64,000 nucleotides of DNA. Origin: a virus. Within the stretch, counting starts at the first letter, position 1. Each line of letters starts with the position of its first letter. Positions 1 through 64,000 of this stretch are shown here, in pieces. The translations under genes were made by a program, and so were the position numbers. Location of the stretch: IMG/VR virus record IMGVR_UViG_3300048999_000192, positions 62,001 to 126,000 of that record; one strand, 5' to 3'. Under the pieces are notes generated by a model, which saw nothing but the letters and a program-made list of their open reading frames with translations, was not told where the DNA came from and searched no databases.

Positions 1-600
1 CACCACGCGGCGATCGGGGCGGCGCGCGAGGAGAGCCCCCGGGAAATCGCCCTGGCGAACATCTCCTCCGCCCCGGCCACCCAGGCGGGCCACGACGAGC
101 TCACCCGGGTGTACGGCCAGAAGGACCCCCAGACCGCCAAGGTCGGTGACCTCGTCTACGGCTACTCGCGCGGTGCCTACCGCCGGGGAGTGGTCATCAA
201 GGTCACCCCGACCAAGGTCGAGATGTTCTACACCACCGACGGCGCGGTCAAGGACGCCCAGCGCATCTTCGAGTCGATCTCCTCGATCGTCCCCGCCAAG
301 AGCGCCAAGTTCGCGGCCGAGAGCGCCTCGCGCAACTACGCCCACTACCGCAAGACGGCCGCCGAGTACCAGCGGCGCGTGGACGGCGGCGAGCCCTACG
401 AGGCGCTGAGGAGCTTCGAGCAGACCGACTTCGCCAACATCAAGGCGCTGCTGGAGGAGACCCGCGAGGACTACATCGCCCGCAATGCCACCGAGGCCTT
501 CGAGAAGGCCTCGGCCAAGCTGGAGAACAACAAGAGCTACCGCCAGTACGTGCACTGCACCACCAAGGCCGTCAAGAAGAGCGATATCTACCTCGTCTGA
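1..600 (+). CDS. 3' part of an unknown phage protein
   Basis: The frame is open from the first base of the window and ends in TGA, so this is the C-terminal 199 residues of a longer gene whose start lies upstream. A GTG at 109 lacks a ribosome-binding site and is probably internal. After a junction near residue 45 comes a small beta-rich segment (VGDLVYGYSRGAYRRG) that looks like a KOW/Tudor-type barrel, then a charged, helical Lys/Glu-rich tail. No known family was recognised. Confidence 0.7.
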   Translation, partial: HHAAIGAAREESPREIALANISSAPATQAGHDELTRVYGQKDPQTAKVGDLVYGYSRGAYRRGVVIKVTPTKVEMFYTTDGAVKDAQRIFESISSIVPAKSAKFAAESASRNYAHYRKTAAEYQRRVDGGEPYEALRSFEQTDFANIKALLEETREDYIARNATEAFEKASAKLENNKSYRQYVHCTTKAVKKSDIYLV

Positions 601-650
601 CCGGCCTGGCCGCCCCCACCCCGGGGCGGCCCCACCCCTGGAGCTCCTGA

Positions 651-740
651 ATGACTCTCAACGAAGCCGGGTGGGCCCTCGTGGCCTGTCTCTACCTCTG
701 CCTCTACCTCTTCATTTCCGCATCGTTCTACCGGAAGTAG
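651..740 (+). CDS. 29-aa single-span membrane peptide
   Basis: A very short ORF beginning MTLNEAGWALV and ending FYRK. Almost the whole length is one hydrophobic helix rich in Leu, Tyr and Cys with a short basic end, so it should insert in the membrane. A GGAG ribosome-binding site lies 7 bases before ATG and the next gene starts 6 bases after its stop, so it sits in the operon rather than in a spacer. Function unknown. Confidence 0.5.
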   Translation: MTLNEAGWALVACLYLCLYLFISASFYRK

Positions 741-746
741 GACAAC

Positions 747-1421
747 ATGAACCGCAAGGCCTCCGCTGCCCGCCACGCCGCCCGCATCACGCGAGAGCTG
801 CGCCGCCTCTTCCCCGACGCCGAGCTGCAGTACGAGCGCGAGTGCATCTCCACCAAGGTCTTCCGTCTCGCCGACTGGAGCTACACCCTGCGGGTCACCT
901 GGGCGCGGCTGGACACCCGCGACGGTGCCAAGGTGCTGAACGTCCTGAAGGGGCTCGTCGAGAACAGCTCGGACACCCACCTCGCTCGCTACAGCCACTT
1001 CGACGCCGACGTGGAGGTCACCGACGTCTTCGATGACGACCCGGAGTCCCAGATCGAGGTGGCCGCCGAGAAGCGCCTGCGGGAGACCGAGGCGGCCTTC
1101 GACGCCTCCCATCCGGAGCTCCCGTCCTACCAGGAGGCGGGTGAGGTCGAGATCCTCCTGATGCCCCACGAGATCCTCGGCATGCTCGACGGGAGCCGCA
1201 TCGGCGTCCAGGAGATCGGCGAGAGGCGGGCGTACGCCCGGATGATCACCGCCGATGAGTACGTGGCCTGGATGCACCGCGAGCAGGCCAGGTGCGAGGC
1301 CGACGGCCGCCACTTCCCCGAGCAGCCGACCGGCTGGGAGGCCGACATGCGGCGCAAGCTCACCCCGCTCTCGACCGAGATGGTCAACCGGCTCCTGAAC
1401 CCCAACCGCCGCCCCTTCTGA
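747..1421 (+). CDS. hypothetical protein, 224 aa
   Basis: ATG preceded by an AGGA-type site. A soluble alpha/beta protein with a basic N-terminus (MNRKASAARHAARITREL) and an acidic centre (DVFDDDPESQ). There is no signal, membrane segment or known catalytic motif. It lies in the same operon as the tiny membrane peptide upstream and the zinc-finger-like protein downstream (12-base gap). Confidence 0.75.
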   Translation: MNRKASAARHAARITRELRRLFPDAELQYERECISTKVFRLADWSYTLRVTWARLDTRDGAKVLNVLKGLVENSSDTHLARYSHFDADVEVTDVFDDDPESQIEVAAEKRLRETEAAFDASHPELPSYQEAGEVEILLMPHEILGMLDGSRIGVQEIGERRAYARMITADEYVAWMHREQARCEADGRHFPEQPTGWEADMRRKLTPLSTEMVNRLLNPNRRPF

Positions 1422-1433
1422 CGAGGAGAGATC

Positions 1434-1853
1434 ATGACGTTCGAACGCAAGACCGGCATCTGGTGTGACTTCAACGACCACGAGCAGGAGATGTTCGCTC
1501 AGATCCTGGACCTGGCCGAAAGCAACGTCGAGCAGGCGCATGGCCCTCAGGCGCGGCTGGAGCTGCTGATGATGACCGGTGAACTGCGCCGGGTCTTCCA
1601 GCTCAAGCGTGAGCCCTGGATCGCCGAGGACATCCGCGCCCAGATCGCCGACCACCGCCGCTCTCACCACGTCAGCAATAAGATCGTCCGCTGCGCCCGG
1701 GACGGCTGCGGTGAGGTCCAGGAGGCCACGGCCGCCCTGAGCGCCTGGCGGATGGCGCGGACGCAGGAGTGGAAGCTCAACGCCCCGGGCAACGAGACCT
1801 CCACCGACCTGCTCTGCCCTGAGCACGCCGAGGAGCTCGGCAAGACCCAGTAG
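1434..1853 (+). CDS. hypothetical protein with C-terminal zinc-binding signature
   Basis: Starts with ATG behind GAGGAGAG. The N-terminal 75 residues are helical. The C-terminal part has C-x4-C (CARDGC) and, about 40 residues later, LCPEHAEEL, giving a CxnC...CxxH pattern often seen in small actinophage proteins. It is the last gene of its unit; a hairpin follows at 1886. Function not known. Confidence 0.75.
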   Translation: MTFERKTGIWCDFNDHEQEMFAQILDLAESNVEQAHGPQARLELLMMTGELRRVFQLKREPWIAEDIRAQIADHRRSHHVSNKIVRCARDGCGEVQEATAALSAWRMARTQEWKLNAPGNETSTDLLCPEHAEELGKTQ

Positions 1854-1885
1854 GCTGCCCTCAGGTGTAGGCCTGGGGACGAGGG

Positions 1886-1914
1886 GCCCGGTTCGCTTCG
1901 GCGGCCGGGCTCTT
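1886..1914 (+). terminator. hairpin terminator after the first operon
   Basis: GCCCGG and CCGGGC form a stem around a 13-base loop, followed by TCTT. It separates the first operon from the promoter at 1943. Confidence 0.5.
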
Positions 1915-1942
1915 CGCATTCAGACTCTTTTCAGACAAGCGA

Positions 1943-1971
1943 TTGACTCCAAGGATTCTTGGCAGTACCTT
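1943..1971 (+). promoter_or_regulatory. early-type dyad promoter 1
   Basis: TTGACT, then a 17-base spacer that contains the full dyad CCAAGGATTCTTGG (1949-1962), then TACCTT as -10. The spacing is that of a housekeeping-sigma promoter, so a protein bound to the dyad would sit directly on the polymerase site. It precedes the secreted protein at 2031. This is the clearest copy showing that the dyad occupies the -35/-10 spacer. Confidence 0.75.
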
Positions 1972-2030
1972 CCCTCTTGTCTCGATCGCGGTCAGATCGT
2001 CACATCTTGTTCCCGAACCGAAGGACGAAC

Positions 2031-2792
2031 ATGATCCTCAAGCGCGTCGCGGTAGGCCTGCTGGCCGTCGCTGGGCTGCTGAGCCTCACCACGGGCGTCT
2101 CGTGGTCGAGCACGAGCCACACCACCCCCGCCCACGTCAGGTGCAATGCCGACTGGTACCAGAACCCCGACGAGACCACCCGCAAGCCGGTTCAGAAGCC
2201 GGGCGGCCTGGAGTTCAGCGACACCGACCTGGTCCACCACAAGGTCTACGGCCTGACCGTGGAGCACCTGCACCCCGGCTCGTACTTCGCCTTCCCGGCC
2301 CCGGGCCAGCCCTCGTTCTTCTCGGTCGAGGTCTCCGGCACCGACGGCGGCTATGCCACGCTCCGCTGGAACCCCAGCGCCCACAAGTGGGAGATGACGA
2401 CCGGCGGCCAGTTCTACACCGCCTACACCCCGGCCGCCCTCGTGGACAAGGTCACCCCGCACAAGAGCCACACCGTGGTCTCCTTCGGTGTGGGCTTCAC
2501 CGCCAATCCGCCGGGCACCGTGCACACGCTGGTCCGCTCCGTGGTGTTCAACCACCATGTCTACTCGCTGGGTTGCAAGCCGATCCACCCGAAGCCGCGC
2601 CCCTGCGTGACCAAGACGGCGACCCCGCTGCACACCACCAGCCGCGAGCGCTGGTGCAAGCCGACCTACACGCACTCGCCGACGCCGACGCCCACGGAGA
2701 CCGTCCCGGTCCCCACTCCGACTGAGACCGTCCCGCCGGGCGAGGCCCCCGTGCCGGTCCCGGTGAACAGCGACCTGCCGGTCACCGGCTGA
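2031..2792 (+). CDS. secreted protein ending in LPVTG
   Basis: The ATG at 2031 was chosen because it has an AAGGA site (CGAAGGACGAAC) and opens a typical Sec signal peptide: MILKRV, a hydrophobic core LLAVAGLLSL, then a polar region. The exported part (about residues 28-200) is beta-rich with scattered Cys. A Pro/Thr-rich stalk (TPTPTETVPVPTPTE) follows. The last five residues of the 253-aa product are LPVTG, a sortase sorting pentapeptide, but no hydrophobic span or basic tail follows because the stop codon comes next. It is likely released from the cell or loosely held at the surface. It resembles host wall proteins and may be host-derived. Role unknown; a change of the host surface is a guess. 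Confidence 0.8.
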   Translation: MILKRVAVGLLAVAGLLSLTTGVSWSSTSHTTPAHVRCNADWYQNPDETTRKPVQKPGGLEFSDTDLVHHKVYGLTVEHLHPGSYFAFPAPGQPSFFSVEVSGTDGGYATLRWNPSAHKWEMTTGGQFYTAYTPAALVDKVTPHKSHTVVSFGVGFTANPPGTVHTLVRSVVFNHHVYSLGCKPIHPKPRPCVTKTATPLHTTSRERWCKPTYTHSPTPTPTETVPVPTPTETVPPGEAPVPVPVNSDLPVTG

Positions 2793-2808
2793 TCTCCTGA
2801 TGCGCAGA

Positions 2809-2839
2809 GGGCCCGGCTCCTGGTGAGCCGGGCCCTTTT
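2809..2839 (+). terminator. strong intrinsic terminator
   Basis: Perfect 10-bp stem GGGCCCGGCT/AGCCGGGCCC with a 7-base loop, followed by TTTT. It ends the transcript of the LPVTG protein gene. Confidence 0.85.
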
Positions 2840-2856
2840 GCATTGGCGTGTCGCAT

Positions 2857-2886
2857 TTGCTCTCCCCAGAATCCTGTGAGTAGGCT
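2857..2886 (+). promoter_or_regulatory. early-type promoter 2, leaderless
   Basis: TTGCTC, an 18-base spacer with the CCCCAGAATCCTGTG variant of the dyad, then TAGGCT. Only 8 bases separate the -10 box from ATG 2895 and there is no ribosome-binding site, so transcription should start at or next to the start codon. Confidence 0.6.
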
Positions 2887-2894
2887 CCTCCTTC

Positions 2895-3419
2895 ATGACC
2901 GAGATCCTCCCGGCCGTTCCTGAGCTCCCCCGTACGTCCCGCTGGTGGTGGCAGCCGCTCTGGCACCGGCACCCGATCCGCTTCGCCCTCGTCGTGCTTC
3001 TGGTGGTCGCTGGCGGCGTCGCCTGGGGCCTGCCCGCCGGACTGGCGCTGCGCAGCGTGGTCTTCCCGCCCAAGCCCCCGGCCGTGGTCACTCCCGCGCC
3101 GACGACGCCCTCCCCGACCCCCACGCACACCCGCAGGCGGCGCACGTACGCCCCTCAGCCGGTCTACACGCCCCCGCCGACCTTCCACCCCACCCCGACG
3201 CCCACGAGGCCGCACACGCCCTCTCCGCGCCCCACGCACACCAAGAAGAGCTCTCCGCCGCCTCCAGACCCCTCGGTCCCCATTTGCGGCAGTACCCCGC
3301 TGCCGCCCTGTGAGCCGACACAAGGCGGCCACACGACTCCTGACGAGAAGAAGTCGACCGAACACGCCGCGTCAGCGCCTACCAAGAATTCCTGGAGCCT
3401 GCTAGCCTGGCTGCTGTGA
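2895..3419 (+). CDS. membrane-anchored Pro/Thr-rich surface protein
   Basis: 174 aa. A cytoplasmic Trp-rich N-terminus (RWWWQPLWHRHPIR) is followed by one transmembrane helix (about residues 29-52) and a long Pro/Thr/Ser/His-rich extracellular stalk. Two Cys near residues 131 and 138 could pair. The topology (basic side in) makes it a type II anchor. With the LPVTG protein next door it forms a pair of surface proteins; superinfection exclusion is one possible role, but nothing in the sequence proves it. The next promoter lies inside its 3' end. Confidence 0.7.
   Translation: MTEILPAVPELPRTSRWWWQPLWHRHPIRFALVVLLVVAGGVAWGLPAGLALRSVVFPPKPPAVVTPAPTTPSPTPTHTRRRRTYAPQPVYTPPPTFHPTPTPTRPHTPSPRPTHTKKSSPPPPDPSVPICGSTPLPPCEPTQGGHTTPDEKKSTEHAASAPTKNSWSLLAWLL
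3380..3408 (+). promoter_or_regulatory. early-type dyad promoter 3
   Basis: TACCAAGAATTCCTGG carries the dyad, followed by TAGCCT as a possible -10 box. It lies within the end of the upstream coding region and drives the HAD gene at 3443. Confidence 0.5.
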
Positions 3420-3442
3420 CAAACTCTCCCGAAAGGACGCCG

Positions 3443-4003
3443 ATGAAGCCGATCGCCTTTCTCGACGTCGATGGCCCCTTGAACGTGTACGGGGCCGCGA
3501 AGAACAAGACCCACCTGCTCTCCCGTGAGGTCGAGATCAGGGGTCGCGCCTACCGTGTCCGACTCGACTCCGGCCATGCCGGACTGGTCAAGCAGCTCGC
3601 CGACGCGGGCTTCGAGCTGGTCTGGGGCACCCTCTGGGAGGACGCCGCCAACGATCACCTGCTGGAGCACCTCGGCCTGGCCGGTGTGCTGCCGGTGGTG
3701 CCGTTCAGCGCCGAGTACGAGATGCAGCTTGACCTGCCCGTCCCGCTCTCTCGCAAGGGCCTGAAGTTCAGCCAGCTCGACCCCTGGTGCACCAAGGCCC
3801 CCGCCGTCCTGCGGTACGCCGCCGACCGGCCGTTCGTGTGGTTCGACGACGACTTCCTCTCGTGCGATGTCGACTGGGCTCACACCCGCTCCGAGGCGGG
3901 CGTCCCCACCAAGCTGGTCCCCGTCGGCGAGGACGAGGGACTGCAGCCCACTCACATCTACGCCGCGCTCGACTGGCTGGCCGACCTGAACTCCTCGAAC
4001 TGA
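3443..4003 (+). CDS. HAD-superfamily phosphatase, HAD_SAK-like
   Basis: 186 aa; ATG 3443 is preferred over GTG 3416 because of the GAAAGGA site. HAD motif I is FLDVDG (nucleophile D8, acid D10), motif II WGTLW around 61-65 (T63), a Lys at 105 is a candidate motif III, and motif IV is WFDDDF (D135-D137). The order and wording (DVDG, W.T.W...AN, WFDD, WA..R...GVPT) match the HAD domain found in Swiss-army-knife RNA repair proteins and many free-standing actinomycete proteins. It should hydrolyse a phosphate ester in the cytoplasm, perhaps a nucleic acid 3' end or nucleotide; the substrate is not visible. Confidence 0.85.
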   Translation: MKPIAFLDVDGPLNVYGAAKNKTHLLSREVEIRGRAYRVRLDSGHAGLVKQLADAGFELVWGTLWEDAANDHLLEHLGLAGVLPVVPFSAEYEMQLDLPVPLSRKGLKFSQLDPWCTKAPAVLRYAADRPFVWFDDDFLSCDVDWAHTRSEAGVPTKLVPVGEDEGLQPTHIYAALDWLADLNSSN

Positions 4004-4033
4004 ATGCTCGACCCCGCACGCAAGGTGAGGACC

Positions 4034-4339
4034 ATGACGGAAGATTTCGCAAGCTGGACCAAGGGCCGCCACCGCCGGGCCACCGACGGTGAGCCGCGCA
4101 TCCAGCGGCTGGCCAACCTGGCCGTGAGGGAGGCCGACAATCCCGAGGGGCCCACGATCACCGAGCTGCGCGACGGGCTGCGCGGTGTCCGCAGGAAGCT
4201 GGAGGCCACCTCCCAGGAGGTCGACGAGGCCCTGTGGCAGGAGTGGGACCAGGGGAAGGCCCGCAAGGCGGTCGCGGGGCTGGCCGACCTCCTGGGCTAC
4301 CTGCAGGGGGCGGTGCCGCCCGCTCCCGACAACGAGTAG
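4034..4339 (+). CDS. hypothetical helical protein, 101 aa
   Basis: ATG 4034 has an AAGGTGAGG site; an in-frame ATG at 4004 has none. The protein is charged and mostly helical (EADNPEG, then RRKLEATSQEVDEALWQEW), with no recognised domain. It follows the HAD gene by 30 bases and a hairpin ends the unit. Confidence 0.65.
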   Translation: MTEDFASWTKGRHRRATDGEPRIQRLANLAVREADNPEGPTITELRDGLRGVRRKLEATSQEVDEALWQEWDQGKARKAVAGLADLLGYLQGAVPPAPDNE

Positions 4340-4344
4340 AGGCC

Positions 4345-4370
4345 AGGGCCGGGGCGAGTCCCCGGCCCTT
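4345..4370 (+). terminator. hairpin terminator
   Basis: AGGGCCGGGG/CCCCGGCCCT, a 10-bp stem with a 5-base loop, then a short T run broken by AG. It is followed by a degenerate dyad element (CCCAAGGAAACCAAGG, 4381-4396) before the next gene. Confidence 0.6.
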
Positions 4371-4402
4371 AGTCTGTCTCCCCAAGGAAACCAAGGAGCG
4401 AA

Positions 4403-4603
4403 GTGAAGAACCCGTTCAAGCGCGAGGGTAAGCATCAGGCGCGAGGCAAGCATGAGCAGGGCAACCCAGCCCACCAGCCCAAGGACTGCCCTCAGGACGC
4501 CAGCAAGGCCAGCCGCCGGGCAGGCAGGCAAGGGCTGACGCACTACACCTGCACCACCTGCGGCACGACCTGGAGTGTCTCCCCGCCGCCGCCGATCGAA
4601 TAG
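4403..4603 (+). CDS. small basic zinc-ribbon-like protein
   Basis: 66 aa from GTG; GGAG of AAGGAGCG serves as ribosome-binding site. Lys/His/Gln-rich first half, then YTCTTCGTTW, a CxxC knuckle, with a further Cys in KDCPQD. It looks like half a zinc ribbon. No known family. Confidence 0.6.
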   Translation: MKNPFKREGKHQARGKHEQGNPAHQPKDCPQDASKASRRAGRQGLTHYTCTTCGTTWSVSPPPPIE

Positions 4604-4622
4604 AACAAGTAGGACAGACTGG

Positions 4623-4652
4623 TTGCCCTACCAAGGAATCTTGGAGTAAAGT
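4623..4652 (+). promoter_or_regulatory. early-type dyad promoter 4
   Basis: TTGCCC, an 18-base spacer containing CCAAGGAATCTTGG (4631-4644), then TAAAGT. It drives the gene at 4687, which has its own GAGAGGGG ribosome-binding site. Confidence 0.75.
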
Positions 4653-4686
4653 ACCTACATCGCAACGTTCAAGAGAGGGGGCCAGG

Positions 4687-5319
4687 ATGCCCGAAGCAAT
4701 CGAAGGCCTCTGCGACACCTGCTCCAAGGTGCTGCCCGCCCGCACGATGTCGGAGTACACCGTCAGCCGTGCTGAGCGCATCGTCGAGCACGGCCTGTGC
4801 ATCTGCCTGCCCGGCGAGGGAGGCCTGGGCTACCTGGCCCCTGACACCCGCGAGATCTACCTGGAGCTCCAGCGTGAGCTGGAGGCCACCGACCCCTCGA
4901 TCCCGATCGACGAGATCGGTGAGGCCGCTGCGGCGATCGAGGCCAACAACGAGAACATCGTGAGGGTGGCCATGACCATGCCGCCTCTCATCGGCAAGCC
5001 GCCGACGACCATCGACGGCGTCGTGGTCGAGCCTGGACCGCTGCACGTGCTGACCCCCCTCGAAGAGGATGCCCAGATCGGCATCTACGTGATCGGCTCC
5101 GACGGCACGGACCCGCACGGCATCCCCGCGATCGGTGCTGGCATGCCGGAGGAGCTGTGGGGCCACACGCCGGTGCCCGCCCGCCCGCCGGACGCTCCCC
5201 CGATCGACGAGACCAAGACCCTGCCCCGTATCGGCCCGCGCGGTGTTCCCGAAGAGCCCGTGTTCCCCGTACGGCGGCAGCAGCCGACGCGCAAGCCCCG
5301 CCGGAAGCGCAAGCGCTGA
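4687..5319 (+). CDS. hypothetical protein with Cys motif and basic tail
   Basis: 210 aa. The N-terminus has CDTC and, 23 residues on, CIC, enough for one metal site. The middle is acidic and helical. A Pro-rich segment leads to a very basic end (RKPRRKRKR), which could contact nucleic acid. First gene of the 4.7-8.1 kb operon. Confidence 0.7.
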   Translation: MPEAIEGLCDTCSKVLPARTMSEYTVSRAERIVEHGLCICLPGEGGLGYLAPDTREIYLELQRELEATDPSIPIDEIGEAAAAIEANNENIVRVAMTMPPLIGKPPTTIDGVVVEPGPLHVLTPLEEDAQIGIYVIGSDGTDPHGIPAIGAGMPEELWGHTPVPARPPDAPPIDETKTLPRIGPRGVPEEPVFPVRRQQPTRKPRRKRKR

Positions 5320-5358
5320 CCCGTACTGCCCCGACCTCATCGCCACGAGGAGACGAGC

Positions 5359-5481
5359 ATGCAACCCCTGAAGAACCCTGGCCGCTACAAGGCCACTGCC
5401 CTGATCATCCTCATCACCATCGCCATGACGCTCGAAGTCGCCAACGGCGCGGTGTGGGCCTCCATCCTGGGGGCCCGCTGA
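5359..5481 (+). CDS. 40-aa membrane peptide
   Basis: ATG behind CGAGGAGA. Basic N-terminus (MQPLKNPGRYK) followed by one transmembrane helix (ALIILITIAM...) and a short exterior end. Its TGA overlaps the ATG of the HicA-like gene (TGATG), so the two are translationally coupled. Function unknown. Confidence 0.6.
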   Translation: MQPLKNPGRYKATALIILITIAMTLEVANGAVWASILGAR

Positions 5482-5702
5482 TGGCCGGGGGCAACCAGTG
5501 GCAACGCGAGATGAACAAGGTCATCCGTGAGGCCCGCAAGCAGGGCATGACGGCCGTGAAGGTCCAGAACGGCCACTGGCAGGTGACCGCCGCCGACGGC
5601 AAGCGGTCCATCCAGGTGGCCTCCACACCCGTCGGACGCGGGCTGCTGAACATCATCGCCCGGATGCGGCGTGAGCTGGACTTTGTCTGGAGAGGCCACT
5701 GA
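5481..5702 (+). CDS. HicA-like dsRBD-fold protein
   Basis: 73 aa. The order helix (MNKVIREARKQG), strand with NGHW (H32), DG turn, and a TPVGRG...NIIARMRREL end match the HicA-type double-stranded-RNA-binding fold of small phage proteins. HicA toxins use the His of this strand to cut mRNA in translation, and His is kept here. No HicB-like antitoxin lies next to it, so it is an orphan: a toxin with a distant antitoxin, a domesticated RNA-binding protein or a host-shutoff factor. Confidence 0.6.
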   Translation: MAGGNQWQREMNKVIREARKQGMTAVKVQNGHWQVTAADGKRSIQVASTPVGRGLLNIIARMRRELDFVWRGH

Positions 5703-5771
5703 TCGGCACTCAATCCGGGCATACTCGCCATCAAGGAAACTAGGGAATCAACTCGATCTTGGAGACCTGCC

Positions 5772-6062
5772 GTGACCGCTCTGCTGCTGGACGCGCCCCC
5801 CACCCTCGTTGACCCCTTCGACCCCCTGACCGACCCCCGATTCGCCGTCCCCACCCCCAACATCGGCTCCCCGATCTACGACGCCCTCAAGCGTGAGTGG
5901 GCGCGCCGTAACGAGCGCACCGAGCGCGTCGAGAACCGTCGCCAGTCCCGCCGCCGCCGGTGGATGCGCGCCAAGTTCATGGCGCTGATCGGCAGGCACC
6001 TGCCGACGCCGCAGGAGGAGCTGGACGCCAAGATCGCCAAATTCCTGAGAGAGGTCACGTGA
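5772..6062 (+). CDS. hypothetical basic protein, 96 aa
   Basis: GTG start behind TTGGAGA. Pro/Asp-rich N-terminus, then a strongly basic helix (RVENRRQSRRRRWMRAKF). A degenerate dyad-like sequence (TCAAGGAAACTAGGG at 5731) lies just upstream. Its end overlaps the next GTG. Confidence 0.6.
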   Translation: MTALLLDAPPTLVDPFDPLTDPRFAVPTPNIGSPIYDALKREWARRNERTERVENRRQSRRRRWMRAKFMALIGRHLPTPQEELDAKIAKFLREVT

Positions 6063-6445
6063 TCTCCGTAATCCCCGTGCTGGACTACCGGCACCCCGCG
6101 AACGGCGAGGCGGTCCGCGTCGTCGAGAGCCGTAACCCCGAAGGCCACAGCGTCGGGGGCTATGTCGCGCTGTCGATGGACGTCCAGGATCCCTCCAGCG
6201 GTGGCATCAGCGTGCTGGAGCTCCGCTTCAAGGACTCCGTCGCCATGTACGACTTCTTCTCCGGAGCCGGGCCGGTCGGCCAGGCCATCGTGCGTCACAA
6301 CGTCGAGATCGCCAACCGGCCGGTCAACATCGTCGAGCGTGCCTTCGAGGGCACCTTCGCCGACGACCGGGCGCGGGCCGAGATCATCGTCCGTGATCTG
6401 GTCGATGCGGGCCACCTGCCCAAGAAGGCCCTGGAGGACCTGTGA
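6059..6445 (+). CDS. hypothetical protein, 128 aa
   Basis: The GTG at 6059 follows GAGAGG and overlaps the previous stop (GTGA). The beta-rich first half (GGYVALSMDVQDPSSGG) is followed by a helical end. The GGY..L.M pattern and helical tail recur in the next gene, so the two may be distant paralogues. No function recognised. Confidence 0.65.
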   Translation: MISVIPVLDYRHPANGEAVRVVESRNPEGHSVGGYVALSMDVQDPSSGGISVLELRFKDSVAMYDFFSGAGPVGQAIVRHNVEIANRPVNIVERAFEGTFADDRARAEIIVRDLVDAGHLPKKALEDL

Positions 6446-6798
6446 GCGATCCGATCGTCGAGCCGCACCACCTCAGTCTCGCGCCCCACGACATGCCGAA
6501 GATCACCCGCCTGCCGACCGGGCATATCGAGATCTCCCTGTACGGCACGTGGCACAACAGCAACGACCACTGGGGCGGCTACGCGCGGCTGCACATGACC
6601 GAGGCCGACCTGTACGACCTGATCCACCATCGCCTGCCCGAGGTCATGTCGAACTACTTCGAGAGCCGCGAGCCCAGGAACATCATCCTGGCCGCGCTGG
6701 ACGAGGCCAACGGGCCGGACAGCTCGCTGGACGACATGGCCAGCGCCGTGCTGGCCGCGCTGAAGAGCGCCGAGATGCTGACGGAGGGACAGGCATGA
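6442..6798 (+). CDS. hypothetical protein, 118 aa
   Basis: GTG start overlapping the previous stop. Contains HWGGYARLHM near residue 37, followed by acidic amphipathic helices (DEANGPDSSLDDMASAV). Possibly related to the preceding protein; role unknown. Confidence 0.65.
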   Translation: MSDPIVEPHHLSLAPHDMPKITRLPTGHIEISLYGTWHNSNDHWGGYARLHMTEADLYDLIHHRLPEVMSNYFESREPRNIILAALDEANGPDSSLDDMASAVLAALKSAEMLTEGQA

Positions 6799-7604
6799 CC
6801 ACCCCTCATGACAACACCCACCTGGTCTGGCGCATCCAGCGCGCCGGGGCCGAGGGCCTCGTGCTGCAGGGCCGTACGGCCATCGCCCAGACCTCGATCG
6901 TCGACCTGTACTTCCCCGACGAGGAGGAGCTGAACAACTGGCTGACCTTCACGGTGCCCTCCGCGCTGAGCCAGCGCCGCCGGGAGGACGCGGGGCCGGA
7001 CGAGGCCGCCAAGAGCGCCATCCGCCGCGCCGCCGGGAGGCTCGACCAGACGGCGACGCCGTCGGAGATCGCTGACGCGGTCGTGGAGGCCCTGAAGGAC
7101 TCCGGCCTGGTGCTGGCCCCCGTCGAGGTCGCTGCGGTCGCCACGGAGGCTCCTGAGCGTCACAAGGCCTCCCCCTTGCTCTCTCCCGCCATCGAGCCGC
7201 TCGATGACAAGCACTGCCCCGAACCGCACCCGCACAGCCAGCATCACTGGCACAACACGGTGCTGGGCGTCGACAGGATCTGTCCTGGCCTGGACGGGTA
7301 CCTGCTCCGTGGGGGCACGCTCGGCCTGTCCCAGCGCCTCGTCAACACCGAGGAGGACATCGACAAGGGCCGGTGGACCGACCCCGACGGGAACGTCTGG
7401 CGGATGACGATCAAGGGTGAGGGCCCGCCGCTGGAGGACAAGCTGGGTGACCTGTGGTCCTGGGCCGGGGGCTACACCTATCACGAGGGCTGGCCGTGGC
7501 CGCTGCTCTCCCGCAACGACCGCAGCGTGGAGGACATGAGCATGCGGACCGTCCAGAACAGCGTCGGCCCGCTGCACTACACCGATGAGGTGCTCGATGG
7601 CTGA
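6795..7604 (+). CDS. hypothetical two-part protein, 269 aa
   Basis: ATG 6795 after GGAGGGACAGGC, overlapping the previous stop. The first 80 residues (VDLYFPDEEELNNWLTF) and a helical linker lead to a separate C-terminal part rich in His/Trp (HPHSQHHWHN, then WTDPDGNVWRM and LWSWAGGYTYHEGWPWP). The second part looks like a small beta domain. No family assigned. Confidence 0.7.
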   Translation: MTTPHDNTHLVWRIQRAGAEGLVLQGRTAIAQTSIVDLYFPDEEELNNWLTFTVPSALSQRRREDAGPDEAAKSAIRRAAGRLDQTATPSEIADAVVEALKDSGLVLAPVEVAAVATEAPERHKASPLLSPAIEPLDDKHCPEPHPHSQHHWHNTVLGVDRICPGLDGYLLRGGTLGLSQRLVNTEEDIDKGRWTDPDGNVWRMTIKGEGPPLEDKLGDLWSWAGGYTYHEGWPWPLLSRNDRSVEDMSMRTVQNSVGPLHYTDEVLDG

Positions 7605-7815
7605 GCCGATCCGCAACGATCTCGCGCCCGCGACCAATCCCTACCTGCGCGCTGTCGAGGCGGCGTTCTGCGAGGACTGGCCGTTGGTGGTGGAGATCCT
7701 GGGGGCCAAGACCCTCTTCGAGCTCGACATGTACGCGCACGCCCTCGCTCCGCTGCTGAGCACGGTGCGCGAGATGCAGATCGCCAAGGCCAGGGAGATG
7801 CTCAGTCGTGAGTGA
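7597..7815 (+). CDS. hypothetical helical protein, 72 aa
   Basis: ATG 7597 is taken because GAGG sits 6 bases upstream; an in-frame ATG at 7585 is possible. All-helical (YLRAVEAAFCEDWPLVVEI). Overlaps its neighbours on both sides by a few bases. Confidence 0.6.
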   Translation: MAEPIRNDLAPATNPYLRAVEAAFCEDWPLVVEILGAKTLFELDMYAHALAPLLSTVREMQIAKAREMLSRE

Positions 7816-8080
7816 ACAGATCGAGTACTTCTACCTGCTCACCGTCGAGTGGAACGACATCGGCGCGCTGCGTCGCAGGACGTTCACCGACGTGATCTAC
7901 GAGCCTGCCGACGCCAGCCAGATGGACCTGTACTTCGCAGCGACCAAGGACGCGGAGGAGCGGTCCGAGCGCTACGAGGTCTATGACGGCAAGCCCGCTC
8001 CGAGGATGGTCGACGCCACGGTGATCTTCTGGACGTGCGTGCCGAACCGGCCCCCGCGCGAGGGCATCCAGCTCGTCTAA
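7808..8080 (+). CDS. hypothetical protein, 90 aa
   Basis: GTG start inside the previous stop region. Predicted beta strands (FYLLTVEW, ATVIFWTCVP) around a helical centre. Last gene of the operon that starts at 4687. No family recognised. Confidence 0.65.
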   Translation: MSEQIEYFYLLTVEWNDIGALRRRTFTDVIYEPADASQMDLYFAATKDAEERSERYEVYDGKPAPRMVDATVIFWTCVPNRPPREGIQLV

Positions 8081-8096
8081 ATTTCTGGTCACTACT

Positions 8097-8116
8097 CCAA
8101 GGTTTCTTGGTATAGT
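8097..8116 (+). promoter_or_regulatory. early-type dyad promoter 5
   Basis: Perfect dyad CCAAGGTTTCTTGG with TATAGT immediately after it (no 2-base gap, unlike most copies). Drives the 8.1-10.3 kb operon. Confidence 0.75.
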
Positions 8117-8148
8117 GACGGCATCATCTCTCCCCGAAGGAGACATAC

Positions 8149-8793
8149 GTGGACGATTACATGGGGTCGCCCGATAAGTGGCTGCGCCTGCTGGTGTCCG
8201 GGCACAACGTGCCTAAGGCGCTCGGCGAGGAGATCATCCTGGCCACCTTCCAGCCCGACCGCCTGCACCTGAACGACAAGGTCTGGGAGCGCTACATCGC
8301 CCGCACCCTCGAACTGGAGCTGGACGAGCACGGTTGGGTCAGCGAGGAGTCGGCCAAGCTCTACCGGGCGCGCGTCGGCGGGCTGGAGCTGCACTGGATG
8401 GGCAACGAGCAGATCGGCTCCTCCTGGATCGGCGGCCCGCATGGCTGGGTCGACTGGGACGGCAAGGTCGGCTGCGGCTCCTACAACCTGGGCAAGTACC
8501 CCAGCAACGATGAGATCACCGAGGACCTGAGGCTCATCGCCGCCCGCTGGCCGAGCCTGAAGCTGTGGGTCCAGGTCGTGGACTCCGAGGGCGAGGGGCC
8601 GGTGTCGGGTGAGTGGAAGGTCGAGGGCGGCAAGGCCGAGCGGTTCAAGAACATGAACTACCGGCACGTCACGCCGAAGATCGAGCTCGATGGCCACGCT
8701 GCCGTACTGGGGATCTACCGCCCCGATCGTGAGCGTGGCGTCGAGGCGGCGGCTCTGCTGGCGGCGTACCGGCGCGTGAGGCTCGACCGGTGA
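8149..8793 (+). CDS. hypothetical protein, 214 aa
   Basis: GTG preceded by GAAGGAGA. The centre carries Trp/Gly-rich turns (SSWIGGPHGWVDWDGKVG) and later LKLWVQVVDSEGEGPVSG. It looks like a compact beta-sandwich with a helical N-terminus. It leads an operon that otherwise codes for membrane proteins and a DUF397-like peptide. Function unknown. Confidence 0.7.
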   Translation: MDDYMGSPDKWLRLLVSGHNVPKALGEEIILATFQPDRLHLNDKVWERYIARTLELELDEHGWVSEESAKLYRARVGGLELHWMGNEQIGSSWIGGPHGWVDWDGKVGCGSYNLGKYPSNDEITEDLRLIAARWPSLKLWVQVVDSEGEGPVSGEWKVEGGKAERFKNMNYRHVTPKIELDGHAAVLGIYRPDRERGVEAAALLAAYRRVRLDR

Positions 8794-8885
8794 TCAAGTT
8801 CATCATCGAGTGGCGCAAGACCGCCCGGAGCCAGGGCAACAGCAACTGCGTCGAAGTGGCCATGGTGGAGGCGAACAGGTCGTGA
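8790..8885 (+). CDS. DUF397-like mini-protein, 31 aa
   Basis: GTG overlapping the previous stop, and its own TGA overlaps the next GTG. The core WRKTARSQGNSNCVEVA matches the N-terminal half of actinomycete DUF397 proteins, whose hallmark is WRKSSYS...CVEVA. Full-length DUF397 runs on through VAVRDSK to about 60 residues, but this one stops after MVEANRS. In hosts, DUF397 proteins are encoded beside XRE-type regulators and act with them. A phage-made half domain could compete for those partners (inference). Two further minis are at 31316 and 31481. Confidence 0.65.
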   Translation: MIKFIIEWRKTARSQGNSNCVEVAMVEANRS

Positions 8886-9268
8886 GTACCGGGGCGATGA
8901 TCGAAATCACGGGCTTCGTGCTCTACATCGGCGGTGCCCTGGTCTACGGCATCGACCTGACACGGGGGAAGACCCAGCCGACCGGCCGGTGGTTCGCGAT
9001 GTTCCTCACCACCGGCCGTGGTGCCCTCGTCCAGATCTCAGGCGAGTCATGCTGGGCGATCCACCACCTGATGGACCATGAGTTCCTCGGTGCCGCCCTG
9101 AACGGTGTGTGGATCGCCGGGCTGGTCTGGAACTACTTCAAGCACGGCGGCGGCAAGGGCCTGAAGAAGGCCGCGCTGGAGCTCGGCGAGAAGTCCCGCG
9201 CCAGGATCCAGACCCTTGTCGACAACCTGAGCCCCAGTCCCATCCCCTCCCCGGTAGGTGCGCGATGA
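8882..9268 (+). CDS. multi-span membrane protein, 128 aa
   Basis: The GTG at 8882 gives the stop-start overlap. Hydrophobic stretches near residues 9-24 (FVLYIGGALVYGI), 38-65 and 68-85 suggest two to three spans. A Lys-rich cytoplasmic end (KGLKKAALELGEKSRAR) follows. Part of a run of membrane genes. Confidence 0.65.
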   Translation: MSTGAMIEITGFVLYIGGALVYGIDLTRGKTQPTGRWFAMFLTTGRGALVQISGESCWAIHHLMDHEFLGAALNGVWIAGLVWNYFKHGGGKGLKKAALELGEKSRARIQTLVDNLSPSPIPSPVGAR

Positions 9269-9567
9269 ACGAGCACTTCTTCTACGGCCTCTTCAGCCTG
9301 ATCGGCCTTCTCTTCGTCCTCGCCGGTGCCGGTTGCGTCATCGGCTGCGCCTTCATGATCGCCCAGGGCGTGAAGAGGAGGCTGATCTTCGACATGGCCA
9401 AGCGTGCCAACCTCGCGTCGATCGTCTGGTCTGGCAGCTTCATGATCGCCTACGCGTTCGATCACGCGGCGGCCTGGGGCTACGTCAGCGCGGCCGAGTT
9501 CGTGATCTTCCTCGCGGTGCGGGTCTGGATGGTCAGCCGCGAGCGGTACACGAACTGGGACGCCTGA
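9265..9567 (+). CDS. membrane protein, about three spans
   Basis: 100 aa. Spans near residues 7-33, 50-65 and 74-90, separated by a basic loop (GVKRRLIFDMAKR). ATG overlaps the upstream stop. It resembles the preceding gene product in layout; the two could form a complex. Function unknown. Confidence 0.65.
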   Translation: MNEHFFYGLFSLIGLLFVLAGAGCVIGCAFMIAQGVKRRLIFDMAKRANLASIVWSGSFMIAYAFDHAAAWGYVSAAEFVIFLAVRVWMVSRERYTNWDA

Positions 9568-9824
9568 TGGCCGACCAGCCCACCGACGCCGAGAAGGCCC
9601 TGGCGTACACCATCCTGCAGGCCTTCGACGAGGCCCCGCCCCCGTGCGTCAACGTGCCTCACCAGGGCGAGTACATCCACCTCTACACCCACGGCGTGAT
9701 CGAGGGCTGGCTGCGCACCGTGTTCGAGGACCTCGGCCTCATCAAGCCCGAAGAGGACGACTGGGCCCCCGAGGTCATAACCACTATCAACCTCCCCGAA
9801 GCCCCCAAGTCCAAGGAGGACTGA
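9567..9824 (+). CDS. hypothetical soluble protein, 85 aa
   Basis: TGATG coupling to the previous gene. Acidic, with a Cys-Val-Asn turn and a helical middle (GVIEGWLRTVFEDLGL). No membrane segment, although both neighbours have them. Confidence 0.6.
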   Translation: MADQPTDAEKALAYTILQAFDEAPPPCVNVPHQGEYIHLYTHGVIEGWLRTVFEDLGLIKPEEDDWAPEVITTINLPEAPKSKED

Positions 9825-9825
9825 C

Positions 9826-10290
9826 ATGCAGTTCACGACCCAGGAGTACGAGGCCGTCCGGGCCGAGTACCGCAAGCTGGCCAAGCAGAACTTCACCAAG
9901 GTCGGCTCGGTCTTCTCCAAGTTCAACCTGTACGTCATCGTCCCGTTCACCCTCATCCTGCCGGTGGTCGGGCTGTTCGCGAACATCATGCGGTTCCTGT
10001 GGGCGCTCCCGCTGGGCATCCTGGCCTTCTTCGTGCTCTCCCTGATCGCCAACGCCACCAAGGCGCAGAAGCTGTCGGATGAGTTCGGCGACGATGTCCT
10101 GCTGAAGAAGGTGCTCAAGGACGACGCCATCGTGGTCGACCCGATCGACATCCGGCTGCTGCTGGTCGAGGTCGGCGACACTCCGGGCACCGGGGCGGCG
10201 GCCGAGGCCGTCAACCGCCTGTCCCTCGCCACCCAGCGGTACGAGGACAGGGTGACCTCCCGCTACCGCCAGGCCCGCCGCCGGGCCTAG
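9826..10290 (+). CDS. two-span membrane protein with cytoplasmic tail
   Basis: 154 aa. Two adjacent hydrophobic helices (about residues 36-55 and 58-75) form a hairpin in the membrane. The C-terminal 75 residues are soluble and end in a basic helix (RVTSRYRQARRRA). Last gene before the next dyad promoter. Confidence 0.65.
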   Translation: MQFTTQEYEAVRAEYRKLAKQNFTKVGSVFSKFNLYVIVPFTLILPVVGLFANIMRFLWALPLGILAFFVLSLIANATKAQKLSDEFGDDVLLKKVLKDDAIVVDPIDIRLLLVEVGDTPGTGAAAEAVNRLSLATQRYEDRVTSRYRQARRRA

Positions 10291-10295
10291 CTCTA

Positions 10296-10317
10296 CCAAG
10301 GATCCTTGTAGTAAACT
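10296..10317 (+). promoter_or_regulatory. early-type dyad promoter 6
   Basis: CCAAGGATCCTTG followed by TAAACT. About 38 bases later comes a 12-codon leader ORF. Confidence 0.7.
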
Positions 10318-10355
10318 GCGCGTGTTCAATCCCTGTCATAGAGGAGCCAACCGGC

Positions 10356-10394
10356 ATGAAGCACGACCTCTCTCCCCTCTCCCTGGGAGGCTGA
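10356..10394 (+). CDS. 12-aa putative leader peptide
   Basis: ATG behind GAGGAGCC reads MKHDLSPLSLGG then TGA, one base before the ATG of the membrane gene at 10396. The small ORF's own codons contain the GGGAGG that serves the next gene, so its translation would couple to, or time, the start of the downstream gene. Could also be a chance ORF. Confidence 0.4.
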   Translation: MKHDLSPLSLGG

Positions 10395-10395
10395 C

Positions 10396-10683
10396 ATGAC
10401 CGCAGTTCTCGCCATCCTCACGCTCGCCGCGTTCCTGCTGCTGTTCGCGGGCGTGGGGATGGCGATCAAGCACAAGAACGTCTTCTGGGCGCTGCCCTAC
10501 TGGATCACCGCCCTGCTGGTGCAGGGGCTGGCCGAGTTCTGCTCGGGCCACCCGTGGATCATGCTGGGGCTGGGCATCTCGGCCACCGCCCTGACGCTCG
10601 TATGGGCCGTGGCCATCGTGGTGCAGGCGCACATCCTCCAGCGGCGTTCTGAGCGCCCCCAGGAGCCTCCCCCGGCTCCTTGA
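10396..10683 (+). CDS. three-span membrane protein
   Basis: 95 aa. Hydrophobic segments near residues 3-23, 31-46 and 52-77 and a short charged, Pro-rich end. Ribosome-binding site GGGAGG lies within the leader ORF. No family recognised. Confidence 0.7.
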   Translation: MTAVLAILTLAAFLLLFAGVGMAIKHKNVFWALPYWITALLVQGLAEFCSGHPWIMLGLGISATALTLVWAVAIVVQAHILQRRSERPQEPPPAP

Positions 10684-10697
10684 CCCACTGAGACCTA

Positions 10698-10728
10698 AGG
10701 CCGTCCCATCTCCGCTCTGGGGCGGCCT
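10698..10728 (+). terminator. possible hairpin terminator
   Basis: AGGCCGTCCC pairs with GGGGCGGCCT over an 11-base loop. There is no T tract, so it may be a weak or factor-dependent stop. Confidence 0.35.
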
Positions 10729-10765
10729 CAGGCGTTCCCAGGGCCCATCCTGAAGCGATGGTGTT

Positions 10766-10788
10766 ACCAAGAAATCCTGGTGTAGAGT
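10766..10788 (+). promoter_or_regulatory. early-type dyad promoter 7
   Basis: ACCAAGAAATCCTGG then TGTAGAGT, with TAGAGT as -10. Drives the 10.8-13.75 kb operon. Confidence 0.7.
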
Positions 10789-10823
10789 CAATCCATCATC
10801 CCCCGAAGGCCAAAGGAGCCCGA

Positions 10824-11342
10824 GTGGCTGACAAGGAGCCCCAGACCCGCTGCGAGGAGTGCGAGGAGCCGCATCGCGCCGAGCAGGACGAGGACGGTCA
10901 GCTCGTGATCCTGGCGCATGAGAGCCCGTTCGGCCTGGTCGGCGAGCGTCACCCGATCTGCGAGGGCTCGCACCGGCCGCCGCTCAACCCCCGCCCCTTC
11001 CTCGTGCGCGGCAACATGCCGTTCGTCATCCGGATCGCGGAGGCCAAGAGCGCCGATGACGCCGCCCGCCAGGTCGAGCATGCCGAGGGCCACCTGAACA
11101 TCGAGTACGACGGGCTCGAAATCGAGAGCGTCGTCTCCGCCGACAAGGTCGACGACCTGGACGCCCCCGACGAGCGCCGTACGTGCCAGCGCGAAGGGTG
11201 CGGTCACCTGGTCGAGGACCACTTCGGCAACTACATGGACCGCGACGACGACGGCAAGGTCCGCAACCCCGACGCCTGCTGCCACTGGCGCTGCCCGTGC
11301 CCGCGCCCCTACACCTCGATCCTGAAGGAGCTCCTCACGTGA
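10824..11342 (+). CDS. Cys-rich hypothetical protein, 172 aa
   Basis: The GTG at 10824 follows AAAGGAGC; the frame is open further up but has no ribosome-binding site there. CEECEE at the N-terminus, then CEGSH near residue 53, and a C-terminal cluster (CQREGCGHL, ACCHWRCPCP) suggest two metal-binding sites. The middle segment (VIRIAEAKSADDAAR) looks alpha/beta. Function unknown. Confidence 0.7.
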   Translation: MADKEPQTRCEECEEPHRAEQDEDGQLVILAHESPFGLVGERHPICEGSHRPPLNPRPFLVRGNMPFVIRIAEAKSADDAARQVEHAEGHLNIEYDGLEIESVVSADKVDDLDAPDERRTCQREGCGHLVEDHFGNYMDRDDDGKVRNPDACCHWRCPCPRPYTSILKELLT

Positions 11343-11848
11343 CCATGACCACTGACAACACCCCGCTCAGCGCGGTGAACGCCCTGATCGGCTGGTACGC
11401 CCAGAACGTGCCCGCGCTCCAGGTGCTGGCTGCCGAGCAGGGCATCACGCTGGACGAGCTCGTGCCCAGGATCCTGAACGAAGCCATGGCCGCCAACGGG
11501 CTGGCCATGGTCGAGGTGAGTCCCGAGATCGAGCCCGGTGTGCTGCAGGTGCAGGACATCCGGCTGGAGACCGGCAGCCGCCGGATCTGGCAGGACGGCA
11601 AGGAGATCGACCTGCCCCGCCTGCAGTTCGACGTGCTGGCGCTGCTCATGCGCCGGGCAGGCCACGTGGTGCGCCGCCGGGAGGTGGCCACCGAGGTCTG
11701 GGAGGACTACCACGGCACCGTGACCAAGTCGATGGACATGCACATCTCCTGGATCCGTAAGGCTCTGGGCGATGACCCCAAGGGCCCCGGCCACTGCCGC
11801 TACATCACCACCGTGCGCGGCGTCGGCTGGAGGATCGAGCGCGGATGA
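11339..11848 (+). CDS. OmpR/PhoB-type winged-helix DNA-binding protein
   Basis: 169 aa from GTG 11339 (GGAG 7 bases upstream). Residues 68-167 are a complete Trans_reg_C domain: an N-terminal sheet around LETGSRRIWQDGKEIDL, helix LQFDVLALLMRRAG, VVRRREVATEVW, the recognition helix TKSMDMHISWIRKALG and the wing IRTVRGVGWRIE-like end (here YITTVRGVGWRIE). The first 60 residues are helical and are not a receiver domain, so there is no phosphorylation site. It is a phage transcription factor candidate and a possible ligand of the repeated dyad operators. Confidence 0.85.
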   Translation: MTMTTDNTPLSAVNALIGWYAQNVPALQVLAAEQGITLDELVPRILNEAMAANGLAMVEVSPEIEPGVLQVQDIRLETGSRRIWQDGKEIDLPRLQFDVLALLMRRAGHVVRRREVATEVWEDYHGTVTKSMDMHISWIRKALGDDPKGPGHCRYITTVRGVGWRIERG

Positions 11849-12132
11849 GCGGCGGCTCCTACAACTACCTGTGCCACGCCATGCGCGATGGCAACCTCTC
11901 CCAGTACGAGGGGGAGATGCAGCGGATGGCCGCGCGCCTGCGGGAGCTGGGTCATCCGGAGGCCGCCGACGGCACCGACATCGTCCTGAGCGTGCTGGAC
12001 GCCGCTGAGAGGGCCGCCATGGCCCTGGAGGACGTCTGGCACGCCGTGGAGTGGCTCGACTCGAACGACTCCGACGAGGAGGCCGTGGCCGAGGCCGTCG
12101 AGGCCTATCGAGAGAAGAGGCAGCGCCCGTGA
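11845..12132 (+). CDS. hypothetical actinophage-type protein, 95 aa
   Basis: Begins MSGGSYNYLC, followed by MAARLRELGHPEAADGT and an amphipathic helix ending in EDVWHAVEWLDS. This arrangement is familiar from many small actinophage proteins. Function is not known. ATGA overlap with the regulator gene implies coupled translation. Confidence 0.7.
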   Translation: MSGGSYNYLCHAMRDGNLSQYEGEMQRMAARLRELGHPEAADGTDIVLSVLDAAERAAMALEDVWHAVEWLDSNDSDEEAVAEAVEAYREKRQRP

Positions 12133-12233
12133 TCGACAAGGTGCTCAGGATCCTGATCATCGTCTGCTGTGCCCTGATGATCATCTTCACCGTCATGGCG
12201 CTGGTGGCGCAGTACACCCATACGGCCTGGTGA
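12129..12233 (+). CDS. 34-aa membrane peptide
   Basis: GTGA overlap with the preceding gene. MIDKV then a single hydrophobic helix (LRILIIVCCALMIIF) and a short exterior tail. No family. Confidence 0.6.
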   Translation: MIDKVLRILIIVCCALMIIFTVMALVAQYTHTAW

Positions 12234-12514
12234 GCATGGGCAAGCACCCCACGTACGGCATCCGCGTCATGCGCACCCCGCTGGGCAGCTACTACTGGGA
12301 CGCCGAGATGGCCGACCTGAGCTTCCTGCCCCCGTACAAGCGCATCCGGCGTGACTTCCGTGACCTGCGGCACCCCGACGACGTACGCATGGTCCCCCAC
12401 CGGCACCCGAACACGCTGGAGGGGGCCGTGATGTGCGCCAGCCAGATGTCCGCAGGTCACGCTCGCAGCCTGCTCGCCGGGGATGACCCCGCCGAATGGA
12501 AGAAGGCCCGATGA
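12230..12514 (+). CDS. hypothetical basic protein, 94 aa
   Basis: GTGA overlap start. Tyr/Arg-rich centre (SYYWDAEMADLSFLPPY, KRIRRDFRDLRHPDDVR), predicted soluble. No recognised domain. Confidence 0.6.
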   Translation: MSMGKHPTYGIRVMRTPLGSYYWDAEMADLSFLPPYKRIRRDFRDLRHPDDVRMVPHRHPNTLEGAVMCASQMSAGHARSLLAGDDPAEWKKAR

Positions 12515-13131
12515 AGCTGAGCATCCACAAGGGGTCGCCCCAGGACGACCCGCCGCTGAACCTGAGGACGGTCGTGCACGCCGAAGAGCTGAGCAACGCC
12601 TACGACGCCTACAGGGCGATCGACGAGCTCTCGCACCTGCGCGATGAGCCCGGGATCCAGTTCGTCGGCGGCGAAGGCTCCCTGGACGCGCCCGTCATGA
12701 TCATCGGCGAGGCCCCCGGCGAGGTGGAGAACGAGCAGGGCCGCCCGTTCGTCGGCCCCTCCGGCGTGCTGCTGCGCAAGCAGCTTCACCGCATCGGCCT
12801 CACCGAGTACGAGGTGTTCCTGACCAACGTGGTGAAGTACCGGCCGCCGGGCAACCGCACCCCGCTGTACTTCGAGGTCGAGCTGTCCCGCGCCTGCCTG
12901 GACGAGGAGATCCGGCTCATCCAGCCCGACCTGGTCATCCTGGCCGGGCGCACGCCGCTCTCCCTGATCCACCACAACGGCTCGATCACCGAGCACCAGG
13001 GCAAGCCGATCATGTTCGAAGAGCGGCTGTGGCTGCCGATCTTCCACCCCTCGGCCGCACTGCGGGACGACACGACCATGGAGGCCTTCCGCGCCTCCTT
13101 CGACCTGATAGGAGCGCTCATCAGTGGATGA
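12511..13131 (+). CDS. uracil-DNA glycosylase-like protein, family 4 type
   Basis: 206 aa, at the usual family length. Motif A is GEAPGEVENEQGRPFVGPSG (66-85), then TNVVKYRPPGNRTP, LIQPDLVILAG, and motif B FHPSAALR (179-185) that closes on the flipped base. Family 4 enzymes hold a [4Fe-4S] cluster through four Cys. Here the N-terminal CxxC pair is absent and the usual Cys in NVVKC is Tyr110, leaving only C129. The fold should be intact without the cluster. Likely role: removing uracil from phage or host DNA, or binding modified bases. ATGA overlap with its neighbour. Confidence 0.85.
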   Translation: MKLSIHKGSPQDDPPLNLRTVVHAEELSNAYDAYRAIDELSHLRDEPGIQFVGGEGSLDAPVMIIGEAPGEVENEQGRPFVGPSGVLLRKQLHRIGLTEYEVFLTNVVKYRPPGNRTPLYFEVELSRACLDEEIRLIQPDLVILAGRTPLSLIHHNGSITEHQGKPIMFEERLWLPIFHPSAALRDDTTMEAFRASFDLIGALISG

Positions 13132-13333
13132 GGAACCCGAGGGCGGCATGACCCGGGCCGACTGGATCCGGGTGGTGTGCTGGCTGGCCTGCTGGGGCGT
13201 GGGCTTCTGGCTGCTGGAGTACGCCCGCTTCGACCATCACAACCCCCTTGGCGCACTGGCCTACCTGGTGGGCGTGGTGTGCCTGTGCGAGAGGAGCAAG
13301 CCCAATGGGACTTCGGCGCGGCCGGAGGAGTAA
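13124..13333 (+). CDS. small membrane protein, 69 aa
   Basis: GTG start within the end of the glycosylase gene. Two hydrophobic segments (WIRVVCWLACWGVGFWLL and LAYLVGVVCLC) make a membrane hairpin, with polar ends. Function unknown. Confidence 0.65.
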   Translation: MDEEPEGGMTRADWIRVVCWLACWGVGFWLLEYARFDHHNPLGALAYLVGVVCLCERSKPNGTSARPEE

Positions 13334-13412
13334 GCGCGGTCGGCGGGGCTTCTGGGAGTTCATCCTGGAGGTCACCTCCGAGGCGATCGACACGATCATC
13401 TGGTGGTCATGA
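13305..13412 (+). CDS. 35-aa basic/amphipathic peptide
   Basis: Overlaps the end of the previous gene by 29 bases. GAGAGGAG lies upstream of ATG. Very basic first third (MGLRRGRRSKRGRRG) then an amphipathic helix ending IIWWS. Its TGA overlaps the ATG of the next gene (ATGA). Weakly supported. Confidence 0.45.
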   Translation: MGLRRGRRSKRGRRGFWEFILEVTSEAIDTIIWWS

Positions 13413-13750
13413 CAATGCATCTCAATCTCTCGGCCGGGTCGCTCCTGGCCAACGCGGGCATCCTCATCCTGCTCGTCGCGATCCTCATCCGCTACGTGCT
13501 GCAGCGCCCGCGCGGCTGGCAGTGGCCGAGCTGGGTCCAGTCGATCATCGGCCTGGTCTCCTCGGTGATGATCCTGGCGGGTGTGCGCATGGAGGGGCAG
13601 GGCTGGGACTGGTTCATCGCGGTCATGGTCGGGGTCTGGGTCCTGCTGCTCGTCTGGGACCTGATCAGGATCTGGCGTGAGCACCGCGACACCGCCGGTA
13701 CCGCCCTCGTGGAGGAGTACGAGGTCCCCCAGGATCACACCGGCTCCTGA
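13409..13750 (+). CDS. three-span membrane protein, 113 aa
   Basis: Chosen start ATG 13409 gives the ATGA overlap; GTG 13403 and ATG 13415 are in frame. Spans near residues 11-28, 42-58 and 67-85, then an acidic tail. End of the operon. Confidence 0.65.
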   Translation: MTMHLNLSAGSLLANAGILILLVAILIRYVLQRPRGWQWPSWVQSIIGLVSSVMILAGVRMEGQGWDWFIAVMVGVWVLLLVWDLIRIWREHRDTAGTALVEEYEVPQDHTGS

Positions 13751-13762
13751 CATTCTTGGAGT

Positions 13763-13810
13763 GATGATTTTAAAATCATCTTGCTCTCCCTACAATCCTT
13801 GGAGTACAGT
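13763..13810 (+). promoter_or_regulatory. early promoter 8 with AT-rich upstream element
   Basis: A perfect 18-bp palindrome GATGATTTTAAAATCATC (13763-13780), then TTGCTC, an 18-base spacer with CTACAATCCTTGG and TACAGT. The right half CTTGG and the -10 box are kept; the left half of the dyad is diverged. Behind it, 13826-13841 is the operator sequence again in reverse orientation. Confidence 0.7.
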
Positions 13811-13871
13811 CCGGTATGTCACTTCAGGATTGTGGGGAGAGCCTCTGGGCAAATCCCCCGAGAGGACCAAC

Positions 13872-14432
13872 ATGCCGACGCCTGACCGTTATGAGCTGCG
13901 CGCGGGCTCGGGGGAGACCTGGGAGGTGTGGGATCACTTCCTGCACCGGCCCATCGCTGGCTATCCGGTCGATGACTGGCCCGAGGCGACGCGGATGGTC
14001 TACCACGGCAACGCCGATCACCAGCAGGAGGTGCGGGAGGCGCATGAGCAGGCCATCGCCTACCACCTGCGCCTGTACCCGCCGCCGTCCACCCGCTACC
14101 AGGTCGTGAGCGACTGGTACGCCACCCTGGTGACGGATGAGCTGGAGGGCCGCGTGGTGGCCGAGGGCTTCAAGGGCGATGAGGGCAAGGCCCACGCCAG
14201 CGAGATCGCCGACAAGCTCAACGCCGACGACACCCGCCGGGCCGACCACGAGCGCCGCAAGGCCAGGTACGGACCTTGCCGCTCCTGGCGTATCCACTGG
14301 GCCCGCTGGCGGCCGGTCATCTCCCGCTGCACCTGGCCCGCCGACCACGTGGAGTTCACCCGCTGGCACTGCTCCGAGGACACCACCGGCCGTATCTGGC
14401 AGGTCGGCGAGCATGAGAGGAAGGAGTTCTGA
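13872..14432 (+). CDS. hypothetical protein, 186 aa
   Basis: ATG 13872 after AGAGGACC. The first 70 residues look like a small mixed domain (WDHFLHRPIAGYPVDDWPEA). The rest is charged and helical and ends with Trp/Cys/His-rich strands (CTWPADHVEFTRWHC). Not assigned to a family. Leads the operon to 16352. Confidence 0.7.
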   Translation: MPTPDRYELRAGSGETWEVWDHFLHRPIAGYPVDDWPEATRMVYHGNADHQQEVREAHEQAIAYHLRLYPPPSTRYQVVSDWYATLVTDELEGRVVAEGFKGDEGKAHASEIADKLNADDTRRADHERRKARYGPCRSWRIHWARWRPVISRCTWPADHVEFTRWHCSEDTTGRIWQVGEHERKEF

Positions 14433-15100
14433 TGCGGCTCACCGAGGCCGACAAGCTGCAGGCCTACACCCTGGCCATGCACCAGCTCGTGGGGGCCATG
14501 GCCAACATCCAGTCGATGGTGCGCCTGGCCAAGCAGGGCGAGATCAACCTGATGGATCCCGAGTGGCTCGAACGGCTCGACCACACTGCCAATGGCGAGC
14601 GCACCAAGGCGTCCATGAGCCCGGTGGACACCTACGCCAAGCGGCTGCGTAAAGAGGCCGTGCTCGGTCCTGTCGTCGTGAGCGAGCTCCTGGGCACCCA
14701 CCGGCGCGAGTCCACCACCCCCTTCGAGCAGCAGGGCGCACTGATCGTGGACTGCTCCTGCGGGCAGACCTACGTGGTGCCCGCCAGGGGTGATGAGTAC
14801 GGGACGCTGGAGCTCGCGCAGCGCAACCACGTCGGTGGCGTCACCTTCGAGCCGGGCAGGCACGGGGAGACCTACTGGCTGCGCGCCACCGAGAGCGGGT
14901 TCTACTCCCAGGTGAGCCTGGAGCAGTGGTGCCAGGCCGAGCGGGGCGCGGGCTTCCATCCCAAGCCCGGCTGCGGACCGACGGCGACTGGAGGCTTCTC
15001 CAGCGGTGGCCTGAGCGGCACCGCCCAGTACCCCGAGACCGTGCTGCGGCTGTGGGAGAGGGAGCAGGGGGATCTGAATGACGGTCAAGCAGGACTATGA
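14432..15100 (+). CDS. hypothetical protein, 222 aa
   Basis: Starts within the previous stop (TGATG). Helical N-terminal 100 residues, then a small CSCG-containing domain (VDCSCGQTYVV) and a Gly/Ser-rich end. The CSCG may bind a metal. Overlaps the next gene by 23 bases. Confidence 0.7.
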   Translation: MRLTEADKLQAYTLAMHQLVGAMANIQSMVRLAKQGEINLMDPEWLERLDHTANGERTKASMSPVDTYAKRLRKEAVLGPVVVSELLGTHRRESTTPFEQQGALIVDCSCGQTYVVPARGDEYGTLELAQRNHVGGVTFEPGRHGETYWLRATESGFYSQVSLEQWCQAERGAGFHPKPGCGPTATGGFSSGGLSGTAQYPETVLRLWEREQGDLNDGQAGL

Positions 15101-15419
15101 GCTCATGGCCCGCCAGGGCAGGGAGCTGGCGGACATCCGCGCGATGCGTAACCAGGCCACCCAGGCGCTGAACATGGAGATCGCCCGCGTCAAGCGGGTG
15201 GCCATCAGTGCGGCCGAGAGCATGATCGAGGACCTGCAGCACCTCGTCTCGATCATGAGCCATGGGGACAGCGACGCCAGGCAGGCCCGCAGTATGGCCG
15301 TCGACTACGCGATGCTCCTGGAGCGCATGGCCCGCCTGGAGGGGCTGCAGCGCGCCATGGTCGTACTGGACTCCCGCACCCCGGACGAGCTGGCCGAGAC
15401 GGGGGAGGCGAGGACGTGA
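15078..15419 (+). CDS. helical protein, 113 aa
   Basis: Almost entirely helical and heptad-like (LERMARLEGLQRAMVVL), suggesting coiled-coil oligomers. Starts inside the previous gene. Function unknown. Confidence 0.65.
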   Translation: MTVKQDYELMARQGRELADIRAMRNQATQALNMEIARVKRVAISAAESMIEDLQHLVSIMSHGDSDARQARSMAVDYAMLLERMARLEGLQRAMVVLDSRTPDELAETGEART

Positions 15420-15532
15420 AGGACTTCCTCTACCGGCTGCTCATGAGCATGGCCGGTGCCACCTATGAGGAGTGGCAGGCCTACTACGCCGCCCACCCGC
15501 GCCCCGGCGACCAGGAGGGCGAGGCGTCGTGA
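15416..15532 (+). CDS. 38-aa amphipathic peptide
   Basis: GTG overlapping the previous stop. MKDFLYRLLMSMAGATYEEWQAYY is amphipathic rather than transmembrane; acidic tail. Its stop overlaps the next GTG. Confidence 0.55.
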   Translation: MKDFLYRLLMSMAGATYEEWQAYYAAHPRPGDQEGEAS

Positions 15533-15666
15533 TCACCACCCTGGTCGTGATCAACGTCATCGACCTCGCGCTGATCGTCGTCCTCGTCGCCCTGCCGTTC
15601 CGGCGTGCGGCCAGGCGCGAGCGGGCGCGGGAGCGCATGCGCAAGCAGATCGGAGCCTCCCGGTGA
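15529..15666 (+). CDS. 45-aa single-span membrane peptide
   Basis: One strongly hydrophobic helix (residues 2-24) followed by a Lys/Arg-rich cytoplasmic end (RRAARRERARERMRKQ). GTGA overlap on both sides. Looks like a small holin-like or regulatory membrane peptide; no family. Confidence 0.6.
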   Translation: MITTLVVINVIDLALIVVLVALPFRRAARRERARERMRKQIGASR

Positions 15667-15917
15667 ACCTGCTCATCGCCATCCTGATCATCGCCGCCGT
15701 CGGCATCGCCTTCTCGATCTGGCTCTTCGTCGAGAACATGAGCGCCAAGCGCGAGGCCGACCGGCTCTACGCCGAGTACCAGGCGCGGATGAAGGTCCTG
15801 CTGGCCGACGTGGACGAGCACCTCGCCCGCGTCTACGCGGGGGAGAAGGTCATCCAGGGGGTCGTGGAGGAGTTCGGTCCGCCTACCCGGCCCCAGTCCC
15901 CCAAGAACAGCTCCTAG
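15663..15917 (+). CDS. single-span protein with coiled-coil tail
   Basis: 84 aa: transmembrane helix at residues 2-24, then a charged helix (KREADRLYAEYQARMKVL) and a Pro/Ser end. Layout resembles small spanin- or holin-associated proteins, but no evidence ties it to lysis. Confidence 0.6.
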   Translation: MNLLIAILIIAAVGIAFSIWLFVENMSAKREADRLYAEYQARMKVLLADVDEHLARVYAGEKVIQGVVEEFGPPTRPQSPKNSS

Positions 15918-15977
15918 GCCCGCACAGGGCTTCTCCTGCGCGCGGAGGCCTATCCGCGCCTGACCCCGAAAGGAACC

Positions 15978-16352
15978 ATGGACATCTCCCTGCTGCTGCT
16001 GCGCACCGGCATGGCCCTGACCGTCGGCTGCTGGATCATGCTCACCTTCACGGTGATGCGGGTCATCCTGGCCGAGGAGGCCGAGAAGAAGATCAACGAG
16101 ATGGTGAGGAACTTCGGTGCGATCGACCAGATCGCCGGGGCGTTCCTGGTGGCGACGGGCCTGATCTTCGGTGCCTCCCTCGCCCGCCACGAGCAGGTCT
16201 GGATGATCGCCTCGGGCCTGGGCGGCATCCTCATGACGGCGGCCTGGATCTCGCGGCTGGCCAGCAAGTGGCGGCACCGCAACTGCACCGAGGATGAGTG
16301 TGCGGTCGAGGCCAAGGATGAGGCCGACGAAGAGGACGAACCGACCGAGTGA
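15978..16352 (+). CDS. three-span membrane protein, 124 aa
   Basis: ATG behind GAAAGGAA. Spans near residues 3-30, 50-66 and 74-92, and a very acidic C-terminus (KDEADEEDEPTE). Last gene of the operon. Confidence 0.65.
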   Translation: MDISLLLLRTGMALTVGCWIMLTFTVMRVILAEEAEKKINEMVRNFGAIDQIAGAFLVATGLIFGASLARHEQVWMIASGLGGILMTAAWISRLASKWRHRNCTEDECAVEAKDEADEEDEPTE

Positions 16353-16362
16353 CCTGGCCCTG

Positions 16363-16395
16363 CGAAGCCCCCGTGGAGTGATCCCGGGGGCTTCG
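16363..16395 (+). terminator. hairpin terminator
   Basis: Perfect 11-bp stem CGAAGCCCCCG/CGGGGGCTTCG with an 11-base loop. No T tract. Between it and the next promoter (16396-16510) no gene is apparent. Confidence 0.55.
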
Positions 16396-16514
16396 TCACG
16401 CTCTGCACACCCGGTGTTTTCCCAGCTAGATGTGCGGGTCGCGGGCGCGCGAGAAGCCAACCATATCGGGCACGTTCTGACCTGCGCAACTCACTCTCTG
16501 TGACCTGGCTCAGC

Positions 16515-16572
16515 AATCATTTTAAAATCATTGCCAGAACCGCTTCTCTCCCCACAATCCTTGGAGTAGAGT
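16515..16572 (+). promoter_or_regulatory. early promoter 9 with AT-rich upstream element
   Basis: AATCATTTTAAAATCATT, then 14 bases later TTCTCT, a 17-base spacer with CCCACAATCCTTGG, and TAGAGT. The AT block lies where an UP element would bind the polymerase alpha subunits. Confidence 0.75.
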
Positions 16573-16604
16573 GGTCACTACCACCCCGAAGAGATGAGGC
16601 CCCG

Positions 16605-16772
16605 ATGGACGAGATGGCCCAGATGTACGTGGACGCTCGTGAGGCGACCACCACGGTGAACAGCGCGCTGGCCTCGGGCATGCGCAACGCCCAGAAGCCC
16701 GACAGCATCGCCAAGATGCGCGCCGCCGCCGCTGCCCTGCTCGCCCTCGCCGACGCGGCCGACGCCCGATGA
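16605..16772 (+). CDS. small helical protein, 55 aa
   Basis: ATG behind GAGATGAGG. Ala-rich helices (KMRAAAAALLALADAADAR). First gene after promoter 9. Unknown. Confidence 0.6.
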   Translation: MDEMAQMYVDAREATTTVNSALASGMRNAQKPDSIAKMRAAAAALLALADAADAR

Positions 16773-16927
16773 GCGGCTGCCGAGGATGCACGGGCACCTG
16801 CTGCACCGGACTGGGCAGTGACCCGTGCGTCTGCCCGGACGAGGACTACACCGACGACGGCGACCAGCTCAGTCCCGACCAGCGCGCCGCCGAGGCGCGA
16901 CTGGCCCGCCGGGCCCTGGGCCTGTAG
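16769..16927 (+). CDS. Cys-rich mini-protein, 52 aa
   Basis: ATGA overlap. The N-terminal MSGCRGCTGTCCTGLGSDPC followed by VC has six Cys in 22 residues, followed by an acidic linker and a helix. This knuckle is familiar from short actinophage proteins. It probably binds zinc; function unknown. Confidence 0.65.
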   Translation: MSGCRGCTGTCCTGLGSDPCVCPDEDYTDDGDQLSPDQRAAEARLARRALGL

Positions 16928-16964
16928 ATCTCCACCCACACCCCCACGAAGCGAGGAGACCGCG

Positions 16965-17297
16965 ATGGGCAAGCGCGTGTACTGCGAGACGGAGGTCAGC
17001 CGTGTCGGCAGGACCTTGATCTGCTCGAAGGAGGCGGGCCACGACAACGGCACCAACCCCGAGGAGATCGTTCACTACGACGCCACCGCGCGCCAGCACT
17101 TCGACTACCCCGGCAAGATCCGGATCATCATCGACATCCCCGGCCTGGACGCCGACGTCGTGATCGACGAGGACGTGCCGGACAACTACGGGGCGATGAG
17201 CGAGGACGAGCGGCTGAACTACCGGGGCTACCGCGAGGAGAGCTACCGCGAGCTGATGAACGTGAGCGCCGAGTACGTCGCGCCGGGTGAGGAGTGA
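16965..17297 (+). CDS. hypothetical protein, 110 aa
   Basis: ATG behind GAGGAGAC. Two Cys near the N-terminus (CETEVS, ICSKEAGH) with His nearby could bind zinc; the rest is beta strands (KIRIIIDIPG) and an acidic helix. No family. Confidence 0.65.
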   Translation: MGKRVYCETEVSRVGRTLICSKEAGHDNGTNPEEIVHYDATARQHFDYPGKIRIIIDIPGLDADVVIDEDVPDNYGAMSEDERLNYRGYREESYRELMNVSAEYVAPGEE

Positions 17298-17299
17298 TC

Positions 17300-17686
17300 A
17301 TGAGCTCCCACATCACCCACTGCTGCTTCGAGCACGGCTGCAAGTACAGCGACGACGACTGCCCGGTGGAGACCGGGGCCAAGCGGCAGGAGCACCCCTG
17401 CGAGCAGTGCGACGAGCCCGAGCCGGGCCAGGTCCGCCGGATCGTCGTCCAGGTCACCAACCGCAAGGGCGAGTGGCAGACGGCGGTGCTGCAGACCCCG
17501 CTGGGGCGCCACGGCATCATCCGCAACACCCCGCTGGACTTCACCGAGGGCGAGGTGGAGAGCCCCTACTACGAGGCCTACCAGGGCGGCTGTGCCTACC
17601 GGAAGGCCAACCCCGACGCCGAGCTCCGCGTGATCGAGATCGTGGAGACCCCGATGCTCCACCTGACGGCCCTGGTCCTGAACTGA
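17300..17686 (+). CDS. Cys-rich hypothetical protein, 128 aa
   Basis: ATG 17300 is preferred (GGAG 5 bases upstream) over GTG 17294. N-terminal cluster HCCFEHGC, C, CEQCDE gives several possible zinc ligands. The C-terminal half is beta-rich (VVQVTNRKGEWQTAVLQ). Unknown function. Confidence 0.65.
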   Translation: MSSHITHCCFEHGCKYSDDDCPVETGAKRQEHPCEQCDEPEPGQVRRIVVQVTNRKGEWQTAVLQTPLGRHGIIRNTPLDFTEGEVESPYYEAYQGGCAYRKANPDAELRVIEIVETPMLHLTALVLN

Positions 17687-17699
17687 CCCTCCCAGAGCG

Positions 17700-17740
17700 A
17701 GCCCGGCCTCTCCCGCAGGGGCCGGGCTTCAATCATTTTA
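17700..17740 (+). terminator. intrinsic terminator merging into promoter 10
   Basis: AGCCCGGCC/GGCCGGGCT stem, then TCAATCATTTT. The T-rich tail is at the same time the AT-rich element of the next promoter. Confidence 0.75.
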
Positions 17741-17788
17741 AAATCTTTGCTCGGATCTCTTCTCTCCCCAGAATCCTTGGAGTAGAGT
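17731..17788 (+). promoter_or_regulatory. early promoter 10 with AT-rich upstream element
   Basis: AATCATTTTAAAATCTT, TTCTCT (17760), a 17-base spacer containing CCCAGAATCCTTGG, TAGAGT (17783). Nearly identical to promoter 9 over 58 bases. Confidence 0.8.
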
Positions 17789-17821
17789 GGGGTTATCACC
17801 CCGAAGAGCGAGGAGCCCACC

Positions 17822-18331
17822 ATGAGCCGCACCCCCACCACCACGCAGGCCACCCGCTACGCCCAGTACGCCACCGAGGTGTCCGCCGACGGCAGCCGCT
17901 ACGAGATCACCAAGGTCGGCTACACCGCCAAGCACCCGATCAACTGGATCGACGGTCTCAAGGACCGCGCCAGCGCCTGGGCCTGGGCCCGCTGCCAGGA
18001 CCTGCCGGTCGTCTACTGCGACGCCACCGACCTGGCTGACACCAACGCGATCATGGAGCTCGGTGTGGTCTTCGACCCCCAGGAGTTCGAGAAGGTCGCC
18101 TACTCCGGCTACGTCGGCTACGGCTTCTCGATGAGCGACGGCTACTACGCCCCCATCCAGTTCGAGAGCTGGGTCAAGAGCTTCCGCTCCACCGTCGCCG
18201 CCGCCCACGTCGAGCTGGCCGACGGTGACGAGTCCGGCCGCCACCACATCTGGGACGGCAACGACGCCCCCAAGTGCACCAAGCGGGCGCTGGGCACCTA
18301 CGCCGACCTCCTCTTCCGCGCCACCCGATAG
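17822..18331 (+). CDS. hypothetical protein, 169 aa
   Basis: ATG behind GCGAGGAGC. Aromatic, mixed alpha/beta (YEITKVGYTAKHPINWIDG, SGYVGYGFSMSDGYY). No motif recognised. Followed by a hairpin. Confidence 0.7.
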   Translation: MSRTPTTTQATRYAQYATEVSADGSRYEITKVGYTAKHPINWIDGLKDRASAWAWARCQDLPVVYCDATDLADTNAIMELGVVFDPQEFEKVAYSGYVGYGFSMSDGYYAPIQFESWVKSFRSTVAAAHVELADGDESGRHHIWDGNDAPKCTKRALGTYADLLFRATR

Positions 18332-18338
18332 ACCGCCC

Positions 18339-18362
18339 GGCCCCGCCCACCCGGGCGGGGCC
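18339..18362 (+). terminator. hairpin between genes
   Basis: GGCCCCGCCC/GGGCGGGGCC, a 10-bp stem with a 4-base loop. No T tract; may attenuate or protect the message. Confidence 0.5.
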
Positions 18363-18387
18363 TCCCTGCTTCCCGAAGGAGCACACC

Positions 18388-18600
18388 ATGATCACTCGCG
18401 AGGTCGGCGGGATCACCGTCACCCGGCACGGGATCGGCAACTGGTCGATCGGCCACCCGGCCAACAACCAGATCACCGGCCTGCACGCGCTGAAGGTGGC
18501 GCACACCCTGGAGGTCCACTTGGGCATCCCCAAGGACGACGCCCGCCAGGTCGTCGCCGACATCATGGCCGAAGCCCGCCGTTCGCCCGTGGGGGTCTGA
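18388..18600 (+). CDS. hypothetical protein, 70 aa
   Basis: ATG behind GAAGGAGC. Short strands (GGITVTRHGIGNWSIGHP) then one long helix. Unknown. Confidence 0.6.
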   Translation: MITREVGGITVTRHGIGNWSIGHPANNQITGLHALKVAHTLEVHLGIPKDDARQVVADIMAEARRSPVGV

Positions 18601-18602
18601 TC

Positions 18603-18986
18603 ATGGGCATCACCCGCATCACCGACCAGGCCTTGCGGACCGGCGACATCGGCTACGTCTACAACACCGGCCGCTGGGGCGACAAGCCTCTCGTCGAGGG
18701 CGTTCCCGCGCGGGTCGTCTCGGTCGCCCGCAAGTACGCCACCGTCGAGCTGGAGGGCAACGCCAATGCCTACAACGGCACCTTCAAGGTCGACCGGGCG
18801 GAGGGCTTCGCCACCGGCCGGGACTACCGGCGCTTCCTCACCGCGACCGAGGCCGTGCGCGAGGACCGGTTCCACGCGGCGGTCAGGGTCATGCGTCAGT
18901 ACGGCCTCGGCCAGGCCGACATCGGCGGGCGCGTCGAGCTGACCCTGGAGCAGGTCGAGGGGATCGTGGCGGCCCTGCAGGCCTGA
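18603..18986 (+). CDS. hypothetical protein, 127 aa
   Basis: Starts 2 bases after the previous stop. The N-terminal half looks like a small beta barrel (GDIGYVYNTGRWG, ARVVSVARKYATVEL), the C-terminal half is helical (MRQYGLGQADIGGRVELTL). Last rightward gene before the convergent operon. Confidence 0.65.
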   Translation: MGITRITDQALRTGDIGYVYNTGRWGDKPLVEGVPARVVSVARKYATVELEGNANAYNGTFKVDRAEGFATGRDYRRFLTATEAVREDRFHAAVRVMRQYGLGQADIGGRVELTLEQVEGIVAALQA

Positions 18987-19003
18987 GTCCACCCGCACAC
19001 ACC

Positions 19004-19036
19004 AGAGCGCCCCTGCCATCGCGGCAGGGGCGCTCT
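19004..19036. terminator. bidirectional terminator between convergent operons
   Basis: Perfect 14-bp stem AGAGCGCCCCTGCC/GGCAGGGGCGCTCT with a 5-base loop. It lies between the rightward gene ending at 18986 and the leftward operon ending at 19046, so it can stop both. Confidence 0.75.
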
Positions 19037-19045
19037 GTGCGTCTC

Positions 19046-19324
19046 TCAGCAGTCCTCTACGTCCTGCACGAGGGTGTAGCCCGTCCGGCGCCACGGGCGG
19101 AAGCGATCGAGGCGGATGCGCGTACGGCGGCCGGGCCGGTTCTGCTCGCCCGGCTTACGGACCTGGCGCGCCTTGTTCTGGGAGACCAGCGCGTAGTCCA
19201 CCAGCTCCCCGCCGACGAACTCCGAGACGATGCCCAGCACCGTCACCTGGCGGCCGTTGGCGCGGTAGTCGTTGTCGGCCCAGACCTGGCCGGTCTTGAC
19301 CTGGGGGAGCGGGGGAGTGGTCAC
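19046..19324 (-). CDS. hypothetical protein, DUF6354-like, 92 aa
   Basis: GTG at 19324 overlaps the stop of the upstream gene (GTGA). Pattern G-x-VW-x-D-x-D-x-R-x2-GR, then a beta-rich centre and TRIRLDRFRP...GYTLV. This matches a small actinomycete/phage family (I believe DUF6354) of unknown function. Last gene of the leftward operon. Confidence 0.65.
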   Translation of the reverse strand: MTTPPLPQVKTGQVWADNDYRANGRQVTVLGIVSEFVGGELVDYALVSQNKARQVRKPGEQNRPGRRTRIRLDRFRPWRRTGYTLVQDVEDC

Positions 19325-19641
19325 GGGGCGATCCCCACGTCCCAGGAGTAGGTCTGCGGGCCGTCCTCGCCGTCGCTGGCCCACGCGACGAGGCGGGTGT
19401 ACTCCTCGGACTCACCCTGCTCGCCGTCGAGCGCGTACGGCTCGACACCCTCTGCGCTGATCTCGTGCCGCCACACGATCGGGCAGCCGGTGAGCGCCCG
19501 CACGGCCTGGTCGAGGACCCAGTTCTTGTGGTGGCTGCCGTCGATGCCGCCGTACTGGATAATCACTTCCAGGGCCTTGTCGGCGCGTGCCCGCCACTCG
19601 TCTGCGGTCAGGTCGGTGCGGAGCTCGAAGCTGTCTTCCAT
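19321..19641 (-). CDS. hypothetical protein, 106 aa
   Basis: ATG at 19641. Helical N-terminus (ELRTDLTADEWRARADKAL), then an acidic beta part ending YSWDVGIAP. ATG overlaps the stop of the coiled-coil gene. Unknown. Confidence 0.65.
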   Translation of the reverse strand: MEDSFELRTDLTADEWRARADKALEVIIQYGGIDGSHHKNWVLDQAVRALTGCPIVWRHEISAEGVEPYALDGEQGESEEYTRLVAWASDGEDGPQTYSWDVGIAP

Positions 19642-20258
19642 TACGTCTGATCTCCAGCCGTCGTCATGGTCAGGACCTGCACGAAGTCCTCGTCCCCGAG
19701 GGCCTGCAGGCGGTCGCGGAGCAGGTTGTTCTCCGCGTTGAGCTCGCTGATCACCCACTCGCGGTGGGCGTTGAGATCGCGAGTGTCGCGCAGCCGGATC
19801 CTGGCCGACTGGTACAGGCCGAGCCGGACGTGGGCCATCAGGGCGGCGTACGCGCGGTTCTTCTCGATCCGCTGGCCGGTCATGTTGGCGCTCGTCAGGT
19901 CCTCTTCCAGGCGCGCGATCGTCTGGCGCAGCCCGGCGGGCCGGTTCTCCTCGCTGCCGTGCAGCGGGCAATGGTCCTTGGGCCAGTCGTCCGCCTCCCC
20001 GGCATTGCGGTCGCACAGGCACATGGCGTCGTGGAGCTCGAAGTACATGCCCTTCCAGCTCGTGGTCCCCTCGACCTGCTCCAGGAGCTTCTGGATCCTG
20101 GAGACCTGGCCGCTGGCCTCCCGCTCCAGGCGATCGATCTGGGCGTCGCGAGAGAGCAGCTCCCGCTTGACGCTCTCGAACTCCGCACCCTCGCCGACGA
20201 GCTCCTTCAGCCAGTCGTACTGGCTCTCCAGGCGGTCGATGTCGCCCTGCCCGCTCAT
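19641..20258 (-). CDS. coiled-coil protein, 205 aa
   Basis: Two long heptad-rich stretches (about residues 22-65 and 105-195) flank a Cys/His insert (CLCDRNAG, HCPLHG) near residues 79-99. This looks like an elongated coiled-coil with a zinc-stabilised bend. Coupled to the RHH gene by ATGA. Confidence 0.7.
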   Translation of the reverse strand: MSGQGDIDRLESQYDWLKELVGEGAEFESVKRELLSRDAQIDRLEREASGQVSRIQKLLEQVEGTTSWKGMYFELHDAMCLCDRNAGEADDWPKDHCPLHGSEENRPAGLRQTIARLEEDLTSANMTGQRIEKNRAYAALMAHVRLGLYQSARIRLRDTRDLNAHREWVISELNAENNLLRDRLQALGDEDFVQVLTMTTAGDQT

Positions 20259-20695
20259 GAGTCGTTCTCCAGCTCGGCGGAGATCTTCAGGGCCTGCAGG
20301 CGGCGCACCTCGGTGTCGAGGCGCTCGAACTCCTCACGCTGCTGGTCGACGCTCAGGCCCGCGACCTTGTGGACGTTGTCGCGCTCGAAGGTGAGCCGGG
20401 CGATCTCCTCGTCCAGGGTCTCGGGGCGGCCGATGCCGCTCAGCGAGAGAGGGTCGAAGAAGCCCGCAGAGCCCCCCTGCGGCTCCGACGGCGCCTCACG
20501 GGCCTCCTTGGGCGGGACCGGGGGCGTGAAGGCCGCACGGTCGTCCTGAGCGTCGGGGAGGGGCAGCAGAGAGGCCCGGTACTGATCCAGGGCCTCGTTG
20601 ACGATGTCGGTCTGGGGGCGGCCGGTGGCGGCGGAGAAGCTCTTGAGCCACGTGACGGACTCGTACTCCAGCCGCGTCTTGTAGTCGGTGCGCAT
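20255..20695 (-). CDS. ribbon-helix-helix regulator with coiled-coil tail
   Basis: 146 aa. Residues 4-40 read as an RHH (Arc/MetJ type) fold: a ribbon (KTRLEYES), helix VTWLKSFSAATG, turn RPQ, helix TDIVNEALDQYRASL. A Pro-rich linker and a C-terminal coiled coil follow. It heads the leftward operon, immediately beside the repeat array at 20701-20831. RHH proteins bind short tandem sites as dimers and often repress their own operon, so the array is its likely operator (inference). Confidence 0.7.
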   Translation of the reverse strand: MRTDYKTRLEYESVTWLKSFSAATGRPQTDIVNEALDQYRASLLPLPDAQDDRAAFTPPVPPKEAREAPSEPQGGSAGFFDPLSLSGIGRPETLDEEIARLTFERDNVHKVAGLSVDQQREEFERLDTEVRRLQALKISAELENDS

Positions 20696-20700
20696 GGGCC

Positions 20701-20831
20701 GTACGGTACCACCGTACGACGTACCTAGGTACTACCTACCCACCTACCCAACTTGGGTACTACCTACGTACGCACGGTGCTACGGTACTACCCACCCACC
20801 TACGTCCTACCGGCGTACGTGGGTAGTACCC
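20701..20831. repeat. GTAC-rich repeat array in a divergent promoter region
   Basis: Four copies of GGTACTACC(T/C)AC: direct at 20728, 20756 and 20784, and inverted at 20820. In addition there are many GTAC/CTAC units (CCGTACGG, CCTACCCACCTACCC). The copies are 28 bases apart, close to three helical turns. It separates the leftward RHH operon from the rightward gene at 20872. Best read as an operator array; a replication origin with iterons is an alternative. Confidence 0.7.
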
Positions 20832-20838
20832 AGCCTCG

Positions 20839-20860
20839 CCAAGAAACCCTGGAGATGGGA
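20839..20860 (+). promoter_or_regulatory. degenerate dyad element
   Basis: CCAAGAAACCCTGGAG matches the early dyad, but the following ATGGGA is a poor -10 box. It lies 12 bases before ATG 20872. Confidence 0.45.
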
Positions 20861-20871
20861 GACTGCCGCGC

Positions 20872-21294
20872 ATGGCAGAGGAGATGAAGTGGTCCTACGT
20901 CGTCACAGGCGTGGGCGAAAGGTACGGCCTGAACACCTGGGGCAAGGCCGTCGAGATCGCGGGAAACCTGATCAAGGGTGGCGACGTGGTCGGCATCCAC
21001 CCTGTGCCTACTCCCGAAGCACTGGAAGAGGCAATCACCATGACCAAGCGCTACCCCGCGAAGCAGTGGACCGGTGACAACCGGGACGACGTCCAGGAGT
21101 TCATCGGCGACCGCCAGATCGAGACCGTCATGGAGCACCCGGTCTCTGGCGAGAGGATGCTCTACGTGCACACCAGCGATGGCGTGCGGGCGGTGCCCCA
21201 GGGCAGCTACCTCGTGATCATGGAGGGCTCGCTGGAGTTCTTCACGGCCGAGGACATCGAGCAGATGGCAGGCATCTCGGTCGAGGACGCCTGA
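20872..21294 (+). CDS. hypothetical protein, 140 aa
   Basis: Alpha/beta N-terminal half (VVTGVGERYGLNTWGKAVEIA) resembling a small nucleotide-like fold, then VRAVPQGSYLVIMEG...FFTAEDIEQM, similar to phage domains with a PGDYG-like turn. First gene of the rightward 20.9-22.8 kb unit. Confidence 0.65.
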   Translation: MAEEMKWSYVVTGVGERYGLNTWGKAVEIAGNLIKGGDVVGIHPVPTPEALEEAITMTKRYPAKQWTGDNRDDVQEFIGDRQIETVMEHPVSGERMLYVHTSDGVRAVPQGSYLVIMEGSLEFFTAEDIEQMAGISVEDA

Positions 21295-21295
21295 G

Positions 21296-21706
21296 GTGGG
21301 CTGGTCGCACGGGACTGACGTCTTCGACCCGGTGATCGAGCTCCTGACGGGCCAGGACAACCACTTCGGCTGGGTCATCAGCGACCCGGTGATCGAGGAG
21401 GTCGCCTACACGCTGCTCGACAAGCTCACCGGCGAGGCCGACTGGGACGACGTCGATGACAGCCTGGCCAGGTTCCAGGACTCCAAGCCCGTCGTCCGGG
21501 CGTTCAACCGGCTCGGCTGGCTGGCCCCCAACCAGTACGGCGATGACGGCCTGAGCAACATCGAGCTCCCCTGCCCCCACTGCAAGAAGCCCGTACGCGT
21601 CAACGAGTCCGGCGAGGCCGTGAAGCACGAGCCCGCCGAGGGTACATATCCCGGCCTGGTCGGCACCTGCTTCGGCTCGGGCCATCAATATCACTGGGGG
21701 TACTGA
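21296..21706 (+). CDS. hypothetical actinophage-type protein with zinc ribbon
   Basis: 136 aa from GTG with GAGG beside it. N-terminal part (DVFDPVIELL...DWDDVDDSLARF) is a recurrent actinophage pattern; the added C-terminal part has CPHCKK and GTCFGSGH, a likely zinc ribbon. Function unknown. Confidence 0.7.
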   Translation: MGWSHGTDVFDPVIELLTGQDNHFGWVISDPVIEEVAYTLLDKLTGEADWDDVDDSLARFQDSKPVVRAFNRLGWLAPNQYGDDGLSNIELPCPHCKKPVRVNESGEAVKHEPAEGTYPGLVGTCFGSGHQYHWGY

Positions 21707-22014
21707 TGGCCTGGACCCGGCACGGCTACTGGTTCGGTCCGCTCCCCGAGCCGACAGAGGACCCGCCGCTGCGCGCCCGCTGCGGTGGGCCGGGCATGTG
21801 CATCGACTGCATGCGCCAGGCCTACTCCGCCACGGTCGACGAGCTCGCCCAGCGCCGCAAGCAGGTGGAGGTGCTCACCGACATCGTGCGCCCGCTGGTC
21901 CCGCTGTGGGACGCCGAGAAGCACCTGGAGCCCGAGCGGTACCGCGAGCCCCTGGACGAGCGGCTGGAGTTCTACGCCAGCGAATACGAGGACCTGAGGG
22001 GAGAGCGTAAGTGA
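21706..22014 (+). CDS. hypothetical protein, 102 aa
   Basis: TGATGG coupling. A Cys triplet (RCGGPGMCIDCMRQAY) near residues 26-37 followed by helices. Unknown. Confidence 0.6.
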   Translation: MAWTRHGYWFGPLPEPTEDPPLRARCGGPGMCIDCMRQAYSATVDELAQRRKQVEVLTDIVRPLVPLWDAEKHLEPERYREPLDERLEFYASEYEDLRGERK

Positions 22015-22442
22015 CCGACCTGATCGGCCATGCCCGGCGCGAGCTGGAGCTGGCGCAGGAGAGCCCCGAGATGATCGAGGCCATCGTGAAGGTGATCGAG
22101 GCGTTCGTCACTGGCCCGCTGGTGACCGACGGCACCACCTCGGCGATGGCGGCGCAGATCATCCACCAGCTCCTCCGGCGCAGGCCCCTGACCCCTCTCA
22201 CCAACGACCCCGCCGAGTGGATCGAGCGCCTCGCCCCCAGCGGGGCCAAGATCTGGCAGAGCACGCGTACGCCCGAGGCGTTCAGCCCGGACGGCGGGAA
22301 GACCTACTGGTCGCTGGCCGAGGTCTCCCCCGAAGGCGAGCGCATCACGCGCCCCACGGCCGACAAGCCCGCCACGATGCGGCCCGCGAACATCCGCGAG
22401 GCTGCCCAGAAGATGTTCGCACAAGGAGAGGACGAAGAATGA
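22011..22442 (+). CDS. hypothetical actinophage-type protein, 143 aa
   Basis: Helical N-terminus (HARRELELAQ), then PLTPLTNDPAEW...KIWQSTRTPEAFSPDGGKTYW. This wording is common in small actinophage proteins. No function is established for them. Confidence 0.7.
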   Translation: MTDLIGHARRELELAQESPEMIEAIVKVIEAFVTGPLVTDGTTSAMAAQIIHQLLRRRPLTPLTNDPAEWIERLAPSGAKIWQSTRTPEAFSPDGGKTYWSLAEVSPEGERITRPTADKPATMRPANIREAAQKMFAQGEDEE

Positions 22443-22792
22443 TCGGAAAGGTACTGGTAGGTACCGCTGCCGTCTTCGGCGCCGTGGTAGCGCTGGGCAG
22501 GACGGACCGGGGCCGGGAGCTCCTGCTGGCCGCCGACGCCAGGCTGCAGGACCTGGACGCCAGGCTCAAGGCCAAGGTCGAGGAGCAGGGCGGCAACGAC
22601 GCCGCCGAGAAGCTGGAAGAGACCGTCCGCAGGGCGGCCGAGCGCGCCGCTGCCTCGCTCGGCCTGAACCTGGACGACCTGAAGGTGTACGTGCAGGGTC
22701 ACCCCGACGAGAACCCCCAGCCGGACAAGGCCGACCCGCCGCGCAAGGACGAGCACGAGGCGGACACGGAGACCGGCGGCCTCGGAGGCTGA
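22439..22792 (+). CDS. membrane-associated helical protein, 117 aa
   Basis: ATG 22439 overlaps the previous stop. A short hydrophobic N-terminus (IGKVLVGTAAVFGAVVAL) could be an anchor; then long charged helices and a disordered Pro/Asp/Glu-rich tail. Last gene of the unit. Confidence 0.6.
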   Translation: MIGKVLVGTAAVFGAVVALGRTDRGRELLLAADARLQDLDARLKAKVEEQGGNDAAEKLEETVRRAAERAAASLGLNLDDLKVYVQGHPDENPQPDKADPPRKDEHEADTETGGLGG

Positions 22793-22860
22793 CCGGTAGA
22801 TAACAGATTGGCCGCCTCTGGCCACATTTCTCCGGCTTTACTTGGAGCAGGTGTTACGCT

Positions 22861-22874
22861 CCAAGGAGTCTTGG
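22861..22874 (+). promoter_or_regulatory. dyad element 12
   Basis: Perfect dyad CCAAGGAGTCTTGG, but the following AGAGTGT lacks a good TANNNT box. TTGGAG (22842) and TACGCT (22855) upstream could form the -35/-10, which would put the dyad over the transcription start. Confidence 0.5.
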
Positions 22875-22881
22875 AGAGTGT

Positions 22882-22927
22882 GGCCGGGGGCGGTTCCGTC
22901 GGTGGACCCCGACGGAACATCCCGGCC
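22882..22927 (+). promoter_or_regulatory. nested hairpin in the leader of the MazG-like gene
   Basis: Outer stem GGCCGGG/CCCGGCC and inner 10-bp stem GTTCCGTCGG/CCGACGGAAC with a 6-base loop. It lies between dyad 12 and ATG 22959, so it should be part of the 5' leader RNA. Confidence 0.55.
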
Positions 22928-22958
22928 GTCATCATCAACTCGATCGCGAGGTGGGCAG

Positions 22959-23309
22959 ATGAAGGGCCGGGACCAGCTCGAACAGCTCGTCAGGGATCAC
23001 ATCCCCGAGCTCGCACGCCGGGCGCGTGCGGGACTGAACTTCCGTCAGGCCGCACCCGATCAGCTCGGTGAGCTGATGGCCGACAAGATCGAGCAGGAGA
23101 TCGCCGAGCTGCGTGCGGCCGACAGCCGTGCCGAGCGCATCGACCGGCTGGCCGCCATGTACGAGCTGATCGAGCGCCTCGCCGCGCGCCAGAAGGTCAG
23201 CATGCCGGAGCTGGCCGTACGGGCCAAGGAGCTCGATCTGGACAAGGGCTCGTTCCGGCTCGGCATGGTCATGATCGGCAAGACCCCGAAGGAGGAGGAC
23301 CGTGGCTGA
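22959..23309 (+). CDS. MazG-like nucleotide pyrophosphohydrolase-related protein
   Basis: 116 aa from ATG 22959 (GCGAGGTGGG upstream). LVRDHIPEL at the N-terminus, then KIEQEIAEL (E45, E47, E50), RIDRLAAMYELIERLA and KGSFRLGMVMIG give the layout of phosphoribosyl-ATP pyrophosphohydrolase-like MazG proteins. These hydrolyse non-canonical NTPs with Mg held by an ExxE...ExxD set. The first set is present; the second reads D62...A66, so one ligand seems lost. Phage MazG proteins are thought to adjust the nucleotide pool or alarmone. Activity here is uncertain. Confidence 0.65.
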   Translation: MKGRDQLEQLVRDHIPELARRARAGLNFRQAAPDQLGELMADKIEQEIAELRAADSRAERIDRLAAMYELIERLAARQKVSMPELAVRAKELDLDKGSFRLGMVMIGKTPKEEDRG

Positions 23310-23775
23310 AGAGCCCGACGAGATCAAGCCGATGACGCCGGAGCAGGTCGCTCTGCTGATGAAGAACCCCGAGATCCTGAAGGGTCTGCAGAAGCTGTTC
23401 GGCCGTCTCGGGCCGCCGCCGGGCATCGTCGAGGACCTGACCATGGCGACCGAGGAGGAGCGCAACCGGTTCACCGAGTGGTACCGCGAGCGCGGCCCCC
23501 GTTCCGACTGGTGCTGGAGCGACGAGGTACCCGCCCCCGACCGGCCCGTTTACACCAACCCCGCGACGGGTGACCGCTGGCACTTCGACGGCAGGCTCTA
23601 CTACGTCGACTTCGCCCCGCGTCAGCATCCCGAGCCGATGTACGACGACTTCGCCGAGGCCAAGCGGCTCACCGCCCAGCTCCTGCACGGCTACCCGCCC
23701 AAGCCCATGCTGCCCGGGTTCGTCTGCGACTGCGGGGACAAGGCCTGCAACGCCGGTCTGGTCGTGACCGACTGA
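23302..23775 (+). CDS. hypothetical protein, 157 aa
   Basis: GTG overlapping the MazG-like gene. Met/Pro-rich helical start, Trp-rich centre (RSDWCWSDEVPAPDRP), and CDCGDKACNAG at the C-terminus, a CxCx4C cluster probably binding metal. Unknown. Confidence 0.65.
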   Translation: MAEEPDEIKPMTPEQVALLMKNPEILKGLQKLFGRLGPPPGIVEDLTMATEEERNRFTEWYRERGPRSDWCWSDEVPAPDRPVYTNPATGDRWHFDGRLYYVDFAPRQHPEPMYDDFAEAKRLTAQLLHGYPPKPMLPGFVCDCGDKACNAGLVVTD

Positions 23776-24188
23776 TGATCCGCGAGGAGAAGTTCGTCCT
23801 GTCCAAGCGCCCGTACGCCGTGGATCTCAACAGCTTCCGCGAGACCGACTGGGGCAACCAGTTCTCGATCAATGCCGTCTGGTTCCGGCGGCGGCGGAGC
23901 CAGGTCGGCCTGCCGATCCGTACGGTCGCCTGCATCGGTGATCTGTCCACCTTCGGAGTGGACCACCCCGAGACCGCCATCGACTTCATGGAGCGCTACA
24001 CCGACGGCCGGTATGGCGGCAACTGCATCGGCCGCTGGGACGGTGAGGGCTATTGGGGCGACGAGCGCCCCCACGTCCAGGCCGAGCACCTGAAGATCCT
24101 CCAGCCGATGCTGGAGAACTACCCCGAGCTGCCGCCGGGCCATGACGGCTGGTGGCGCTTCGAGACCCGCAAGGAGCTGTACGGATGA
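23775..24188 (+). CDS. hypothetical protein, 137 aa
   Basis: Overlaps the previous stop (TGATG). Mixed alpha/beta with basic RRRRS loop near residue 42 and Tyr/Gly-rich turns (GRYGGNCIGRWDGEGYWG). No family. Confidence 0.6.
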   Translation: MIREEKFVLSKRPYAVDLNSFRETDWGNQFSINAVWFRRRRSQVGLPIRTVACIGDLSTFGVDHPETAIDFMERYTDGRYGGNCIGRWDGEGYWGDERPHVQAEHLKILQPMLENYPELPPGHDGWWRFETRKELYG

Positions 24189-24595
24189 GTCATATCCGCA
24201 TCGAGCGCGCAGCTCCGGACGGGCCGGTGCTGCGCGTCATCATGAACAGCGTCGTCTACGACGTGGCCGAGGGGCACCCGCTCGCGGAAGGCATGGTCGA
24301 GGTCCTCACCGTCGCCCCGCACCAGGGGACGCCGACCGAGACCGCCCGGCTGGCCGAGATCCGCAGGAACCATCTCTTCGAGCAGCAGATGCTCAGCGTC
24401 AAGAGGCGGGACGACTACTCCACCCAGGCCTCGGTCGACCGCGCCGACCTGCTGGCCATCCTGGACAAGGTGATGGGGATCGTCGGCGACTGGTGCGTGG
24501 AGTCCAACACCTCCGGCGGCATCGACGCGGGTGATCTGTCCTGGCGTCTGGAGGAGGCGGGCTACCCGCTCTGGGACGGCGACGACGATGAGTGA
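24185..24595 (+). CDS. hypothetical protein, 136 aa
   Basis: ATG 24185 overlaps the previous stop. N-terminal strands (VLRVIMNSVVYDVAEG), helical middle and acidic C-terminus (DGDDDE). Unknown. Confidence 0.6.
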   Translation: MSHIRIERAAPDGPVLRVIMNSVVYDVAEGHPLAEGMVEVLTVAPHQGTPTETARLAEIRRNHLFEQQMLSVKRRDDYSTQASVDRADLLAILDKVMGIVGDWCVESNTSGGIDAGDLSWRLEEAGYPLWDGDDDE

Positions 24596-24917
24596 TCTGC
24601 TCACCGAGGTCGCCTTCGCATTGACGCAGGAGCACTACCGGCGCTCCTGGCTGCAGATCGAAGCCTCCCCCGAGGATCACTCCAAGGCCATGGCCGAGGT
24701 GGCGCTGGCCACCATCGCCGACAAGCTGGAGGCACCGGACTCGGACCTGTGCGACTGCGCCTGGCTCGAAGACCGGTCGGCGTCCACGCCGCCGATCAGC
24801 CCCCGGACCGGGATCAAGATGGCCCATCACTGCGAGTGCACGGCCGTGACGGCGTCCCGCGCAGTACGGCGCGGCGCGGCGACGCTGCACGAGCAGGAGT
24901 GCAGTTGTGGCGAATGA
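24588..24917 (+). CDS. hypothetical protein with Cys pairs, 109 aa
   Basis: Helical start (VAFALTQEHYRRSWLQ), then CDCAW, CECTAV and CSCGE, suggesting zinc binding. Overlaps both neighbours. Confidence 0.6.
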   Translation: MSDLLTEVAFALTQEHYRRSWLQIEASPEDHSKAMAEVALATIADKLEAPDSDLCDCAWLEDRSASTPPISPRTGIKMAHHCECTAVTASRAVRRGAATLHEQECSCGE

Positions 24918-25149
24918 GATCAAGGGCTGGGCGGCAACCCTGGCCGCCCTCATGCTCGAAGGCGCGATGGATCACGAGAATCACCGCGAGAAGTTCCCCG
25001 ACGAGGAGACGTTCGAGGCGGTGATGAGTGAGCTGGGGGCTATCGCTCGCCGCCTGCGCGGGCGGGGGAGTGACCTGCCGCCGGGTGCGCCCTTCCGCTG
25101 GCACGACCAGCCGACCGGAGAATGGTGGGACCGTGGCGGACCTCTGTGA
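24907..25149 (+). CDS. hypothetical protein, 80 aa
   Basis: GTG start inside the previous gene. Helical (AATLAALMLEGAMDHENH) with a Pro/Trp end. Unknown. Confidence 0.6.
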   Translation: MANEIKGWAATLAALMLEGAMDHENHREKFPDEETFEAVMSELGAIARRLRGRGSDLPPGAPFRWHDQPTGEWWDRGGPL

Positions 25150-25327
25150 AATCCCGCACCCCGATCACCCCGAGGTGCTCTGCGACAAGCCCAAGCCCTG
25201 CTACGCCTACTGCTGCAACTCCGAGCACCACCTGACGTGGAACGACCGGCCGATCCCCGGTGACAAGAGGCCTGACCCCGCGCGCATGGTCGACCTCGTG
25301 CAGACGATTCGCCGGTACAACCGCTGA
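25133..25327 (+). CDS. Cys-rich hypothetical protein, 64 aa
   Basis: GTG 25133 with GGAGAATGGTGGGA upstream, overlapping the previous gene by 17 bases. Four Cys in the first half (C, C, C, CC pattern PKPCYAYCCNSEH). Last gene of the early region before the late-type leader at 25333. Confidence 0.6.
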   Translation: MADLCEIPHPDHPEVLCDKPKPCYAYCCNSEHHLTWNDRPIPGDKRPDPARMVDLVQTIRRYNR

Positions 25328-25332
25328 CCCCT

Positions 25333-25368
25333 GCTGTCCCTCCCACGCTGCCTCCCCGGAAGAGGTGA
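25333..25368 (+). promoter_or_regulatory. late-type leader element 1
   Basis: GCTGT at 25333 and GAAGAGGTGA at 25359 (26 bases start to start). TCCCTCCC between them can pair with GGGAGGGA (25373-25380), which is the ribosome-binding site of the gene at 25388. Confidence 0.6.
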
Positions 25369-25387
25369 GCGAGGGAGGGATCTGCAT

Positions 25388-27337
25388 ATGGGCGCAGAAG
25401 CGGTCAGGCGGCTACGCACCGCCGAGGGCCCAGAGCCCGGCGACGAGCCGACCGCTGAACCCATGCGCGCACAGCGCCGTGGACGCTCTAAGCCCTCCCG
25501 GGAGGACCTGAGGGTCCGGAACCGCACGCGACGCTCGTACGAGACGCCTCAGGCCCGTACGGCCGCCCTCCGCTGCCTCGCCTGCGGCTGCACCGGTCCC
25601 GCCGCCGACCGCTGTGCCGCCTGCGGCTCACTGGCCGTCCAGGCCAACTGGGAGACCGCCCTCGGCCACGGCACCGAGCGCCAGACCGACTGGGACGATG
25701 TCACCCAGGGCTGGAACATGGATCACGCCCGTATCCACCGGGCGATCACACTGCACCCCAGCTCCGACGTCTACGACAAGATCGAGGACCCCGACGTCCC
25801 GGACGAGGAGAAGGCCCAGCACCTGCTGAGCCACCTGCAGAACGGCGGGCGCTCCCTCGGTCGGCACTGGTCGACGGACCTGGACCACGCCAAGCGCGTC
25901 GCGCGGGACGAGGGCTGGTCGGCGATCGGCAACAACTCCTCCGACGACGAGGAGAACGAGTACAAGCTCCCGCTGTCGGTCATGGTGCACGCCAAGTTCC
26001 CCGAGCGGCACCACATCGAGACCGACCCCAGCGTGCTGGAGGAGCACCACGTCACCCCGTGGGGCGGCTCGGAGCACTTCAGCGACGAGTCCGAGGTCCC
26101 GCTGAAGCCGGACGCCAAGGTGCACGTGACGGGGCTGTCCTGGTCGACCAAGACCAACCCGCACCCCAGCGAGTGGACGACCCACCGTTACGACAAGGAC
26201 ACCGAGGCGCACGAGCAGGCGCAGGAGTCCGCGCGCCAGGAGCGCATGGACAACCTGAAGAAGAGCTTCAAGCACGAGGGCAAGCTGGCCAGCGGTGCGT
26301 TCCACGCCCAGCTCCCTCCAGATGCGCACGCGCGGGTGGTGGATGAGAGCCGCCCTGCCGGTGAGAGGGCCAAAGAGCTGCTCGACCACCTGGGCCAGGG
26401 CCACGGCAGCATCCACTGGAGCGAGGGCGCGACCAGCATGCCGCTGGGTCAGGCCAAGATGAGCGCCAACGCGCTGCACCGCAAGACGGGATCGCCAGCG
26501 ATCAGCGGGGAGCTGCGGGGGGTGACCCCCGAGGGCACGACCAAGTACGACGCGGAGCACGGCCTGTCGGGGATCAACCTGCCCATCCACGCGATGCGGT
26601 GGCAGGAGAGCGCACCCGAGCACCCGTACAAGTCGACCGAGCACGAGCACGAGTTTGGGAAGCCGATGACCCATCAGGCTCTGGTACTCGACTGTGAGGC
26701 CTGCGGCCACATGAGCCGTACGGCCTCCTCACGCTGCCGCGCCTGCGGGTCGCTCGCGCTCAAGACGGCCACCGTGCTGATGACCCAGATCGAGCGGGCC
26801 AACCCCGGCGACCAGATGCGCACCCCGCAGGGGCAGTCGGTGCACGTCAAGAAGATCCGCCCGCACGAGACCGACAACACCAAGGTCTACGTGGACACCG
26901 ACCTGGGCACCGCCGTGATGAGCCGTGGCACCGAGGTCAACCTCACCCAGGGGGAGCGCCAGCAGGAGCTCCCTAACTCGGGCAACCCCAGCGGCAACGC
27001 GGGCATGCTGCCCGGCGCCGGGCGCACACCGACGGGAGAGGGTGACGCCGGAGGCGGCGGCTACGCGGCACCACGCTGCCCGCGCGATGGCACCAAGATG
27101 GTCCAGCGCGGGAACACCTGGATCTGCCCCATCGACAACACCACCGCACCACTGTCCTCGGCTCCCGCCGGGATGCAGCCGACCAACCGCGAGACGGGCC
27201 AGATCCTGACCCGCTCGCCAGGACGCAAGCCCCCGCAGACACACCTGTGGGCCACCTATCACACAGCCGGACAGCCTCCGGCGATCGTCCGGCGGGCACG
27301 GCAGGTGCTCGACACCATGGAGGAGATTCGATCGTGA
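25388..27337 (+). CDS. multidomain zinc-ribbon/ART-like protein, 649 aa
   Basis: ATG behind GGGAGGGA. Layout: zinc ribbon 1 (RCLACG...RCAACGSLA, about 61-85), module A (about 110-290, with GRHWSTDLDHAK, HHIETDPSVLEE and KVHVTGLSW), module B (about 310-420, PPDAHARVVDESRP, GSIHWSEG), zinc ribbon 2 (CEACG...RCRACGSLA, about 436-457), a small barrel, and zinc ribbon 3 (CPRDG...CPIDN). Modules A and B share wording with the last ADP-ribosyltransferase-like module of the 1551-aa protein at 33654. RTA/KTA motifs flank the ribbons and may be protease sites. Expected in the virion or prohead from its late position; function unproven. Confidence 0.65.
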   Translation: MGAEAVRRLRTAEGPEPGDEPTAEPMRAQRRGRSKPSREDLRVRNRTRRSYETPQARTAALRCLACGCTGPAADRCAACGSLAVQANWETALGHGTERQTDWDDVTQGWNMDHARIHRAITLHPSSDVYDKIEDPDVPDEEKAQHLLSHLQNGGRSLGRHWSTDLDHAKRVARDEGWSAIGNNSSDDEENEYKLPLSVMVHAKFPERHHIETDPSVLEEHHVTPWGGSEHFSDESEVPLKPDAKVHVTGLSWSTKTNPHPSEWTTHRYDKDTEAHEQAQESARQERMDNLKKSFKHEGKLASGAFHAQLPPDAHARVVDESRPAGERAKELLDHLGQGHGSIHWSEGATSMPLGQAKMSANALHRKTGSPAISGELRGVTPEGTTKYDAEHGLSGINLPIHAMRWQESAPEHPYKSTEHEHEFGKPMTHQALVLDCEACGHMSRTASSRCRACGSLALKTATVLMTQIERANPGDQMRTPQGQSVHVKKIRPHETDNTKVYVDTDLGTAVMSRGTEVNLTQGERQQELPNSGNPSGNAGMLPGAGRTPTGEGDAGGGGYAAPRCPRDGTKMVQRGNTWICPIDNTTAPLSSAPAGMQPTNRETGQILTRSPGRKPPQTHLWATYHTAGQPPAIVRRARQVLDTMEEIRS

Positions 27338-29523
27338 ACAAGCGCGCAAGCCTTGTCCAGGCGATCACGGCGGCGGGCACCTTCCAGGAGCAGGCCGCCC
27401 TCGTCGCACGACTGGCCGAGCACGACCGCCTCGCGGTCGAGGCGGCCCGCCAGGACCGCGAGTGGGGCACGGCCGGGACCATCGTCGAGCAGACGATGAC
27501 TCCGGTCGCGGTGCACGAGCGCCACACCGCCGCCACCGACTGGATCGGCGACCTGGACACCTCGGGTGGCAACTACCACCAGGAGATCTGCGCGGAGGCC
27601 AGCCTCTGGTACGGCCGGGTCAACGCGATGGTCAAGGGCGACGGCGAGGAGTTCGCCGAGCAGGCGCGCGGCATGGCGCGGCGCACCGCCGGGAAGTACG
27701 GGGAGTCGGCCGACGCCGCCGCCCAGACCTTCCTGGACTACGTCGCGTTCCTGCGCTCCAAGGAGGCGGCCAGCGGCCTGCCCCAGATCGACCAGGAGTT
27801 CGACCCCAAGGACAACCCGGCACCGACCCCGCTGCCGACCGAGACCTTCCCGACCTTCGGGCCGGACGTCCACCCGATCAACGAGGGCGTGGACGGCCCG
27901 CGCACCGGCTCGCCGCTGATCGACGAGATCGAGGGCTACGGCGCCCCGTACGGTCAGGGCGAGGAGAAGCCGGGTGGCCACTCCACCTCCATGGACGAGT
28001 CCGGCAGCTACGCCGAGGTGCCGCTGGGCGCGCCGGGGCAGATCCCGACCGAGGAGTACAGCAAGACCTCGGCGCTGATCGACGCACCGACCGTGGCCAT
28101 CGGCTACGAGATGAACCTGGACGACTACCGGGCCGAGCTGCAGCGTCAGGCGGCGGCCCAGGCCGGTGGTGCCGCCCCTTTCGTCCGTGAGGCCAGGTCG
28201 GCCGAGGACGATGCCCGTCGCCAGGCGTACGGGGACGACGAGACCGAGGATGACAGCCCGGCCTCCAAGGAGGACGACGCGCGCCGTCAGGCGTATGAGA
28301 AGGAGGCCGCGTCCAGCCTGCCGACTCAGCACCAGGTGATCGACCCCAACAACATGCCGACGCCGGAGGCCGACACCTTCAACACCGAGGTGGCCTTCCC
28401 GCTGAACCCGGCCTTCGACAAGCAGGTCAAGAGCGAGGAGCTGCCGCCCGCCGAGAACGTGGCGCAGGCCAAGCGCCGGGCGTTCGTGGCCGGTCTGCTG
28501 GCGCGGGAGCCGAAGACCTGGTCCCCGGTCGAGCGTGCCGAGGTGGCCGACTTCCTGTCCAAGGCGGCCGGGCTCACCAAGCAGGCGGATGAGTTCTCGG
28601 CACCTCACGATGTGCCAGCTAGCGAGACGCCGGTTGGCAACTCGGCCAACACCACCCCGCAGCCTTCCTCTGGCTCCTACGCCAAGGGGCAGACCGACGG
28701 GGCGGCCGACCGTGCCGCCGGTGAGGCCCCGACCTTCTCGGACGCCTCCTCGGGCGCGAGCGACTACGTCAAGGGCTACAGCGAGGCCTACAGCGGCGCG
28801 CAGGGCGCCTCTGTGCCCCAGGACGTACCGGTCTCGATGGGCGGCGACAACGGGCAGATGCAGAACGCTGCGGACTCCCAGAACGCCGCGCAGACGGCCA
28901 TGGCGGCCAAGACGGCGACCATCAAGAGCCCGTTCAGCGGCCTGGTGCGCGAGGCGAGCCTGAGCACGCCGGACTTCGTCAAGGGCTTCAACTTCGCCCG
29001 CAACTGGAAGCCCGGCCAGCGGCTGGTCGCCACCGGCTCGGCGGAGTTCGAGGAGGGCCTGTACGCGGGCATCACCGAGCGCCCGAAGCTGCAGGCCTCC
29101 TGGGTCGTGGCGCACCGTAAGGCGGCCAAGGCCCTGAACAAGCCCGAGCTGATGAAGCGCATCAGCATCCACGAGCGCGTCACCCGCCGCTTCGCCCGCA
29201 AGAACCCCAGCGCTCTGGTGCGGGGCTTCTACGTGCAGGCGGGGACGTCCACCGACCTGCTGACCATGGGCCCTGGCGCGAGCCCGGACCCGATGGGCGG
29301 CACGCCGATCAATGGGCCCGGCACCCCGCCGCCCATGGAAGGCGGCACCGACCCGGCGCGGCCGGGTGGGCCCGCGATGTACAACGGCGCGCCGCCGTAC
29401 GGCTCGCCGGTCGCTCCGGACCCGGTGATGGGCCAGCAGGGCACGCCGGACGCCGCGCAGCGCCAGGCGGCGTTCCGCACGGTCGTCCAGGCCGAGCTCA
29501 AGAAGATGCAGGAGGCATCGTGA
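27334..29523 (+). CDS. large acidic head-region protein, 729 aa
   Basis: GTG 27334 (GGAGGAG upstream) overlapping the previous stop. A helical N-terminal 160 residues is followed by low-complexity acidic/Pro-rich linkers with repeated DDARRQAY and FPT/FNTEVAFPLNPAF-like segments. A conserved-looking stretch follows (STPDFVKGFNFARNWKPGQR), then a Pro/Gly/Met-rich tail. KTAT near residue 527 resembles the junction motif. No enzyme motif. Probably structural or packaged. Confidence 0.65.
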   Translation: MNKRASLVQAITAAGTFQEQAALVARLAEHDRLAVEAARQDREWGTAGTIVEQTMTPVAVHERHTAATDWIGDLDTSGGNYHQEICAEASLWYGRVNAMVKGDGEEFAEQARGMARRTAGKYGESADAAAQTFLDYVAFLRSKEAASGLPQIDQEFDPKDNPAPTPLPTETFPTFGPDVHPINEGVDGPRTGSPLIDEIEGYGAPYGQGEEKPGGHSTSMDESGSYAEVPLGAPGQIPTEEYSKTSALIDAPTVAIGYEMNLDDYRAELQRQAAAQAGGAAPFVREARSAEDDARRQAYGDDETEDDSPASKEDDARRQAYEKEAASSLPTQHQVIDPNNMPTPEADTFNTEVAFPLNPAFDKQVKSEELPPAENVAQAKRRAFVAGLLAREPKTWSPVERAEVADFLSKAAGLTKQADEFSAPHDVPASETPVGNSANTTPQPSSGSYAKGQTDGAADRAAGEAPTFSDASSGASDYVKGYSEAYSGAQGASVPQDVPVSMGGDNGQMQNAADSQNAAQTAMAAKTATIKSPFSGLVREASLSTPDFVKGFNFARNWKPGQRLVATGSAEFEEGLYAGITERPKLQASWVVAHRKAAKALNKPELMKRISIHERVTRRFARKNPSALVRGFYVQAGTSTDLLTMGPGASPDPMGGTPINGPGTPPPMEGGTDPARPGGPAMYNGAPPYGSPVAPDPVMGQQGTPDAAQRQAAFRTVVQAELKKMQEAS

Positions 29524-30794
29524 CGACCGATCAGTTCGCGTCCCTGTGGACCGAGGCCTCCCGGGACGTGGAGCGCGAGAACGCGCTGCGTGCCGAGGCC
29601 CTGGCCAGTGCCAAGCTGGGCGCGGTTTGGCCCTTCTTCGCCCTGGCGCAGTCCAAGCCGGAGCTGGAGCATCGCAAGGCGCTGGCACGTGAGTCCCTGG
29701 AGGAGATCGCGGCCAGCACCGGCCTGCCGCTGGCCCGCATCGCCGAGATCATCGACCAGCACTTCACCCTGCTCGCCGAGGCCCGCATGTCCAAGCAGGC
29801 CGAGGAAGAGGAGGGCGGCCAGTGGGAGGTCGTCGACAAGGCTACGGACGCAAAGGTCGCAGGCCCTTTCGATGATCGGGAGAAGGCACAAGAGGCCATC
29901 GCGGACAACGACTCCGGGCTGCCTTCTTCCGAGCTGAAGATCGTGCCGGTGAACGAGTCCGAGGACGAGGGCGAGGAGAAAGAGGCCAGCCTCCGTCACC
30001 AGGCCATCCCCGAGGGCGAGAACATCCTGGCCGAGACGGTCAACGACGCCTCTGGTGCCTTCCCGGCCTCGGTCGAGAAGCTGCCCGAGCACGATGAGGG
30101 CCCGGACGCCAACATCCCGCCGGAGGCCTACTCCACGGTCAGCATGCCCCAGCCGGGCGACTCGGGTGCGAGCAACCCGCAGTCCATGGCGGTCAAGATC
30201 GACATGAGCGTGGCCGAGGCGCGCAAGATCATGCAGCTCGCACTCACCGGCAGTCGTAAGACCGCCGTCGGCGAGTACGTCGACCCGTCCCAGCAGCAGG
30301 GTCAGCAGGCCCCGATGCCGGACGCGCCGGAGTCGGCCACCGGGATGGACACCGGCATGCCGCCGGAGGGCCAGCCGACTCCGGGCCAGGATCCGGGTGG
30401 CCAGGTCGCCACCGACCCCTACCCGATGACCACCAAGCCCGCCCAGCAGCCTGGCGCGCCGGGCGGCGGCGGGGACATGGGCGGGGACACCGAGGGGGAC
30501 GGCGGAGACCCCGTCTCGGACCAGATCGACCAGGTCACCTCGGCGATTCGCAGGGACAACCCCGGGGTCAGCACGTCGGTCGCCAGGCGGGTCGCCCGCC
30601 AGGCCGTGGCCAAGATGCTGACGGCCGCCGGGAGCGACGGGATCGACTACACCCACCCGACGATCCCCAAGGCCGCCCCGGCGGGCGGCGAGGAGGACGA
30701 GGACGAGAGCCTGGCCGGTCACGCCGCCGAGACGGCCGGAGCCGGTGCCGCCCTGAAGGTCCTGCCCAAGGTTCTTCCGCTACTCGCCCTGTAG
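29520..30794 (+). CDS. acidic head-region protein, 424 aa
   Basis: GTG overlapping the previous stop. Helical N-terminus (ARESLEEIAASTGLPLARIAEIID), a segment like a small SPOR/beta unit (GQWEVVDKATDAKVAGPFDDREKAQEAI would span it), and long Gly/Pro/Asp-rich linkers. RKTAVGEY near residue 249 resembles the junction motif. It ends with an Ala/Leu-rich helix. Probably a structural or scaffold-like partner of its neighbours. Confidence 0.6.
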   Translation: MTTDQFASLWTEASRDVERENALRAEALASAKLGAVWPFFALAQSKPELEHRKALARESLEEIAASTGLPLARIAEIIDQHFTLLAEARMSKQAEEEEGGQWEVVDKATDAKVAGPFDDREKAQEAIADNDSGLPSSELKIVPVNESEDEGEEKEASLRHQAIPEGENILAETVNDASGAFPASVEKLPEHDEGPDANIPPEAYSTVSMPQPGDSGASNPQSMAVKIDMSVAEARKIMQLALTGSRKTAVGEYVDPSQQQGQQAPMPDAPESATGMDTGMPPEGQPTPGQDPGGQVATDPYPMTTKPAQQPGAPGGGGDMGGDTEGDGGDPVSDQIDQVTSAIRRDNPGVSTSVARRVARQAVAKMLTAAGSDGIDYTHPTIPKAAPAGGEEDEDESLAGHAAETAGAGAALKVLPKVLPLLAL

Positions 30795-30802
30795 GAGATG
30801 AC

Positions 30803-31291
30803 GTGCTCGACGGACTGACCGTGGCCTATGCCGGGCAGCCGGGTGACCTCCAGCCCGGGGACCGTGGTGAGGTGCTCAGCGCCGACTATCAGTACGCCCA
30901 CGTGCTTTGGCACACCGGGGCGCTGACCGGTCAGGTCCGTCTGCACGACACCGGTGATCTCGACCTGAGCCCCTCCATGGTCTCGCCGGTCGCCCGCCAT
31001 ATCGAGGCGAGCCTGGACGACTCCCTGGAGGTCGGCTCGATCGAGATCACCTCGGCCCGCCAGACCTATGACTCCTCAGGCCCGGCGGGCGTACTGGAGC
31101 AGATGTCGCTGGGCGGCCAGCTCGACCAGCTCTCCGACATCGGGGACGAGGTCTACACTCTCGTGACGAGCCGGGTCAGGACGAGCCCGTACGTCCGCAC
31201 CATCACGGCCCAGCTCGATGAAGAAGAGGCCGAAGAGGTCGTGCGGATGACCTCGGCCGCGTTGCTCCAGGGCCTGCTGGCCGAGGAGTAG
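30803..31291 (+). CDS. hypothetical protein with KOW/Tudor-like start, 162 aa
   Basis: GTG behind TAGGAGATGA. Residues 1-55 (LQPGDRGEVLSADYQYAHVLW) look like a small beta barrel; the remainder is helical and acidic. Unknown role in the head region. Confidence 0.65.
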   Translation: MLDGLTVAYAGQPGDLQPGDRGEVLSADYQYAHVLWHTGALTGQVRLHDTGDLDLSPSMVSPVARHIEASLDDSLEVGSIEITSARQTYDSSGPAGVLEQMSLGGQLDQLSDIGDEVYTLVTSRVRTSPYVRTITAQLDEEEAEEVVRMTSAALLQGLLAEE

Positions 31292-31315
31292 CGCCCGATC
31301 TCCCCCGGAGGACCT

Positions 31316-31471
31316 ATGACCAAGTGCATGTACGACAGCTCGATCACCTGCGGCAAGAACTGCAGCAACTGCCCCGGCGGTCGGGCGCGGGTGCAGGTCG
31401 TCCCGTATCGCAAGTCGCGCTGGAGCATCGACGCCGTCTGCGTCGAGGTGGGCGTGTTCGAGCTCCGCTAG
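31316..31471 (+). CDS. Cys-motif plus DUF397-like mini-protein, 51 aa
   Basis: ATG behind CCGGAGGACCT. Residues 4-19 carry four Cys (CMYDSSITCGKNCSNC). The C-terminal 20 residues read YRKSRWSIDAVCVEVGVFELR, matching the (W/Y)RKS...CVEV signature of the N-terminal half of DUF397 and stopping where the VRDSK segment would follow. Second of three such minis; the third starts 9 bases downstream. Confidence 0.6.
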   Translation: MTKCMYDSSITCGKNCSNCPGGRARVQVVPYRKSRWSIDAVCVEVGVFELR

Positions 31472-31480
31472 GCTCGGGTC

Positions 31481-31570
31481 ATGATCGTCATCACCGAACC
31501 GTTCCGCAAGAGCGAGATCTCCTCCCAGGGCGCTGACTGCGTCGAGGTGGCTCGCGCCGAAGTACGCTGA
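31481..31570 (+). CDS. DUF397-like mini-protein, 29 aa
   Basis: MIVITEPFRKSEISSQGADC then VEVARAEVR and a stop. FRKS...CVEVA is the DUF397 N-terminal signature again. There is no strong ribosome-binding site. A terminator follows at once. The recurrence of this half domain three times in one phage argues that it is a real product. Confidence 0.55.
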   Translation: MIVITEPFRKSEISSQGADCVEVARAEVR

Positions 31571-31577
31571 CGAGCGG

Positions 31578-31640
31578 TTGAGCCGTCCTCCTGCCTTTGT
31601 GCCTGCGTCAGGGAGGGCGGCTCAATCATTTTATTTTCTT
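31578..31640 (+). terminator. intrinsic terminator merging into promoter 13
   Basis: 14-bp stem TTGAGCCGTCCTCC with GGAGGGCGGCTCAA, a 20-base loop, then TCATTTTATTTTCTT. The T-rich tail also forms the AT-rich block of the next promoter. Confidence 0.8.
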
Positions 31641-31680
31641 CCCCTCTGGTGTTCCACTCCAGGTTTTCTTGGAGTAACGT
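31624..31680 (+). promoter_or_regulatory. early-type promoter 13 with AT-rich element
   Basis: AATCATTTTATTTTCTT, TTCCAC (31652), a 17-base spacer with CCAGGTTTTCTTGG, TAACGT (31675). An early-type promoter inside the late region, driving 31708. Confidence 0.75.
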
Positions 31681-31707
31681 GGCTGAAGCCACGATCGAAA
31701 GGACACC

Positions 31708-32061
31708 ATGGAGACCGTTCCCCACATCGTCGACAGCCTCGCCGTCGAGCGGAAGATGGACATGGTCATCGACGTCTCCGGCCAGCCGGACGTCACCGAC
31801 ACCATGAACCGCCGCAAGGTCCTCCCGCAGAAGCTGCTCCTCACCTATCGCCAGGAGGGCCTGGACGTCCCCGTCTCCCTGTGGCACGTGATCGTGCGCG
31901 GCCCCCTCCGCCTCAGCGCGGGCACCCTGTCCAAGGTCACCACGCACGACGTCAACAGCTACTTCTGGAAGCTGGAGGCGGACGAGCTGGAGGAGCTCGA
32001 CCATCGGTTCCCGGCCTGGGTCCGGGCGCTGGTGGAGGAGTACTGGCCCGCCACCATCTGA
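31708..32061 (+). CDS. hypothetical protein, 117 aa
   Basis: ATG behind CGAAAGGAC. Mixed alpha/beta (MVIDVSGQPDVTDTMNRRK), ending in an acidic helix. Single-gene unit between its promoter and a terminator. Unknown. Confidence 0.65.
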   Translation: METVPHIVDSLAVERKMDMVIDVSGQPDVTDTMNRRKVLPQKLLLTYRQEGLDVPVSLWHVIVRGPLRLSAGTLSKVTTHDVNSYFWKLEADELEELDHRFPAWVRALVEEYWPATI

Positions 32062-32073
32062 GCCATCCCTGGA

Positions 32074-32121
32074 GATCGGCCCCCGCTACCGTCCGGCGGG
32101 GGCCGATCATTTTATTTTCTT
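32074..32121 (+). terminator. intrinsic terminator merging into promoter 14
   Basis: Perfect 13-bp stem GATCGGCCCCCGC/GCGGGGGCCGATC then ATTTTATTTTCTT. Confidence 0.85.
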
Positions 32122-32161
32122 CCCTCAGGTGGTTCCCTCCCCACAATCCTTGGAGTAGGGT
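32105..32161 (+). promoter_or_regulatory. early-type promoter 14 with AT-rich element
   Basis: GATCATTTTATTTTCTT, TTCCCT (32133), a 17-base spacer with CCACAATCCTTGG, TAGGGT (32156). Drives the island genes 32195-33602. Confidence 0.75.
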
Positions 32162-32194
32162 GGGGGTACACACCGAGAGAAGGGGCCACAAAAG

Positions 32195-32416
32195 ATGGCG
32201 AACCTGAGCCGGAAGAACTACACCGAGATCGCCGAGGCCGTCGGCATCGAGCGTCGCGCGGTGAGCGCCAGTGACCGCGAGGGCTACACCCGCGAGGAGG
32301 TCGCCGAGATGCTCGACGCGATCTCGACCCGCCTCGCCCGCGCGATGACCGGCACCAACGCCCAGTTCAACCGCCCCCGCTTCCTGGAGGCCTGTGGCGT
32401 GGAGGAGGGCAAGTGA
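32195..32416 (+). CDS. hypothetical actinophage-type protein, 73 aa
   Basis: Helical, MANLSRKNYTEIAEAVGIER...FNRPRFLEACGV, a pattern seen in many small actinophage proteins of unknown role. ATG follows GAGAGAAGGGG. Confidence 0.7.
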   Translation: MANLSRKNYTEIAEAVGIERRAVSASDREGYTREEVAEMLDAISTRLARAMTGTNAQFNRPRFLEACGVEEGK

Positions 32417-32790
32417 GCTCCATCGTCATCGAGGTCCCCGAGGACCTGGAGACCGTCCTGGTCGAGGACCTGTTCCGCATCCAGGACGAGGACACCCGCC
32501 ACGCGATGGTGCACAAGCGGGCGAACAACCCCGACCTGTGCCCCGAGTGCCGGGCCTATGTCCAGGCGATGCGCCAGGTGATCGAGACCCGGCGGCTCTC
32601 CCCCAAGGGTCAGGCGATCGAAACGGCCGCCATCGCGCTCTACCGCCAGGAGGTCGGCTTCGAGTCCTTCGCCGCCGCCAGCCGGGTGTGGTCGTACCGT
32701 GCGGACCAGCACGAGGCCTACCGCAGCCGGGCTCGCGAGATCTTCACCCTCACCGACCCCATCTTCCCGATCTACCGCGCGGAGGACTGA
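32413..32790 (+). CDS. hypothetical helical protein, 125 aa
   Basis: GTGA overlap. CPEC near residue 43, otherwise charged helices (RQVIETRRLSPKGQAIETAA). Unknown. Confidence 0.6.
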   Translation: MSSIVIEVPEDLETVLVEDLFRIQDEDTRHAMVHKRANNPDLCPECRAYVQAMRQVIETRRLSPKGQAIETAAIALYRQEVGFESFAAASRVWSYRADQHEAYRSRAREIFTLTDPIFPIYRAED

Positions 32791-32792
32791 TC

Positions 32793-33041
32793 ATGAAGAC
32801 CACCGAGACCCCCGCCCAGCGCCCGCTCCGCGAGATCGCCGCCGAGATCAAGGAGAACTGGAAGAACGTCTACTTCGGCGCGGTGCCCTACCTGGACGCC
32901 ATGGGCGGGCTGGAGGCGATCGACGGCTACTTCGGGGTCGATGACGCCCGCACGATCGTCCGCTACTTCCTCTCCAACGCCGCCACCTGGCGGGGTGAGA
33001 CCGCCCGCCGCGTCAAGGCCGAACTAAAGGCGATGCTCTGA
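32793..33041 (+). CDS. hypothetical protein, 82 aa
   Basis: ATG 2 bases after the previous stop, GGAGG upstream. Helical (LREIAAEIKENWKNVYFGAVPYLDAM). The phrase resembles other actinophage early proteins. Unknown. Confidence 0.6.
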   Translation: MKTTETPAQRPLREIAAEIKENWKNVYFGAVPYLDAMGGLEAIDGYFGVDDARTIVRYFLSNAATWRGETARRVKAELKAML

Positions 33042-33043
33042 TC

Positions 33044-33355
33044 ATGGAAAAGTTCCTCAAGCTCCAGCCCTCCCCGCGTGTCGACAACATCGTGGACGGC
33101 CACGAGATGACCCAGCTCCCCTACCCGTTCTTCGTCGAGCAGGACGGCACCGTCCTGCATCCCGACACCGTGCAGGCGGTGCGGGCGCTGGGCTTCCAGA
33201 CCGACCTGGCCCGGCACGAGGTCGACCTTCTCTGGGATGAGATCTGGGAGCACCCGGAGCTGGCCGTCGGCAAGTACCTGGTCTCCACTACCCCCGACGG
33301 CGGCATGGGTGTCCACACCATCGCCATCGACACCGCCGAATTCATCGGGGGGTAG
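33044..33355 (+). CDS. hypothetical protein, 103 aa
   Basis: Two bases after the previous stop. Alpha/beta with a C-terminal sheet (GGMGVHTIAIDTAEF). Unknown. Confidence 0.6.
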   Translation: MEKFLKLQPSPRVDNIVDGHEMTQLPYPFFVEQDGTVLHPDTVQAVRALGFQTDLARHEVDLLWDEIWEHPELAVGKYLVSTTPDGGMGVHTIAIDTAEFIGG

Positions 33356-33359
33356 CGCC

Positions 33360-33602
33360 ATGATCGAGCTGGAGATCGGGGAGGAGGTCGAGATCTACTT
33401 CGACAACTACAACCGTTACTCCGACCCCACTCTGGAGGGGATCGGCACGGTGACCAAGGTCGTCAAGGGCAGCGTGTTCATCGAGTGGCCGTCGGGACAG
33501 ATCAAGTTCTCCCGCACCTTCCAGCGCAGCCAGGACGCCTACCAGGGCCGGTTCTTCCGCAAGGCGGACCAGAACGTTCGCTTCGCCCAGCATCGCGGCT
33601 GA
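33360..33602 (+). CDS. small beta-barrel-like protein, 80 aa
   Basis: MIELEIGEEVEIYFDNY...GTVTKVVKGSVFIEWPSG looks like a KOW/SH3-type barrel; basic tail with FRKADQNVRFAQHRG. Last gene of the island, directly before a late-type leader. Confidence 0.6.
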   Translation: MIELEIGEEVEIYFDNYNRYSDPTLEGIGTVTKVVKGSVFIEWPSGQIKFSRTFQRSQDAYQGRFFRKADQNVRFAQHRG

Positions 33603-33605
33603 CAA

Positions 33606-33641
33606 GCTGTCCACGAGCCCCACCACACCCCGAAAGGGTGG
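33606..33641 (+). promoter_or_regulatory. late-type leader element 2
   Basis: GCTGT at 33606 and GAAAGGGTGG at 33632 (26 bases). Between and after them, GAGCCCCACC (33615) pairs with GGTGGGGCTT (33643) and CACCC with GGGTG. The 3' arm, GGAGGTGGGG, is also the ribosome-binding site for GTG 33654. Confidence 0.55.
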
Positions 33642-33653
33642 AGGTGGGGCTTC

Positions 33654-36600
33654 GTGCGTCCTGGGGAAGAGTCGGCTCGGTCCGACGCTGGCAAGCAGAC
33701 CGTCTGGCCGGTCGCTGTCGGCGGCGGCCTGGTGGACATGTGCGCCCACCACAAGACGATCCACGAGGGGCACTCCAACCTCGCCAACCAGATCGCCGCC
33801 CAGACCGGCCTGGCGCAGGAGGAGCACGAGGAGCTCACCCCGCACACCGGCACCTGCGTGGAGTGCAAGCGCCGCGCGGGCAAGGGCGAGCTGATGCACT
33901 CGCTCGACTCGGCGCTGCCGACCGGATATCGCAAGAAGCAGGATCAGAGCGACCGTACGCCCCGCAGGCCGTTCGAGCCGGGCAAGACCCGCACCAAGCC
34001 CCTGGAGCCCCTCCCGCCGTCTCTGAACGCCGTGCAGGCCTCCTCCGAGGAGATGCGCCCGCTGCCGGGAGCGCTCTACCACGTCACCACGGCCCGGGAC
34101 GCGGTGCTGGCCCACGGCCTGAAGAACCGCACCGAGCTCGGCCAGCAGTACGGCCACGGCCTCGGTGGCGGCCGGGACGACACGATCTCCCTGACGACCC
34201 ACCGGCCGACGGCCGAGCACCTGCTGCACTCCCTGCACGAGTACCACGACGTGCTCAACGGCAAGATCAAGCTGGCCGACCTGAAGGAGAAGGCCCGGCA
34301 GGGAGTCGGGGCCGAGAAGCCCTATGACTACATGCTGAAGGACCACGCTGACGAGGATCTCGCCGCCGCCGACAAGGGCCGGGCGATCGAGCACCGGATG
34401 CACGACCGCTCCGAGGTGGGCGAGGACTGGAAGCCCCTGGACGAGGGCATGCATGGCACCGGCCCCCAGGGGGAGTACCACCTCCACATGGCCTGGGACC
34501 GGCCGCTGGACCGCTCGGAGCTGCTCCACAAGCGTGATGACGTCTACAAGAAGTTCTCCTGGGGGCGTCAGGGCGCGGGTGGTCACCCCGACCCCCTGTT
34601 CATCGCCAACGACCCCGGCGAGTTCGTCAAGAAGGACCCGGGCCAGTTCGCCCTGATGCACGTGCGCCCTCACGAGGGAGCGCACGGGATCCAGATGAAC
34701 GACCGCACCGAGGGCACCGACGCGGGGGAGTGGCGGGCGCTGTCGGGCAAGGATCTCCACGTCGTGCACCACGAGGGCCGAGAGGCCATCACGCCCCGTA
34801 CGGCCGCCGCTGACCACCACGTCTTCTATCACGTCACGGACAATCCGAACTTCGAGCTGAGCACCACCCACCGGCCGCACCTGAACCTGGAGGGCGGTGA
34901 GGACGAGCACCGCGAGCCAGGCATCCACATGGCTGACCACGAGGGCATCAACCGCTGGATGGGCACCGGCGGGTACATCAGGCCGTACATGGTGGAGCTG
35001 CACGCCCACCCCGAGCTCGACGACCACCCCGACACCGAGCACGGCTTCGCCCGCGAGCGTTACGTCCCGGCCAAGCACTACGACAAGCTGAAGGTCCACC
35101 GCGTGATCCCGCTCGACGCCTGGGACCGCGAGCAGGGCGGTTATGGCCACATGGAGCAGTCGCTGGGCTCGGAGTACGACACCGGCGCGCCCATCGCCAG
35201 CTCACACGAGGACCGGCCCTACCGGCCCCGGACGCCCTACACCGGCCCGGACGCCCGCGAGATGACACCGGAGCAGCACCAGCACCACACCGACCGCTAC
35301 GACCGGTTCATGAGCGACCGCATCAGCCGTCAGGCCGCCTCGTATCCGATCAAGTACACCCGAATGACCCAGAACGGGTACGAGGACGTCGAGGACGAGA
35401 TCGAGGGCCCGCTGTTCCACGGCAGCCGCTCCAAGCGCCTGCAGCCGGGCGACATGATCACCAAGGGCCGCAAGACCAATCCCTGGGGCGACCAGGGCCC
35501 CAAGAGCCAGACGGTCCACTTCACCGTGCACCACGACACCGCGCGGGACTACGCCGACCAGGCGGGCGGCCACGTCTATGAGGTCGAGCCGACGGGGGAG
35601 TTCAAGCACGACTACTCCGGCGGCGACTTCAAGACCGCGCACCCGCTGCGCGTCGTGCGCATGGTGCCGCGTTCGGAGTGGGAGGCCTCCAAGGAGGCCA
35701 GCCGCCGTACGGCCATGACTCCGGAGCGCCGCGCCGAGATCGAGCGCATCCGGCAGGAGCGCAAGAACCGTCCCCGCCGCCCGGCCGGTCAGCCGCGCGC
35801 CGACGCGTTCTCGCACCTGTTCACGCCGATCCCCGAGCACGAGCTGGAGGAGCAGCGCCAGGCGCGTATGCCCAAGCCCGAGCCGATCAACGACAAGACC
35901 TACTCGATCGGCGACGTCAGCAAGCACTACGAGTGGGAGGGCTTCGACCCGTACGAGATCGAGCACCTCGTGCATCACCCGGAGCACGCCCAGTTCACCC
36001 ACGAGGACGTGCCGGTGCACAGCCTGCGCCACATCACCGAGCACGGCGAGCTCGTCAAGCCGCCGTCCTACCGCGACATCGCCGACCAGGGGGATGACGA
36101 GCAGGAGCGGCTCGGGGAGCTGGAGCGCGGGCACGACGACGGCGCCCACATCCCGCCCATCGTCGTCGTCCGCCACGGCGAGCACCACATCATCGCCGAC
36201 GGCTCCCACCGGGCGGCCATCGCGGCCGAGCGCGGCCACACCCACATCCCGGCCTTCGTCACCGAGCGGACGATCATGCCCAAGACCGGTCGCATGGGCG
36301 ATGGCGGCCCCGACCCATTCGAGCGTACGGCCGCGATGCACAACCCCAACGCCAAGGCGGGGCAGGCCGAGGACGAGTGGTACCACGGCAGCCCGCACGA
36401 CTTCGACAGCTTCAGTGACACCGGGTCAAGTAACGACACCGAGGACCACGTCAACCACTGGAACGTGCTCCTGGGCAACCACTTCACTGCGACCCACAAC
36501 GTGGCGCATGACTTCAGCCTGGGCCTGCACCACGCCTCGGACGCGAACGGCAACGACGACGCCGAGGAGCCGCTGGGCCACGTCATCCACGCCAGGCTGC

Positions 36601-38309
36601 ACATCAAGCGGCCCAAGGTCTACAAGTCCGAGCACGACATGGACCAGGAGGTCCACGAGCACGAGGTGAAGCGCGGCAACCTGCTCGACCCGCACCTGCC
36701 CGAGACGCCGCACGAGGACGCCGACGATGACGAGTGGGACGACTACTACGCCGACGCCGGGCACGCGCGGGTCTACCGGGGTGACAGCCATGGGCCCTTC
36801 GGCCCGAACGAGCCGGACCCGAACGTGGCTCACGGCTTCCACCCCAAGGCGACCGGCTGGCTGAACCACCACCCGGACAAGGAGGGCATCGCCGCCCGCC
36901 ACAAGGCCCGGCTGATCAAGCAGGGCTACGACGGCATCGTCTACGGCAATGAGTTCGAGCGGGCCGACGCCGGGGGCAAGGAGAAGTCCGCCATCGCCTT
37001 CCATCCGCATCAGGTCGAGATCACCCAGCACCACTACGGCCGCACCGGCCAGTGCCTGAACCCCGAGGAGTGCGCCCGGCAGCGCGCGGCCGACCACGAC
37101 CCGGGCCAGCTCGCGCTACCCATGGAGCACACTTCGGCCCTGACGGCGGGCGGCGTCAGCCGTCTCGCACTGCCGCTTCCGGCGGAGTGCTGGAGCCGGT
37201 ACCGCTCGACTCTGGGCGACCGTACGGCCTCCTGGGACGACGATGACGAGTGGAGCGAGGACGAGACCTTCCACTGCCCGGCGTGCGGCGAGGACCATGA
37301 GGACGAAGAGACGCGCGACAACCACATGATGGCCCATACCGACTGGGACAGGGTGCATCCCAAGCTTCCCGACACCCTGCACCGGGGCATGGCCGTCTCG
37401 CTGCCGGACGAAGTCCATGACGTCGTCCACGATGAGTCGCGGCCGTCGGCCGAGCGGGCGCAAGCGCTGGCCGACCACGTCAAGAAGCGTGGGCTGGGCA
37501 TGCACTTCACGGACGACAAGCAGCAGGCCGCGCACTACTCGCACGTCTACCACCAGCCTGGCGACACCCACGTGATCGTGCACTCGCGCAAGCCGGACAT
37601 GCATCACATCGAGACCGACCCCGGTGAGCTCGAATCCCAGCAGGTCATCGGTTATGGCCAGCACGATGACAACGAGATCCCGATTCGCTCCGGCGCGCCC
37701 GTGCACGCCACCGGGATCTCCTGGAAGCACGAGGATCCCAAGGCCGACTGGCATACGCACAACTTCGGAAGGTCCATGGAAATGACCGCGATGCGCAAGC
37801 AGGCCCACGACAGCGGTGACGGTCAGCGGATCTTCCACTGCCCGTTCTGCGGTGCTGGCCAGGTGATCGCCCGTTCGGACGGCACCACCGAGTGCGAGTT
37901 CTGCCACCAGGCCTTCACGGTCCAGGTGCAGCCGCAGTTCAACAGCTTCCCGCAGACCGACCCGACCACCGGCCTGCCGATCATGATCCCGGGCATGCCG
38001 GGCCAGATCGATGCCCCTGGCACGCCGCCAGGGGCTCCAGGAGGCGCTCTGCCGCCCGGAGCGGACGAGGAGTCGGACAACCCGTTCGCGGCCGACAGCG
38101 GTGACGAGAGCGGCCCTCCCGGGGCCGATGACGGTGGGGACGACTCCGGCGATGGCGGGGACGATAACAAGCCGGACTTCCTGAAGGGCTCCAGCTTCCG
38201 GACGGCCTCGGGCGACCTGCTCACCGAGGCGGCCTACACCCGCCACCTCGCGCTGCGCTTCTCGGCCAACCCTGAGAAGATGATCGAACTGCTGCGGAGC
38301 GGGCGATGA
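33654..38309 (+). CDS. giant polyvalent protein: ADP-ribosyltransferase-like modules, ParB-like domain, zinc fingers
   Basis: 1551 aa. In order: ART-like module 1 (YHVTTARD, about 139-230); module 2 (FYHVTDNPNFELSTTHRP, about 387-505); an Arr (rifampin ADP-ribosyltransferase)-like module (LFHGSRSKRLQPGD, VHFT, YEVEPTGEFKHD, HPLRVV, 585-680); a ParB-like segment (about 785-875, HIIADGSHRAAIAAERG); an ART-PolyVal-like module (WYHGSPHDFDSF, GNHFTATH, GYDGIVYGNEFE, 909-1130); a classical C2H2 finger (C1208, C1211, H1224, H1228); another ART-like module (LHRGMAVSLPDEV, MHFTDDKQQAAHYS, about 1241-1376); a CPFC/CEFC ribbon (1396-1416); a Pro/Gly linker and a C-terminal helix. RTA or QAA motifs mark most junctions. 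ART enzymes move ADP-ribose from NAD to targets. Packaging and injection with phage DNA, like T4 Alt, is inferred from its place beside the portal gene. Confidence 0.75.
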   Translation: MRPGEESARSDAGKQTVWPVAVGGGLVDMCAHHKTIHEGHSNLANQIAAQTGLAQEEHEELTPHTGTCVECKRRAGKGELMHSLDSALPTGYRKKQDQSDRTPRRPFEPGKTRTKPLEPLPPSLNAVQASSEEMRPLPGALYHVTTARDAVLAHGLKNRTELGQQYGHGLGGGRDDTISLTTHRPTAEHLLHSLHEYHDVLNGKIKLADLKEKARQGVGAEKPYDYMLKDHADEDLAAADKGRAIEHRMHDRSEVGEDWKPLDEGMHGTGPQGEYHLHMAWDRPLDRSELLHKRDDVYKKFSWGRQGAGGHPDPLFIANDPGEFVKKDPGQFALMHVRPHEGAHGIQMNDRTEGTDAGEWRALSGKDLHVVHHEGREAITPRTAAADHHVFYHVTDNPNFELSTTHRPHLNLEGGEDEHREPGIHMADHEGINRWMGTGGYIRPYMVELHAHPELDDHPDTEHGFARERYVPAKHYDKLKVHRVIPLDAWDREQGGYGHMEQSLGSEYDTGAPIASSHEDRPYRPRTPYTGPDAREMTPEQHQHHTDRYDRFMSDRISRQAASYPIKYTRMTQNGYEDVEDEIEGPLFHGSRSKRLQPGDMITKGRKTNPWGDQGPKSQTVHFTVHHDTARDYADQAGGHVYEVEPTGEFKHDYSGGDFKTAHPLRVVRMVPRSEWEASKEASRRTAMTPERRAEIERIRQERKNRPRRPAGQPRADAFSHLFTPIPEHELEEQRQARMPKPEPINDKTYSIGDVSKHYEWEGFDPYEIEHLVHHPEHAQFTHEDVPVHSLRHITEHGELVKPPSYRDIADQGDDEQERLGELERGHDDGAHIPPIVVVRHGEHHIIADGSHRAAIAAERGHTHIPAFVTERTIMPKTGRMGDGGPDPFERTAAMHNPNAKAGQAEDEWYHGSPHDFDSFSDTGSSNDTEDHVNHWNVLLGNHFTATHNVAHDFSLGLHHASDANGNDDAEEPLGHVIHARLHIKRPKVYKSEHDMDQEVHEHEVKRGNLLDPHLPETPHEDADDDEWDDYYADAGHARVYRGDSHGPFGPNEPDPNVAHGFHPKATGWLNHHPDKEGIAARHKARLIKQGYDGIVYGNEFERADAGGKEKSAIAFHPHQVEITQHHYGRTGQCLNPEECARQRAADHDPGQLALPMEHTSALTAGGVSRLALPLPAECWSRYRSTLGDRTASWDDDDEWSEDETFHCPACGEDHEDEETRDNHMMAHTDWDRVHPKLPDTLHRGMAVSLPDEVHDVVHDESRPSAERAQALADHVKKRGLGMHFTDDKQQAAHYSHVYHQPGDTHVIVHSRKPDMHHIETDPGELESQQVIGYGQHDDNEIPIRSGAPVHATGISWKHEDPKADWHTHNFGRSMEMTAMRKQAHDSGDGQRIFHCPFCGAGQVIARSDGTTECEFCHQAFTVQVQPQFNSFPQTDPTTGLPIMIPGMPGQIDAPGTPPGAPGGALPPGADEESDNPFAADSGDESGPPGADDGGDDSGDGGDDNKPDFLKGSSFRTASGDLLTEAAYTRHLALRFSANPEKMIELLRSGR

Positions 38310-38476
38310 AGGTCTGGGTCCTGGTCGACTTCACCGGCCCCTCCGGCCAGCGGTACACCAAAGGCAGCCAGCTCACCCTCCCCAATGACACGCCCGAGCA
38401 GCAGGCCTACGTCTCGTCACTGATCCGCTACGGCATCGTGACGACGGCCAAGCCCGCGACAGGAGCCACCACGTGA
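38306..38476 (+). CDS. hypothetical small protein before the portal, 56 aa
   Basis: ATGA overlap on the left and overlap with the portal GTG on the right. MKVWVLVDFTGPSGQRYTKG then a short helix and a TTAKPATGATT tail; a small beta unit. Resembles the protein at 52644 in its K-G-x-Q/A-G-D layout only loosely. Possibly a minor head protein. Confidence 0.6.
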   Translation: MKVWVLVDFTGPSGQRYTKGSQLTLPNDTPEQQAYVSSLIRYGIVTTAKPATGATT

Positions 38477-40671
38477 CCGACGACTTCGCGAACCGCATCG
38501 CCGGTGTCCAGAGCGCCATGAAGGCCAAGTCCCCGTTCTCTCGTAAGCGGGCGCAGGACACCGGCACCGGCGAGGCGGCCGAGATGCGCCGCAACCGCGC
38601 CGTGAACAAGAAGGTCGCCGCCGCAGGGTCCGGCAGCGACATCTCCTTCGCTACCGGCCGCCCGAGAGATCCCCTTTTCTACTGGAAGCAAAATAACCTT
38701 CCATATGACTTCGGTAAGCATGAGGAGCTGCGGAAGGTAAGAGCATTCTGTCGCCTTCTGTACCAGACTGACTCAATTATCGGTTCGGCGATCGACATCT
38801 ACTCCAAGTGGCCGCTGATCGGCATGGAGCTGTCGTGCAAGGACCAGAAGCTGACCGACTTCTACACCAACCTTTTCGGATTCGGTGAGGACGCCGACGA
38901 CAGCTCGCTCGACTACGAGGCCTTCCTGCCCCGCGTCGGCCGGGAGTACTGGACCGTCGGTGAGGCGTGGCCATTCGCCACGTTCAACCCGATGCTCGGT
39001 GTCTGGGAGGACGAGGAGCTCCTGCAGCCGGACGACGTCGATGTCCAGCGCAGCCCGTTCCTGAAGGACCCGAGGTTCTTCATCCGGCTGCCCGAGACCA
39101 TCCGCCGCCTGATGCAGACCCGCCAGCCAGCCTGGGAATACAACAAGCTGATGCAGGCGTATCCCGAGCTGGTCAACTACACCCACGAGAACCAGCTCAT
39201 GCCGGTCTCCAACATCCTGCTGCAGCAGATCAAGTTCGAAGGCGACACGTTCAACCCGCGCGGTGTCCCGCTGCTGACCCGCGCCATGCGCCCGGTGATG
39301 CAGCAGGAGATGCTCAACGCGGCCATGGACGCCATCGCCGACCGGATGTACACCCCGCTCATCCTGGTCAAGCTCGGCGCGTCCGCCTCTGACCTGGGCA
39401 CCAACGCCCCGTGGATCCCGACCGGTGATGACCTCGCCGATTTCGAGGAGGCGCTGGACGCGGCGCTGGCCGCCGACTTCCGCGCGCTGATCTACAACTT
39501 CGCGATCGACATCGAGTCCGTGTTCGGCCGGGAGCAGATGCCCGACCTGACGCCGGACTTCGAACGACTCGAAGACAAGATCCTCCAGACGTTCGGCCTG
39601 TCCCGGACACTCCTGACCGGTGCCTCGGCCGGTGAGACCTACGCCGCCGACGCGCTGAACCGCGACCTGATCACCCAGCTCCTGACGCACTACCAGAAGC
39701 TGATCAAGCATCACTGGCGGCAGCGGGCGCTGGTCGTCGCCGAGGCCCAGGAACATTTCGACTATGACGTCCGCAATGGGAAGCGCTACGTCAAGATGGA
39801 AGAAATCCTCGAAGTCGACGAGGAGACCGGCGACGAGCGCATCATCGAGCAGCCCAAGCTGCTGATCCCCGACCTGCACATGCAGACGATGAACCTGCGG
39901 GACGAGGAGCAGGAGCGCCAGTTCATGGAGGCGCTGCGTCAGGGCGGCGTGCCGATCTCCATGAAGACCAGGGTCCGTAACCTCCCGATCGACCTGGACG
40001 AGGAGATCGAGCGCAGCCAGGAGGAGGCCGTCCAGCTCATCGTCTCCGAGGCCGAGACCCGCAAGCGTGCCTACCAGGCGCTGCGCAACAACGGCCTGCC
40101 GATCCCGGACGACCTGCGCACCGAGTTCGAGGCCCTCGCCCAGCAGGCGCAGCAGCCCAGCCCGGCACTGTCGGCTGGCCAGCCGCAGATGATCCCCCAG
40201 CTCGGCCAGGACCCGCAGGCCGCCGACACGCCCAACCTCGCCCCGACGCAGCAGGACTTCCAGAACGACCCGCAGGACGAGTCCTCGGTGATGGCCCCGG
40301 TCATCCCGATGCCGATGGCTCCCCCGGGCGGAGAGGAAGAGGGCGACGCCCGGCCGGAGGAGTCCGACGAGGAGCGCGACGGCATGCCCACCTCGGCCGT
40401 GCTCTACCGGAAGGCCCAGAGCATGCGCACGGTGGCGGCCACCCGGCACGCCGACGTGGTCGAGGCCGAGCAGAAGCTGGCCCGCGAGCAGGCCTGGGCC
40501 GAGTGGGAGGTCAATCGCGTCGAGGCCGCCGCCAACGGCACCGACATGCCCGCGACGCCGCCAGAGGACCTGACCGCCTACACGGTGCCCGCCCAGATGC
40601 GCGGCCCGATGCACATCGGCCAGCGGCGCAACCTCGATCGGGACTGGAAGGCCGCGCTCGACGACGACTGA
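38473..40671 (+). CDS. portal protein
   Basis: 732 aa from GTG behind AGGAG. Residues 70-440 have portal character: RVFCRLLYQTD-like start (here RAFCRLLYQTDSIIGSAIDI), a long beta/alpha wing, stem helices with MNAAMD-like wording (EMLNAAMDAIADRMYTPLI), then FGLSRTLLTGASAGETYAAD and HHWRQRALVVAEAQE. The C-terminal 250 residues are Gln/Pro/Glu-rich and end in a helix. Twelve copies would form the ring at one capsid vertex through which DNA passes and the tail joins. A stretch near 38655-38785 uses A/T-ending codons unlike its surroundings. Confidence 0.85.
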   Translation: MTDDFANRIAGVQSAMKAKSPFSRKRAQDTGTGEAAEMRRNRAVNKKVAAAGSGSDISFATGRPRDPLFYWKQNNLPYDFGKHEELRKVRAFCRLLYQTDSIIGSAIDIYSKWPLIGMELSCKDQKLTDFYTNLFGFGEDADDSSLDYEAFLPRVGREYWTVGEAWPFATFNPMLGVWEDEELLQPDDVDVQRSPFLKDPRFFIRLPETIRRLMQTRQPAWEYNKLMQAYPELVNYTHENQLMPVSNILLQQIKFEGDTFNPRGVPLLTRAMRPVMQQEMLNAAMDAIADRMYTPLILVKLGASASDLGTNAPWIPTGDDLADFEEALDAALAADFRALIYNFAIDIESVFGREQMPDLTPDFERLEDKILQTFGLSRTLLTGASAGETYAADALNRDLITQLLTHYQKLIKHHWRQRALVVAEAQEHFDYDVRNGKRYVKMEEILEVDEETGDERIIEQPKLLIPDLHMQTMNLRDEEQERQFMEALRQGGVPISMKTRVRNLPIDLDEEIERSQEEAVQLIVSEAETRKRAYQALRNNGLPIPDDLRTEFEALAQQAQQPSPALSAGQPQMIPQLGQDPQAADTPNLAPTQQDFQNDPQDESSVMAPVIPMPMAPPGGEEEGDARPEESDEERDGMPTSAVLYRKAQSMRTVAATRHADVVEAEQKLAREQAWAEWEVNRVEAAANGTDMPATPPEDLTAYTVPAQMRGPMHIGQRRNLDRDWKAALDDD

Positions 40672-40672
40672 T

Positions 40673-40708
40673 GCTGTGCGGCCTCCCTCCTGCCATCCGA
40701 AGAGGCGA
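40673..40708 (+). promoter_or_regulatory. late-type leader element 3
   Basis: GCTGT at 40673 and GAAGAGGCGA at 40699 (26 bases). GCCTCCCT (40681) pairs with AGGGAGGC (40708), which is the ribosome-binding site for ATG 40720. Confidence 0.65.
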
Positions 40709-40719
40709 GGGAGGCTCAC

Positions 40720-43700
40720 ATGCGGATGCAGCGTACGGCCCGGCAGCACACCACGCTCCAGGCGACGGCAGGGGTCAACAGCGAGGACTACTTTGACTTC
40801 CGGCCCAAGCAGCGGGTGATGACGGCCGACGGGTACCCGGGCCGCGTCGAAGCCGTGCACGATGGCCCGCACGCCGGGAGCGAGGCGTACGAGGTCGTCC
40901 TGGACGGCGGCATGGGCGGTGGGCTGTACGCCTCCAGCCAGCTCCACGCGCTCGCTGACGACGCTCACACGGCCGCCGGGGACTACCCCGAGCTGGAGGA
41001 CGTCCTCTCCGCCCGGCCCGACCCGGCCAAGCAGGTCGTGATGGCCAAGAAGGCCGCGCGCAAGAGGGCGTCGACCCTCCCCGACGATCACCCCGACAAG
41101 GTCTACCTCCGCTTCGGCCACTGGCCGAAGAACGAGCGTTCCGCGAATGGCGTCACGGGCCACCCAGAGGACGGGGTGAGCGTCTACGACCTTGACCACA
41201 AGGGCGAGCCCATGGACCCGGACCCCAACCTCAGCCGGGGCCACGAGCATGACGAGTCTTGCGATCCGGACTGCGATCTCGATAGCTGGAACGAGGACTA
41301 CGGCAACGACACCCGCGAGGAGATGAACGGCCGGGTCTATCGCGCGGAGAAGGCGCGGGCCAACGGTCACGACTACCGGGGCGAGGTCGGCCACCTGGTC
41401 AAGGGCAAGATGACGGGCATCGGCCACGATGGTGAGCCGCTGCTGAACAACGTCAAGCGCGTCGGTGACTGGATCGACCACCGGCACATGTTCATCCCGA
41501 CGGCGAGCCCGCACCGGCTGGCCAGGGGTGAATACGACGAGGACTACGAGCCGCCGTCGTCCAAGCTGGCCACCACCCAGAACGGCACCCGGATCGACGG
41601 CCACGGTGAGGCCCCGCACGAGGTGCGCGCCAAGGACCCCAACGGCTACGACGCCAAGAGCACCGAGGGCGACCCGGACCCGCTCATGTCCAAGCCGCTG
41701 ACCAAGAAGGACGAGGTCGGCGCGCACGGGGGCGAGCTCGGCAAGGGGATGTCCGGCGTCTCCTTCGAGGGCGCGATGTCCCCCATGCAGAAGCAGAAGA
41801 TCGAGGACCGCGAGGACGCCCGGCAGGACGTGGTCGATCAGCATTCGCAGGTGAACGACGCCCGGCGCGACCGCACCGACGTCGGCGACGTCCAGCGGGT
41901 CGAGGACCCGGCGTACGCCAAGTACCTGCAGTCCCTGAACGCGCTCACCGTACGGGCCGACTGGGACGACCCGGAGCACGGCGCGGAGTGGCGGCGTCCC
42001 TGGGACGTGATGCCCGTCCACCACGACGACGGCCGCTGGCACGACCCCGAGCTGGACAAGAACTACGAGCACGACACGGCCGAGCCTGAGGCCGACGACT
42101 CCTCCACGGCCCACGCCGCGCACCTGCACCTGCCGAACCCGGAGGAGGACCCGGACGCGCTGGCCAGCCACATGGTCGACGCACACGGCTACGACCTGGA
42201 CAAGGTCAAGCAGATGATGATGGTCCACCGGCTGATGAGCGGCCAGCACGAGATGGACCACGAGACCGAGCCGGGTGGCATGGGCCTGCACCCCGACGAC
42301 TTCTCCCTCCCGCACGACCACCCGGACCGCTGGCTGGAGCACGGGTCGATCCCGGGGCCGGAGGGCGGCGTCGAGCAGGCCGGAGCCCGTGGCGACACCG
42401 GCCACGCGCTCGACAGCAGCAGGCCGTTCGAGCTCAAGCCCTGGCATATGAACTACTCGCTGAGCTCGCTGGCCGACCCGTACGCCCTGGTCGCCTCGGC
42501 CGCCCAGGACCGGGACCTGGGATTCCAGCTCACCGCCGCCTGGACCGACGTTCGCAACAAGGCCAAGCGGATCCGGTCAGAGGGCAAGGTCAGGATCACC
42601 CTGGCCAGTGACGGCCTGGTGGCTGGTGAGGTGCAGGGGGACCACCAGACGTATGAGACCGGCATCCAGCGCCTGCCCGGCTCCCGCCACGGCGTGGCCA
42701 CCTGGAGCTGCGGCTGTAAGTGGGGCGCCTACCACTGGGGCGCCAGCGACGACTTCAGCCGCTTCGCCGGTCGGATGTGCTCTCACGCCCTGGCCCTGCA
42801 GTACGAGGCCCAGAGTCGGGGGATGTTCGGCAAGACCGTCGAGGTCGACACCTCCAAGCCGGACTGGGTGCCGCCGCGCGTGGTGGTCAAGTACAACCCC
42901 GACACCGGCCACAGCGACTTCGCCAAGTCCTCCTCACTGGTCACCCCCGAGCTGTCCCCGCTGCAGATCTTCTGCGCGTACGCGGGCAACGACGGGGAGA
43001 CCGCCGACCAGATCACCTGCCTGCTGCACACGGCCGGGCTGGTCGAGGGGTACTCCAACAGCCCGTGGGGCGAGCCGATCGCCGAGGTGCCGCCCAAGCC
43101 GTACGGGGCGACCCAGCCCGCCAACAAGTGGGAGGACCCGGGCAGCGCCGGGTTCCTCGCCACGCCCGACCCCGAGGACTGGGGCGGTCTGGGGCAGAAC
43201 AACCAGATGTACTCCACGTCCAGCCTGGACGAGGCGGTGTTCGAGCCCGTCCTGGCCAGTCCCCAGGGGGCGTATGAAGATCAGGACAGTCCTGCCGATC
43301 CGGAGGGCCTGGAAGCGACCCTGCACGACACTCCCGAGCCAGCTCTTCCCGAGACCGACGGCGGCCGGGAGGACATGGTCGGCGAGCACGCCGAGGACCT
43401 CACGCCGGACGACCAGTCGATGATGACGGTCGGCAACCAGATGGGCGGGGCCGACGAGGTCCTGGACGAGACCCAGAACACCACCCCGCAGGACCTGGAC
43501 GACGTCGTGGCGCGCTTCCAGGCCTCCGCCGGGGCCAAGGCCATCATGGCCGACGCCGGGACTCCCAGCGGGCCTGCAGCGCGCGAGGGGGCCTCCGCCG
43601 CGCCCTCGGACGGCGACATCGCCGCCCACGCGCGCCAGGTGCTGGCCCTGAAGGCCTTCAGCCCGGCCGAGCAGGCCTCCCTGATCAACGAGGGCGTCGG

Positions 43701-43788
43701 GGAGCGCGCGGCCAACTTCGACAAGCTCGACATCGCCGGGACGCACTACGCCGACCTGGACGACGAGGACGACACATGGCTGAGCTGA
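40720..43788 (+). CDS. 1022-aa head-region protein with SWIM zinc finger
   Basis: N-terminal barrel-like segment (VMTADGYPGRVEAVHDGP, about 35-75), a long acidic His/Asp-rich middle, and a folded part after residue 590. That part contains W-C664-x-C666-x20-C687-S-H689, a textbook SWIM finger (CxCxnCxH) embedded in VATWSCGCKWG...RMCSHALALQYEA. The last 250 residues are acidic and disordered. SWIM fingers bind nucleic acid or proteins. Position between portal and lysis-like genes and the RTAR/TAAG junction-like motifs suggest a virion or packaged protein. Confidence 0.7.
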   Translation: MRMQRTARQHTTLQATAGVNSEDYFDFRPKQRVMTADGYPGRVEAVHDGPHAGSEAYEVVLDGGMGGGLYASSQLHALADDAHTAAGDYPELEDVLSARPDPAKQVVMAKKAARKRASTLPDDHPDKVYLRFGHWPKNERSANGVTGHPEDGVSVYDLDHKGEPMDPDPNLSRGHEHDESCDPDCDLDSWNEDYGNDTREEMNGRVYRAEKARANGHDYRGEVGHLVKGKMTGIGHDGEPLLNNVKRVGDWIDHRHMFIPTASPHRLARGEYDEDYEPPSSKLATTQNGTRIDGHGEAPHEVRAKDPNGYDAKSTEGDPDPLMSKPLTKKDEVGAHGGELGKGMSGVSFEGAMSPMQKQKIEDREDARQDVVDQHSQVNDARRDRTDVGDVQRVEDPAYAKYLQSLNALTVRADWDDPEHGAEWRRPWDVMPVHHDDGRWHDPELDKNYEHDTAEPEADDSSTAHAAHLHLPNPEEDPDALASHMVDAHGYDLDKVKQMMMVHRLMSGQHEMDHETEPGGMGLHPDDFSLPHDHPDRWLEHGSIPGPEGGVEQAGARGDTGHALDSSRPFELKPWHMNYSLSSLADPYALVASAAQDRDLGFQLTAAWTDVRNKAKRIRSEGKVRITLASDGLVAGEVQGDHQTYETGIQRLPGSRHGVATWSCGCKWGAYHWGASDDFSRFAGRMCSHALALQYEAQSRGMFGKTVEVDTSKPDWVPPRVVVKYNPDTGHSDFAKSSSLVTPELSPLQIFCAYAGNDGETADQITCLLHTAGLVEGYSNSPWGEPIAEVPPKPYGATQPANKWEDPGSAGFLATPDPEDWGGLGQNNQMYSTSSLDEAVFEPVLASPQGAYEDQDSPADPEGLEATLHDTPEPALPETDGGREDMVGEHAEDLTPDDQSMMTVGNQMGGADEVLDETQNTTPQDLDDVVARFQASAGAKAIMADAGTPSGPAAREGASAAPSDGDIAAHARQVLALKAFSPAEQASLINEGVGERAANFDKLDIAGTHYADLDDEDDTWLS

Positions 43789-44219
43789 CGCACGGGACCG
43801 AGGTCCCGCTGGAGCAGCTTCCCCAGGTGGTCGACGGGGTGGAGTTCACCCCGGTCACCCAGGCCGAGGTCGCCGAGCTCGACCCGTTCGGCGACGGCAA
43901 GCGCATCACGGTCGACCGGCCCGTCAACGTCAGCCAGCTCATGGACGAGATCCGCGAGGCCACCGGCGTCCAGGTGAGCATCTCGATGATCTGGCCCGAG
44001 GGGGCGGAGAAGGGCACCCTGTTCGTCTCGCCGGGGGACGCGGTCGACGGCCGCACCGTGGCGGGCAAGATCCGGACGCACGAGCCGGACGATCTGTACG
44101 GGCTCAGTGAGACCGACCGGGCCCTCGCAGAAGTGATGAATAAGGTCCGTAGTGGCAAATCGCTTACGGACGCCGAAAGGGACATGGCACTTCTGGCACT
44201 GAGCCGGAGGGGGCGGTGA
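43776..44219 (+). CDS. hypothetical protein, 147 aa
   Basis: Overlaps the previous gene by 13 bases. Beta-rich start, then VNVSQLMDEIREATG and a sheet (VSISMIWPEG); a helical end where codons become less GC-rich. Unknown; maybe a tail- or head-completion protein. Confidence 0.6.
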   Translation: MAELTHGTEVPLEQLPQVVDGVEFTPVTQAEVAELDPFGDGKRITVDRPVNVSQLMDEIREATGVQVSISMIWPEGAEKGTLFVSPGDAVDGRTVAGKIRTHEPDDLYGLSETDRALAEVMNKVRSGKSLTDAERDMALLALSRRGR

Positions 44220-44286
44220 TCCCTGTGATTCAGGGTATGAGAGCAACGAAGAGATGAGCATCTAGTCAACGTGTGAGGGGGTAAAG

Positions 44287-44454
44287 ATGCTTGGCCTGAT
44301 CCTAGTGATCATCGCTGGCCTGCTGACCATTCTCGACATGGTTCTGCGCCACCCGAACTACCGTTCCGGCGCGCCGTATTGGCTGCTCGACGTGGCGCTC
44401 CTTCTCGTCATTGTCGCGCTGCTGGTCGGCGTGAAAGTTATCCCTCTGAACTGA
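44287..44454 (+). CDS. 55-aa two-span membrane peptide
   Basis: ATG behind GAGGGGGTAAAG. Hydrophobic helices MLGLILVIIAGLLTILDMVL and LLDVALLLVIVALLVGVKV separated by RHPNYRSGAPY. It opens the cassette of membrane proteins at 44.3-45.6 kb, so a holin or antiholin role is plausible. Confidence 0.6.
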   Translation: MLGLILVIIAGLLTILDMVLRHPNYRSGAPYWLLDVALLLVIVALLVGVKVIPLN

Positions 44455-44458
44455 CCCC

Positions 44459-44794
44459 ATGATTCCCGACATCCTTCTGGCGGCCGTGACCACGGCACCC
44501 ACTGGCCCGACCGGCCCCGACATCATCACCCTCCTGACGGGGGCCGGTCCGGCCGGTGTCATGCTGCTGCTCTTCGTGATGGGGCTTGTCTACTCTAAGA
44601 AGTCCTACGAGGAGCTGGCTGCCGACAGGGACTACCTGCGGGAGTCTCTGTTGAAGGAGCAGGAAGCCCACCGTGACACCCGAGAGGCGCTCATCAAGGC
44701 AGGAACGCGGGCCGACGCCGCCGTTGAGGCAGCCAACATGGCCAACAGCATTCTTGCCGGATTCCAGCGTAGGCTCCCAAGCAAGGACGACTGA
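44459..44794 (+). CDS. holin-like membrane protein, 111 aa
   Basis: One strong span (GPAGVMLLLFVMGLVYSKK, about 29-47) followed by a charged coiled coil (YEELAADRDYLRESLLKEQE). This is the layout of many actinophage holin or holin-associated proteins. No endolysin is visible within the window, so assignment rests on layout and neighbours. Confidence 0.6.
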   Translation: MIPDILLAAVTTAPTGPTGPDIITLLTGAGPAGVMLLLFVMGLVYSKKSYEELAADRDYLRESLLKEQEAHRDTREALIKAGTRADAAVEAANMANSILAGFQRRLPSKDD

Positions 44795-44810
44795 CTACAG
44801 GTACCCCGAT

Positions 44811-45023
44811 ATGAAACTCTTCCACCGCAAGGACCGTACTCCGTCACCCGAAGTACGTGCTGCGGTCGAAGCCGCCGAAAAATCGGCTCTTCGGGCTCGT
44901 GCCGATCTTGAAGAGCAGGAACAAAAACTGGCAGAGTCGCGTCATATCATTGACACCATGAGGGCTCGCAACATCGCGAATCATTATGATGAGATGGTCG
45001 AGAATTACCTGAGGACACAGTGA
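44811..45023 (+). CDS. small coiled-coil protein, DUF7620-like
   Basis: 70 aa; ATG 44811 chosen although the frame is open upstream. FHRKDRTPSPEVRAAVEAAEK followed by a heptad-rich helix and RARNIANHYDEMVENYL. This wording matches short actinophage proteins usually found in lysis or tail neighbourhoods (I believe DUF7620). Function unknown. Confidence 0.65.
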   Translation: MKLFHRKDRTPSPEVRAAVEAAEKSALRARADLEEQEQKLAESRHIIDTMRARNIANHYDEMVENYLRTQ

Positions 45024-45556
45024 TGAAAAAGAGGCTCCGGAGATCGCTCCGGAAACTGTCGTCGGGAGTACGGAGAGTCACCCGGCCGGTTTTCGCATGG
45101 GTGCAGCGTCACCCCGCCCTCACCATCGTGATCCTGTTCTTCGTTACTCTCAATGTTCGTCTCGCTACGGACTGGCAGGGCGGGTCGGAATTCACCCATC
45201 TGCATTACCGGCTGCTGCTCTGGCTCTCGATCCTTCCCGGCACGCTCGCCAGTGGCTCGTTCATCGCCATGCACCGGCCGAGCAAGTGGCTGGACAGCAC
45301 GGCGATCAATGCCTCGGGCTGGCTGATCATCGTCTTCCTGTTCTACGCCCGCTCGCTGGTCACCCTGATCACCCAGAAGACGGTGGTCTGGCGCGGCATG
45401 CCGAACGCCCTGTGGGCCATCGGCATCGTGCTGGTGATCGACTACCTGCTCATCCTGCGGCTGCTCTCGTTCATGAAGTACCGCCGGGCGTTCCGCCGCC
45501 GCCAGGCCGAGCTGGAGCGCGAACTCATCGAGCAGGGCATCGTTCCCGCAGAATGA
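45023..45556 (+). CDS. four-span membrane protein, 177 aa
   Basis: ATG 45023 overlaps the previous stop; GTG 45020 also possible. Basic start (MKKRLRRSLRKLSSGVRR), spans near residues 32-47, 62-80, 95-115 and 130-150, and a charged helix at the end (RRAFRRRQAELERELIEQ). Last of the membrane cassette; could be a holin-like or membrane-stabilising protein. Confidence 0.6.
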   Translation: MKKRLRRSLRKLSSGVRRVTRPVFAWVQRHPALTIVILFFVTLNVRLATDWQGGSEFTHLHYRLLLWLSILPGTLASGSFIAMHRPSKWLDSTAINASGWLIIVFLFYARSLVTLITQKTVVWRGMPNALWAIGIVLVIDYLLILRLLSFMKYRRAFRRRQAELERELIEQGIVPAE

Positions 45557-45598
45557 TTTTAAAATCTTCTGGACCTCTCCAAGCTTCCTTGGTAGAGT
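45551..45598 (+). promoter_or_regulatory. early-type promoter 15 with AT-rich element
   Basis: GAATGATTTTAAAATCTT overlaps the stop of the membrane protein gene; then TGGACC as a weak -35, CCAAGCTTCCTTGG (45579-45592) and TAGAGT directly after it. Drives the second early-type island. Confidence 0.75.
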
Positions 45599-45637
45599 GG
45601 GGTCATCAGCAAGACCCCACGACGAGAGGTCCCGAAG

Positions 45638-46246
45638 ATGAGCTTCACCTGCGGCCACTGCTCCAGCAAGACCGACAAGATCAAGCACGAGACCGTCGCT
45701 GAGGTCTTCGCCTGCTCCCAGCGCCCCCGCACCCTCCAGAGCGTGGCCACCGGCCAGCAGGAGGTGCGCGTGCAGCCCGCCGGAACCACGGTCCGCCCGG
45801 CCGCGCCCGCCAAGAGCTCCTCGGCCATCACGGTCACCCAGGGCGTCTTGCACGAGGGCTACTTCACTGTGGTCTTCGCCGAGGACGACCGCATCACCCT
45901 GCGGGTCCGCCGCCAGCGCAGCAACGCGAAGTTCCGCCCCGGCGACCTGCTCGTCTCCTACCTGAACGGCTCGAACAACGAGGACGACTACGTCAAGTTC
46001 GCCGGGGTCGAGGAGACCAAGCAGGGCACCAGCCTGAAGGTCTGGAGGCGCTTCGCCGACAACGAGCGGCTCTCCGAGGCGCTGAAGGTCCTGGCGGGCG
46101 ACCCCCAGGCCGCCGCCAAGGCGTTCGCGGTCGAGTCCGACCACTGCTCCAAGTGCGGCCTGCTCCTGACCGTCCCCCAGGGCCCTGACAACCCCTACCG
46201 CGACCAGGGCTACGGCCCCAAGTGCGGCGCCGACATCTTCGGCTGA
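45638..46246 (+). CDS. DUF6011-like zinc-finger protein, 202 aa
   Basis: ATG behind GAGAGGTC. N-terminal CGHC, a central beta barrel (ITVTQGVLHEGYFTVVF, RVRRQRSNAKFRPGDLLV), and a C-terminal finger CSKCGLLLTVPQ...GYGPKCG. The last part is the DUF6011-type CxxC...GxGPxC signature. Function unknown; may bind nucleic acid. Confidence 0.7.
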   Translation: MSFTCGHCSSKTDKIKHETVAEVFACSQRPRTLQSVATGQQEVRVQPAGTTVRPAAPAKSSSAITVTQGVLHEGYFTVVFAEDDRITLRVRRQRSNAKFRPGDLLVSYLNGSNNEDDYVKFAGVEETKQGTSLKVWRRFADNERLSEALKVLAGDPQAAAKAFAVESDHCSKCGLLLTVPQGPDNPYRDQGYGPKCGADIFG

Positions 46247-46255
46247 TCCCCAAGC

Positions 46256-46285
46256 GGGGGCCGCCGACCGGGCGGCCCCCTTCTC
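46256..46285 (+). terminator. hairpin terminator
   Basis: GGGGGCCGCC/GGCGGCCCCC, 10-bp stem, 5-base loop, then TTCTC. Confidence 0.65.
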
Positions 46286-46306
46286 CCCCGAGGAAGGACC
46301 CACCCC

Positions 46307-46711
46307 ATGTCCCACCCGACCGAGCCCGCTTACGCCGCCGCCCTGCACACCCTCTTCGACCACGTGGCCGACCTGGAGGCCTCCTGCGCGCAGGCGGGCA
46401 AGGAGGCCCTCGCGTCCGACGACCCGGCCGAGACGGCCGTACTGCAGGAGGACTTCTACCGGTTCGACGCGGCGGCCAAGGCGGTCGGCGAGGCGATCCG
46501 GCGCGTCATGCGCAACGACACCGCCCGCCGGGAGCCCGGCCTGCGTGCCGCCCAGCGGTTCGCCATCGTCAACCACCACTTCGACGTCAGCATGGCCTCC
46601 GCGCGCAAGAGGGCCGCTGCGCTCGCCGAGACGTTCTGCAACTGCGACGACCCGAACACCCCGCCCTGCATCATCGCCGGGCACTCCGCCGACCGGAAGG
46701 TCAACGCCTGA
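46307..46711 (+). CDS. hypothetical helical protein, 134 aa
   Basis: ATG behind GAGGAAGGAC. Almost all helical (FYRFDAAAKAVGEAIRRVM), ending in CNCDDPNTPPC, a possible metal site. Unknown. Confidence 0.65.
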   Translation: MSHPTEPAYAAALHTLFDHVADLEASCAQAGKEALASDDPAETAVLQEDFYRFDAAAKAVGEAIRRVMRNDTARREPGLRAAQRFAIVNHHFDVSMASARKRAAALAETFCNCDDPNTPPCIIAGHSADRKVNA

Positions 46712-46941
46712 TGAAGCCCCAGAGGACCTGCTACCGCGAGGACACCGTCAAGGAGATGCTCGCCGAGCTCGCTCCCCCGGTGCCCGGTCACCCCTCGATC
46801 CTCACCCTCGACATCGAGCGGGGGGAGTGCGCCTGGAACCCGGCGACGACCAAGGACCGGCCGATCGTCGGCCCGAAGGTGGTCACCTACATGGTGCATT
46901 CCGACGGCGGCATCGACGTGTCGACCCGGCCCGCCGGATGA
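46711..46941 (+). CDS. hypothetical protein, 76 aa
   Basis: TGATG coupling to the previous gene. Beta-rich C-terminal half (KVVTYMVHSDGGIDVS). Unknown. Confidence 0.55.
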   Translation: MKPQRTCYREDTVKEMLAELAPPVPGHPSILTLDIERGECAWNPATTKDRPIVGPKVVTYMVHSDGGIDVSTRPAG

Positions 46942-46949
46942 TCATCTTC

Positions 46950-46955
46950 TAAGAT
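46950..46955 (+). promoter_or_regulatory. -10 box of a leaderless gene
   Basis: TAAGAT lies 6 bases before ATG 46962 and no ribosome-binding site is present, so the transcript would start at the start codon. Confidence 0.45.
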
Positions 46956-46961
46956 GGGGGC

Positions 46962-47147
46962 ATGCCTCCCATCTCCCCGATGAAGCTGTCTTTGCTCGCG
47001 CACCCCGCCGAGAAAGTGGACGGGGTGCGCTTGCGCGTCCACCTGATGGAGCAGCACGGCTGGAGCGTGGCCATGGTGCTCAGCCGTCGTTTCGACGAGG
47101 ATTACCTCCAGTCAGAACACCAGAAAGCGCACGAGACGAAGTCCTGA
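46962..47147 (+). CDS. hypothetical protein, 61 aa, probably leaderless
   Basis: Two short strands and helices (VDGVRLRVHLMEQHGWSVAMVL). No ribosome-binding site; see the -10 box at 46950. Unknown. Confidence 0.55.
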   Translation: MPPISPMKLSLLAHPAEKVDGVRLRVHLMEQHGWSVAMVLSRRFDEDYLQSEHQKAHETKS

Positions 47148-47152
47148 AGATC

Positions 47153-47368
47153 ATGAGCGTCCCCGCCGTAGACCTGTTCAACGCCGCCGTCCCGCTCGAC
47201 TACTGCGACATGTGCGGTGCCCCCGTGTTCGTCGCCGAGCTCTACAAGGGCAAGCTCGTCTGCTCGATGAGCTGCCAGACCGACGTCGACCGGCGCGTGG
47301 TGCGCCCCGACCCGGTGACCCAGACGATCGACGCCTGGTGCACCAACCTCCCGCGCCGCCTGCGCTAG
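47153..47368 (+). CDS. small zinc-finger protein, 71 aa
   Basis: CDMCGAPVFVAELYKGKLVC and SMSC, giving CxxC...CxxxC, a treble-clef-like finger. Starts 5 bases after the previous stop. Function unknown. Confidence 0.6.
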   Translation: MSVPAVDLFNAAVPLDYCDMCGAPVFVAELYKGKLVCSMSCQTDVDRRVVRPDPVTQTIDAWCTNLPRRLR

Positions 47369-47373
47369 CTCTA

Positions 47374-47400
47374 CCAAGCTTCCTTGGAGTGGTCTAGACT
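47374..47400 (+). promoter_or_regulatory. early-type dyad promoter 16
   Basis: Perfect dyad CCAAGCTTCCTTGG (47374-47387), followed 7 bases later by TAGACT. The larger gap sets it apart from the other copies. Confidence 0.6.
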
Positions 47401-47431
47401 GGCGGAAACCCTCTCTCCCCGAAGGAGACCC

Positions 47432-47935
47432 ATGGAGATCGCTGCGATCCCCGGATTCAGGCTGAATTCGTGGGGCAGCTCGACCTTCCCGTACTACCGC
47501 GCCACCGGCGTGATGGACGGGCAGGCGGTCGAGTTCACCTACCAGCGCGGCGTGGCCAAGCTGGAGATCGAAGGCACCAAGGTCAAGATCCGCAAGACCT
47601 ACAGCTCCCCTGACTTCGAGCCGCAGGACGACGGCGACTACCAGACCCACCTGGATTTCACCGAGCTCTCCACCCTGCTGGAGGTCATGGTCCCGGAGCT
47701 GCGCACGCGCTCGGCCGAGATCATGAGCGTCAATGGCATCGTCGAGATCAAGGACTTCCTGAGCGAGGTGTCCGCCTACGGCGCCGAGCTCTCCGAGGAG
47801 AGGCACGACGGCTGTGCCTGCTCCAGCGGGATGCGGATGGACATCGGCCCGGTCTCGACCCGCCGGTACCTGACCAACTGGGCGCACCGCCGCTGGATGG
47901 AGGAGCACGGCGACTACGCCGATCTGGATGACTAG
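47432..47935 (+). CDS. hypothetical protein, 167 aa
   Basis: ATG behind GAAGGAGA. Beta-rich first 65 residues (FRLNSWGSSTFPYYRATGV), acidic helical middle and a CACSSGMRMD loop. Last gene of the second early-type island. Unknown. Confidence 0.65.
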   Translation: MEIAAIPGFRLNSWGSSTFPYYRATGVMDGQAVEFTYQRGVAKLEIEGTKVKIRKTYSSPDFEPQDDGDYQTHLDFTELSTLLEVMVPELRTRSAEIMSVNGIVEIKDFLSEVSAYGAELSEERHDGCACSSGMRMDIGPVSTRRYLTNWAHRRWMEEHGDYADLDD

Positions 47936-48018
47936 GTGCGTGACGTCCTGAGAGCCTTCAGGTAGCTTTGGGGGAGAGCACCGATCGACCCGCCCCCGGG
48001 TCCGGCTGTGCACCCCCA

Positions 48019-48052
48019 GAAGAGCCCCTGCCACCCCCGGCAGGGGCTCTTC
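48019..48052 (+). terminator. hairpin terminator before the protease gene
   Basis: Perfect 14-bp stem GAAGAGCCCCTGCC/GGCAGGGGCTCTTC with a 6-base loop; GCTGT of the late-type element begins at the next base. Confidence 0.75.
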
Positions 48053-48088
48053 GCTGTGCAGGCCCCTCTCACCCCGAGGAAGAGGTGA
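48053..48088 (+). promoter_or_regulatory. late-type leader element 4
   Basis: GCTGT at 48053 and GAAGAGGTGA at 48079 (26 bases). CCCCTCT (48063) pairs with AGAGGGG (48090), which is part of the ribosome-binding site of ATG 48103. Confidence 0.65.
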
Positions 48089-48102
48089 CAGAGGGGAAGG
48101 TC

Positions 48103-51100
48103 ATGCTGCGGAAGATCGCGACGCTGGAAACGCTGGAGGCGTACCGGGTCCCGGCGCACGCCGACGCACGCGCCCTGCGCAAGGCCGCCCACCGGGTGAG
48201 CTTCGAGTACACCCCCCGCCCGGGGTACCTCTACGTGCGTTCGCGGGCCATCAGCTCCCGGTGCAACGACAACTTCGACGAGTTCCCAGCCGAGGAGATC
48301 GCGAAGGCCTACGCGACCTTCAAGGGCAAGCCGGTGTTCGTCAACCACCACAACGACGACCACCGGCGGATGCGTGGCGTGATCATCGACGCCGCACTGC
48401 ATCAGGATCGCAACCCCGACGGCACCCCGGACACCTGGGCCGAGGTCCTGATGGAGGTCGACGCCAAGACCTTCCCCAAGCTCGCCAAGGCGATCCTGGC
48501 CGGTGAGGTCGACCGTACGAGCATGGGCTGCGACGTCCAGCTCTCGGTCTGCTCGGCGTGCGGCAACAAGGCCACCAACCCGGCGGAGTACTGCCAGCAC
48601 ATCCCGGCCATGAAGGGCCAGCGCATCTTCCGCGCCACCGCCTCCGGCCAGCGCGAGGGGCACCTGGTCCGGGAGATCTGCTACGGCCTGGGCTTCTTCG
48701 AGAACTCCCTGCTCGTCGAGGAGCCCGCCGACCCCACCGCCTACTTCCTCGGCGTGGACGACCGTGGCATGAGGGCGACGGCCACTCAGCACGGCGAAGA
48801 GCCGCCCGGATGGATCAACGACGTCAAGGACCAGGCGGATGAGCTGGCGAGCCGTAACGGCCACAGCATCTCCTGGAAGTACCGAGGCGAGCCCCAGTGG
48901 AAGAGCAGCTCGGGTTACGTCGCAGGCTGGCAGGGCGAATGCGCCAACGATGGGTGTGATGCTCCGGCCAGTCAGACCAGCCGGGCTCACACGGACAAGG
49001 TCCGCACCATCAGCATCCGCGAGGACCAGCCCGGCGAGCTGAAGGACATGATGCCGCCGTTCCTGCGGCGACGCTGCAAGGGGACCACGGTGGAGTCCAG
49101 CCGGAAGACGGCGGCCGAAGATCACTGGGCCATGCCGATCTTCCAGCACTTGAAGGACGCGCACGGCCTGGATGACGATCAGATCGCCGAGGGCATGCTC
49201 GCCGCCGGAGCCGAGCCGAACATGAACCAGGGCATCAAGCTCGACCATCTGTTCCACGCCCACAAGAACCTGCACGGCGGGGACTACCAGACACCGACCG
49301 GCGCGCAGCGGCACGGGCACACCCCCGAGGACCCGCTGATCTCCAGCGAGTTCAGGCCCTCACGCATGCAGATGAATCAGTCGGAGATCTACAACGACAA
49401 GCCCGCCTGGGGACCGAGGAGTCTCGGCCCGTACCGGATGCGGGCGGACGAATACGGCGATTTCAAGCCTCTTCGGCAGTCGCAGAACGCCAAGACGGCC
49501 GACGTCCGCCACAACCCGCAGTACGAGGGCACCCATTGCCTGATGTGCGGCGACCCGGTTCGCTGGAATTCCAACCCGGCCAAGCAGAGCCTGCCCAGCG
49601 GGGGCTGGTACCACCACGACAGCATCAAGCGCGATCACCACGCGCTCCCGGCTGACCCGGAGGCCGTGATGAACGACGTCCCTCGCCAGGACGCCCAGCG
49701 AGACCAGATCGACGCGCAGATCCGCGAGCAGTACGGCTTCGGCCCCAAGCGGCACAAGGACATGCCGCTGGACCCCTTCGTATCCGCCTACGCGCCCGAG
49801 CTGGACGAACTCGGCCCGGTCGAGGCCGCCGCCGGTCCGAAGTACCCCGACCCGGCCGATCACCCGTTCTTCAAGAAGAACCCGATCAACCATCAGCACA
49901 TCGTCGACACCTACAACGAATCCGACGAGGGCACGCGGGCGCAGGGCAAGCGCTGGTACCCCGACGCGCACATCCTGGCCAAGGCGATCGACCCCGAGGG
50001 CAACGCGGCGCGCGGCGCTGGCGTGCTGTCGGCCTACTCCCCACAGACCTCCTGGCCGGTCAACGCCATGAACGCCGCCCGGTCCCTGCAGCGTGGCAAG
50101 GCCATGCAAAAGGGCGAGGGCCAGATCATGGCCAGTCACGCCAAGAGCGCCCAGCGCATCATCGAAGGCGAGCACCACAGCGACGTCTTCAAGGGCCCCA
50201 AGATCCGGGCGTTCGCCCACCTGATCGAGCACGGCGGTGATGACCACTCCGTCGTGGTCGACCGGCACGCGCTCTCGGTGGCCATGGGCAAGCGCGTCAG
50301 CAAGGACGACCTCGCCGACGCGCCGCTGAGCACCCCGCACTACTACGGCCACGTCGAGCGGGCCTACCAGGACGCGGCCAAGCAACTGTCCGGCCAGCAC
50401 GGTGAGACGATCCACCCGCACGAGGTGCAGGCGACCACCTGGCTGCAGCAGCAGAAGCGCAACGCGGTCGACAACGAGACCGCCCGGGGCGGCCAGGGCA
50501 AGGGCCTGATCACCCGGGACAAGAACGACTGGCGCGACTGGGAGAACTACCACCAGAAGAACCACCCGGACCTGCCCAAGAGCCTGCACACCACCAACCC
50601 GCACGCCCCCAAGACCGAGGCGATGCGCAAGGGTGCGCCGTTCGCGGGCTATGAGGACTTCGCGGCGTGTGTCGCGGCCAACCAGGACAAGGACGACCCC
50701 GAGGCCTACTGCGGCTCGATCAAGCACAAGGTCGAGGGTGCCCAGCACACCGCCGCGCACAGGGTCTACGTCGACCAGGCCGAGGGCAGTCACGGCCGGA
50801 TGGTCACCTTCAGCGGCGAGGACAAGGGCGGCTACCTCAGCCGGGGCGACGGCACGTGGATGGCCGAGAACGACAACGGCTCGGTGGTGCACGAGCACCG
50901 CGACCACAAGCGGGCCCTGCGCGGCCTGGCCGATCACTACGGCCTGACCGGCGATCTCGACGTCGAGTACACACACGAGGGCACCGGGAACAGGAAGAAC
51001 TTCACCGTCCCGGGCAAGACGGCCGCGCTGAACGACGTCGTGGCCCCGCCCGAGGTCGACACGCTGCGGGATGAGGAGTGCCCGGTCTGCGGTGAGGTCG

Positions 51101-52620
51101 AGGTCTACGACGGGGAGCGGTGCCCGGTCTGCGGGTTCGTCGCGCCGCCGGAGATGTTCCGCGACCCGGACCTGGAGATGGCCAAGTCGATCGACCTGCG
51201 TCAGGACCAGCAGGCGCAGGCCGGTGACCCGGCGCCAGGCCAGGCCAACCCGGACGTGCCCGGTGGCGGCCTGGTCGACCCGTCCCAGCTCGGCGATGAC
51301 CCGCTGGCCGACCAGCTCCAGCATCCGGACCAGCTCGGCCCGAATGGCGAGATGGGCGAGCCCGGTACGCCAGGCGACGGCACGCCGGACCTGTTCTGCC
51401 CCGCCTGCGGCGAGGGCTTCGACGCGGGCCAGCCGATGACCACCGATGGTGACCCCGCCACGCTGGACGCCAGCGGCCCGGCCGAGGGCACCCCGTGCCC
51501 GAACTGCGGGATGTCCACCCTGCTCTCCCCGAACGACATGGAGGGCATGGGCATCGGCCCCGACGGCGAGCAGGCCGTCGCTGAGGAGGCCGAGGAGATG
51601 GGCGACCGGCCGATGGATGCCGGAACCCCCGAAGAGGACCCGGAGGCTCCCCAGGAGGGTGAGGGGCCGCCAGAGCAGCAAGAGGAGGAGGGGCCGCCGA
51701 CCGAGGAGGACGACGATTCCGACGAGCCTGCTGTGGACGAGGACGACCAGCCCTCGAAGAAGCGAGACGACAAGAATGCAAAGGGAGCGTCCATGAGCAA
51801 GTCCGTCGAGGCGGCGCTGGCGGCGAACACGGCCGCTGTCGGTAGCCTCATGCGCGAGCTGCGCATCGTCCGAGCGCAGAACGACCTGATCGCCAAGGCA
51901 GCCGGTCTGGAGGGCGAGTTCTCCGAGATCCGCCGTCAGGCCGACATCAACAACCCGGCCAGCCCCGTGCCGGACCCGGGCGAGCAGGCCCCGTCCGAGA
52001 CCACGGAAGAGGCGGTCACCCCTGAGGCGGCCGACGACCCGCAGCGTCCCGGCATGACCCCGGGCTCTGTCGGCGGTGTCCCGGCCGAGCAGGTCGACAC
52101 CCCGCTGCGCCCTGGCGTCACCCTCCCGGCGGCACCGGCCACCAACCTGGTCGACGTCACCGCGCCGGTCGCGGGCACCAACACCGGCGAGCTCTCGCCG
52201 GAGCAGACCCGCATCGAGACCGACGTGCGCGTGGGCGACCCGATGGCGAACGCGAACAGCGACGAGTCCAAGATGTTCCCGTGGACCATCGGTGCTCAGA
52301 ACGCCAACCGGACCATGGCCTCCATGCGTCTGGCCGAGCTGCGCATCGCGGCCAACCTCGCCCCTGCGGGCGACCGGTTCGCGCTGGCGGCCTCGATCGA
52401 GACCGACGCCAACCTCCCGGACGCCGCCCTGGCGACCGAGATCCGCACCCTGGAGGCCGTCTCCCGTACGGCCGCCCGCCAGCCGCGCCCGACCAACCTG
52501 GTCCCGCGTGCGGCGGCCACCGAAGGCCGTACGGCCCCGAGCCTGGCTCCCCAGCCGGTCGGTGCCCCGGTCGGCGGCGGCGGGTACGACGACACGGCCG
52601 ACTCCGACCTGTTCTTCTGA
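48103..52620 (+). CDS. giant prohead protease-scaffold fusion protein
   Basis: 1505 aa from ATG 48103 (GAGGGGAAGG); the open frame upstream lacks a start signal. Residues 1-230 are a herpesvirus/T4-type prohead protease: GKPVFVNHHNDD (His82/83/87), RTSMGCDV (Ser140), and the Cys/His insert CSACGNK...YCQH. Then follow a helical segment, a zinc domain (CLMCG), a 215-residue helical domain (about 577-791, resembling the DUF7178 family), an ACVAANQDKDDPEAYCGSI motif, small barrels, two zinc ribbons and a long Glu/Pro/Gln-rich scaffold-like tail. Usual proteases of this class are 200-300 residues, so most of this protein is extra. KTAA/KTAD/HTAA motifs stand at the junctions. It should act inside the prohead. 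Confidence 0.75.
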   Translation: MLRKIATLETLEAYRVPAHADARALRKAAHRVSFEYTPRPGYLYVRSRAISSRCNDNFDEFPAEEIAKAYATFKGKPVFVNHHNDDHRRMRGVIIDAALHQDRNPDGTPDTWAEVLMEVDAKTFPKLAKAILAGEVDRTSMGCDVQLSVCSACGNKATNPAEYCQHIPAMKGQRIFRATASGQREGHLVREICYGLGFFENSLLVEEPADPTAYFLGVDDRGMRATATQHGEEPPGWINDVKDQADELASRNGHSISWKYRGEPQWKSSSGYVAGWQGECANDGCDAPASQTSRAHTDKVRTISIREDQPGELKDMMPPFLRRRCKGTTVESSRKTAAEDHWAMPIFQHLKDAHGLDDDQIAEGMLAAGAEPNMNQGIKLDHLFHAHKNLHGGDYQTPTGAQRHGHTPEDPLISSEFRPSRMQMNQSEIYNDKPAWGPRSLGPYRMRADEYGDFKPLRQSQNAKTADVRHNPQYEGTHCLMCGDPVRWNSNPAKQSLPSGGWYHHDSIKRDHHALPADPEAVMNDVPRQDAQRDQIDAQIREQYGFGPKRHKDMPLDPFVSAYAPELDELGPVEAAAGPKYPDPADHPFFKKNPINHQHIVDTYNESDEGTRAQGKRWYPDAHILAKAIDPEGNAARGAGVLSAYSPQTSWPVNAMNAARSLQRGKAMQKGEGQIMASHAKSAQRIIEGEHHSDVFKGPKIRAFAHLIEHGGDDHSVVVDRHALSVAMGKRVSKDDLADAPLSTPHYYGHVERAYQDAAKQLSGQHGETIHPHEVQATTWLQQQKRNAVDNETARGGQGKGLITRDKNDWRDWENYHQKNHPDLPKSLHTTNPHAPKTEAMRKGAPFAGYEDFAACVAANQDKDDPEAYCGSIKHKVEGAQHTAAHRVYVDQAEGSHGRMVTFSGEDKGGYLSRGDGTWMAENDNGSVVHEHRDHKRALRGLADHYGLTGDLDVEYTHEGTGNRKNFTVPGKTAALNDVVAPPEVDTLRDEECPVCGEVEVYDGERCPVCGFVAPPEMFRDPDLEMAKSIDLRQDQQAQAGDPAPGQANPDVPGGGLVDPSQLGDDPLADQLQHPDQLGPNGEMGEPGTPGDGTPDLFCPACGEGFDAGQPMTTDGDPATLDASGPAEGTPCPNCGMSTLLSPNDMEGMGIGPDGEQAVAEEAEEMGDRPMDAGTPEEDPEAPQEGEGPPEQQEEEGPPTEEDDDSDEPAVDEDDQPSKKRDDKNAKGASMSKSVEAALAANTAAVGSLMRELRIVRAQNDLIAKAAGLEGEFSEIRRQADINNPASPVPDPGEQAPSETTEEAVTPEAADDPQRPGMTPGSVGGVPAEQVDTPLRPGVTLPAAPATNLVDVTAPVAGTNTGELSPEQTRIETDVRVGDPMANANSDESKMFPWTIGAQNANRTMASMRLAELRIAANLAPAGDRFALAASIETDANLPDAALATEIRTLEAVSRTAARQPRPTNLVPRAAATEGRTAPSLAPQPVGAPVGGGGYDDTADSDLFF
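51793..52620 (+). CDS. possible nested scaffold protein, 275 aa
   Basis: In-frame ATG at 51793 with AAGGGAGCG 4 bases upstream, inside the protease gene. The product begins MSKSVEAALAANTAAVGSLM, a helix, then an acidic low-complexity centre and a helical end, ending in DSDLFF. This is like the nested scaffold of other phages made from the 3' end of the protease gene. Start use is not proven. Confidence 0.5.
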   Translation: MSKSVEAALAANTAAVGSLMRELRIVRAQNDLIAKAAGLEGEFSEIRRQADINNPASPVPDPGEQAPSETTEEAVTPEAADDPQRPGMTPGSVGGVPAEQVDTPLRPGVTLPAAPATNLVDVTAPVAGTNTGELSPEQTRIETDVRVGDPMANANSDESKMFPWTIGAQNANRTMASMRLAELRIAANLAPAGDRFALAASIETDANLPDAALATEIRTLEAVSRTAARQPRPTNLVPRAAATEGRTAPSLAPQPVGAPVGGGGYDDTADSDLFF

Positions 52621-52643
52621 TCGGAATCGGGTAGGAGGTCGCC

Positions 52644-52907
52644 ATGCAGAAGGTAACGATCAAGTCGGGCGCGAAGAACGTCGTGCTGCCCGACGGCAAG
52701 ATGTACCAGGCGGGCGACACTGCCGTGCTCACCGACGAGGAGGCCTCCCAGCTCACCTCGGACGTGGTCACGAACTACCTGACGGCGGCTCCGGTCGCGG
52801 CCAGCGTCGGCGATGTCGACTCCCCGCAGAACGAGGCCACCGTGATCGGCGACGTCAGCTCGGAGTACGAGTCGAACAAGCCCACCAAGGACACCACCTA
52901 CGGCTGA
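52644..52907 (+). CDS. small head protein, 87 aa
   Basis: ATG behind TAGGAGG. MQKVTIKSGAKNVVLPDGKM...GDTAVLTDEEASQL is a pattern of short proteins encoded between protease and capsid genes. May be a decoration or head-completion protein. Confidence 0.6.
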   Translation: MQKVTIKSGAKNVVLPDGKMYQAGDTAVLTDEEASQLTSDVVTNYLTAAPVAASVGDVDSPQNEATVIGDVSSEYESNKPTKDTTYG

Positions 52908-52929
52908 CCCTCCGGAGGATGGTGACGCG

Positions 52930-52970
52930 AACGGCCCGGCGGGCTTGGGGAGAGGACCGCCGGGCCGTTT
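52930..52970 (+). terminator. intrinsic terminator
   Basis: Perfect 13-bp stem AACGGCCCGGCGG/CCGCCGGGCCGTT with a 14-base loop, then TCGCATTT. Confidence 0.7.
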
Positions 52971-52993
52971 CGCATTTCCGGGGTGATCGGCTT

Positions 52994-53031
52994 GCTGTCA
53001 AAACGGCCTCCGGAGCAGCCTGAAGAGGTGA
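52994..53031 (+). promoter_or_regulatory. late-type leader element 5
   Basis: GCTGT at 52994 and GAAGAGGTGA at 53022 (28 bases). It precedes the decoration and capsid genes by about 75 bases; the hairpin arms seen in other copies are weak here. Confidence 0.5.
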
Positions 53032-53104
53032 AGGAGCCCGTCTCGCATCGGACATACGAGCGGACGGCAAAGTTGTCCGATAAGAAGAGATGGGAGGTGC
53101 AGGG

Positions 53105-53644
53105 ATGCTGCGGACTCGGCTGAATAACTCGTACATCAAGCGGACGATTCGACCGCTGTACGGGTTCACTCAGGCCACGCCCCAGAGCGTCTTCCTGGAC
53201 CCGTCGTGGGATCGCTCCACGCCGATCTACCCGGGCATGGCGCTGGTCAAGACGACCGGCGACCAGGTCACGCTGTGCGGTGCAGGTTCCGGTGCGGGTG
53301 GGGTTGGCACGGCTGCCAACAACATCCCGGTCGGCCTGTGCGGCCACTACATCGGTGGCGACGGCATTGACGAGCTGCTCGACGTCGGCATGAACATGCT
53401 GGCGAACTGGGTGCTCGCCCCCGACGCTCAGTTCGAGATCCTCGCCCCGGCGTTCGACACCACGGCCGACTGGGCCGGGGCGGACAACGGCGACGGCACC
53501 GAGGACCTGATCTACGTCGCCACGGCCGCCGGATTCATCGGGAAGCTCACGCTGACCGGTGTCCACTCGCCGACGACCGCGCCGGTGGCGCGCCTCGTCA
53601 AGGCGAACTCCGCGACCAAGATCACGATTGCGGGGGTCCGATGA
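53105..53644 (+). CDS. head decoration/capsid-stabilising protein
   Basis: 179 aa. ATG 53105 is preferred over ATG 53090 because GGAGGTG lies before it. Beta-rich, with PIYPGMALVKTTGDQVTLC...PVGLCGHYIGGDG and later PVARLVKANSATKITIAGVR. Encoded directly before the major capsid gene with an ATGA overlap, the usual place for decoration proteins. Confidence 0.65.
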   Translation: MLRTRLNNSYIKRTIRPLYGFTQATPQSVFLDPSWDRSTPIYPGMALVKTTGDQVTLCGAGSGAGGVGTAANNIPVGLCGHYIGGDGIDELLDVGMNMLANWVLAPDAQFEILAPAFDTTADWAGADNGDGTEDLIYVATAAGFIGKLTLTGVHSPTTAPVARLVKANSATKITIAGVR

Positions 53645-54636
53645 GCAGCTACCTGATGCCGTCGGCAAACGGCAGCCTGCGCGGCAAGGTCGCGAAGAAG
53701 TCTGACGACTACGTCGGCCAGATCCTGGCGCGGCGCGAGGGTGGGGCAGGCCCCCTCTCGCACCAGGCCAAGGTCCAGAAGATGGCCATGATCCTCAACG
53801 ACGAGGTCAACGGCTTCCGCCGCCTCGGCGTCGGGATGGTGGGGCCCATCCAGCTCAAGCTGCGCTACCAGGGCATCACCCGGAACGTTCTCGTCGAGGA
53901 CGCCGTCACCCCCGGCACGCCGGTGGAGTACGACGTCTGGGACGACCTCGGCCAGGCGTACCTGATGTCGGGCACGGAGGGCGAAGTTCGCGTAACGCCC
54001 TTCGAGGGCAAGAGGATCCCGGTGCGCTTCTGGCGCATCGCGAGCCGCCCGGCGATCCGCAAGGAAGACCTCTACTACCTGCGGATCAACGCCGTCGAGC
54101 AGGCCCAGGACGAGACCAAGCAGGCCATCCTGAAGGCGGAAGACTCCCGCCTCCTGGTGCTCCTGCAGGCCGCCGTGACGGACTACGCGTCGCGCCCGGA
54201 CCACACGGTCACGCCCAACCACAACATCACCGAGGCGTCGGGCTACCTGACCCCGGGCTCGCTGTACAGCGCGGTCGCGATGACCGACATGCACGAGCTC
54301 CAGTCGGCCCGCATCCTCATCAACCCGTTCGACTTCCGCGACCTCTACCGGTGGGACATCAACGCCACCGGCTGGGCGTTCAAGGACCGGGTGGTCGCCG
54401 GTGAGACCATCACGTCGTTCGGTGAATTCCAGATCCAAAGGTCGATCATCGTCCCCCAGGGGAAGATCTTCCTGACCCCGGAGCCCAATTTCCTGGGCGT
54501 CTTCCCGGTGCTCTACTCGCTCGATGTCGAGGAGAACCACCACGTGGAAGCGTTCTGGAAGGGATGGGTCTTCGACGAGATGGTCTCCATGGCCATTCTC
54601 AACCCGCGCGGAATCGCGACCATCACCAAGTCCTGA
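53641..54636 (+). CDS. major capsid protein, HK97 fold
   Basis: 331 aa, no signal or cleaved pro-segment obvious. Features of this fold: an E-loop-like region near 70-130, the long spine helix around 145-175 (AVEQAQDETKQAILKAEDSR), an LQAAVTDYASRP segment, the P-domain strand LYSAVAMTDMHELQSARILI and a closing sheet IVPQGKIFLTPEPNFLG...FVL-like end. Position after protease/scaffold and decoration genes supports this. Hundreds of copies would form the shell. Confidence 0.85.
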   Translation: MSSYLMPSANGSLRGKVAKKSDDYVGQILARREGGAGPLSHQAKVQKMAMILNDEVNGFRRLGVGMVGPIQLKLRYQGITRNVLVEDAVTPGTPVEYDVWDDLGQAYLMSGTEGEVRVTPFEGKRIPVRFWRIASRPAIRKEDLYYLRINAVEQAQDETKQAILKAEDSRLLVLLQAAVTDYASRPDHTVTPNHNITEASGYLTPGSLYSAVAMTDMHELQSARILINPFDFRDLYRWDINATGWAFKDRVVAGETITSFGEFQIQRSIIVPQGKIFLTPEPNFLGVFPVLYSLDVEENHHVEAFWKGWVFDEMVSMAILNPRGIATITKS

Positions 54637-54650
54637 TTCGCGCAATTCTT

Positions 54651-54686
54651 CAGAACGGCTCCCGGCTCCTGTCGGGGGCCGTTCTG
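54651..54686 (+). terminator. hairpin terminator after the capsid gene
   Basis: 14-bp stem CAGAACGGCTCCCG/CGGGGGCCGTTCTG (one T-G pair) with an 8-base loop. No T tract. The spacer to 54858 holds only this and a late-type GAAGAGGTGA. Confidence 0.65.
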
Positions 54687-54823
54687 CATGTGCGAGCAGG
54701 GTTGAGCCCAGCGAAGGGATGAGCCGGGTCACGTCCCCGTCCCCGGCCGATACGCCGCCCGTTCCGTGCACCCCCGTCGCGGGGCGGGCGGCCCCCTCCT
54801 GCTCGATGCGCCCTCCGGCCGCC

Positions 54824-54833
54824 GAAGAGGTGA
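54824..54833 (+). promoter_or_regulatory. late-type leader element 6, partial
   Basis: GAAGAGGTGA is perfect, but GCTGT is missing (GCTCG at 54801). CCTCCT (54795) could pair with AGGAGG (54846), the ribosome-binding site for 54858. Confidence 0.45.
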
Positions 54834-54857
54834 GCCAGCCGTCGTAGGAGGAGACCC

Positions 54858-55640
54858 ATGCCGATCCCCAGCCATCACAACCCAGGGGATGCGGGGCACG
54901 CCGCCGACCACAACGCGATCGTTGACACGCTGACGAGCCAGGCAGGGGCGATCTCGACCCTGCAGAGCACGACCGTCGGCCTGTTCTACGTGGCGGGCGG
55001 CAACGTCACCAACATCGCCGACGGCACCACGACGTTCTCGCGCATCAACCTGCCGACCGGTGATCGTTCCAGCGCGGCCGACACCGTCCAGTACTACCAC
55101 GGATCGAACAAGATCTCCTGGTTTGACGGCTATGGGCGCTTCCGCACCAAGACCGACGACCCGACCCACGTCCCCTCTGTCATCGACTCCGCCAGCGGCC
55201 AGACGGCGAACCTGGGCGAGTGGCGCGTCAACGGCGTCCTGAAGGCCAATGTCGACGCCAACGGCAACCTGGCGGCGACCAACGTCGGCTGGGGAGCCTG
55301 GACGGCCCTCACGCTCGCCTCGGGCTACAAGCGGAACCCCGACTTCGGCAATGCCATCCAGTACCGGATCAGCAAGGCGGGCGACGAGGTCCAGCTCCGG
55401 GGCAACATCGTCAAGACGAGCGGGGCCGACTTCTCCAGCAGCCCCTCCCAGATCGCCACGCTGCCCGCCGGGCTGCCCGCCCCGCCCAGCCACGTGTACA
55501 AGGTCTGCGCTGCCCAGTTCTCCGGTACCGAGCATTCCATCCGGGCCGAGGTGCACGCGGACAAGACGCTCTGGATCTACTACGGCTACACGCCGAACTG
55601 GATCTCGATCGACGGGCTGTCCTACTCGCCGCTGTCGTAG
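54858..55640 (+). CDS. head- or tail-fibre-like protein, 260 aa
   Basis: ATG behind GTAGGAGGAG. MPIPSHHNPGDAGHAADHNA is the GH.ADHN...DTL trimer-start motif of phage fibres. Then strands and a beta-sandwich (LRGNIVKTSGADF, WIYYGYTPNWISIDG). The start motif reappears at 58857. Likely an exposed virion appendage. Confidence 0.65.
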   Translation: MPIPSHHNPGDAGHAADHNAIVDTLTSQAGAISTLQSTTVGLFYVAGGNVTNIADGTTTFSRINLPTGDRSSAADTVQYYHGSNKISWFDGYGRFRTKTDDPTHVPSVIDSASGQTANLGEWRVNGVLKANVDANGNLAATNVGWGAWTALTLASGYKRNPDFGNAIQYRISKAGDEVQLRGNIVKTSGADFSSSPSQIATLPAGLPAPPSHVYKVCAAQFSGTEHSIRAEVHADKTLWIYYGYTPNWISIDGLSYSPLS

Positions 55641-55696
55641 CGGGTAGCCGGGCTGAGAAGGTGTGACAAGGACTCGATTTCCTCCAGGAGGACCCC

Positions 55697-56251
55697 ATGC
55701 AGTTCGGCGGCACGGTGATGGCTCGCAACCTGATGGACGGCCCGACCGTCCTCTCCAGCGACCCCAAGGGCACCTTCGAAGTCCGTTGGGAGGGCAGGGG
55801 CGACCGGAACGGCGGCGACATCCAGTACATCCCGGATGAGATGCTGCGCATCCCGGCGTTCGCCCGTGCGGTCAAGCTGGGCGTCATCGAGATCGCCAAC
55901 CCGGAGGAGAACCCGGAGCTGCTGTCGGCCCTGGACAAGCAGGCGGCGGCGTTCCACCGGCTCCAGGAGAAGGCCCAGGAGGACATCCGGGCCACGATCG
56001 ACGACACCAAGGGCCGGGAGATGGTGATGCTCTCCTGCGTCGGCCCCTCGGCCAAGGGTCAGGGCGAATGCGGCGAGCTCGTCTCGATGTATGAGACCGA
56101 GAAGAACGAGAACCCGCCGCTGTGCCACCGCCACACCAACCTCGCATCGGAGTTCGTGCCGGTGAACGAGGGCCAGGACGAGCGCGAAAACAAGAAGGTC
56201 CGGTGGATCCGGGGCGTCATGAGCGACACCCCCATCGGCCTGCAGGTCTAA
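55697..56251 (+). CDS. hypothetical structural-region protein, 184 aa
   Basis: ATG behind CCAGGAGGACC. N-terminal beta part (GTFEVRWEGRGDRNGG), helical centre and a zinc-like SCVG...CGELVSMYETE...LCHRH. Ends with RWIRGVMSDTPIG. Unknown role in head or neck. Confidence 0.6.
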   Translation: MQFGGTVMARNLMDGPTVLSSDPKGTFEVRWEGRGDRNGGDIQYIPDEMLRIPAFARAVKLGVIEIANPEENPELLSALDKQAAAFHRLQEKAQEDIRATIDDTKGREMVMLSCVGPSAKGQGECGELVSMYETEKNENPPLCHRHTNLASEFVPVNEGQDERENKKVRWIRGVMSDTPIGLQV

Positions 56252-56266
56252 GGAGGAAAGAGCCTC

Positions 56267-57262
56267 ATGTCCGACGAACGAGCGAAGCAGGACGCGGAGT
56301 TCGAGGAGGGTGCCCGGCAGGAGCCGGACGCCGCTCCCGCTGACGACCGTCCCCGCCACGTCCCCGACCCGACCGCGATGACCGGGAACCTGGACACCAG
56401 TGGCACCGGCGGCGCGGGTGGGCACTCCGAGCTGCGCAACATCGCGCCGATCTTCGACGTGGCTGAGGCTCACGACATGGCGTACGCCGCACGGGCGGTC
56501 GACCCCAACGACGACTCGGCCTCCTCGGACCACGTCACGGTCTTCACCGGCCTGTCGGTCGTGCAGGGCGACCCCGAGGGCGACCGCCAGCGGGTCACCG
56601 ACCGCGCCGCGCGGGCGCAGGAGCGCCTGAAGGACAACCCACTGGGCCGCAACCTGGACGACCGTGGCACCTACGTCCACGATCGTCGTGCGCGCGACGA
56701 GCGCGCCTGGCAGGCCTCGGTCTCGGACATGGGCCCGGCGATCGTCATCGGCCCGCAGGAGCTCGGCGAGGCCCCGGCCGCGCCCAACTCCGTCATCGAC
56801 AACCGGCCGGAGGACGAGCGCTCTCCGGAGGGCGTGCCGACTCAGGAAGGCGCGCGGGAAGAGGACGACGCCGACCGCGAGCACGAGCGTCTGGAGGCCG
56901 AGCAGGCCCAGGGCGTCCAGGAGAACCGCGAGCGGATGAACGAGCAGGAGGCGGAGCAGGCGACCGCCGACGCCGACGCTCAGGAGCCCGTCACGGTCCA
57001 GGGTGAGGACGTCCAGCCCGAGGCCCCGGAGGAGACCCCCGAGCCCGCCAGCGAGCCGGAGAGCGAGCCTGAGGCCCCCGGCCCGAAGTCGGAGGAGCCG
57101 CACGCTCCGACCTCGGACGTGAAGGCCCCGAACAAGGCCAGCTCCAAGACCGAGTGGGTCGAGTGGGCCGTGGCCTGCGGAGCCGACCGCGAGGAGGCGT
57201 CGAACATGACCCGCCTCGAACTGATCAGCAACTACTCCAAGCTCCGGCCGAACGAGAGGTAA
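56267..57262 (+). CDS. acidic structural-region protein with SAP/HeH-like end
   Basis: 331 aa from ATG behind AAGGAGGAAAG. Long low-complexity Glu/Asp/Pro regions, especially 195-300. The last 40 residues, with KTEWVEWAVACGADREEASN and MTRLELISNY, resemble a small helix-extended-loop-helix (SAP/HeH) motif common at the ends of phage structural proteins. May bind DNA or another head protein. Confidence 0.6.
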   Translation: MSDERAKQDAEFEEGARQEPDAAPADDRPRHVPDPTAMTGNLDTSGTGGAGGHSELRNIAPIFDVAEAHDMAYAARAVDPNDDSASSDHVTVFTGLSVVQGDPEGDRQRVTDRAARAQERLKDNPLGRNLDDRGTYVHDRRARDERAWQASVSDMGPAIVIGPQELGEAPAAPNSVIDNRPEDERSPEGVPTQEGAREEDDADREHERLEAEQAQGVQENRERMNEQEAEQATADADAQEPVTVQGEDVQPEAPEETPEPASEPESEPEAPGPKSEEPHAPTSDVKAPNKASSKTEWVEWAVACGADREEASNMTRLELISNYSKLRPNER

Positions 57263-57268
57263 CGAGTC

Positions 57269-58855
57269 ATGGCGGACACTCCTGCCAGCAACGTTGACAC
57301 CGAGGGCGCATACGGCCACTCGGGCGCGGTGCCGGTCGGTACGGCGGCGACCAGTGGGAGCAACGCCGACACCGAGGGCACCACGCCGGGAGGCGCGCCG
57401 AACCCGGCGCCCCCGGCGGCGACCAACGTCGACACCTCTGGCACCAACAGCCCGAACGACCCGGCGAACTACCACCCGACCAGCGTGCTGGTGACCGGCA
57501 ACCCGGACACGGCCAGCTCGGACGGGAACATCATCCGCCAGGCCAACCCGGTCTACCGGGCCCCGGCGGCGTACGTGGCGGCGGGCACGACCGACACCAC
57601 CCGTACGGACACGCTCGGCGTGGGCCCGGCTCCGGCCGAGACCCAGAGCCTGTACGCGGGCAACCAGGACGTCACCCAGATCGGCGCGGGCACCACGGCC
57701 AAGACGGTGACCGAGAACCTGACCCTGGACCTGACCGGCCACACCCTGACCAAGGCGGGCGTCGTCCCGGCGGCCACCGTGACCGTGGTCAACAAGGGCC
57801 AGATCCTCACGGTCACCGACGAGTCGCACGTGCTCTCGGGCCTGGCCGCCTTCACCGTCACCAACAACGGTGTGACCGACCTCCCGGCCGCCGTGACGAT
57901 CAAGAAGGGTGCGACCCCGCTCGTCCAGGGCGTCGACTACACCATCGTCGGCACCGGCTCGGCGGGCACCGCGAACTACACCATCACGCCGATCGACAGC
58001 GCGACGGTCAACTCCGGTGACACCTTCCTGGTCAGCTATCACTACGGCAACGCGAAGTACTTCGCCAACGCCACGCTGACCGCGACCACGGACTACACCA
58101 AGACCTACACCGGTGACGGTCCGAGCACCGCGCTGAAGATCACCCGCGTCAACACGGCCGCCAGCACCAACGGCGACACCGTGGCGGTGACCTACAGCTA
58201 CGGCGACAACCAGTACTGGGGCTCCAACCCGCCCACCACGGTGCCGGGCGCGCCGACCATCGGGGCGGTCGCGGCCAAGAACCTCGCGGTCACGGTCAAC
58301 TGGACGGCCCCGAGCGGCAACACCGACATCACGTCCTACGTGGTCCAGTGCGTCCCGGGCTACGGCACCAAGTACGCACCGGCCAACGCCACGAAGATCG
58401 ACTTCACCCAGCTCCAGGCGGGGGTGCCGTACCAGTTCCAGGTGGCGGCGATGAACGCCCGGGGCATCGGGGCCTACTCGGCGCTGAGCTCGGCCGCGAC
58501 CCCGCGCAACGACTACGCCAACCCGACCTACAAGGTGGTCGACGAGAGCCACGTGCTGTCGGGTCTGGCCGCCTTCGCGGTGACCAACAAGGGCGTGATC
58601 GGCGACCACACCGCCGTGACGATCAAGAAGGGGGCCACCCCGCTCGTCGAGACGACGGACTACACCATCGCCTTCACCGGCGTGGGCAGCCAGCGAGTCG
58701 CGACGATCACCCCGATCGACTCGGCCACGGTCAACAGCGGGGACACCTTCCTGGTGTCGTACTCCTACGCCACCACGGACCCGCTGAACACCGTCAACCC
58801 GATCTACCTGCCGGACGGAAGCGTCAAGGCGGGCACCGGGCTGGGGCCGTCCTGA
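57269..58855 (+). CDS. repetitive appendage protein with Fn3 domain
   Basis: 528 aa. The N-terminal 60 residues contain NVDTEG/NADTEG/NVDTSG repeats. Two copies of an about 75-residue module beginning DESHVLSGLAAF and containing VTIKKGATPLV and ITPIDSATVNSGDTFLVSY lie at about 186-270 and 427-505. Between them is a fibronectin type III domain (about 328-410: VPGAPTIGAVAAKNLAVTVNW, QLQAGVPYQFQVAAMNARG). Fn3 and such repeats are typical of virion surface decorations that touch carbohydrates. GTC-start-free; ATG follows CGAGAGG. Confidence 0.7.
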   Translation: MADTPASNVDTEGAYGHSGAVPVGTAATSGSNADTEGTTPGGAPNPAPPAATNVDTSGTNSPNDPANYHPTSVLVTGNPDTASSDGNIIRQANPVYRAPAAYVAAGTTDTTRTDTLGVGPAPAETQSLYAGNQDVTQIGAGTTAKTVTENLTLDLTGHTLTKAGVVPAATVTVVNKGQILTVTDESHVLSGLAAFTVTNNGVTDLPAAVTIKKGATPLVQGVDYTIVGTGSAGTANYTITPIDSATVNSGDTFLVSYHYGNAKYFANATLTATTDYTKTYTGDGPSTALKITRVNTAASTNGDTVAVTYSYGDNQYWGSNPPTTVPGAPTIGAVAAKNLAVTVNWTAPSGNTDITSYVVQCVPGYGTKYAPANATKIDFTQLQAGVPYQFQVAAMNARGIGAYSALSSAATPRNDYANPTYKVVDESHVLSGLAAFAVTNKGVIGDHTAVTIKKGATPLVETTDYTIAFTGVGSQRVATITPIDSATVNSGDTFLVSYSYATTDPLNTVNPIYLPDGSVKAGTGLGPS

Positions 58856-58856
58856 C

Positions 58857-59063
58857 ATGCCCGTCACCGTTCCCGGCCATGCGTCCGAGGGGGCATCGGG
58901 GCACATCGCCGATCACAACACGATCGACGATGCCCTGACGGCCCTCTCGGCCTCGGTCGACGACCTGGACGACCGCATGCCGCCGGGCAAGATCACTGTG
59001 TCCGACACCGAGCCCTCCTCGCCCGCCGTGGGCGATCTGTGGTTCGACACCTCCGGAGCCTGA
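58857..59063 (+). CDS. small fibre-start-like protein, 68 aa
   Basis: MPVTVPGHASEGASGHIADHN then TIDDALTALSASVDDL carries the same GH.ADHN trimerisation start as the protein at 54858, followed by a helix and a DTEPSSPAVGDLWFDTSG turn. It may form a trimer with, or be a split-off start of, the next protein. Confidence 0.6.
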   Translation: MPVTVPGHASEGASGHIADHNTIDDALTALSASVDDLDDRMPPGKITVSDTEPSSPAVGDLWFDTSGA

Positions 59064-59067
59064 CGCG

Positions 59068-61014
59068 ATGTCCAACCTGTTCGAGACGACCTTCGAGTCC
59101 GGCAGTGACGGAGCGACGATCGTCCCGGGCAGCGAGGGCTTCGACTCCAGCACCGGCACCTGCTCCTACACGGCGCAGACGGCCGCGCACGGGCAGTACT
59201 CGGCCAAGATCGAGCCGACGGGGAACGTCGGTCACCTGCAGTGGAACGCCGGGAGCTACCTGAGCGGCGATGTGTGGGGCCGGGCCTACCTGCGGGTGGC
59301 CTCGGCCCCGGCCGACTGGTTCCACGCGATCAGCTTCTTCGACGGCGGCAGCCAGAAGGCCTCCATCGTCTTGACGGCCGATAACCGGGTGGCGCTGCGC
59401 AACTCCTCGGTGAACGTCGACCGCGTCACGACCGGCGGCGGCGCGTGGGCCCCGACCACCTGGATCCGCATCGAGTGGAAGATCAACGCTCCCACCGACG
59501 CCTTCGAGGCCTGGATCTACGCGACCGACCCGGACGGCACTACCGAGGACGCTCACATCGTCGTGCCGGGGGGCACCGGCATCCCCCAGTGGCAGTTCAT
59601 CCGGTTCGGCATCAACGCCGCCACCGGCCACCCGGTGAACGTGCTGTACGACAACCTGGCGATCAGCCAGACGGGCAAGATCGGCCCGAGCGATCCGGAC
59701 CCGGACCCCACGCCGCCCGCGCTGGTGAGCGCCTGGGTCGGCGGGGTGGACTCCAGCACGGCCCAGATCGCCTTTCAGCTCGCCAACACCACAAACGCCC
59801 AGGTGGCCTATGCGGTCGACCCCGGCACCGGTGACCCGCTGACGGGCACACCTTCGACCACCCCGACACTGGCGGTGACCAGCGAGGGATACGGGCAGCT
59901 CGCCCTGTCGGGTCTGACCGCCGACACCGACTACGTCTACGGCCTGATCGCCGATGGCGGGCTGCTGGCCGACCGGGGGCACTTCTCGACGATGCCGCGC
60001 GGGCAGGCCGACTTCATGGTGGCCTTCTCCAGCGCGCAGGCCGACGCCAGTGACCACGCGGTCTTCGACACGATCCGGGGCGAGAGTCCCAAGGTCTTCT
60101 TCCACCTCGGGGACCTGTACGCCACGACGCTGGCGACCAACGACGCCGTGGCCGCCCGCGCCAAGTACGCGGCGCAGCTCGCCGCCGGGACCGGGCGCTT
60201 CCGCCACCTGACCAAGGACGTCCCCGTCGACTACGTCTGGGGCACGGCCGACTGGGGCGGCGCGCACTCCGACGGCACCTACACGGCCGCCTCAGCCCTC
60301 CTGAGCGCCTACCAGACCGTGGTCCCCTCCTACCCCCTCATCGACGCCAACAGCGCGCTCTACCACGCTGTGACGATCGGGCGGGTCCAGTTCCTCGTGC
60401 TCGACGTCCGCTCGCGCCGGAGCACCGGGACGATCCTGGGCGCGGACCAGAAGGCCTGGCTCAAGACCCAGCTCAGCTCGACCAGCCAGCCGGTCAAGGT
60501 CATCGTCTGCCCGATCCCCTGGCGGGCCGGTACCGAGTGGGACGACGCCCCCGCCGAGCTCACCGAGCTGAACGCCTACATCACCGACAATGCCATCACC
60601 AACGTGGCCATGCTCGGGGCGGCCTATGCGGTCGCCGCCGACTCCGGCGCGAACTCCTCGGTCAACCGGGCCAACCTGCTCGCGGGCGCGCTGGACGGTA
60701 CCGGCGTGGCGGCGGCGGGGACCTGGAGTGTGGGCAACCACGCCAACGCGGCCGGAGCCGGGCAGTACGCTCTGCTCTCGGTGACCGATACCGGCACGCA
60801 CATCACTTTGACGTACTCCGGGCGGAATCAAGCTGATAGCGTCCAGGTCGGTCCGTACAACGTCGTCTTCACGATCGAGGCGAGCGACGTCCCGCAGACC
60901 AAGAAGTGGAACGGGACCGACTGGGTTCTCTTCCAGCCACGCGCCTACCTGGACAGCACATGGGAACCCGTGCCGGTGAAGTACTACGACGGGAGCGCGT
61001 GGCAGTCCCTTTGA
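59068..61014 (+). CDS. tail/appendage protein with degenerate PhoD-like phosphoesterase domain
   Basis: 648 aa. N-terminal 205 residues are a lectin-like jelly roll (SYLSGDVWGRAYLRV, IEWKINAPTDAFEAWIY). An Fn3-like linker follows, and then a PhoD/phytase-type metallophosphoesterase from about 310 to 600. HLGD (H346, G348, D349) is kept, but WDDHD has become WGTAD (391-395) and the GDxH motif has become GAAY (517-520), so the two-metal site should be lost. The end (KKWNGTDWVLFQP) is a short repeat unit. Likely a host-surface-binding protein that kept the fold but not the reaction. Confidence 0.7.
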   Translation: MSNLFETTFESGSDGATIVPGSEGFDSSTGTCSYTAQTAAHGQYSAKIEPTGNVGHLQWNAGSYLSGDVWGRAYLRVASAPADWFHAISFFDGGSQKASIVLTADNRVALRNSSVNVDRVTTGGGAWAPTTWIRIEWKINAPTDAFEAWIYATDPDGTTEDAHIVVPGGTGIPQWQFIRFGINAATGHPVNVLYDNLAISQTGKIGPSDPDPDPTPPALVSAWVGGVDSSTAQIAFQLANTTNAQVAYAVDPGTGDPLTGTPSTTPTLAVTSEGYGQLALSGLTADTDYVYGLIADGGLLADRGHFSTMPRGQADFMVAFSSAQADASDHAVFDTIRGESPKVFFHLGDLYATTLATNDAVAARAKYAAQLAAGTGRFRHLTKDVPVDYVWGTADWGGAHSDGTYTAASALLSAYQTVVPSYPLIDANSALYHAVTIGRVQFLVLDVRSRRSTGTILGADQKAWLKTQLSSTSQPVKVIVCPIPWRAGTEWDDAPAELTELNAYITDNAITNVAMLGAAYAVAADSGANSSVNRANLLAGALDGTGVAAAGTWSVGNHANAAGAGQYALLSVTDTGTHITLTYSGRNQADSVQVGPYNVVFTIEASDVPQTKKWNGTDWVLFQPRAYLDSTWEPVPVKYYDGSAWQSL

Positions 61015-61026
61015 TGAAGGAGCTGC

Positions 61027-61254
61027 ATGAGCATCACCGACATCCCCAGCGATGAGGACATCACCGAGATGGTCCAGGGTCTGCCCTCCTGGAATCCCCC
61101 GAAATTCGAGCTGCCGTTCAACGAACCCGACCCGGCCGAGGCCCCGGTCCAGTGGCACGAGCCGGTCCGCTCAGAGGTCACCGTCCCCGTGCAGAGCGTC
61201 ACCCTCCCCGCGATCCCCGACGGCTGGGGTGCCACCTTCGAGCTCCCGGCGTAG
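61027..61254 (+). CDS. small Pro-rich protein, 75 aa
   Basis: ATG behind GAAGGAGCTG. Acidic, with Pro/Trp turns (LPSWNPPKFELPFNEPD) and repeated VPVQSV/LPAIPDGW strands. Unknown; in the tail or appendage group. Confidence 0.6.
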   Translation: MSITDIPSDEDITEMVQGLPSWNPPKFELPFNEPDPAEAPVQWHEPVRSEVTVPVQSVTLPAIPDGWGATFELPA

Positions 61255-61289
61255 GCTGAGCCCGCGCGTTCTCGCTGCAGTGCCCGATG

Positions 61290-61327
61290 ACACGACCGCC
61301 GTTCCCTCGCCGGGGCGGCGGTCGTGT
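61290..61327 (+). terminator. hairpin terminator
   Basis: Perfect 12-bp stem ACACGACCGCCG/CGGCGGTCGTGT; GCTGT of the late-type element starts with the next base, as it does at 48053. Confidence 0.65.
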
Positions 61328-61363
61328 GCTGTCCGGCCCCTGGCCCGCACTCTGAAGAGGTGA
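61328..61363 (+). promoter_or_regulatory. late-type leader element 7
   Basis: GCTGT at 61328 and GAAGAGGTGA at 61354 (26 bases). AGAGGTG can pair with CACCTCT (61372). It precedes GTG 61397. Confidence 0.55.
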
Positions 61364-61396
61364 AAGGGATCCACCTCTGCCCGACTGGAGTGACCT

Positions 61397-62050
61397 GTGT
61401 CGACCTCCTCACCGAAACTGCTGCTGAAGCGGCCGGACGGCACTGACCCGTTCCTGCGGCAGGACTTCGTAGACAACTGGAACAAGATCGACGCCGCGCC
61501 GGGCATCTACGTCTGCGACTCCACCACGCGCCCGAGCTGGGCCAGCGCGCAGGCGGGCCGGATGATCTTCCTGACCGACTGGAAGCAGCTCCAGTACTGG
61601 GACGGCTCGTCCTGGAACAACGAGCGCACGGCGGTCCCGTTCTTCGCCGGTGGCGCGATCTTCGACGCCACGGTGGGCAAGAACGCCACCCCGGTCTACA
61701 ACATCGTCAACATCACCACGCCGCGCCCGGCCACCTTGGCGATCATGATGTCGGCCACGGTCTCGTGCGACTCCCGGTTCACCCAGGACGTCTACTTCCG
61801 GGCCAACGTGGACGGCGGGGACCTGCTGCTGGGCGGCTACTCCGACGCCATCCGCTTCACCGGCAAGAGCGACGACAGCTCGGCCGACATGAAGATGACC
61901 GTCACCGCGCTGGCCCAGGCCACCGTCACCGCCGGATCGCACTCGCTCAAGGGCAAGTTCACCATCGGCACCTACAACACCTCGGTGATCATCCGGGGTA
62001 TCAAGACCCTGGCCTTCCTCGGGACGTACAACAGCTCCCAGGTGCTCTGA
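61397..62050 (+). CDS. minor tail/fibre protein, 217 aa
   Basis: GTG behind CTGGAG. The start (SSPKLLLKRPDGTDPFLRQD, NWNKIDAAPGIYVC) is the LKRP.G.D.F...D...N...ID motif of actinophage fibres, followed by RPSWASAQAGRMIFLTDWKQ and a C-terminal beta-sandwich. Expected on the virion surface. Confidence 0.7.
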   Translation: MSTSSPKLLLKRPDGTDPFLRQDFVDNWNKIDAAPGIYVCDSTTRPSWASAQAGRMIFLTDWKQLQYWDGSSWNNERTAVPFFAGGAIFDATVGKNATPVYNIVNITTPRPATLAIMMSATVSCDSRFTQDVYFRANVDGGDLLLGGYSDAIRFTGKSDDSSADMKMTVTALAQATVTAGSHSLKGKFTIGTYNTSVIIRGIKTLAFLGTYNSSQVL

Positions 62051-62060
62051 GAGGTCCTCC

Positions 62061-62954
62061 ATGCCGATCGACGACGACCTGATCGACTGGCGGCAGCGCC
62101 GGTACGTCAGTCAGTACGACACCCCGACCATCGGCCTGATCACTCACGCCGCCGGGGTGCCGACCGATGCCGACGGCGCGGTCACGGCCGAGCTCGTCCA
62201 GCAGCACGCCGACGGCACGACGACCAACATCCGCAGCTACGCGGCCAACCGGACCGACGTCGGCACGTACGAGGTCGTGCTGCTCTCGGCGGACACAGCC
62301 ACCGCCGGGGACTACGCCCTGGAGTGGAGCTGGACCCAGTCCGCCATGGCCAACGCCTACGTCGTCTACATGGTCTTCGGCCAGGCCAACCCGGATTATG
62401 ACTTCCTGCCCGAGGACATCCGGGGCGTGGTCGACGAGGTCTACCTGCGGTTCGCCGACTGCTTCGATTCGCCCATGGGCGGCCCCAACTTGCAGACCTA
62501 CTACCAGAGCCACTACTCACGCGGCCGGATCGCCCAGCTCACCAAGATCGGTCTGGGGCGGCTGAACACGATCGCCCAGCCGCACCAGACCTACACGGTC
62601 GATGGGGTCGGCGGGACGAAGTTCCCGGTGGCGCAGTGGGGCGCCCTGCTCTCGATGGCCGGGTACGTCGAGTGCCTGAAGCACCTGTGCCGCTCCTACG
62701 TCGAGCAGCCGATGGTCCAGGGCGGCAACATCACCAGGCTGGACCGGCGGGACTACCTGCAGCGCTGGCAGTCCATCCTCCAGATGGAGGAGGACACGCT
62801 CAAGAGCGAGCTCGACACCTTCAAGCTGGCGAACATGGGCTTCGGCTCCCCGCGCGTGCTCGTGTCCGGCGGCGTGTACGGACGGTACGGGCCGACCCGT
62901 CTGGCCGGTTCTGTCGCTGCCCGCCCGAGGTACTACTACCGCTTCTACGGCTAA
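62061..62954 (+). CDS. neck/connector-like structural protein, 297 aa
   Basis: ATG behind GAGAGGTCC. N-terminal immunoglobulin-like part (VTAELVQQHADGTTTN, YALEWSWTQSAMANAY), then helices (RGVVDEVYLRFADCFD) and a Tyr/Arg-rich end (RPRYYYRFYG). Its stop overlaps that of the leftward gene. Connector function is a guess from position. Confidence 0.55.
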   Translation: MPIDDDLIDWRQRRYVSQYDTPTIGLITHAAGVPTDADGAVTAELVQQHADGTTTNIRSYAANRTDVGTYEVVLLSADTATAGDYALEWSWTQSAMANAYVVYMVFGQANPDYDFLPEDIRGVVDEVYLRFADCFDSPMGGPNLQTYYQSHYSRGRIAQLTKIGLGRLNTIAQPHQTYTVDGVGGTKFPVAQWGALLSMAGYVECLKHLCRSYVEQPMVQGGNITRLDRRDYLQRWQSILQMEEDTLKSELDTFKLANMGFGSPRVLVSGGVYGRYGPTRLAGSVAARPRYYYRFYG

Positions 62955-63184
62955 TCGTCGCTCTCTGCTGCTTTGCGATCCATTTCGCGCTTCTCGGTGC
63001 GTGCTGCCATATACGACGCGAAATGGCCCTGGATATTCGCCCATACCGACATCAGGGCGATCCAGAGCACGCTGTCCTTCCAGAACAGCAAAGTGGGGAT
63101 AATCGCGATCGTCCAGACGATAACGAAGATTAGATGGAATCTGCGCAAAAAGGCAGAAACGCGGTCTTTACCGTCCTCGCTCAT
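62951..63184 (-). CDS. leftward two-span membrane protein, moron-like
   Basis: 77 aa, ATG at 63184. MSEDGKDRVSAFLRRF, two hydrophobic helices (HLIFVIVWTIAIIPTLLFW and VLWIALMSVWANIQG) and a charged end (AARTEKREMDRKAAESDD). The only leftward gene in the structural region, AT-richer than its neighbours, with its own dyad promoter. Similar two-span proteins occur in many actinophages; role unknown. Confidence 0.7.
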   Translation of the reverse strand: MSEDGKDRVSAFLRRFHLIFVIVWTIAIIPTLLFWKDSVLWIALMSVWANIQGHFASYMAARTEKREMDRKAAESDD

Positions 63185-63190
63185 GCTTTG

Positions 63191-63214
63191 TCTATACCCA
63201 GGGATTCTTGCCAA
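63191..63214 (-). promoter_or_regulatory. early-type promoter on the minus strand, leaderless
   Basis: Read leftward: TTGGCAAGAATCCCTGGG then TATAGA, 6 bases before the ATG at 63184. The dyad and -10 order is the same as in the rightward copies, showing that the element is a directional promoter. Confidence 0.65.
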
Positions 63215-63226
63215 TCCCCGCCGCGC

Positions 63227-63264
63227 GCTGCCCAGATGCCAGGCTCCCCGCCGGAAGAGGTGAG
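63227..63264 (+). promoter_or_regulatory. late-type leader element 8
   Basis: GCTGC at 63227 and GAAGAGGTGA at 63255 (28 bases), with GGAGGTG as ribosome-binding site for ATG 63277. Confidence 0.5.
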
Positions 63265-63276
63265 GAGGTGCCGGGA

Positions 63277-64000
63277 TGACGCATAGGCCGACGGTGTACT
63301 GGTCACGCGACCGCGAGAACTGGGCGGTGACCCAGGAGCGCGACCGCCACAACCAGGTCCTGTGGGAGTACGGCGAGCTCGCCATCTTCGTCTTGCTCTG
63401 GCACCTGGAGGACTTCAACGCCGGGCTCGTCGAGCGCTGCTCGACCTGCTACCTGGCCGTCAACCCGATCGCTGAGGCGTACGGCCAGGGCGACCAGTAC
63501 CGGTGCCCCGACTGCTACGGCACCACCTTCGAGGGCGGCTACAAGGCGATCATCGTCCGGCCGACCCTGTTCTCCGACACGGACAAGGACCAGAAGGCCC
63601 ACTCGCGCGGCCAGGTCAACTCCGACGAGGTGGACATCGAATCCACCGCCGACTTCAGGATCCGTACCGGCGACTACTGCGTCCGGGCCACCGGCGACCG
63701 CTTCTACCTGCGCGTGCCCGCGCGGGTGACCTTGCGAACCGGCTTCGGGGTGCCCTGGCAGACCAACTCGGCCATCACCTACAGCCACGCCCGCGCGGTG
63801 ATCGAGGATCCGGCCGACGCCAGCTACATCATCCCGCCGGACAACGACCGCGCGCACGACATCCTCGTGGCCGTCTCACGGCTCCCGCTGAGCTACCACC
63901 AGTACGAGGACATCCGCGCCCCCCTCATCCCCGAGGACCCGGCCGACACCGGAGGAGACGACGCCGCCATGCAGGAGATCATCCAGGTGCAGGGCCCCCA
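63277..64000 (+). CDS. structural-region protein with zinc ribbon, 3' end outside the window
   Basis: ATG behind GAGGAGGTGCCGGG; open to the last base (241 codons seen). N-terminal strands (VYWSRDRENWAVTQE), a CSTCYLAVN...RCPDCYGTTF ribbon near residues 54-85, then an all-beta region (DFRIRTGDYCVRATGDRFYLR, VPWQTNSAITYSHARAVIED). May be a head-tail joining or neck protein. Confidence 0.6.

Follow-up and report, generated by a model that had tools for sequence, protein, structure and literature searches.

Polyvalent proteins combine several effector domains in one chain, and up to 12 ADP-ribosyltransferases (ARTs) have been reported in a single protein of this kind (PMC5512222). Iyer et al. 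(2017) proposed that peptidases embedded in a subset of polyvalent proteins release the individual domains (PMC5512222). An embedded peptidase is not required for membership of the class, and polyvalent proteins may work whole or as released parts. ARTs encoded near head genes have likewise been described in phages (PMC9503650). In head maturation of phage SPN3US, the prohead protease gp245 recognises the short motif A-X-E, with Ser preferred at P1', in the ejection proteins as well as in the portal and capsid, and cleaves there (PMC10052503).

The window analysed here, 64,000 nucleotides spanning positions 62,001 to 126,000 of IMG/VR record IMGVR_UViG_3300048999_000192, belongs to a record of 155,098 bases from a Bxz1-like myovirus, a soil bacterial virus. 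All features of the window given below lie on its plus strand. An open reading frame at 33654..38309 starts with GTG and encodes a protein of 1551 amino acids, P0001; upstream of the GTG lies the purine-rich stretch aaagggtggaggtgggg, and the codon-position GC of the reading frame (0.70/0.44/0.92) is the same as that of its coding neighbours. Directly 3' of it is the portal gene (38473..40671; PHROG portal, E 6e-149), followed by genes for the head protease and the capsid protein, and the 1551-residue reading frame beside a portal gene that the original prediction had reported is therefore real. Portal proteins of Bxz1-like mycobacteriophages (Ceeclamvirinae) and of Gordonia and Rhodococcus relatives match this portal at about 40% identity. 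The same head block encodes a 1022-residue protein (40720..43788) whose orthologue on plasmid pRLB1-9.1 bears a copy of the module called M5 below.

When the whole of P0001 was compared with viral contigs it gave no match, so the portal protein and single modules were used as queries instead. A DNA-level search of phages returned no match, sequence searches of the PDB found no relative (one match to a GFP-like protein is a chance one), and a scan with defence-system profiles produced weak matches only. No embedded peptidase family was detected in P0001 by Pfam, NCBIfam and PHROG scans. At least two distinct effector domains do stand in one chain (Arr, ART-PolyVal, M5 and ParB-like), and the gene sits among late head and portal genes. 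P0001 is best classed as a packaged polyvalent effector, an assignment that is partly supported and in which packaging and injection are presumed.

Two modules match curated families. The Arr-like module (residues 580-686; 35391..35711) matches Arr-ms (PF12120) over residues 587-660 with an E-value of 1.2e-5 and 25.8 bits, above the curated cut-off of 25, which bears out its earlier description as Arr-like. It aligns with Arr-2 at 31% identity, keeps H589 and D653 and has H623 where Tyr is usual. A role in rifamycin resistance was rejected, since the module scores 20 bits against the NCBIfam rifampin-Arr equivalog and the cut-off of 130 is far from reached; by this test it appears to be an Arr-like domain and no rifamycin-resistance enzyme. 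The module shares about 50% identity with gp344 of Streptomyces phage Frankenweenie (OQ921725.1:185604-185966), an Arr-like protein that stands alone and likewise has His at the Tyr position. Module M4 (residues 907-1159; 36372..37130), originally picked out as an ART by the segment WYHGSPHDF...GYDG, indeed matches ART-PolyVal (PF18760) over residues 910-998 (4.5e-8, 34.4 bits against a curated cut-off of 31.2). H911, H943 and D1093 are invariant in seven homologues. With strands placed from the sequence, the His of the strand-1 position and the Asp of the strand-5 position are present (H911 and D1093), whereas the strand-2 position, Tyr in the H-Y-D clade, is His in all seven (G-x-H-[FW]). 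M4 is best regarded as a variant-triad relative of ART-PolyVal (Tox-ART-HYD2 clade) and not as a canonical member. With His in the place of the usual catalytic Tyr, M4 and the Arr module are both of uncertain activity.

Module M5 (residues 1227-1375; 37332..37778) has no family match in profile scans. In an alignment of 16 homologues an Arg (R22; R1244 in P0001) is invariant, a G-x-x-[WF]-[ST] segment is shared, the S/T (T1286) is near-invariant and a Glu (E119; E1341) is found in all but one (15/16). The AlphaFold2 model of M5 (pLDDT 94.3, pTM 0.89) places the Arg on strand 1, the S/T ahead of a helix and the Glu where a later strand begins. Arg, Ser and Glu laid out along the fold in this way are a familiar signature among ARTs. 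The order in the model is that of the R-S-E ART clade (PMC5512222). A fold search of the PDB gave weak matches, with TreX at ranks 1 and 2 (prob 0.47, E 0.067; prob 0.33) and CARDS toxin at rank 4 (prob 0.13). Both of these are ADP-ribosyltransferase toxins. Matches to predicted viral structures were good, some of them to proteins of this phage group that are uncharacterised or named 'ParB-like', a profile comparison with M4 gave 55% over 37 columns only, and a scan of bacterial genome contigs found no relative of M5. The alignment and the confident model support M5 as a new ART-like family of the R-[S/T]-E type, which would bring in a further ART-like fold from phages, one that lacks a close relative among solved structures. 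The earlier reading of LHRG...MHFTDD as an ART thus finds support in the conserved residues and the model, even though no family match accompanies it. A 649-residue protein encoded at 25388..27337 holds one full and one partial M5 together with several [RKH]TA motifs. A zinc-binding element of the CxxC or C2H2 type often precedes M5 (window 25388-27337; loci L085 and L087), which suggests that zinc finger and M5 ART may form a cassette that moves as a unit.

Both zinc elements that had been predicted for P0001 are present in the sequence: a C2H2 finger of the form CX2CX12HX3H at residues 1208-1228 (37275..37337) and a CxxC...CxxC ribbon at residues 1396-1417. The ParB-like module (residues 710-877; 35781..36284), recognised originally by its DGSHRAA segment, has no Pfam match on its own. 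It is 69% identical to a module of another phage, resembles Pleione gp85, which is annotated as ParB-like (E 1.3e-5), and contains a GxHR-type segment, all of which confirms the ParB-like reading. The number of ARTs, by comparison, had been overstated. Of the five proposed, three are supported (Arr and M4 by Pfam, M5 by its family and model) and two are unproven. M1 (residues 129-379; 34038..34790), a candidate H-x-E ART read from YHVTTARD, has two homologues, one in a 2510-residue phage protein and one on plasmid pRLB1-9.1, in which His, Ser-Leu-Thr and Glu are conserved, but it has no Pfam match. M2 (residues 387-505; 34812..35168), read as an ART from FYHVTDNPNF, is an orphan for which neither homologue searches nor Pfam gave a match, so that it stays a candidate. 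An AlphaFold2 model of M1 and M2 made from two sequences reached a pLDDT of 31, and either module could be something other than an ART.

The C-terminal end of P0001 is of a different character. Its last 170 or so residues (about 1378-1551; 37785..38306) form a core domain made up of the CxxC ribbon, a Pro/Asp-rich linker and a conserved C-terminal tail, and are orthologous to a protein that relatives encode immediately before their portal. In several of these the core orthologue stands alone with 224-322 amino acids and in three it is fused to an N-terminal ART-PolyVal-type module. The core is thus a conserved portal-adjacent protein and the enzyme modules are reshuffled cargo, two points that the original prediction had missed, as it had the linker motif described below. 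In a relative of 161,740 bases, most of the P0001 modules recur in a different order, as M5, M1, M4, M5, a partial Arr and ParB, on a 2510-residue protein, the next protein, of 2805 residues, holds M5, four Arr, two 2'-5' RNA ligase and GNAT modules, and the core is encoded away from the 2510-residue cargo protein. The phage of the window also carries M5 elsewhere, in the 649-residue protein at 25388 and in a 1966-residue protein encoded outside the window.

Several of these large proteins hold further elements. Nucleotidyltransferase-like modules occur in the pair of 2510- and 2805-residue proteins (L085:2873-18792), and in the latter [KR][TEQ]AA stands at most 10 residues before each of the four Arr modules. 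The 1966-residue protein (L006:4705-10605), encoded after the terminase gene, has two M5 modules, a NUDIX domain, a YR/STS-type ART-like segment and a KptA/DUF7002-like segment. In proteins of 1534 and 1654 residues encoded upstream of the portal (L010:4024-8628 and L012:3712-8676), an ART-PolyVal-like module is surrounded by numerous His-rich repeats.

A short motif, [K/R]-T-A with close variants, recurs in the linkers of P0001 and marks candidate protease sites. RTAAAD lies between M1 and M2 (residues 382-387; 34797..34814), the variant RQAAS before the Arr module (559-563; 35328..35342), RRTAM between the Arr and ParB-like modules (684-688; 35703..35717), ERTAAM between the ParB-like module and M4 (890-895; 36321..36338), RTASW between M4 and the zinc finger-M5 cassette (1190-1194; 37221..37235) and RKQAHD at the junction of cargo and core (1381-1386; 37794..37811), where most core orthologues have [KR]-x-A-HDSGDG. 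RTASG (1516-1520; 38199..38213) precedes the C-terminal 35 or so residues and is conserved in position among core orthologues. Of the six occurrences of [RK][TQ]A[ASMH] between M1 and the core, five fall in linkers, which account for 13.8% of the length (binomial p = 2.7e-4, an optimistic value in that the linkers were drawn by the analyst and the motif variants picked after looking).

The tests on other phages are the stronger ones. When tripeptides seen at least 5 times in head-region proteins from eight phages are ordered by z-score, KTA comes first and RTA second. [KR]TA occurs there 113 times against 22.4 expected, about 5-fold, while five permutations of it occur at 0.67-1.43 times expectation. 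The excess is restricted to the head block, where observed and expected counts are 24/2.43 in Finch (26/25.25 in the rest of the proteome), 16/2.49 in Stormageddon (20/24.46), 19/4.02 in Pleione (27/27.09) and 20/5.26 in the window (5/7.21), the limits of the block having been set in these four after the motif positions were seen. Myrna and the whole of Skog were taken up later and gave 13 against 2.75 for Skog and, for Myrna, a modest 8 against 3.11 for the bare tripeptide and 7 against 0.84 for [RK]TA[ASG]. In twelve large proteins the motif lies at most 45 residues upstream of 13 of 27 ART-like module starts, compared with 10.7% of random positions. The site logo is (S/A)-x-R-[KR]-T-A-[G/A/S]; herpesvirus assemblin sites similarly have a small residue after Ala.

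Sites of related form are found in the capsid and portal proteins. The major capsid protein of the window (53641..54636) has the N-terminal segment RGKVA followed by KKSDDYVG, and in all relatives with a readable N-terminus [KR][VTIF]A directly precedes the conserved SD[DE]Y body, a set that includes the window phage (GKVA, then KKSDDY), Pleione, Finch, Stormageddon and Myrna. At this capsid site [KR][VIF]A is commoner than [KR]TA, and [KR]VA is enriched 1.6-fold only. The portal N-arms of most close relatives carry [KR][KR][TV][AG] near residue 45-50, before the conserved fold, and the window portal has NKKVAAAG at the position of the relatives' [KR][KR]TA. The head maturation protease (47968..52620; PHROG head maturation protease, 5e-22) is fused to further domains, with [KR]TA motifs after the protease domain, which takes up about the first 310 residues, and is the processing enzyme that we propose.

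Taken together, we think it rather likely that P0001 is a late polyvalent effector polyprotein that is packaged in the head and cut in trans by the prohead protease at the linker motif. The C-terminal core, encoded beside the portal gene, would bring the polyprotein into the prohead, and the N-terminal part would be exchangeable cargo consisting of an Arr-type ART, an ART-PolyVal ART, a zinc finger with an R-S-E ART, a ParB-like module and two candidate ARTs. As the head matures, the phage's own prohead protease would sever the linkers at [K/R]-T-A or its variants [K/R]-[Q/E/V]-A, with the bond that follows the Ala as the likeliest, though conjectural, point. The freed enzymes would then leave with the DNA and, as infection begins, modify proteins or nucleic acids of the host. 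Packaging, cleavage, injection, enzymatic activity and targets are thus steps that we infer. Cutting in trans is proposed because no embedded peptidase was detected in P0001, and the restriction of the linker motif to the head region suggests processing into separate units. A literature search for virion proteomics or cleavage mapping of this phage or its group found none. What counts against cleavage is the prevalence of [KR][VIF]A over [KR]TA at the capsid site together with the low enrichment of [KR]VA, the modest excess of the bare tripeptide in Myrna, and plasmid pRLB1-9.1, whose polyvalent proteins have few motifs and whose protease and 895-residue protein have none, and the scarcity of [KR]TA sites in those polyvalent proteins calls for caution.

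A repeated motif could also be a binding or targeting signal. The main rival to cleavage accordingly holds that the effector is packaged and injected uncut, with [KR]TA serving as a short docking or encapsidation motif that binds the scaffold, the portal or the lining of the capsid and gains avidity by repetition. Some packaged proteins, such as the virion RNA polymerase of N4, do stay full length (PMC5512222), and restriction to the head together with conservation towards the C-terminal end of the core, both seen for this motif, would suit a targeting signal too. We nevertheless regard an uncut effector as rather unlikely, given that the motif falls between modules, in linkers, that a small residue follows it and that the related sites are in places where prohead proteases trim, namely the very N-terminal end of the capsid protein and the portal arms, which are not part of the fold. 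It is more doubtful still that P0001 is a structural head protein and no effector, with ART folds that are inactive or used for binding: the cargo varies, duplicates and changes genes while the core is conserved, and the remaining catalytic-position residues are kept in M4 and M5, although the portal-adjacent core is structural-like and both M4 and the Arr module do have His instead of the catalytic Tyr.

The [KR]TA excess might also be a by-product of Ala-, Lys- and Thr-rich disordered linkers and have no recognition function. The sites do lie in low-complexity linkers, and the motif was first spotted by eye in P0001. Linker composition as the mere cause was rejected, since composition-matched permutations are not enriched and the rest of each tested proteome is at expectation; the excess appears again in Myrna and in the whole of Skog, both examined later, and the position of the site is conserved in the core and the portal. 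We consider a by-product very improbable.

Extending the cleavage model, we lean slightly towards the view that in all Bxz1-like actinomycete phages [K/R]-T-A-[A/G/S] is the prohead protease code, that giant head-region proteins are polyproteins cut in the prohead before injection, so that a single gene supplies several separate ARTs and other enzymes, and that cargo is gained by the fusion of a motif-flanked module. The head-restricted linker motif and the capsid and portal sites make the question of whole or released parts testable in phages of Mycobacterium smegmatis, Gordonia and Rhodococcus, which are easy to grow. If the cleavage model is true, it provides a sequence rule for where head-packaged effectors start and end, and hence for which unannotated segments are effectors.

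Among relatives, the Bxz1-like mycobacteriophages (Pleione gp85, gp91 and gp100; Ceeclamvirinae) have homologues of the portal protein (about 40%) and of the capsid protein (about 60%), large proteins upstream of the portal and the head-restricted motif, but their large proteins bear other cargo and sequence searches found no core domain in them. Closer is plasmid pRLB1-9.1 of Streptomyces sp. RLB1-9 (NZ_CP041653.1), with a portal 62% and a capsid 81% identical, a stand-alone core beside the portal and M1, M4 and M5 modules on other proteins; it differs in being annotated as a plasmid, in having its modules spread over several genes and in its fewer [KR]TA sites. This circular molecule of 154 kb has a plain-plasmid annotation and holds the group's genes for the portal, the protease, the capsid and the polyvalent proteins, and is likely a phage-plasmid or extrachromosomal prophage. 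The host genus of the window phage is likely Streptomyces, because pRLB1-9.1 carries close portal, capsid, core and M1/M4/M5 relatives.

P0001 resembles T4 Alt and other head-packaged ARTs (PMC9503650) in its predicted head packaging and early ADP-ribosylation and in the R-S-E layout of M5, whereas T4 Alt is a single ART protein and P0001 carries several unlike ARTs on one chain. The small residue after Ala in [KR]TA recalls the Ser preference of SPN3US gp245, the cuts of which mostly remove N-terminal propeptides (PMC10052503); in P0001 the motif, [KR]-T-A-[AGS], lies between modules and its cleavage is conjectured. With the published polyvalent proteins (PMC5512222) P0001 has in common several effector domains on a late chain encoded with portal and head genes, ART and ParB domains and multiple ARTs; it differs in that no peptidase was detected, that its linker motif suggests cutting in trans and that its cargo is attached to a conserved portal-adjacent core. 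A polyvalent multi-ART protein is thus of a known kind, and what is new here is that the chain is fused to a core encoded beside the portal and that its linkers bear a candidate cleavage code restricted to the head region.
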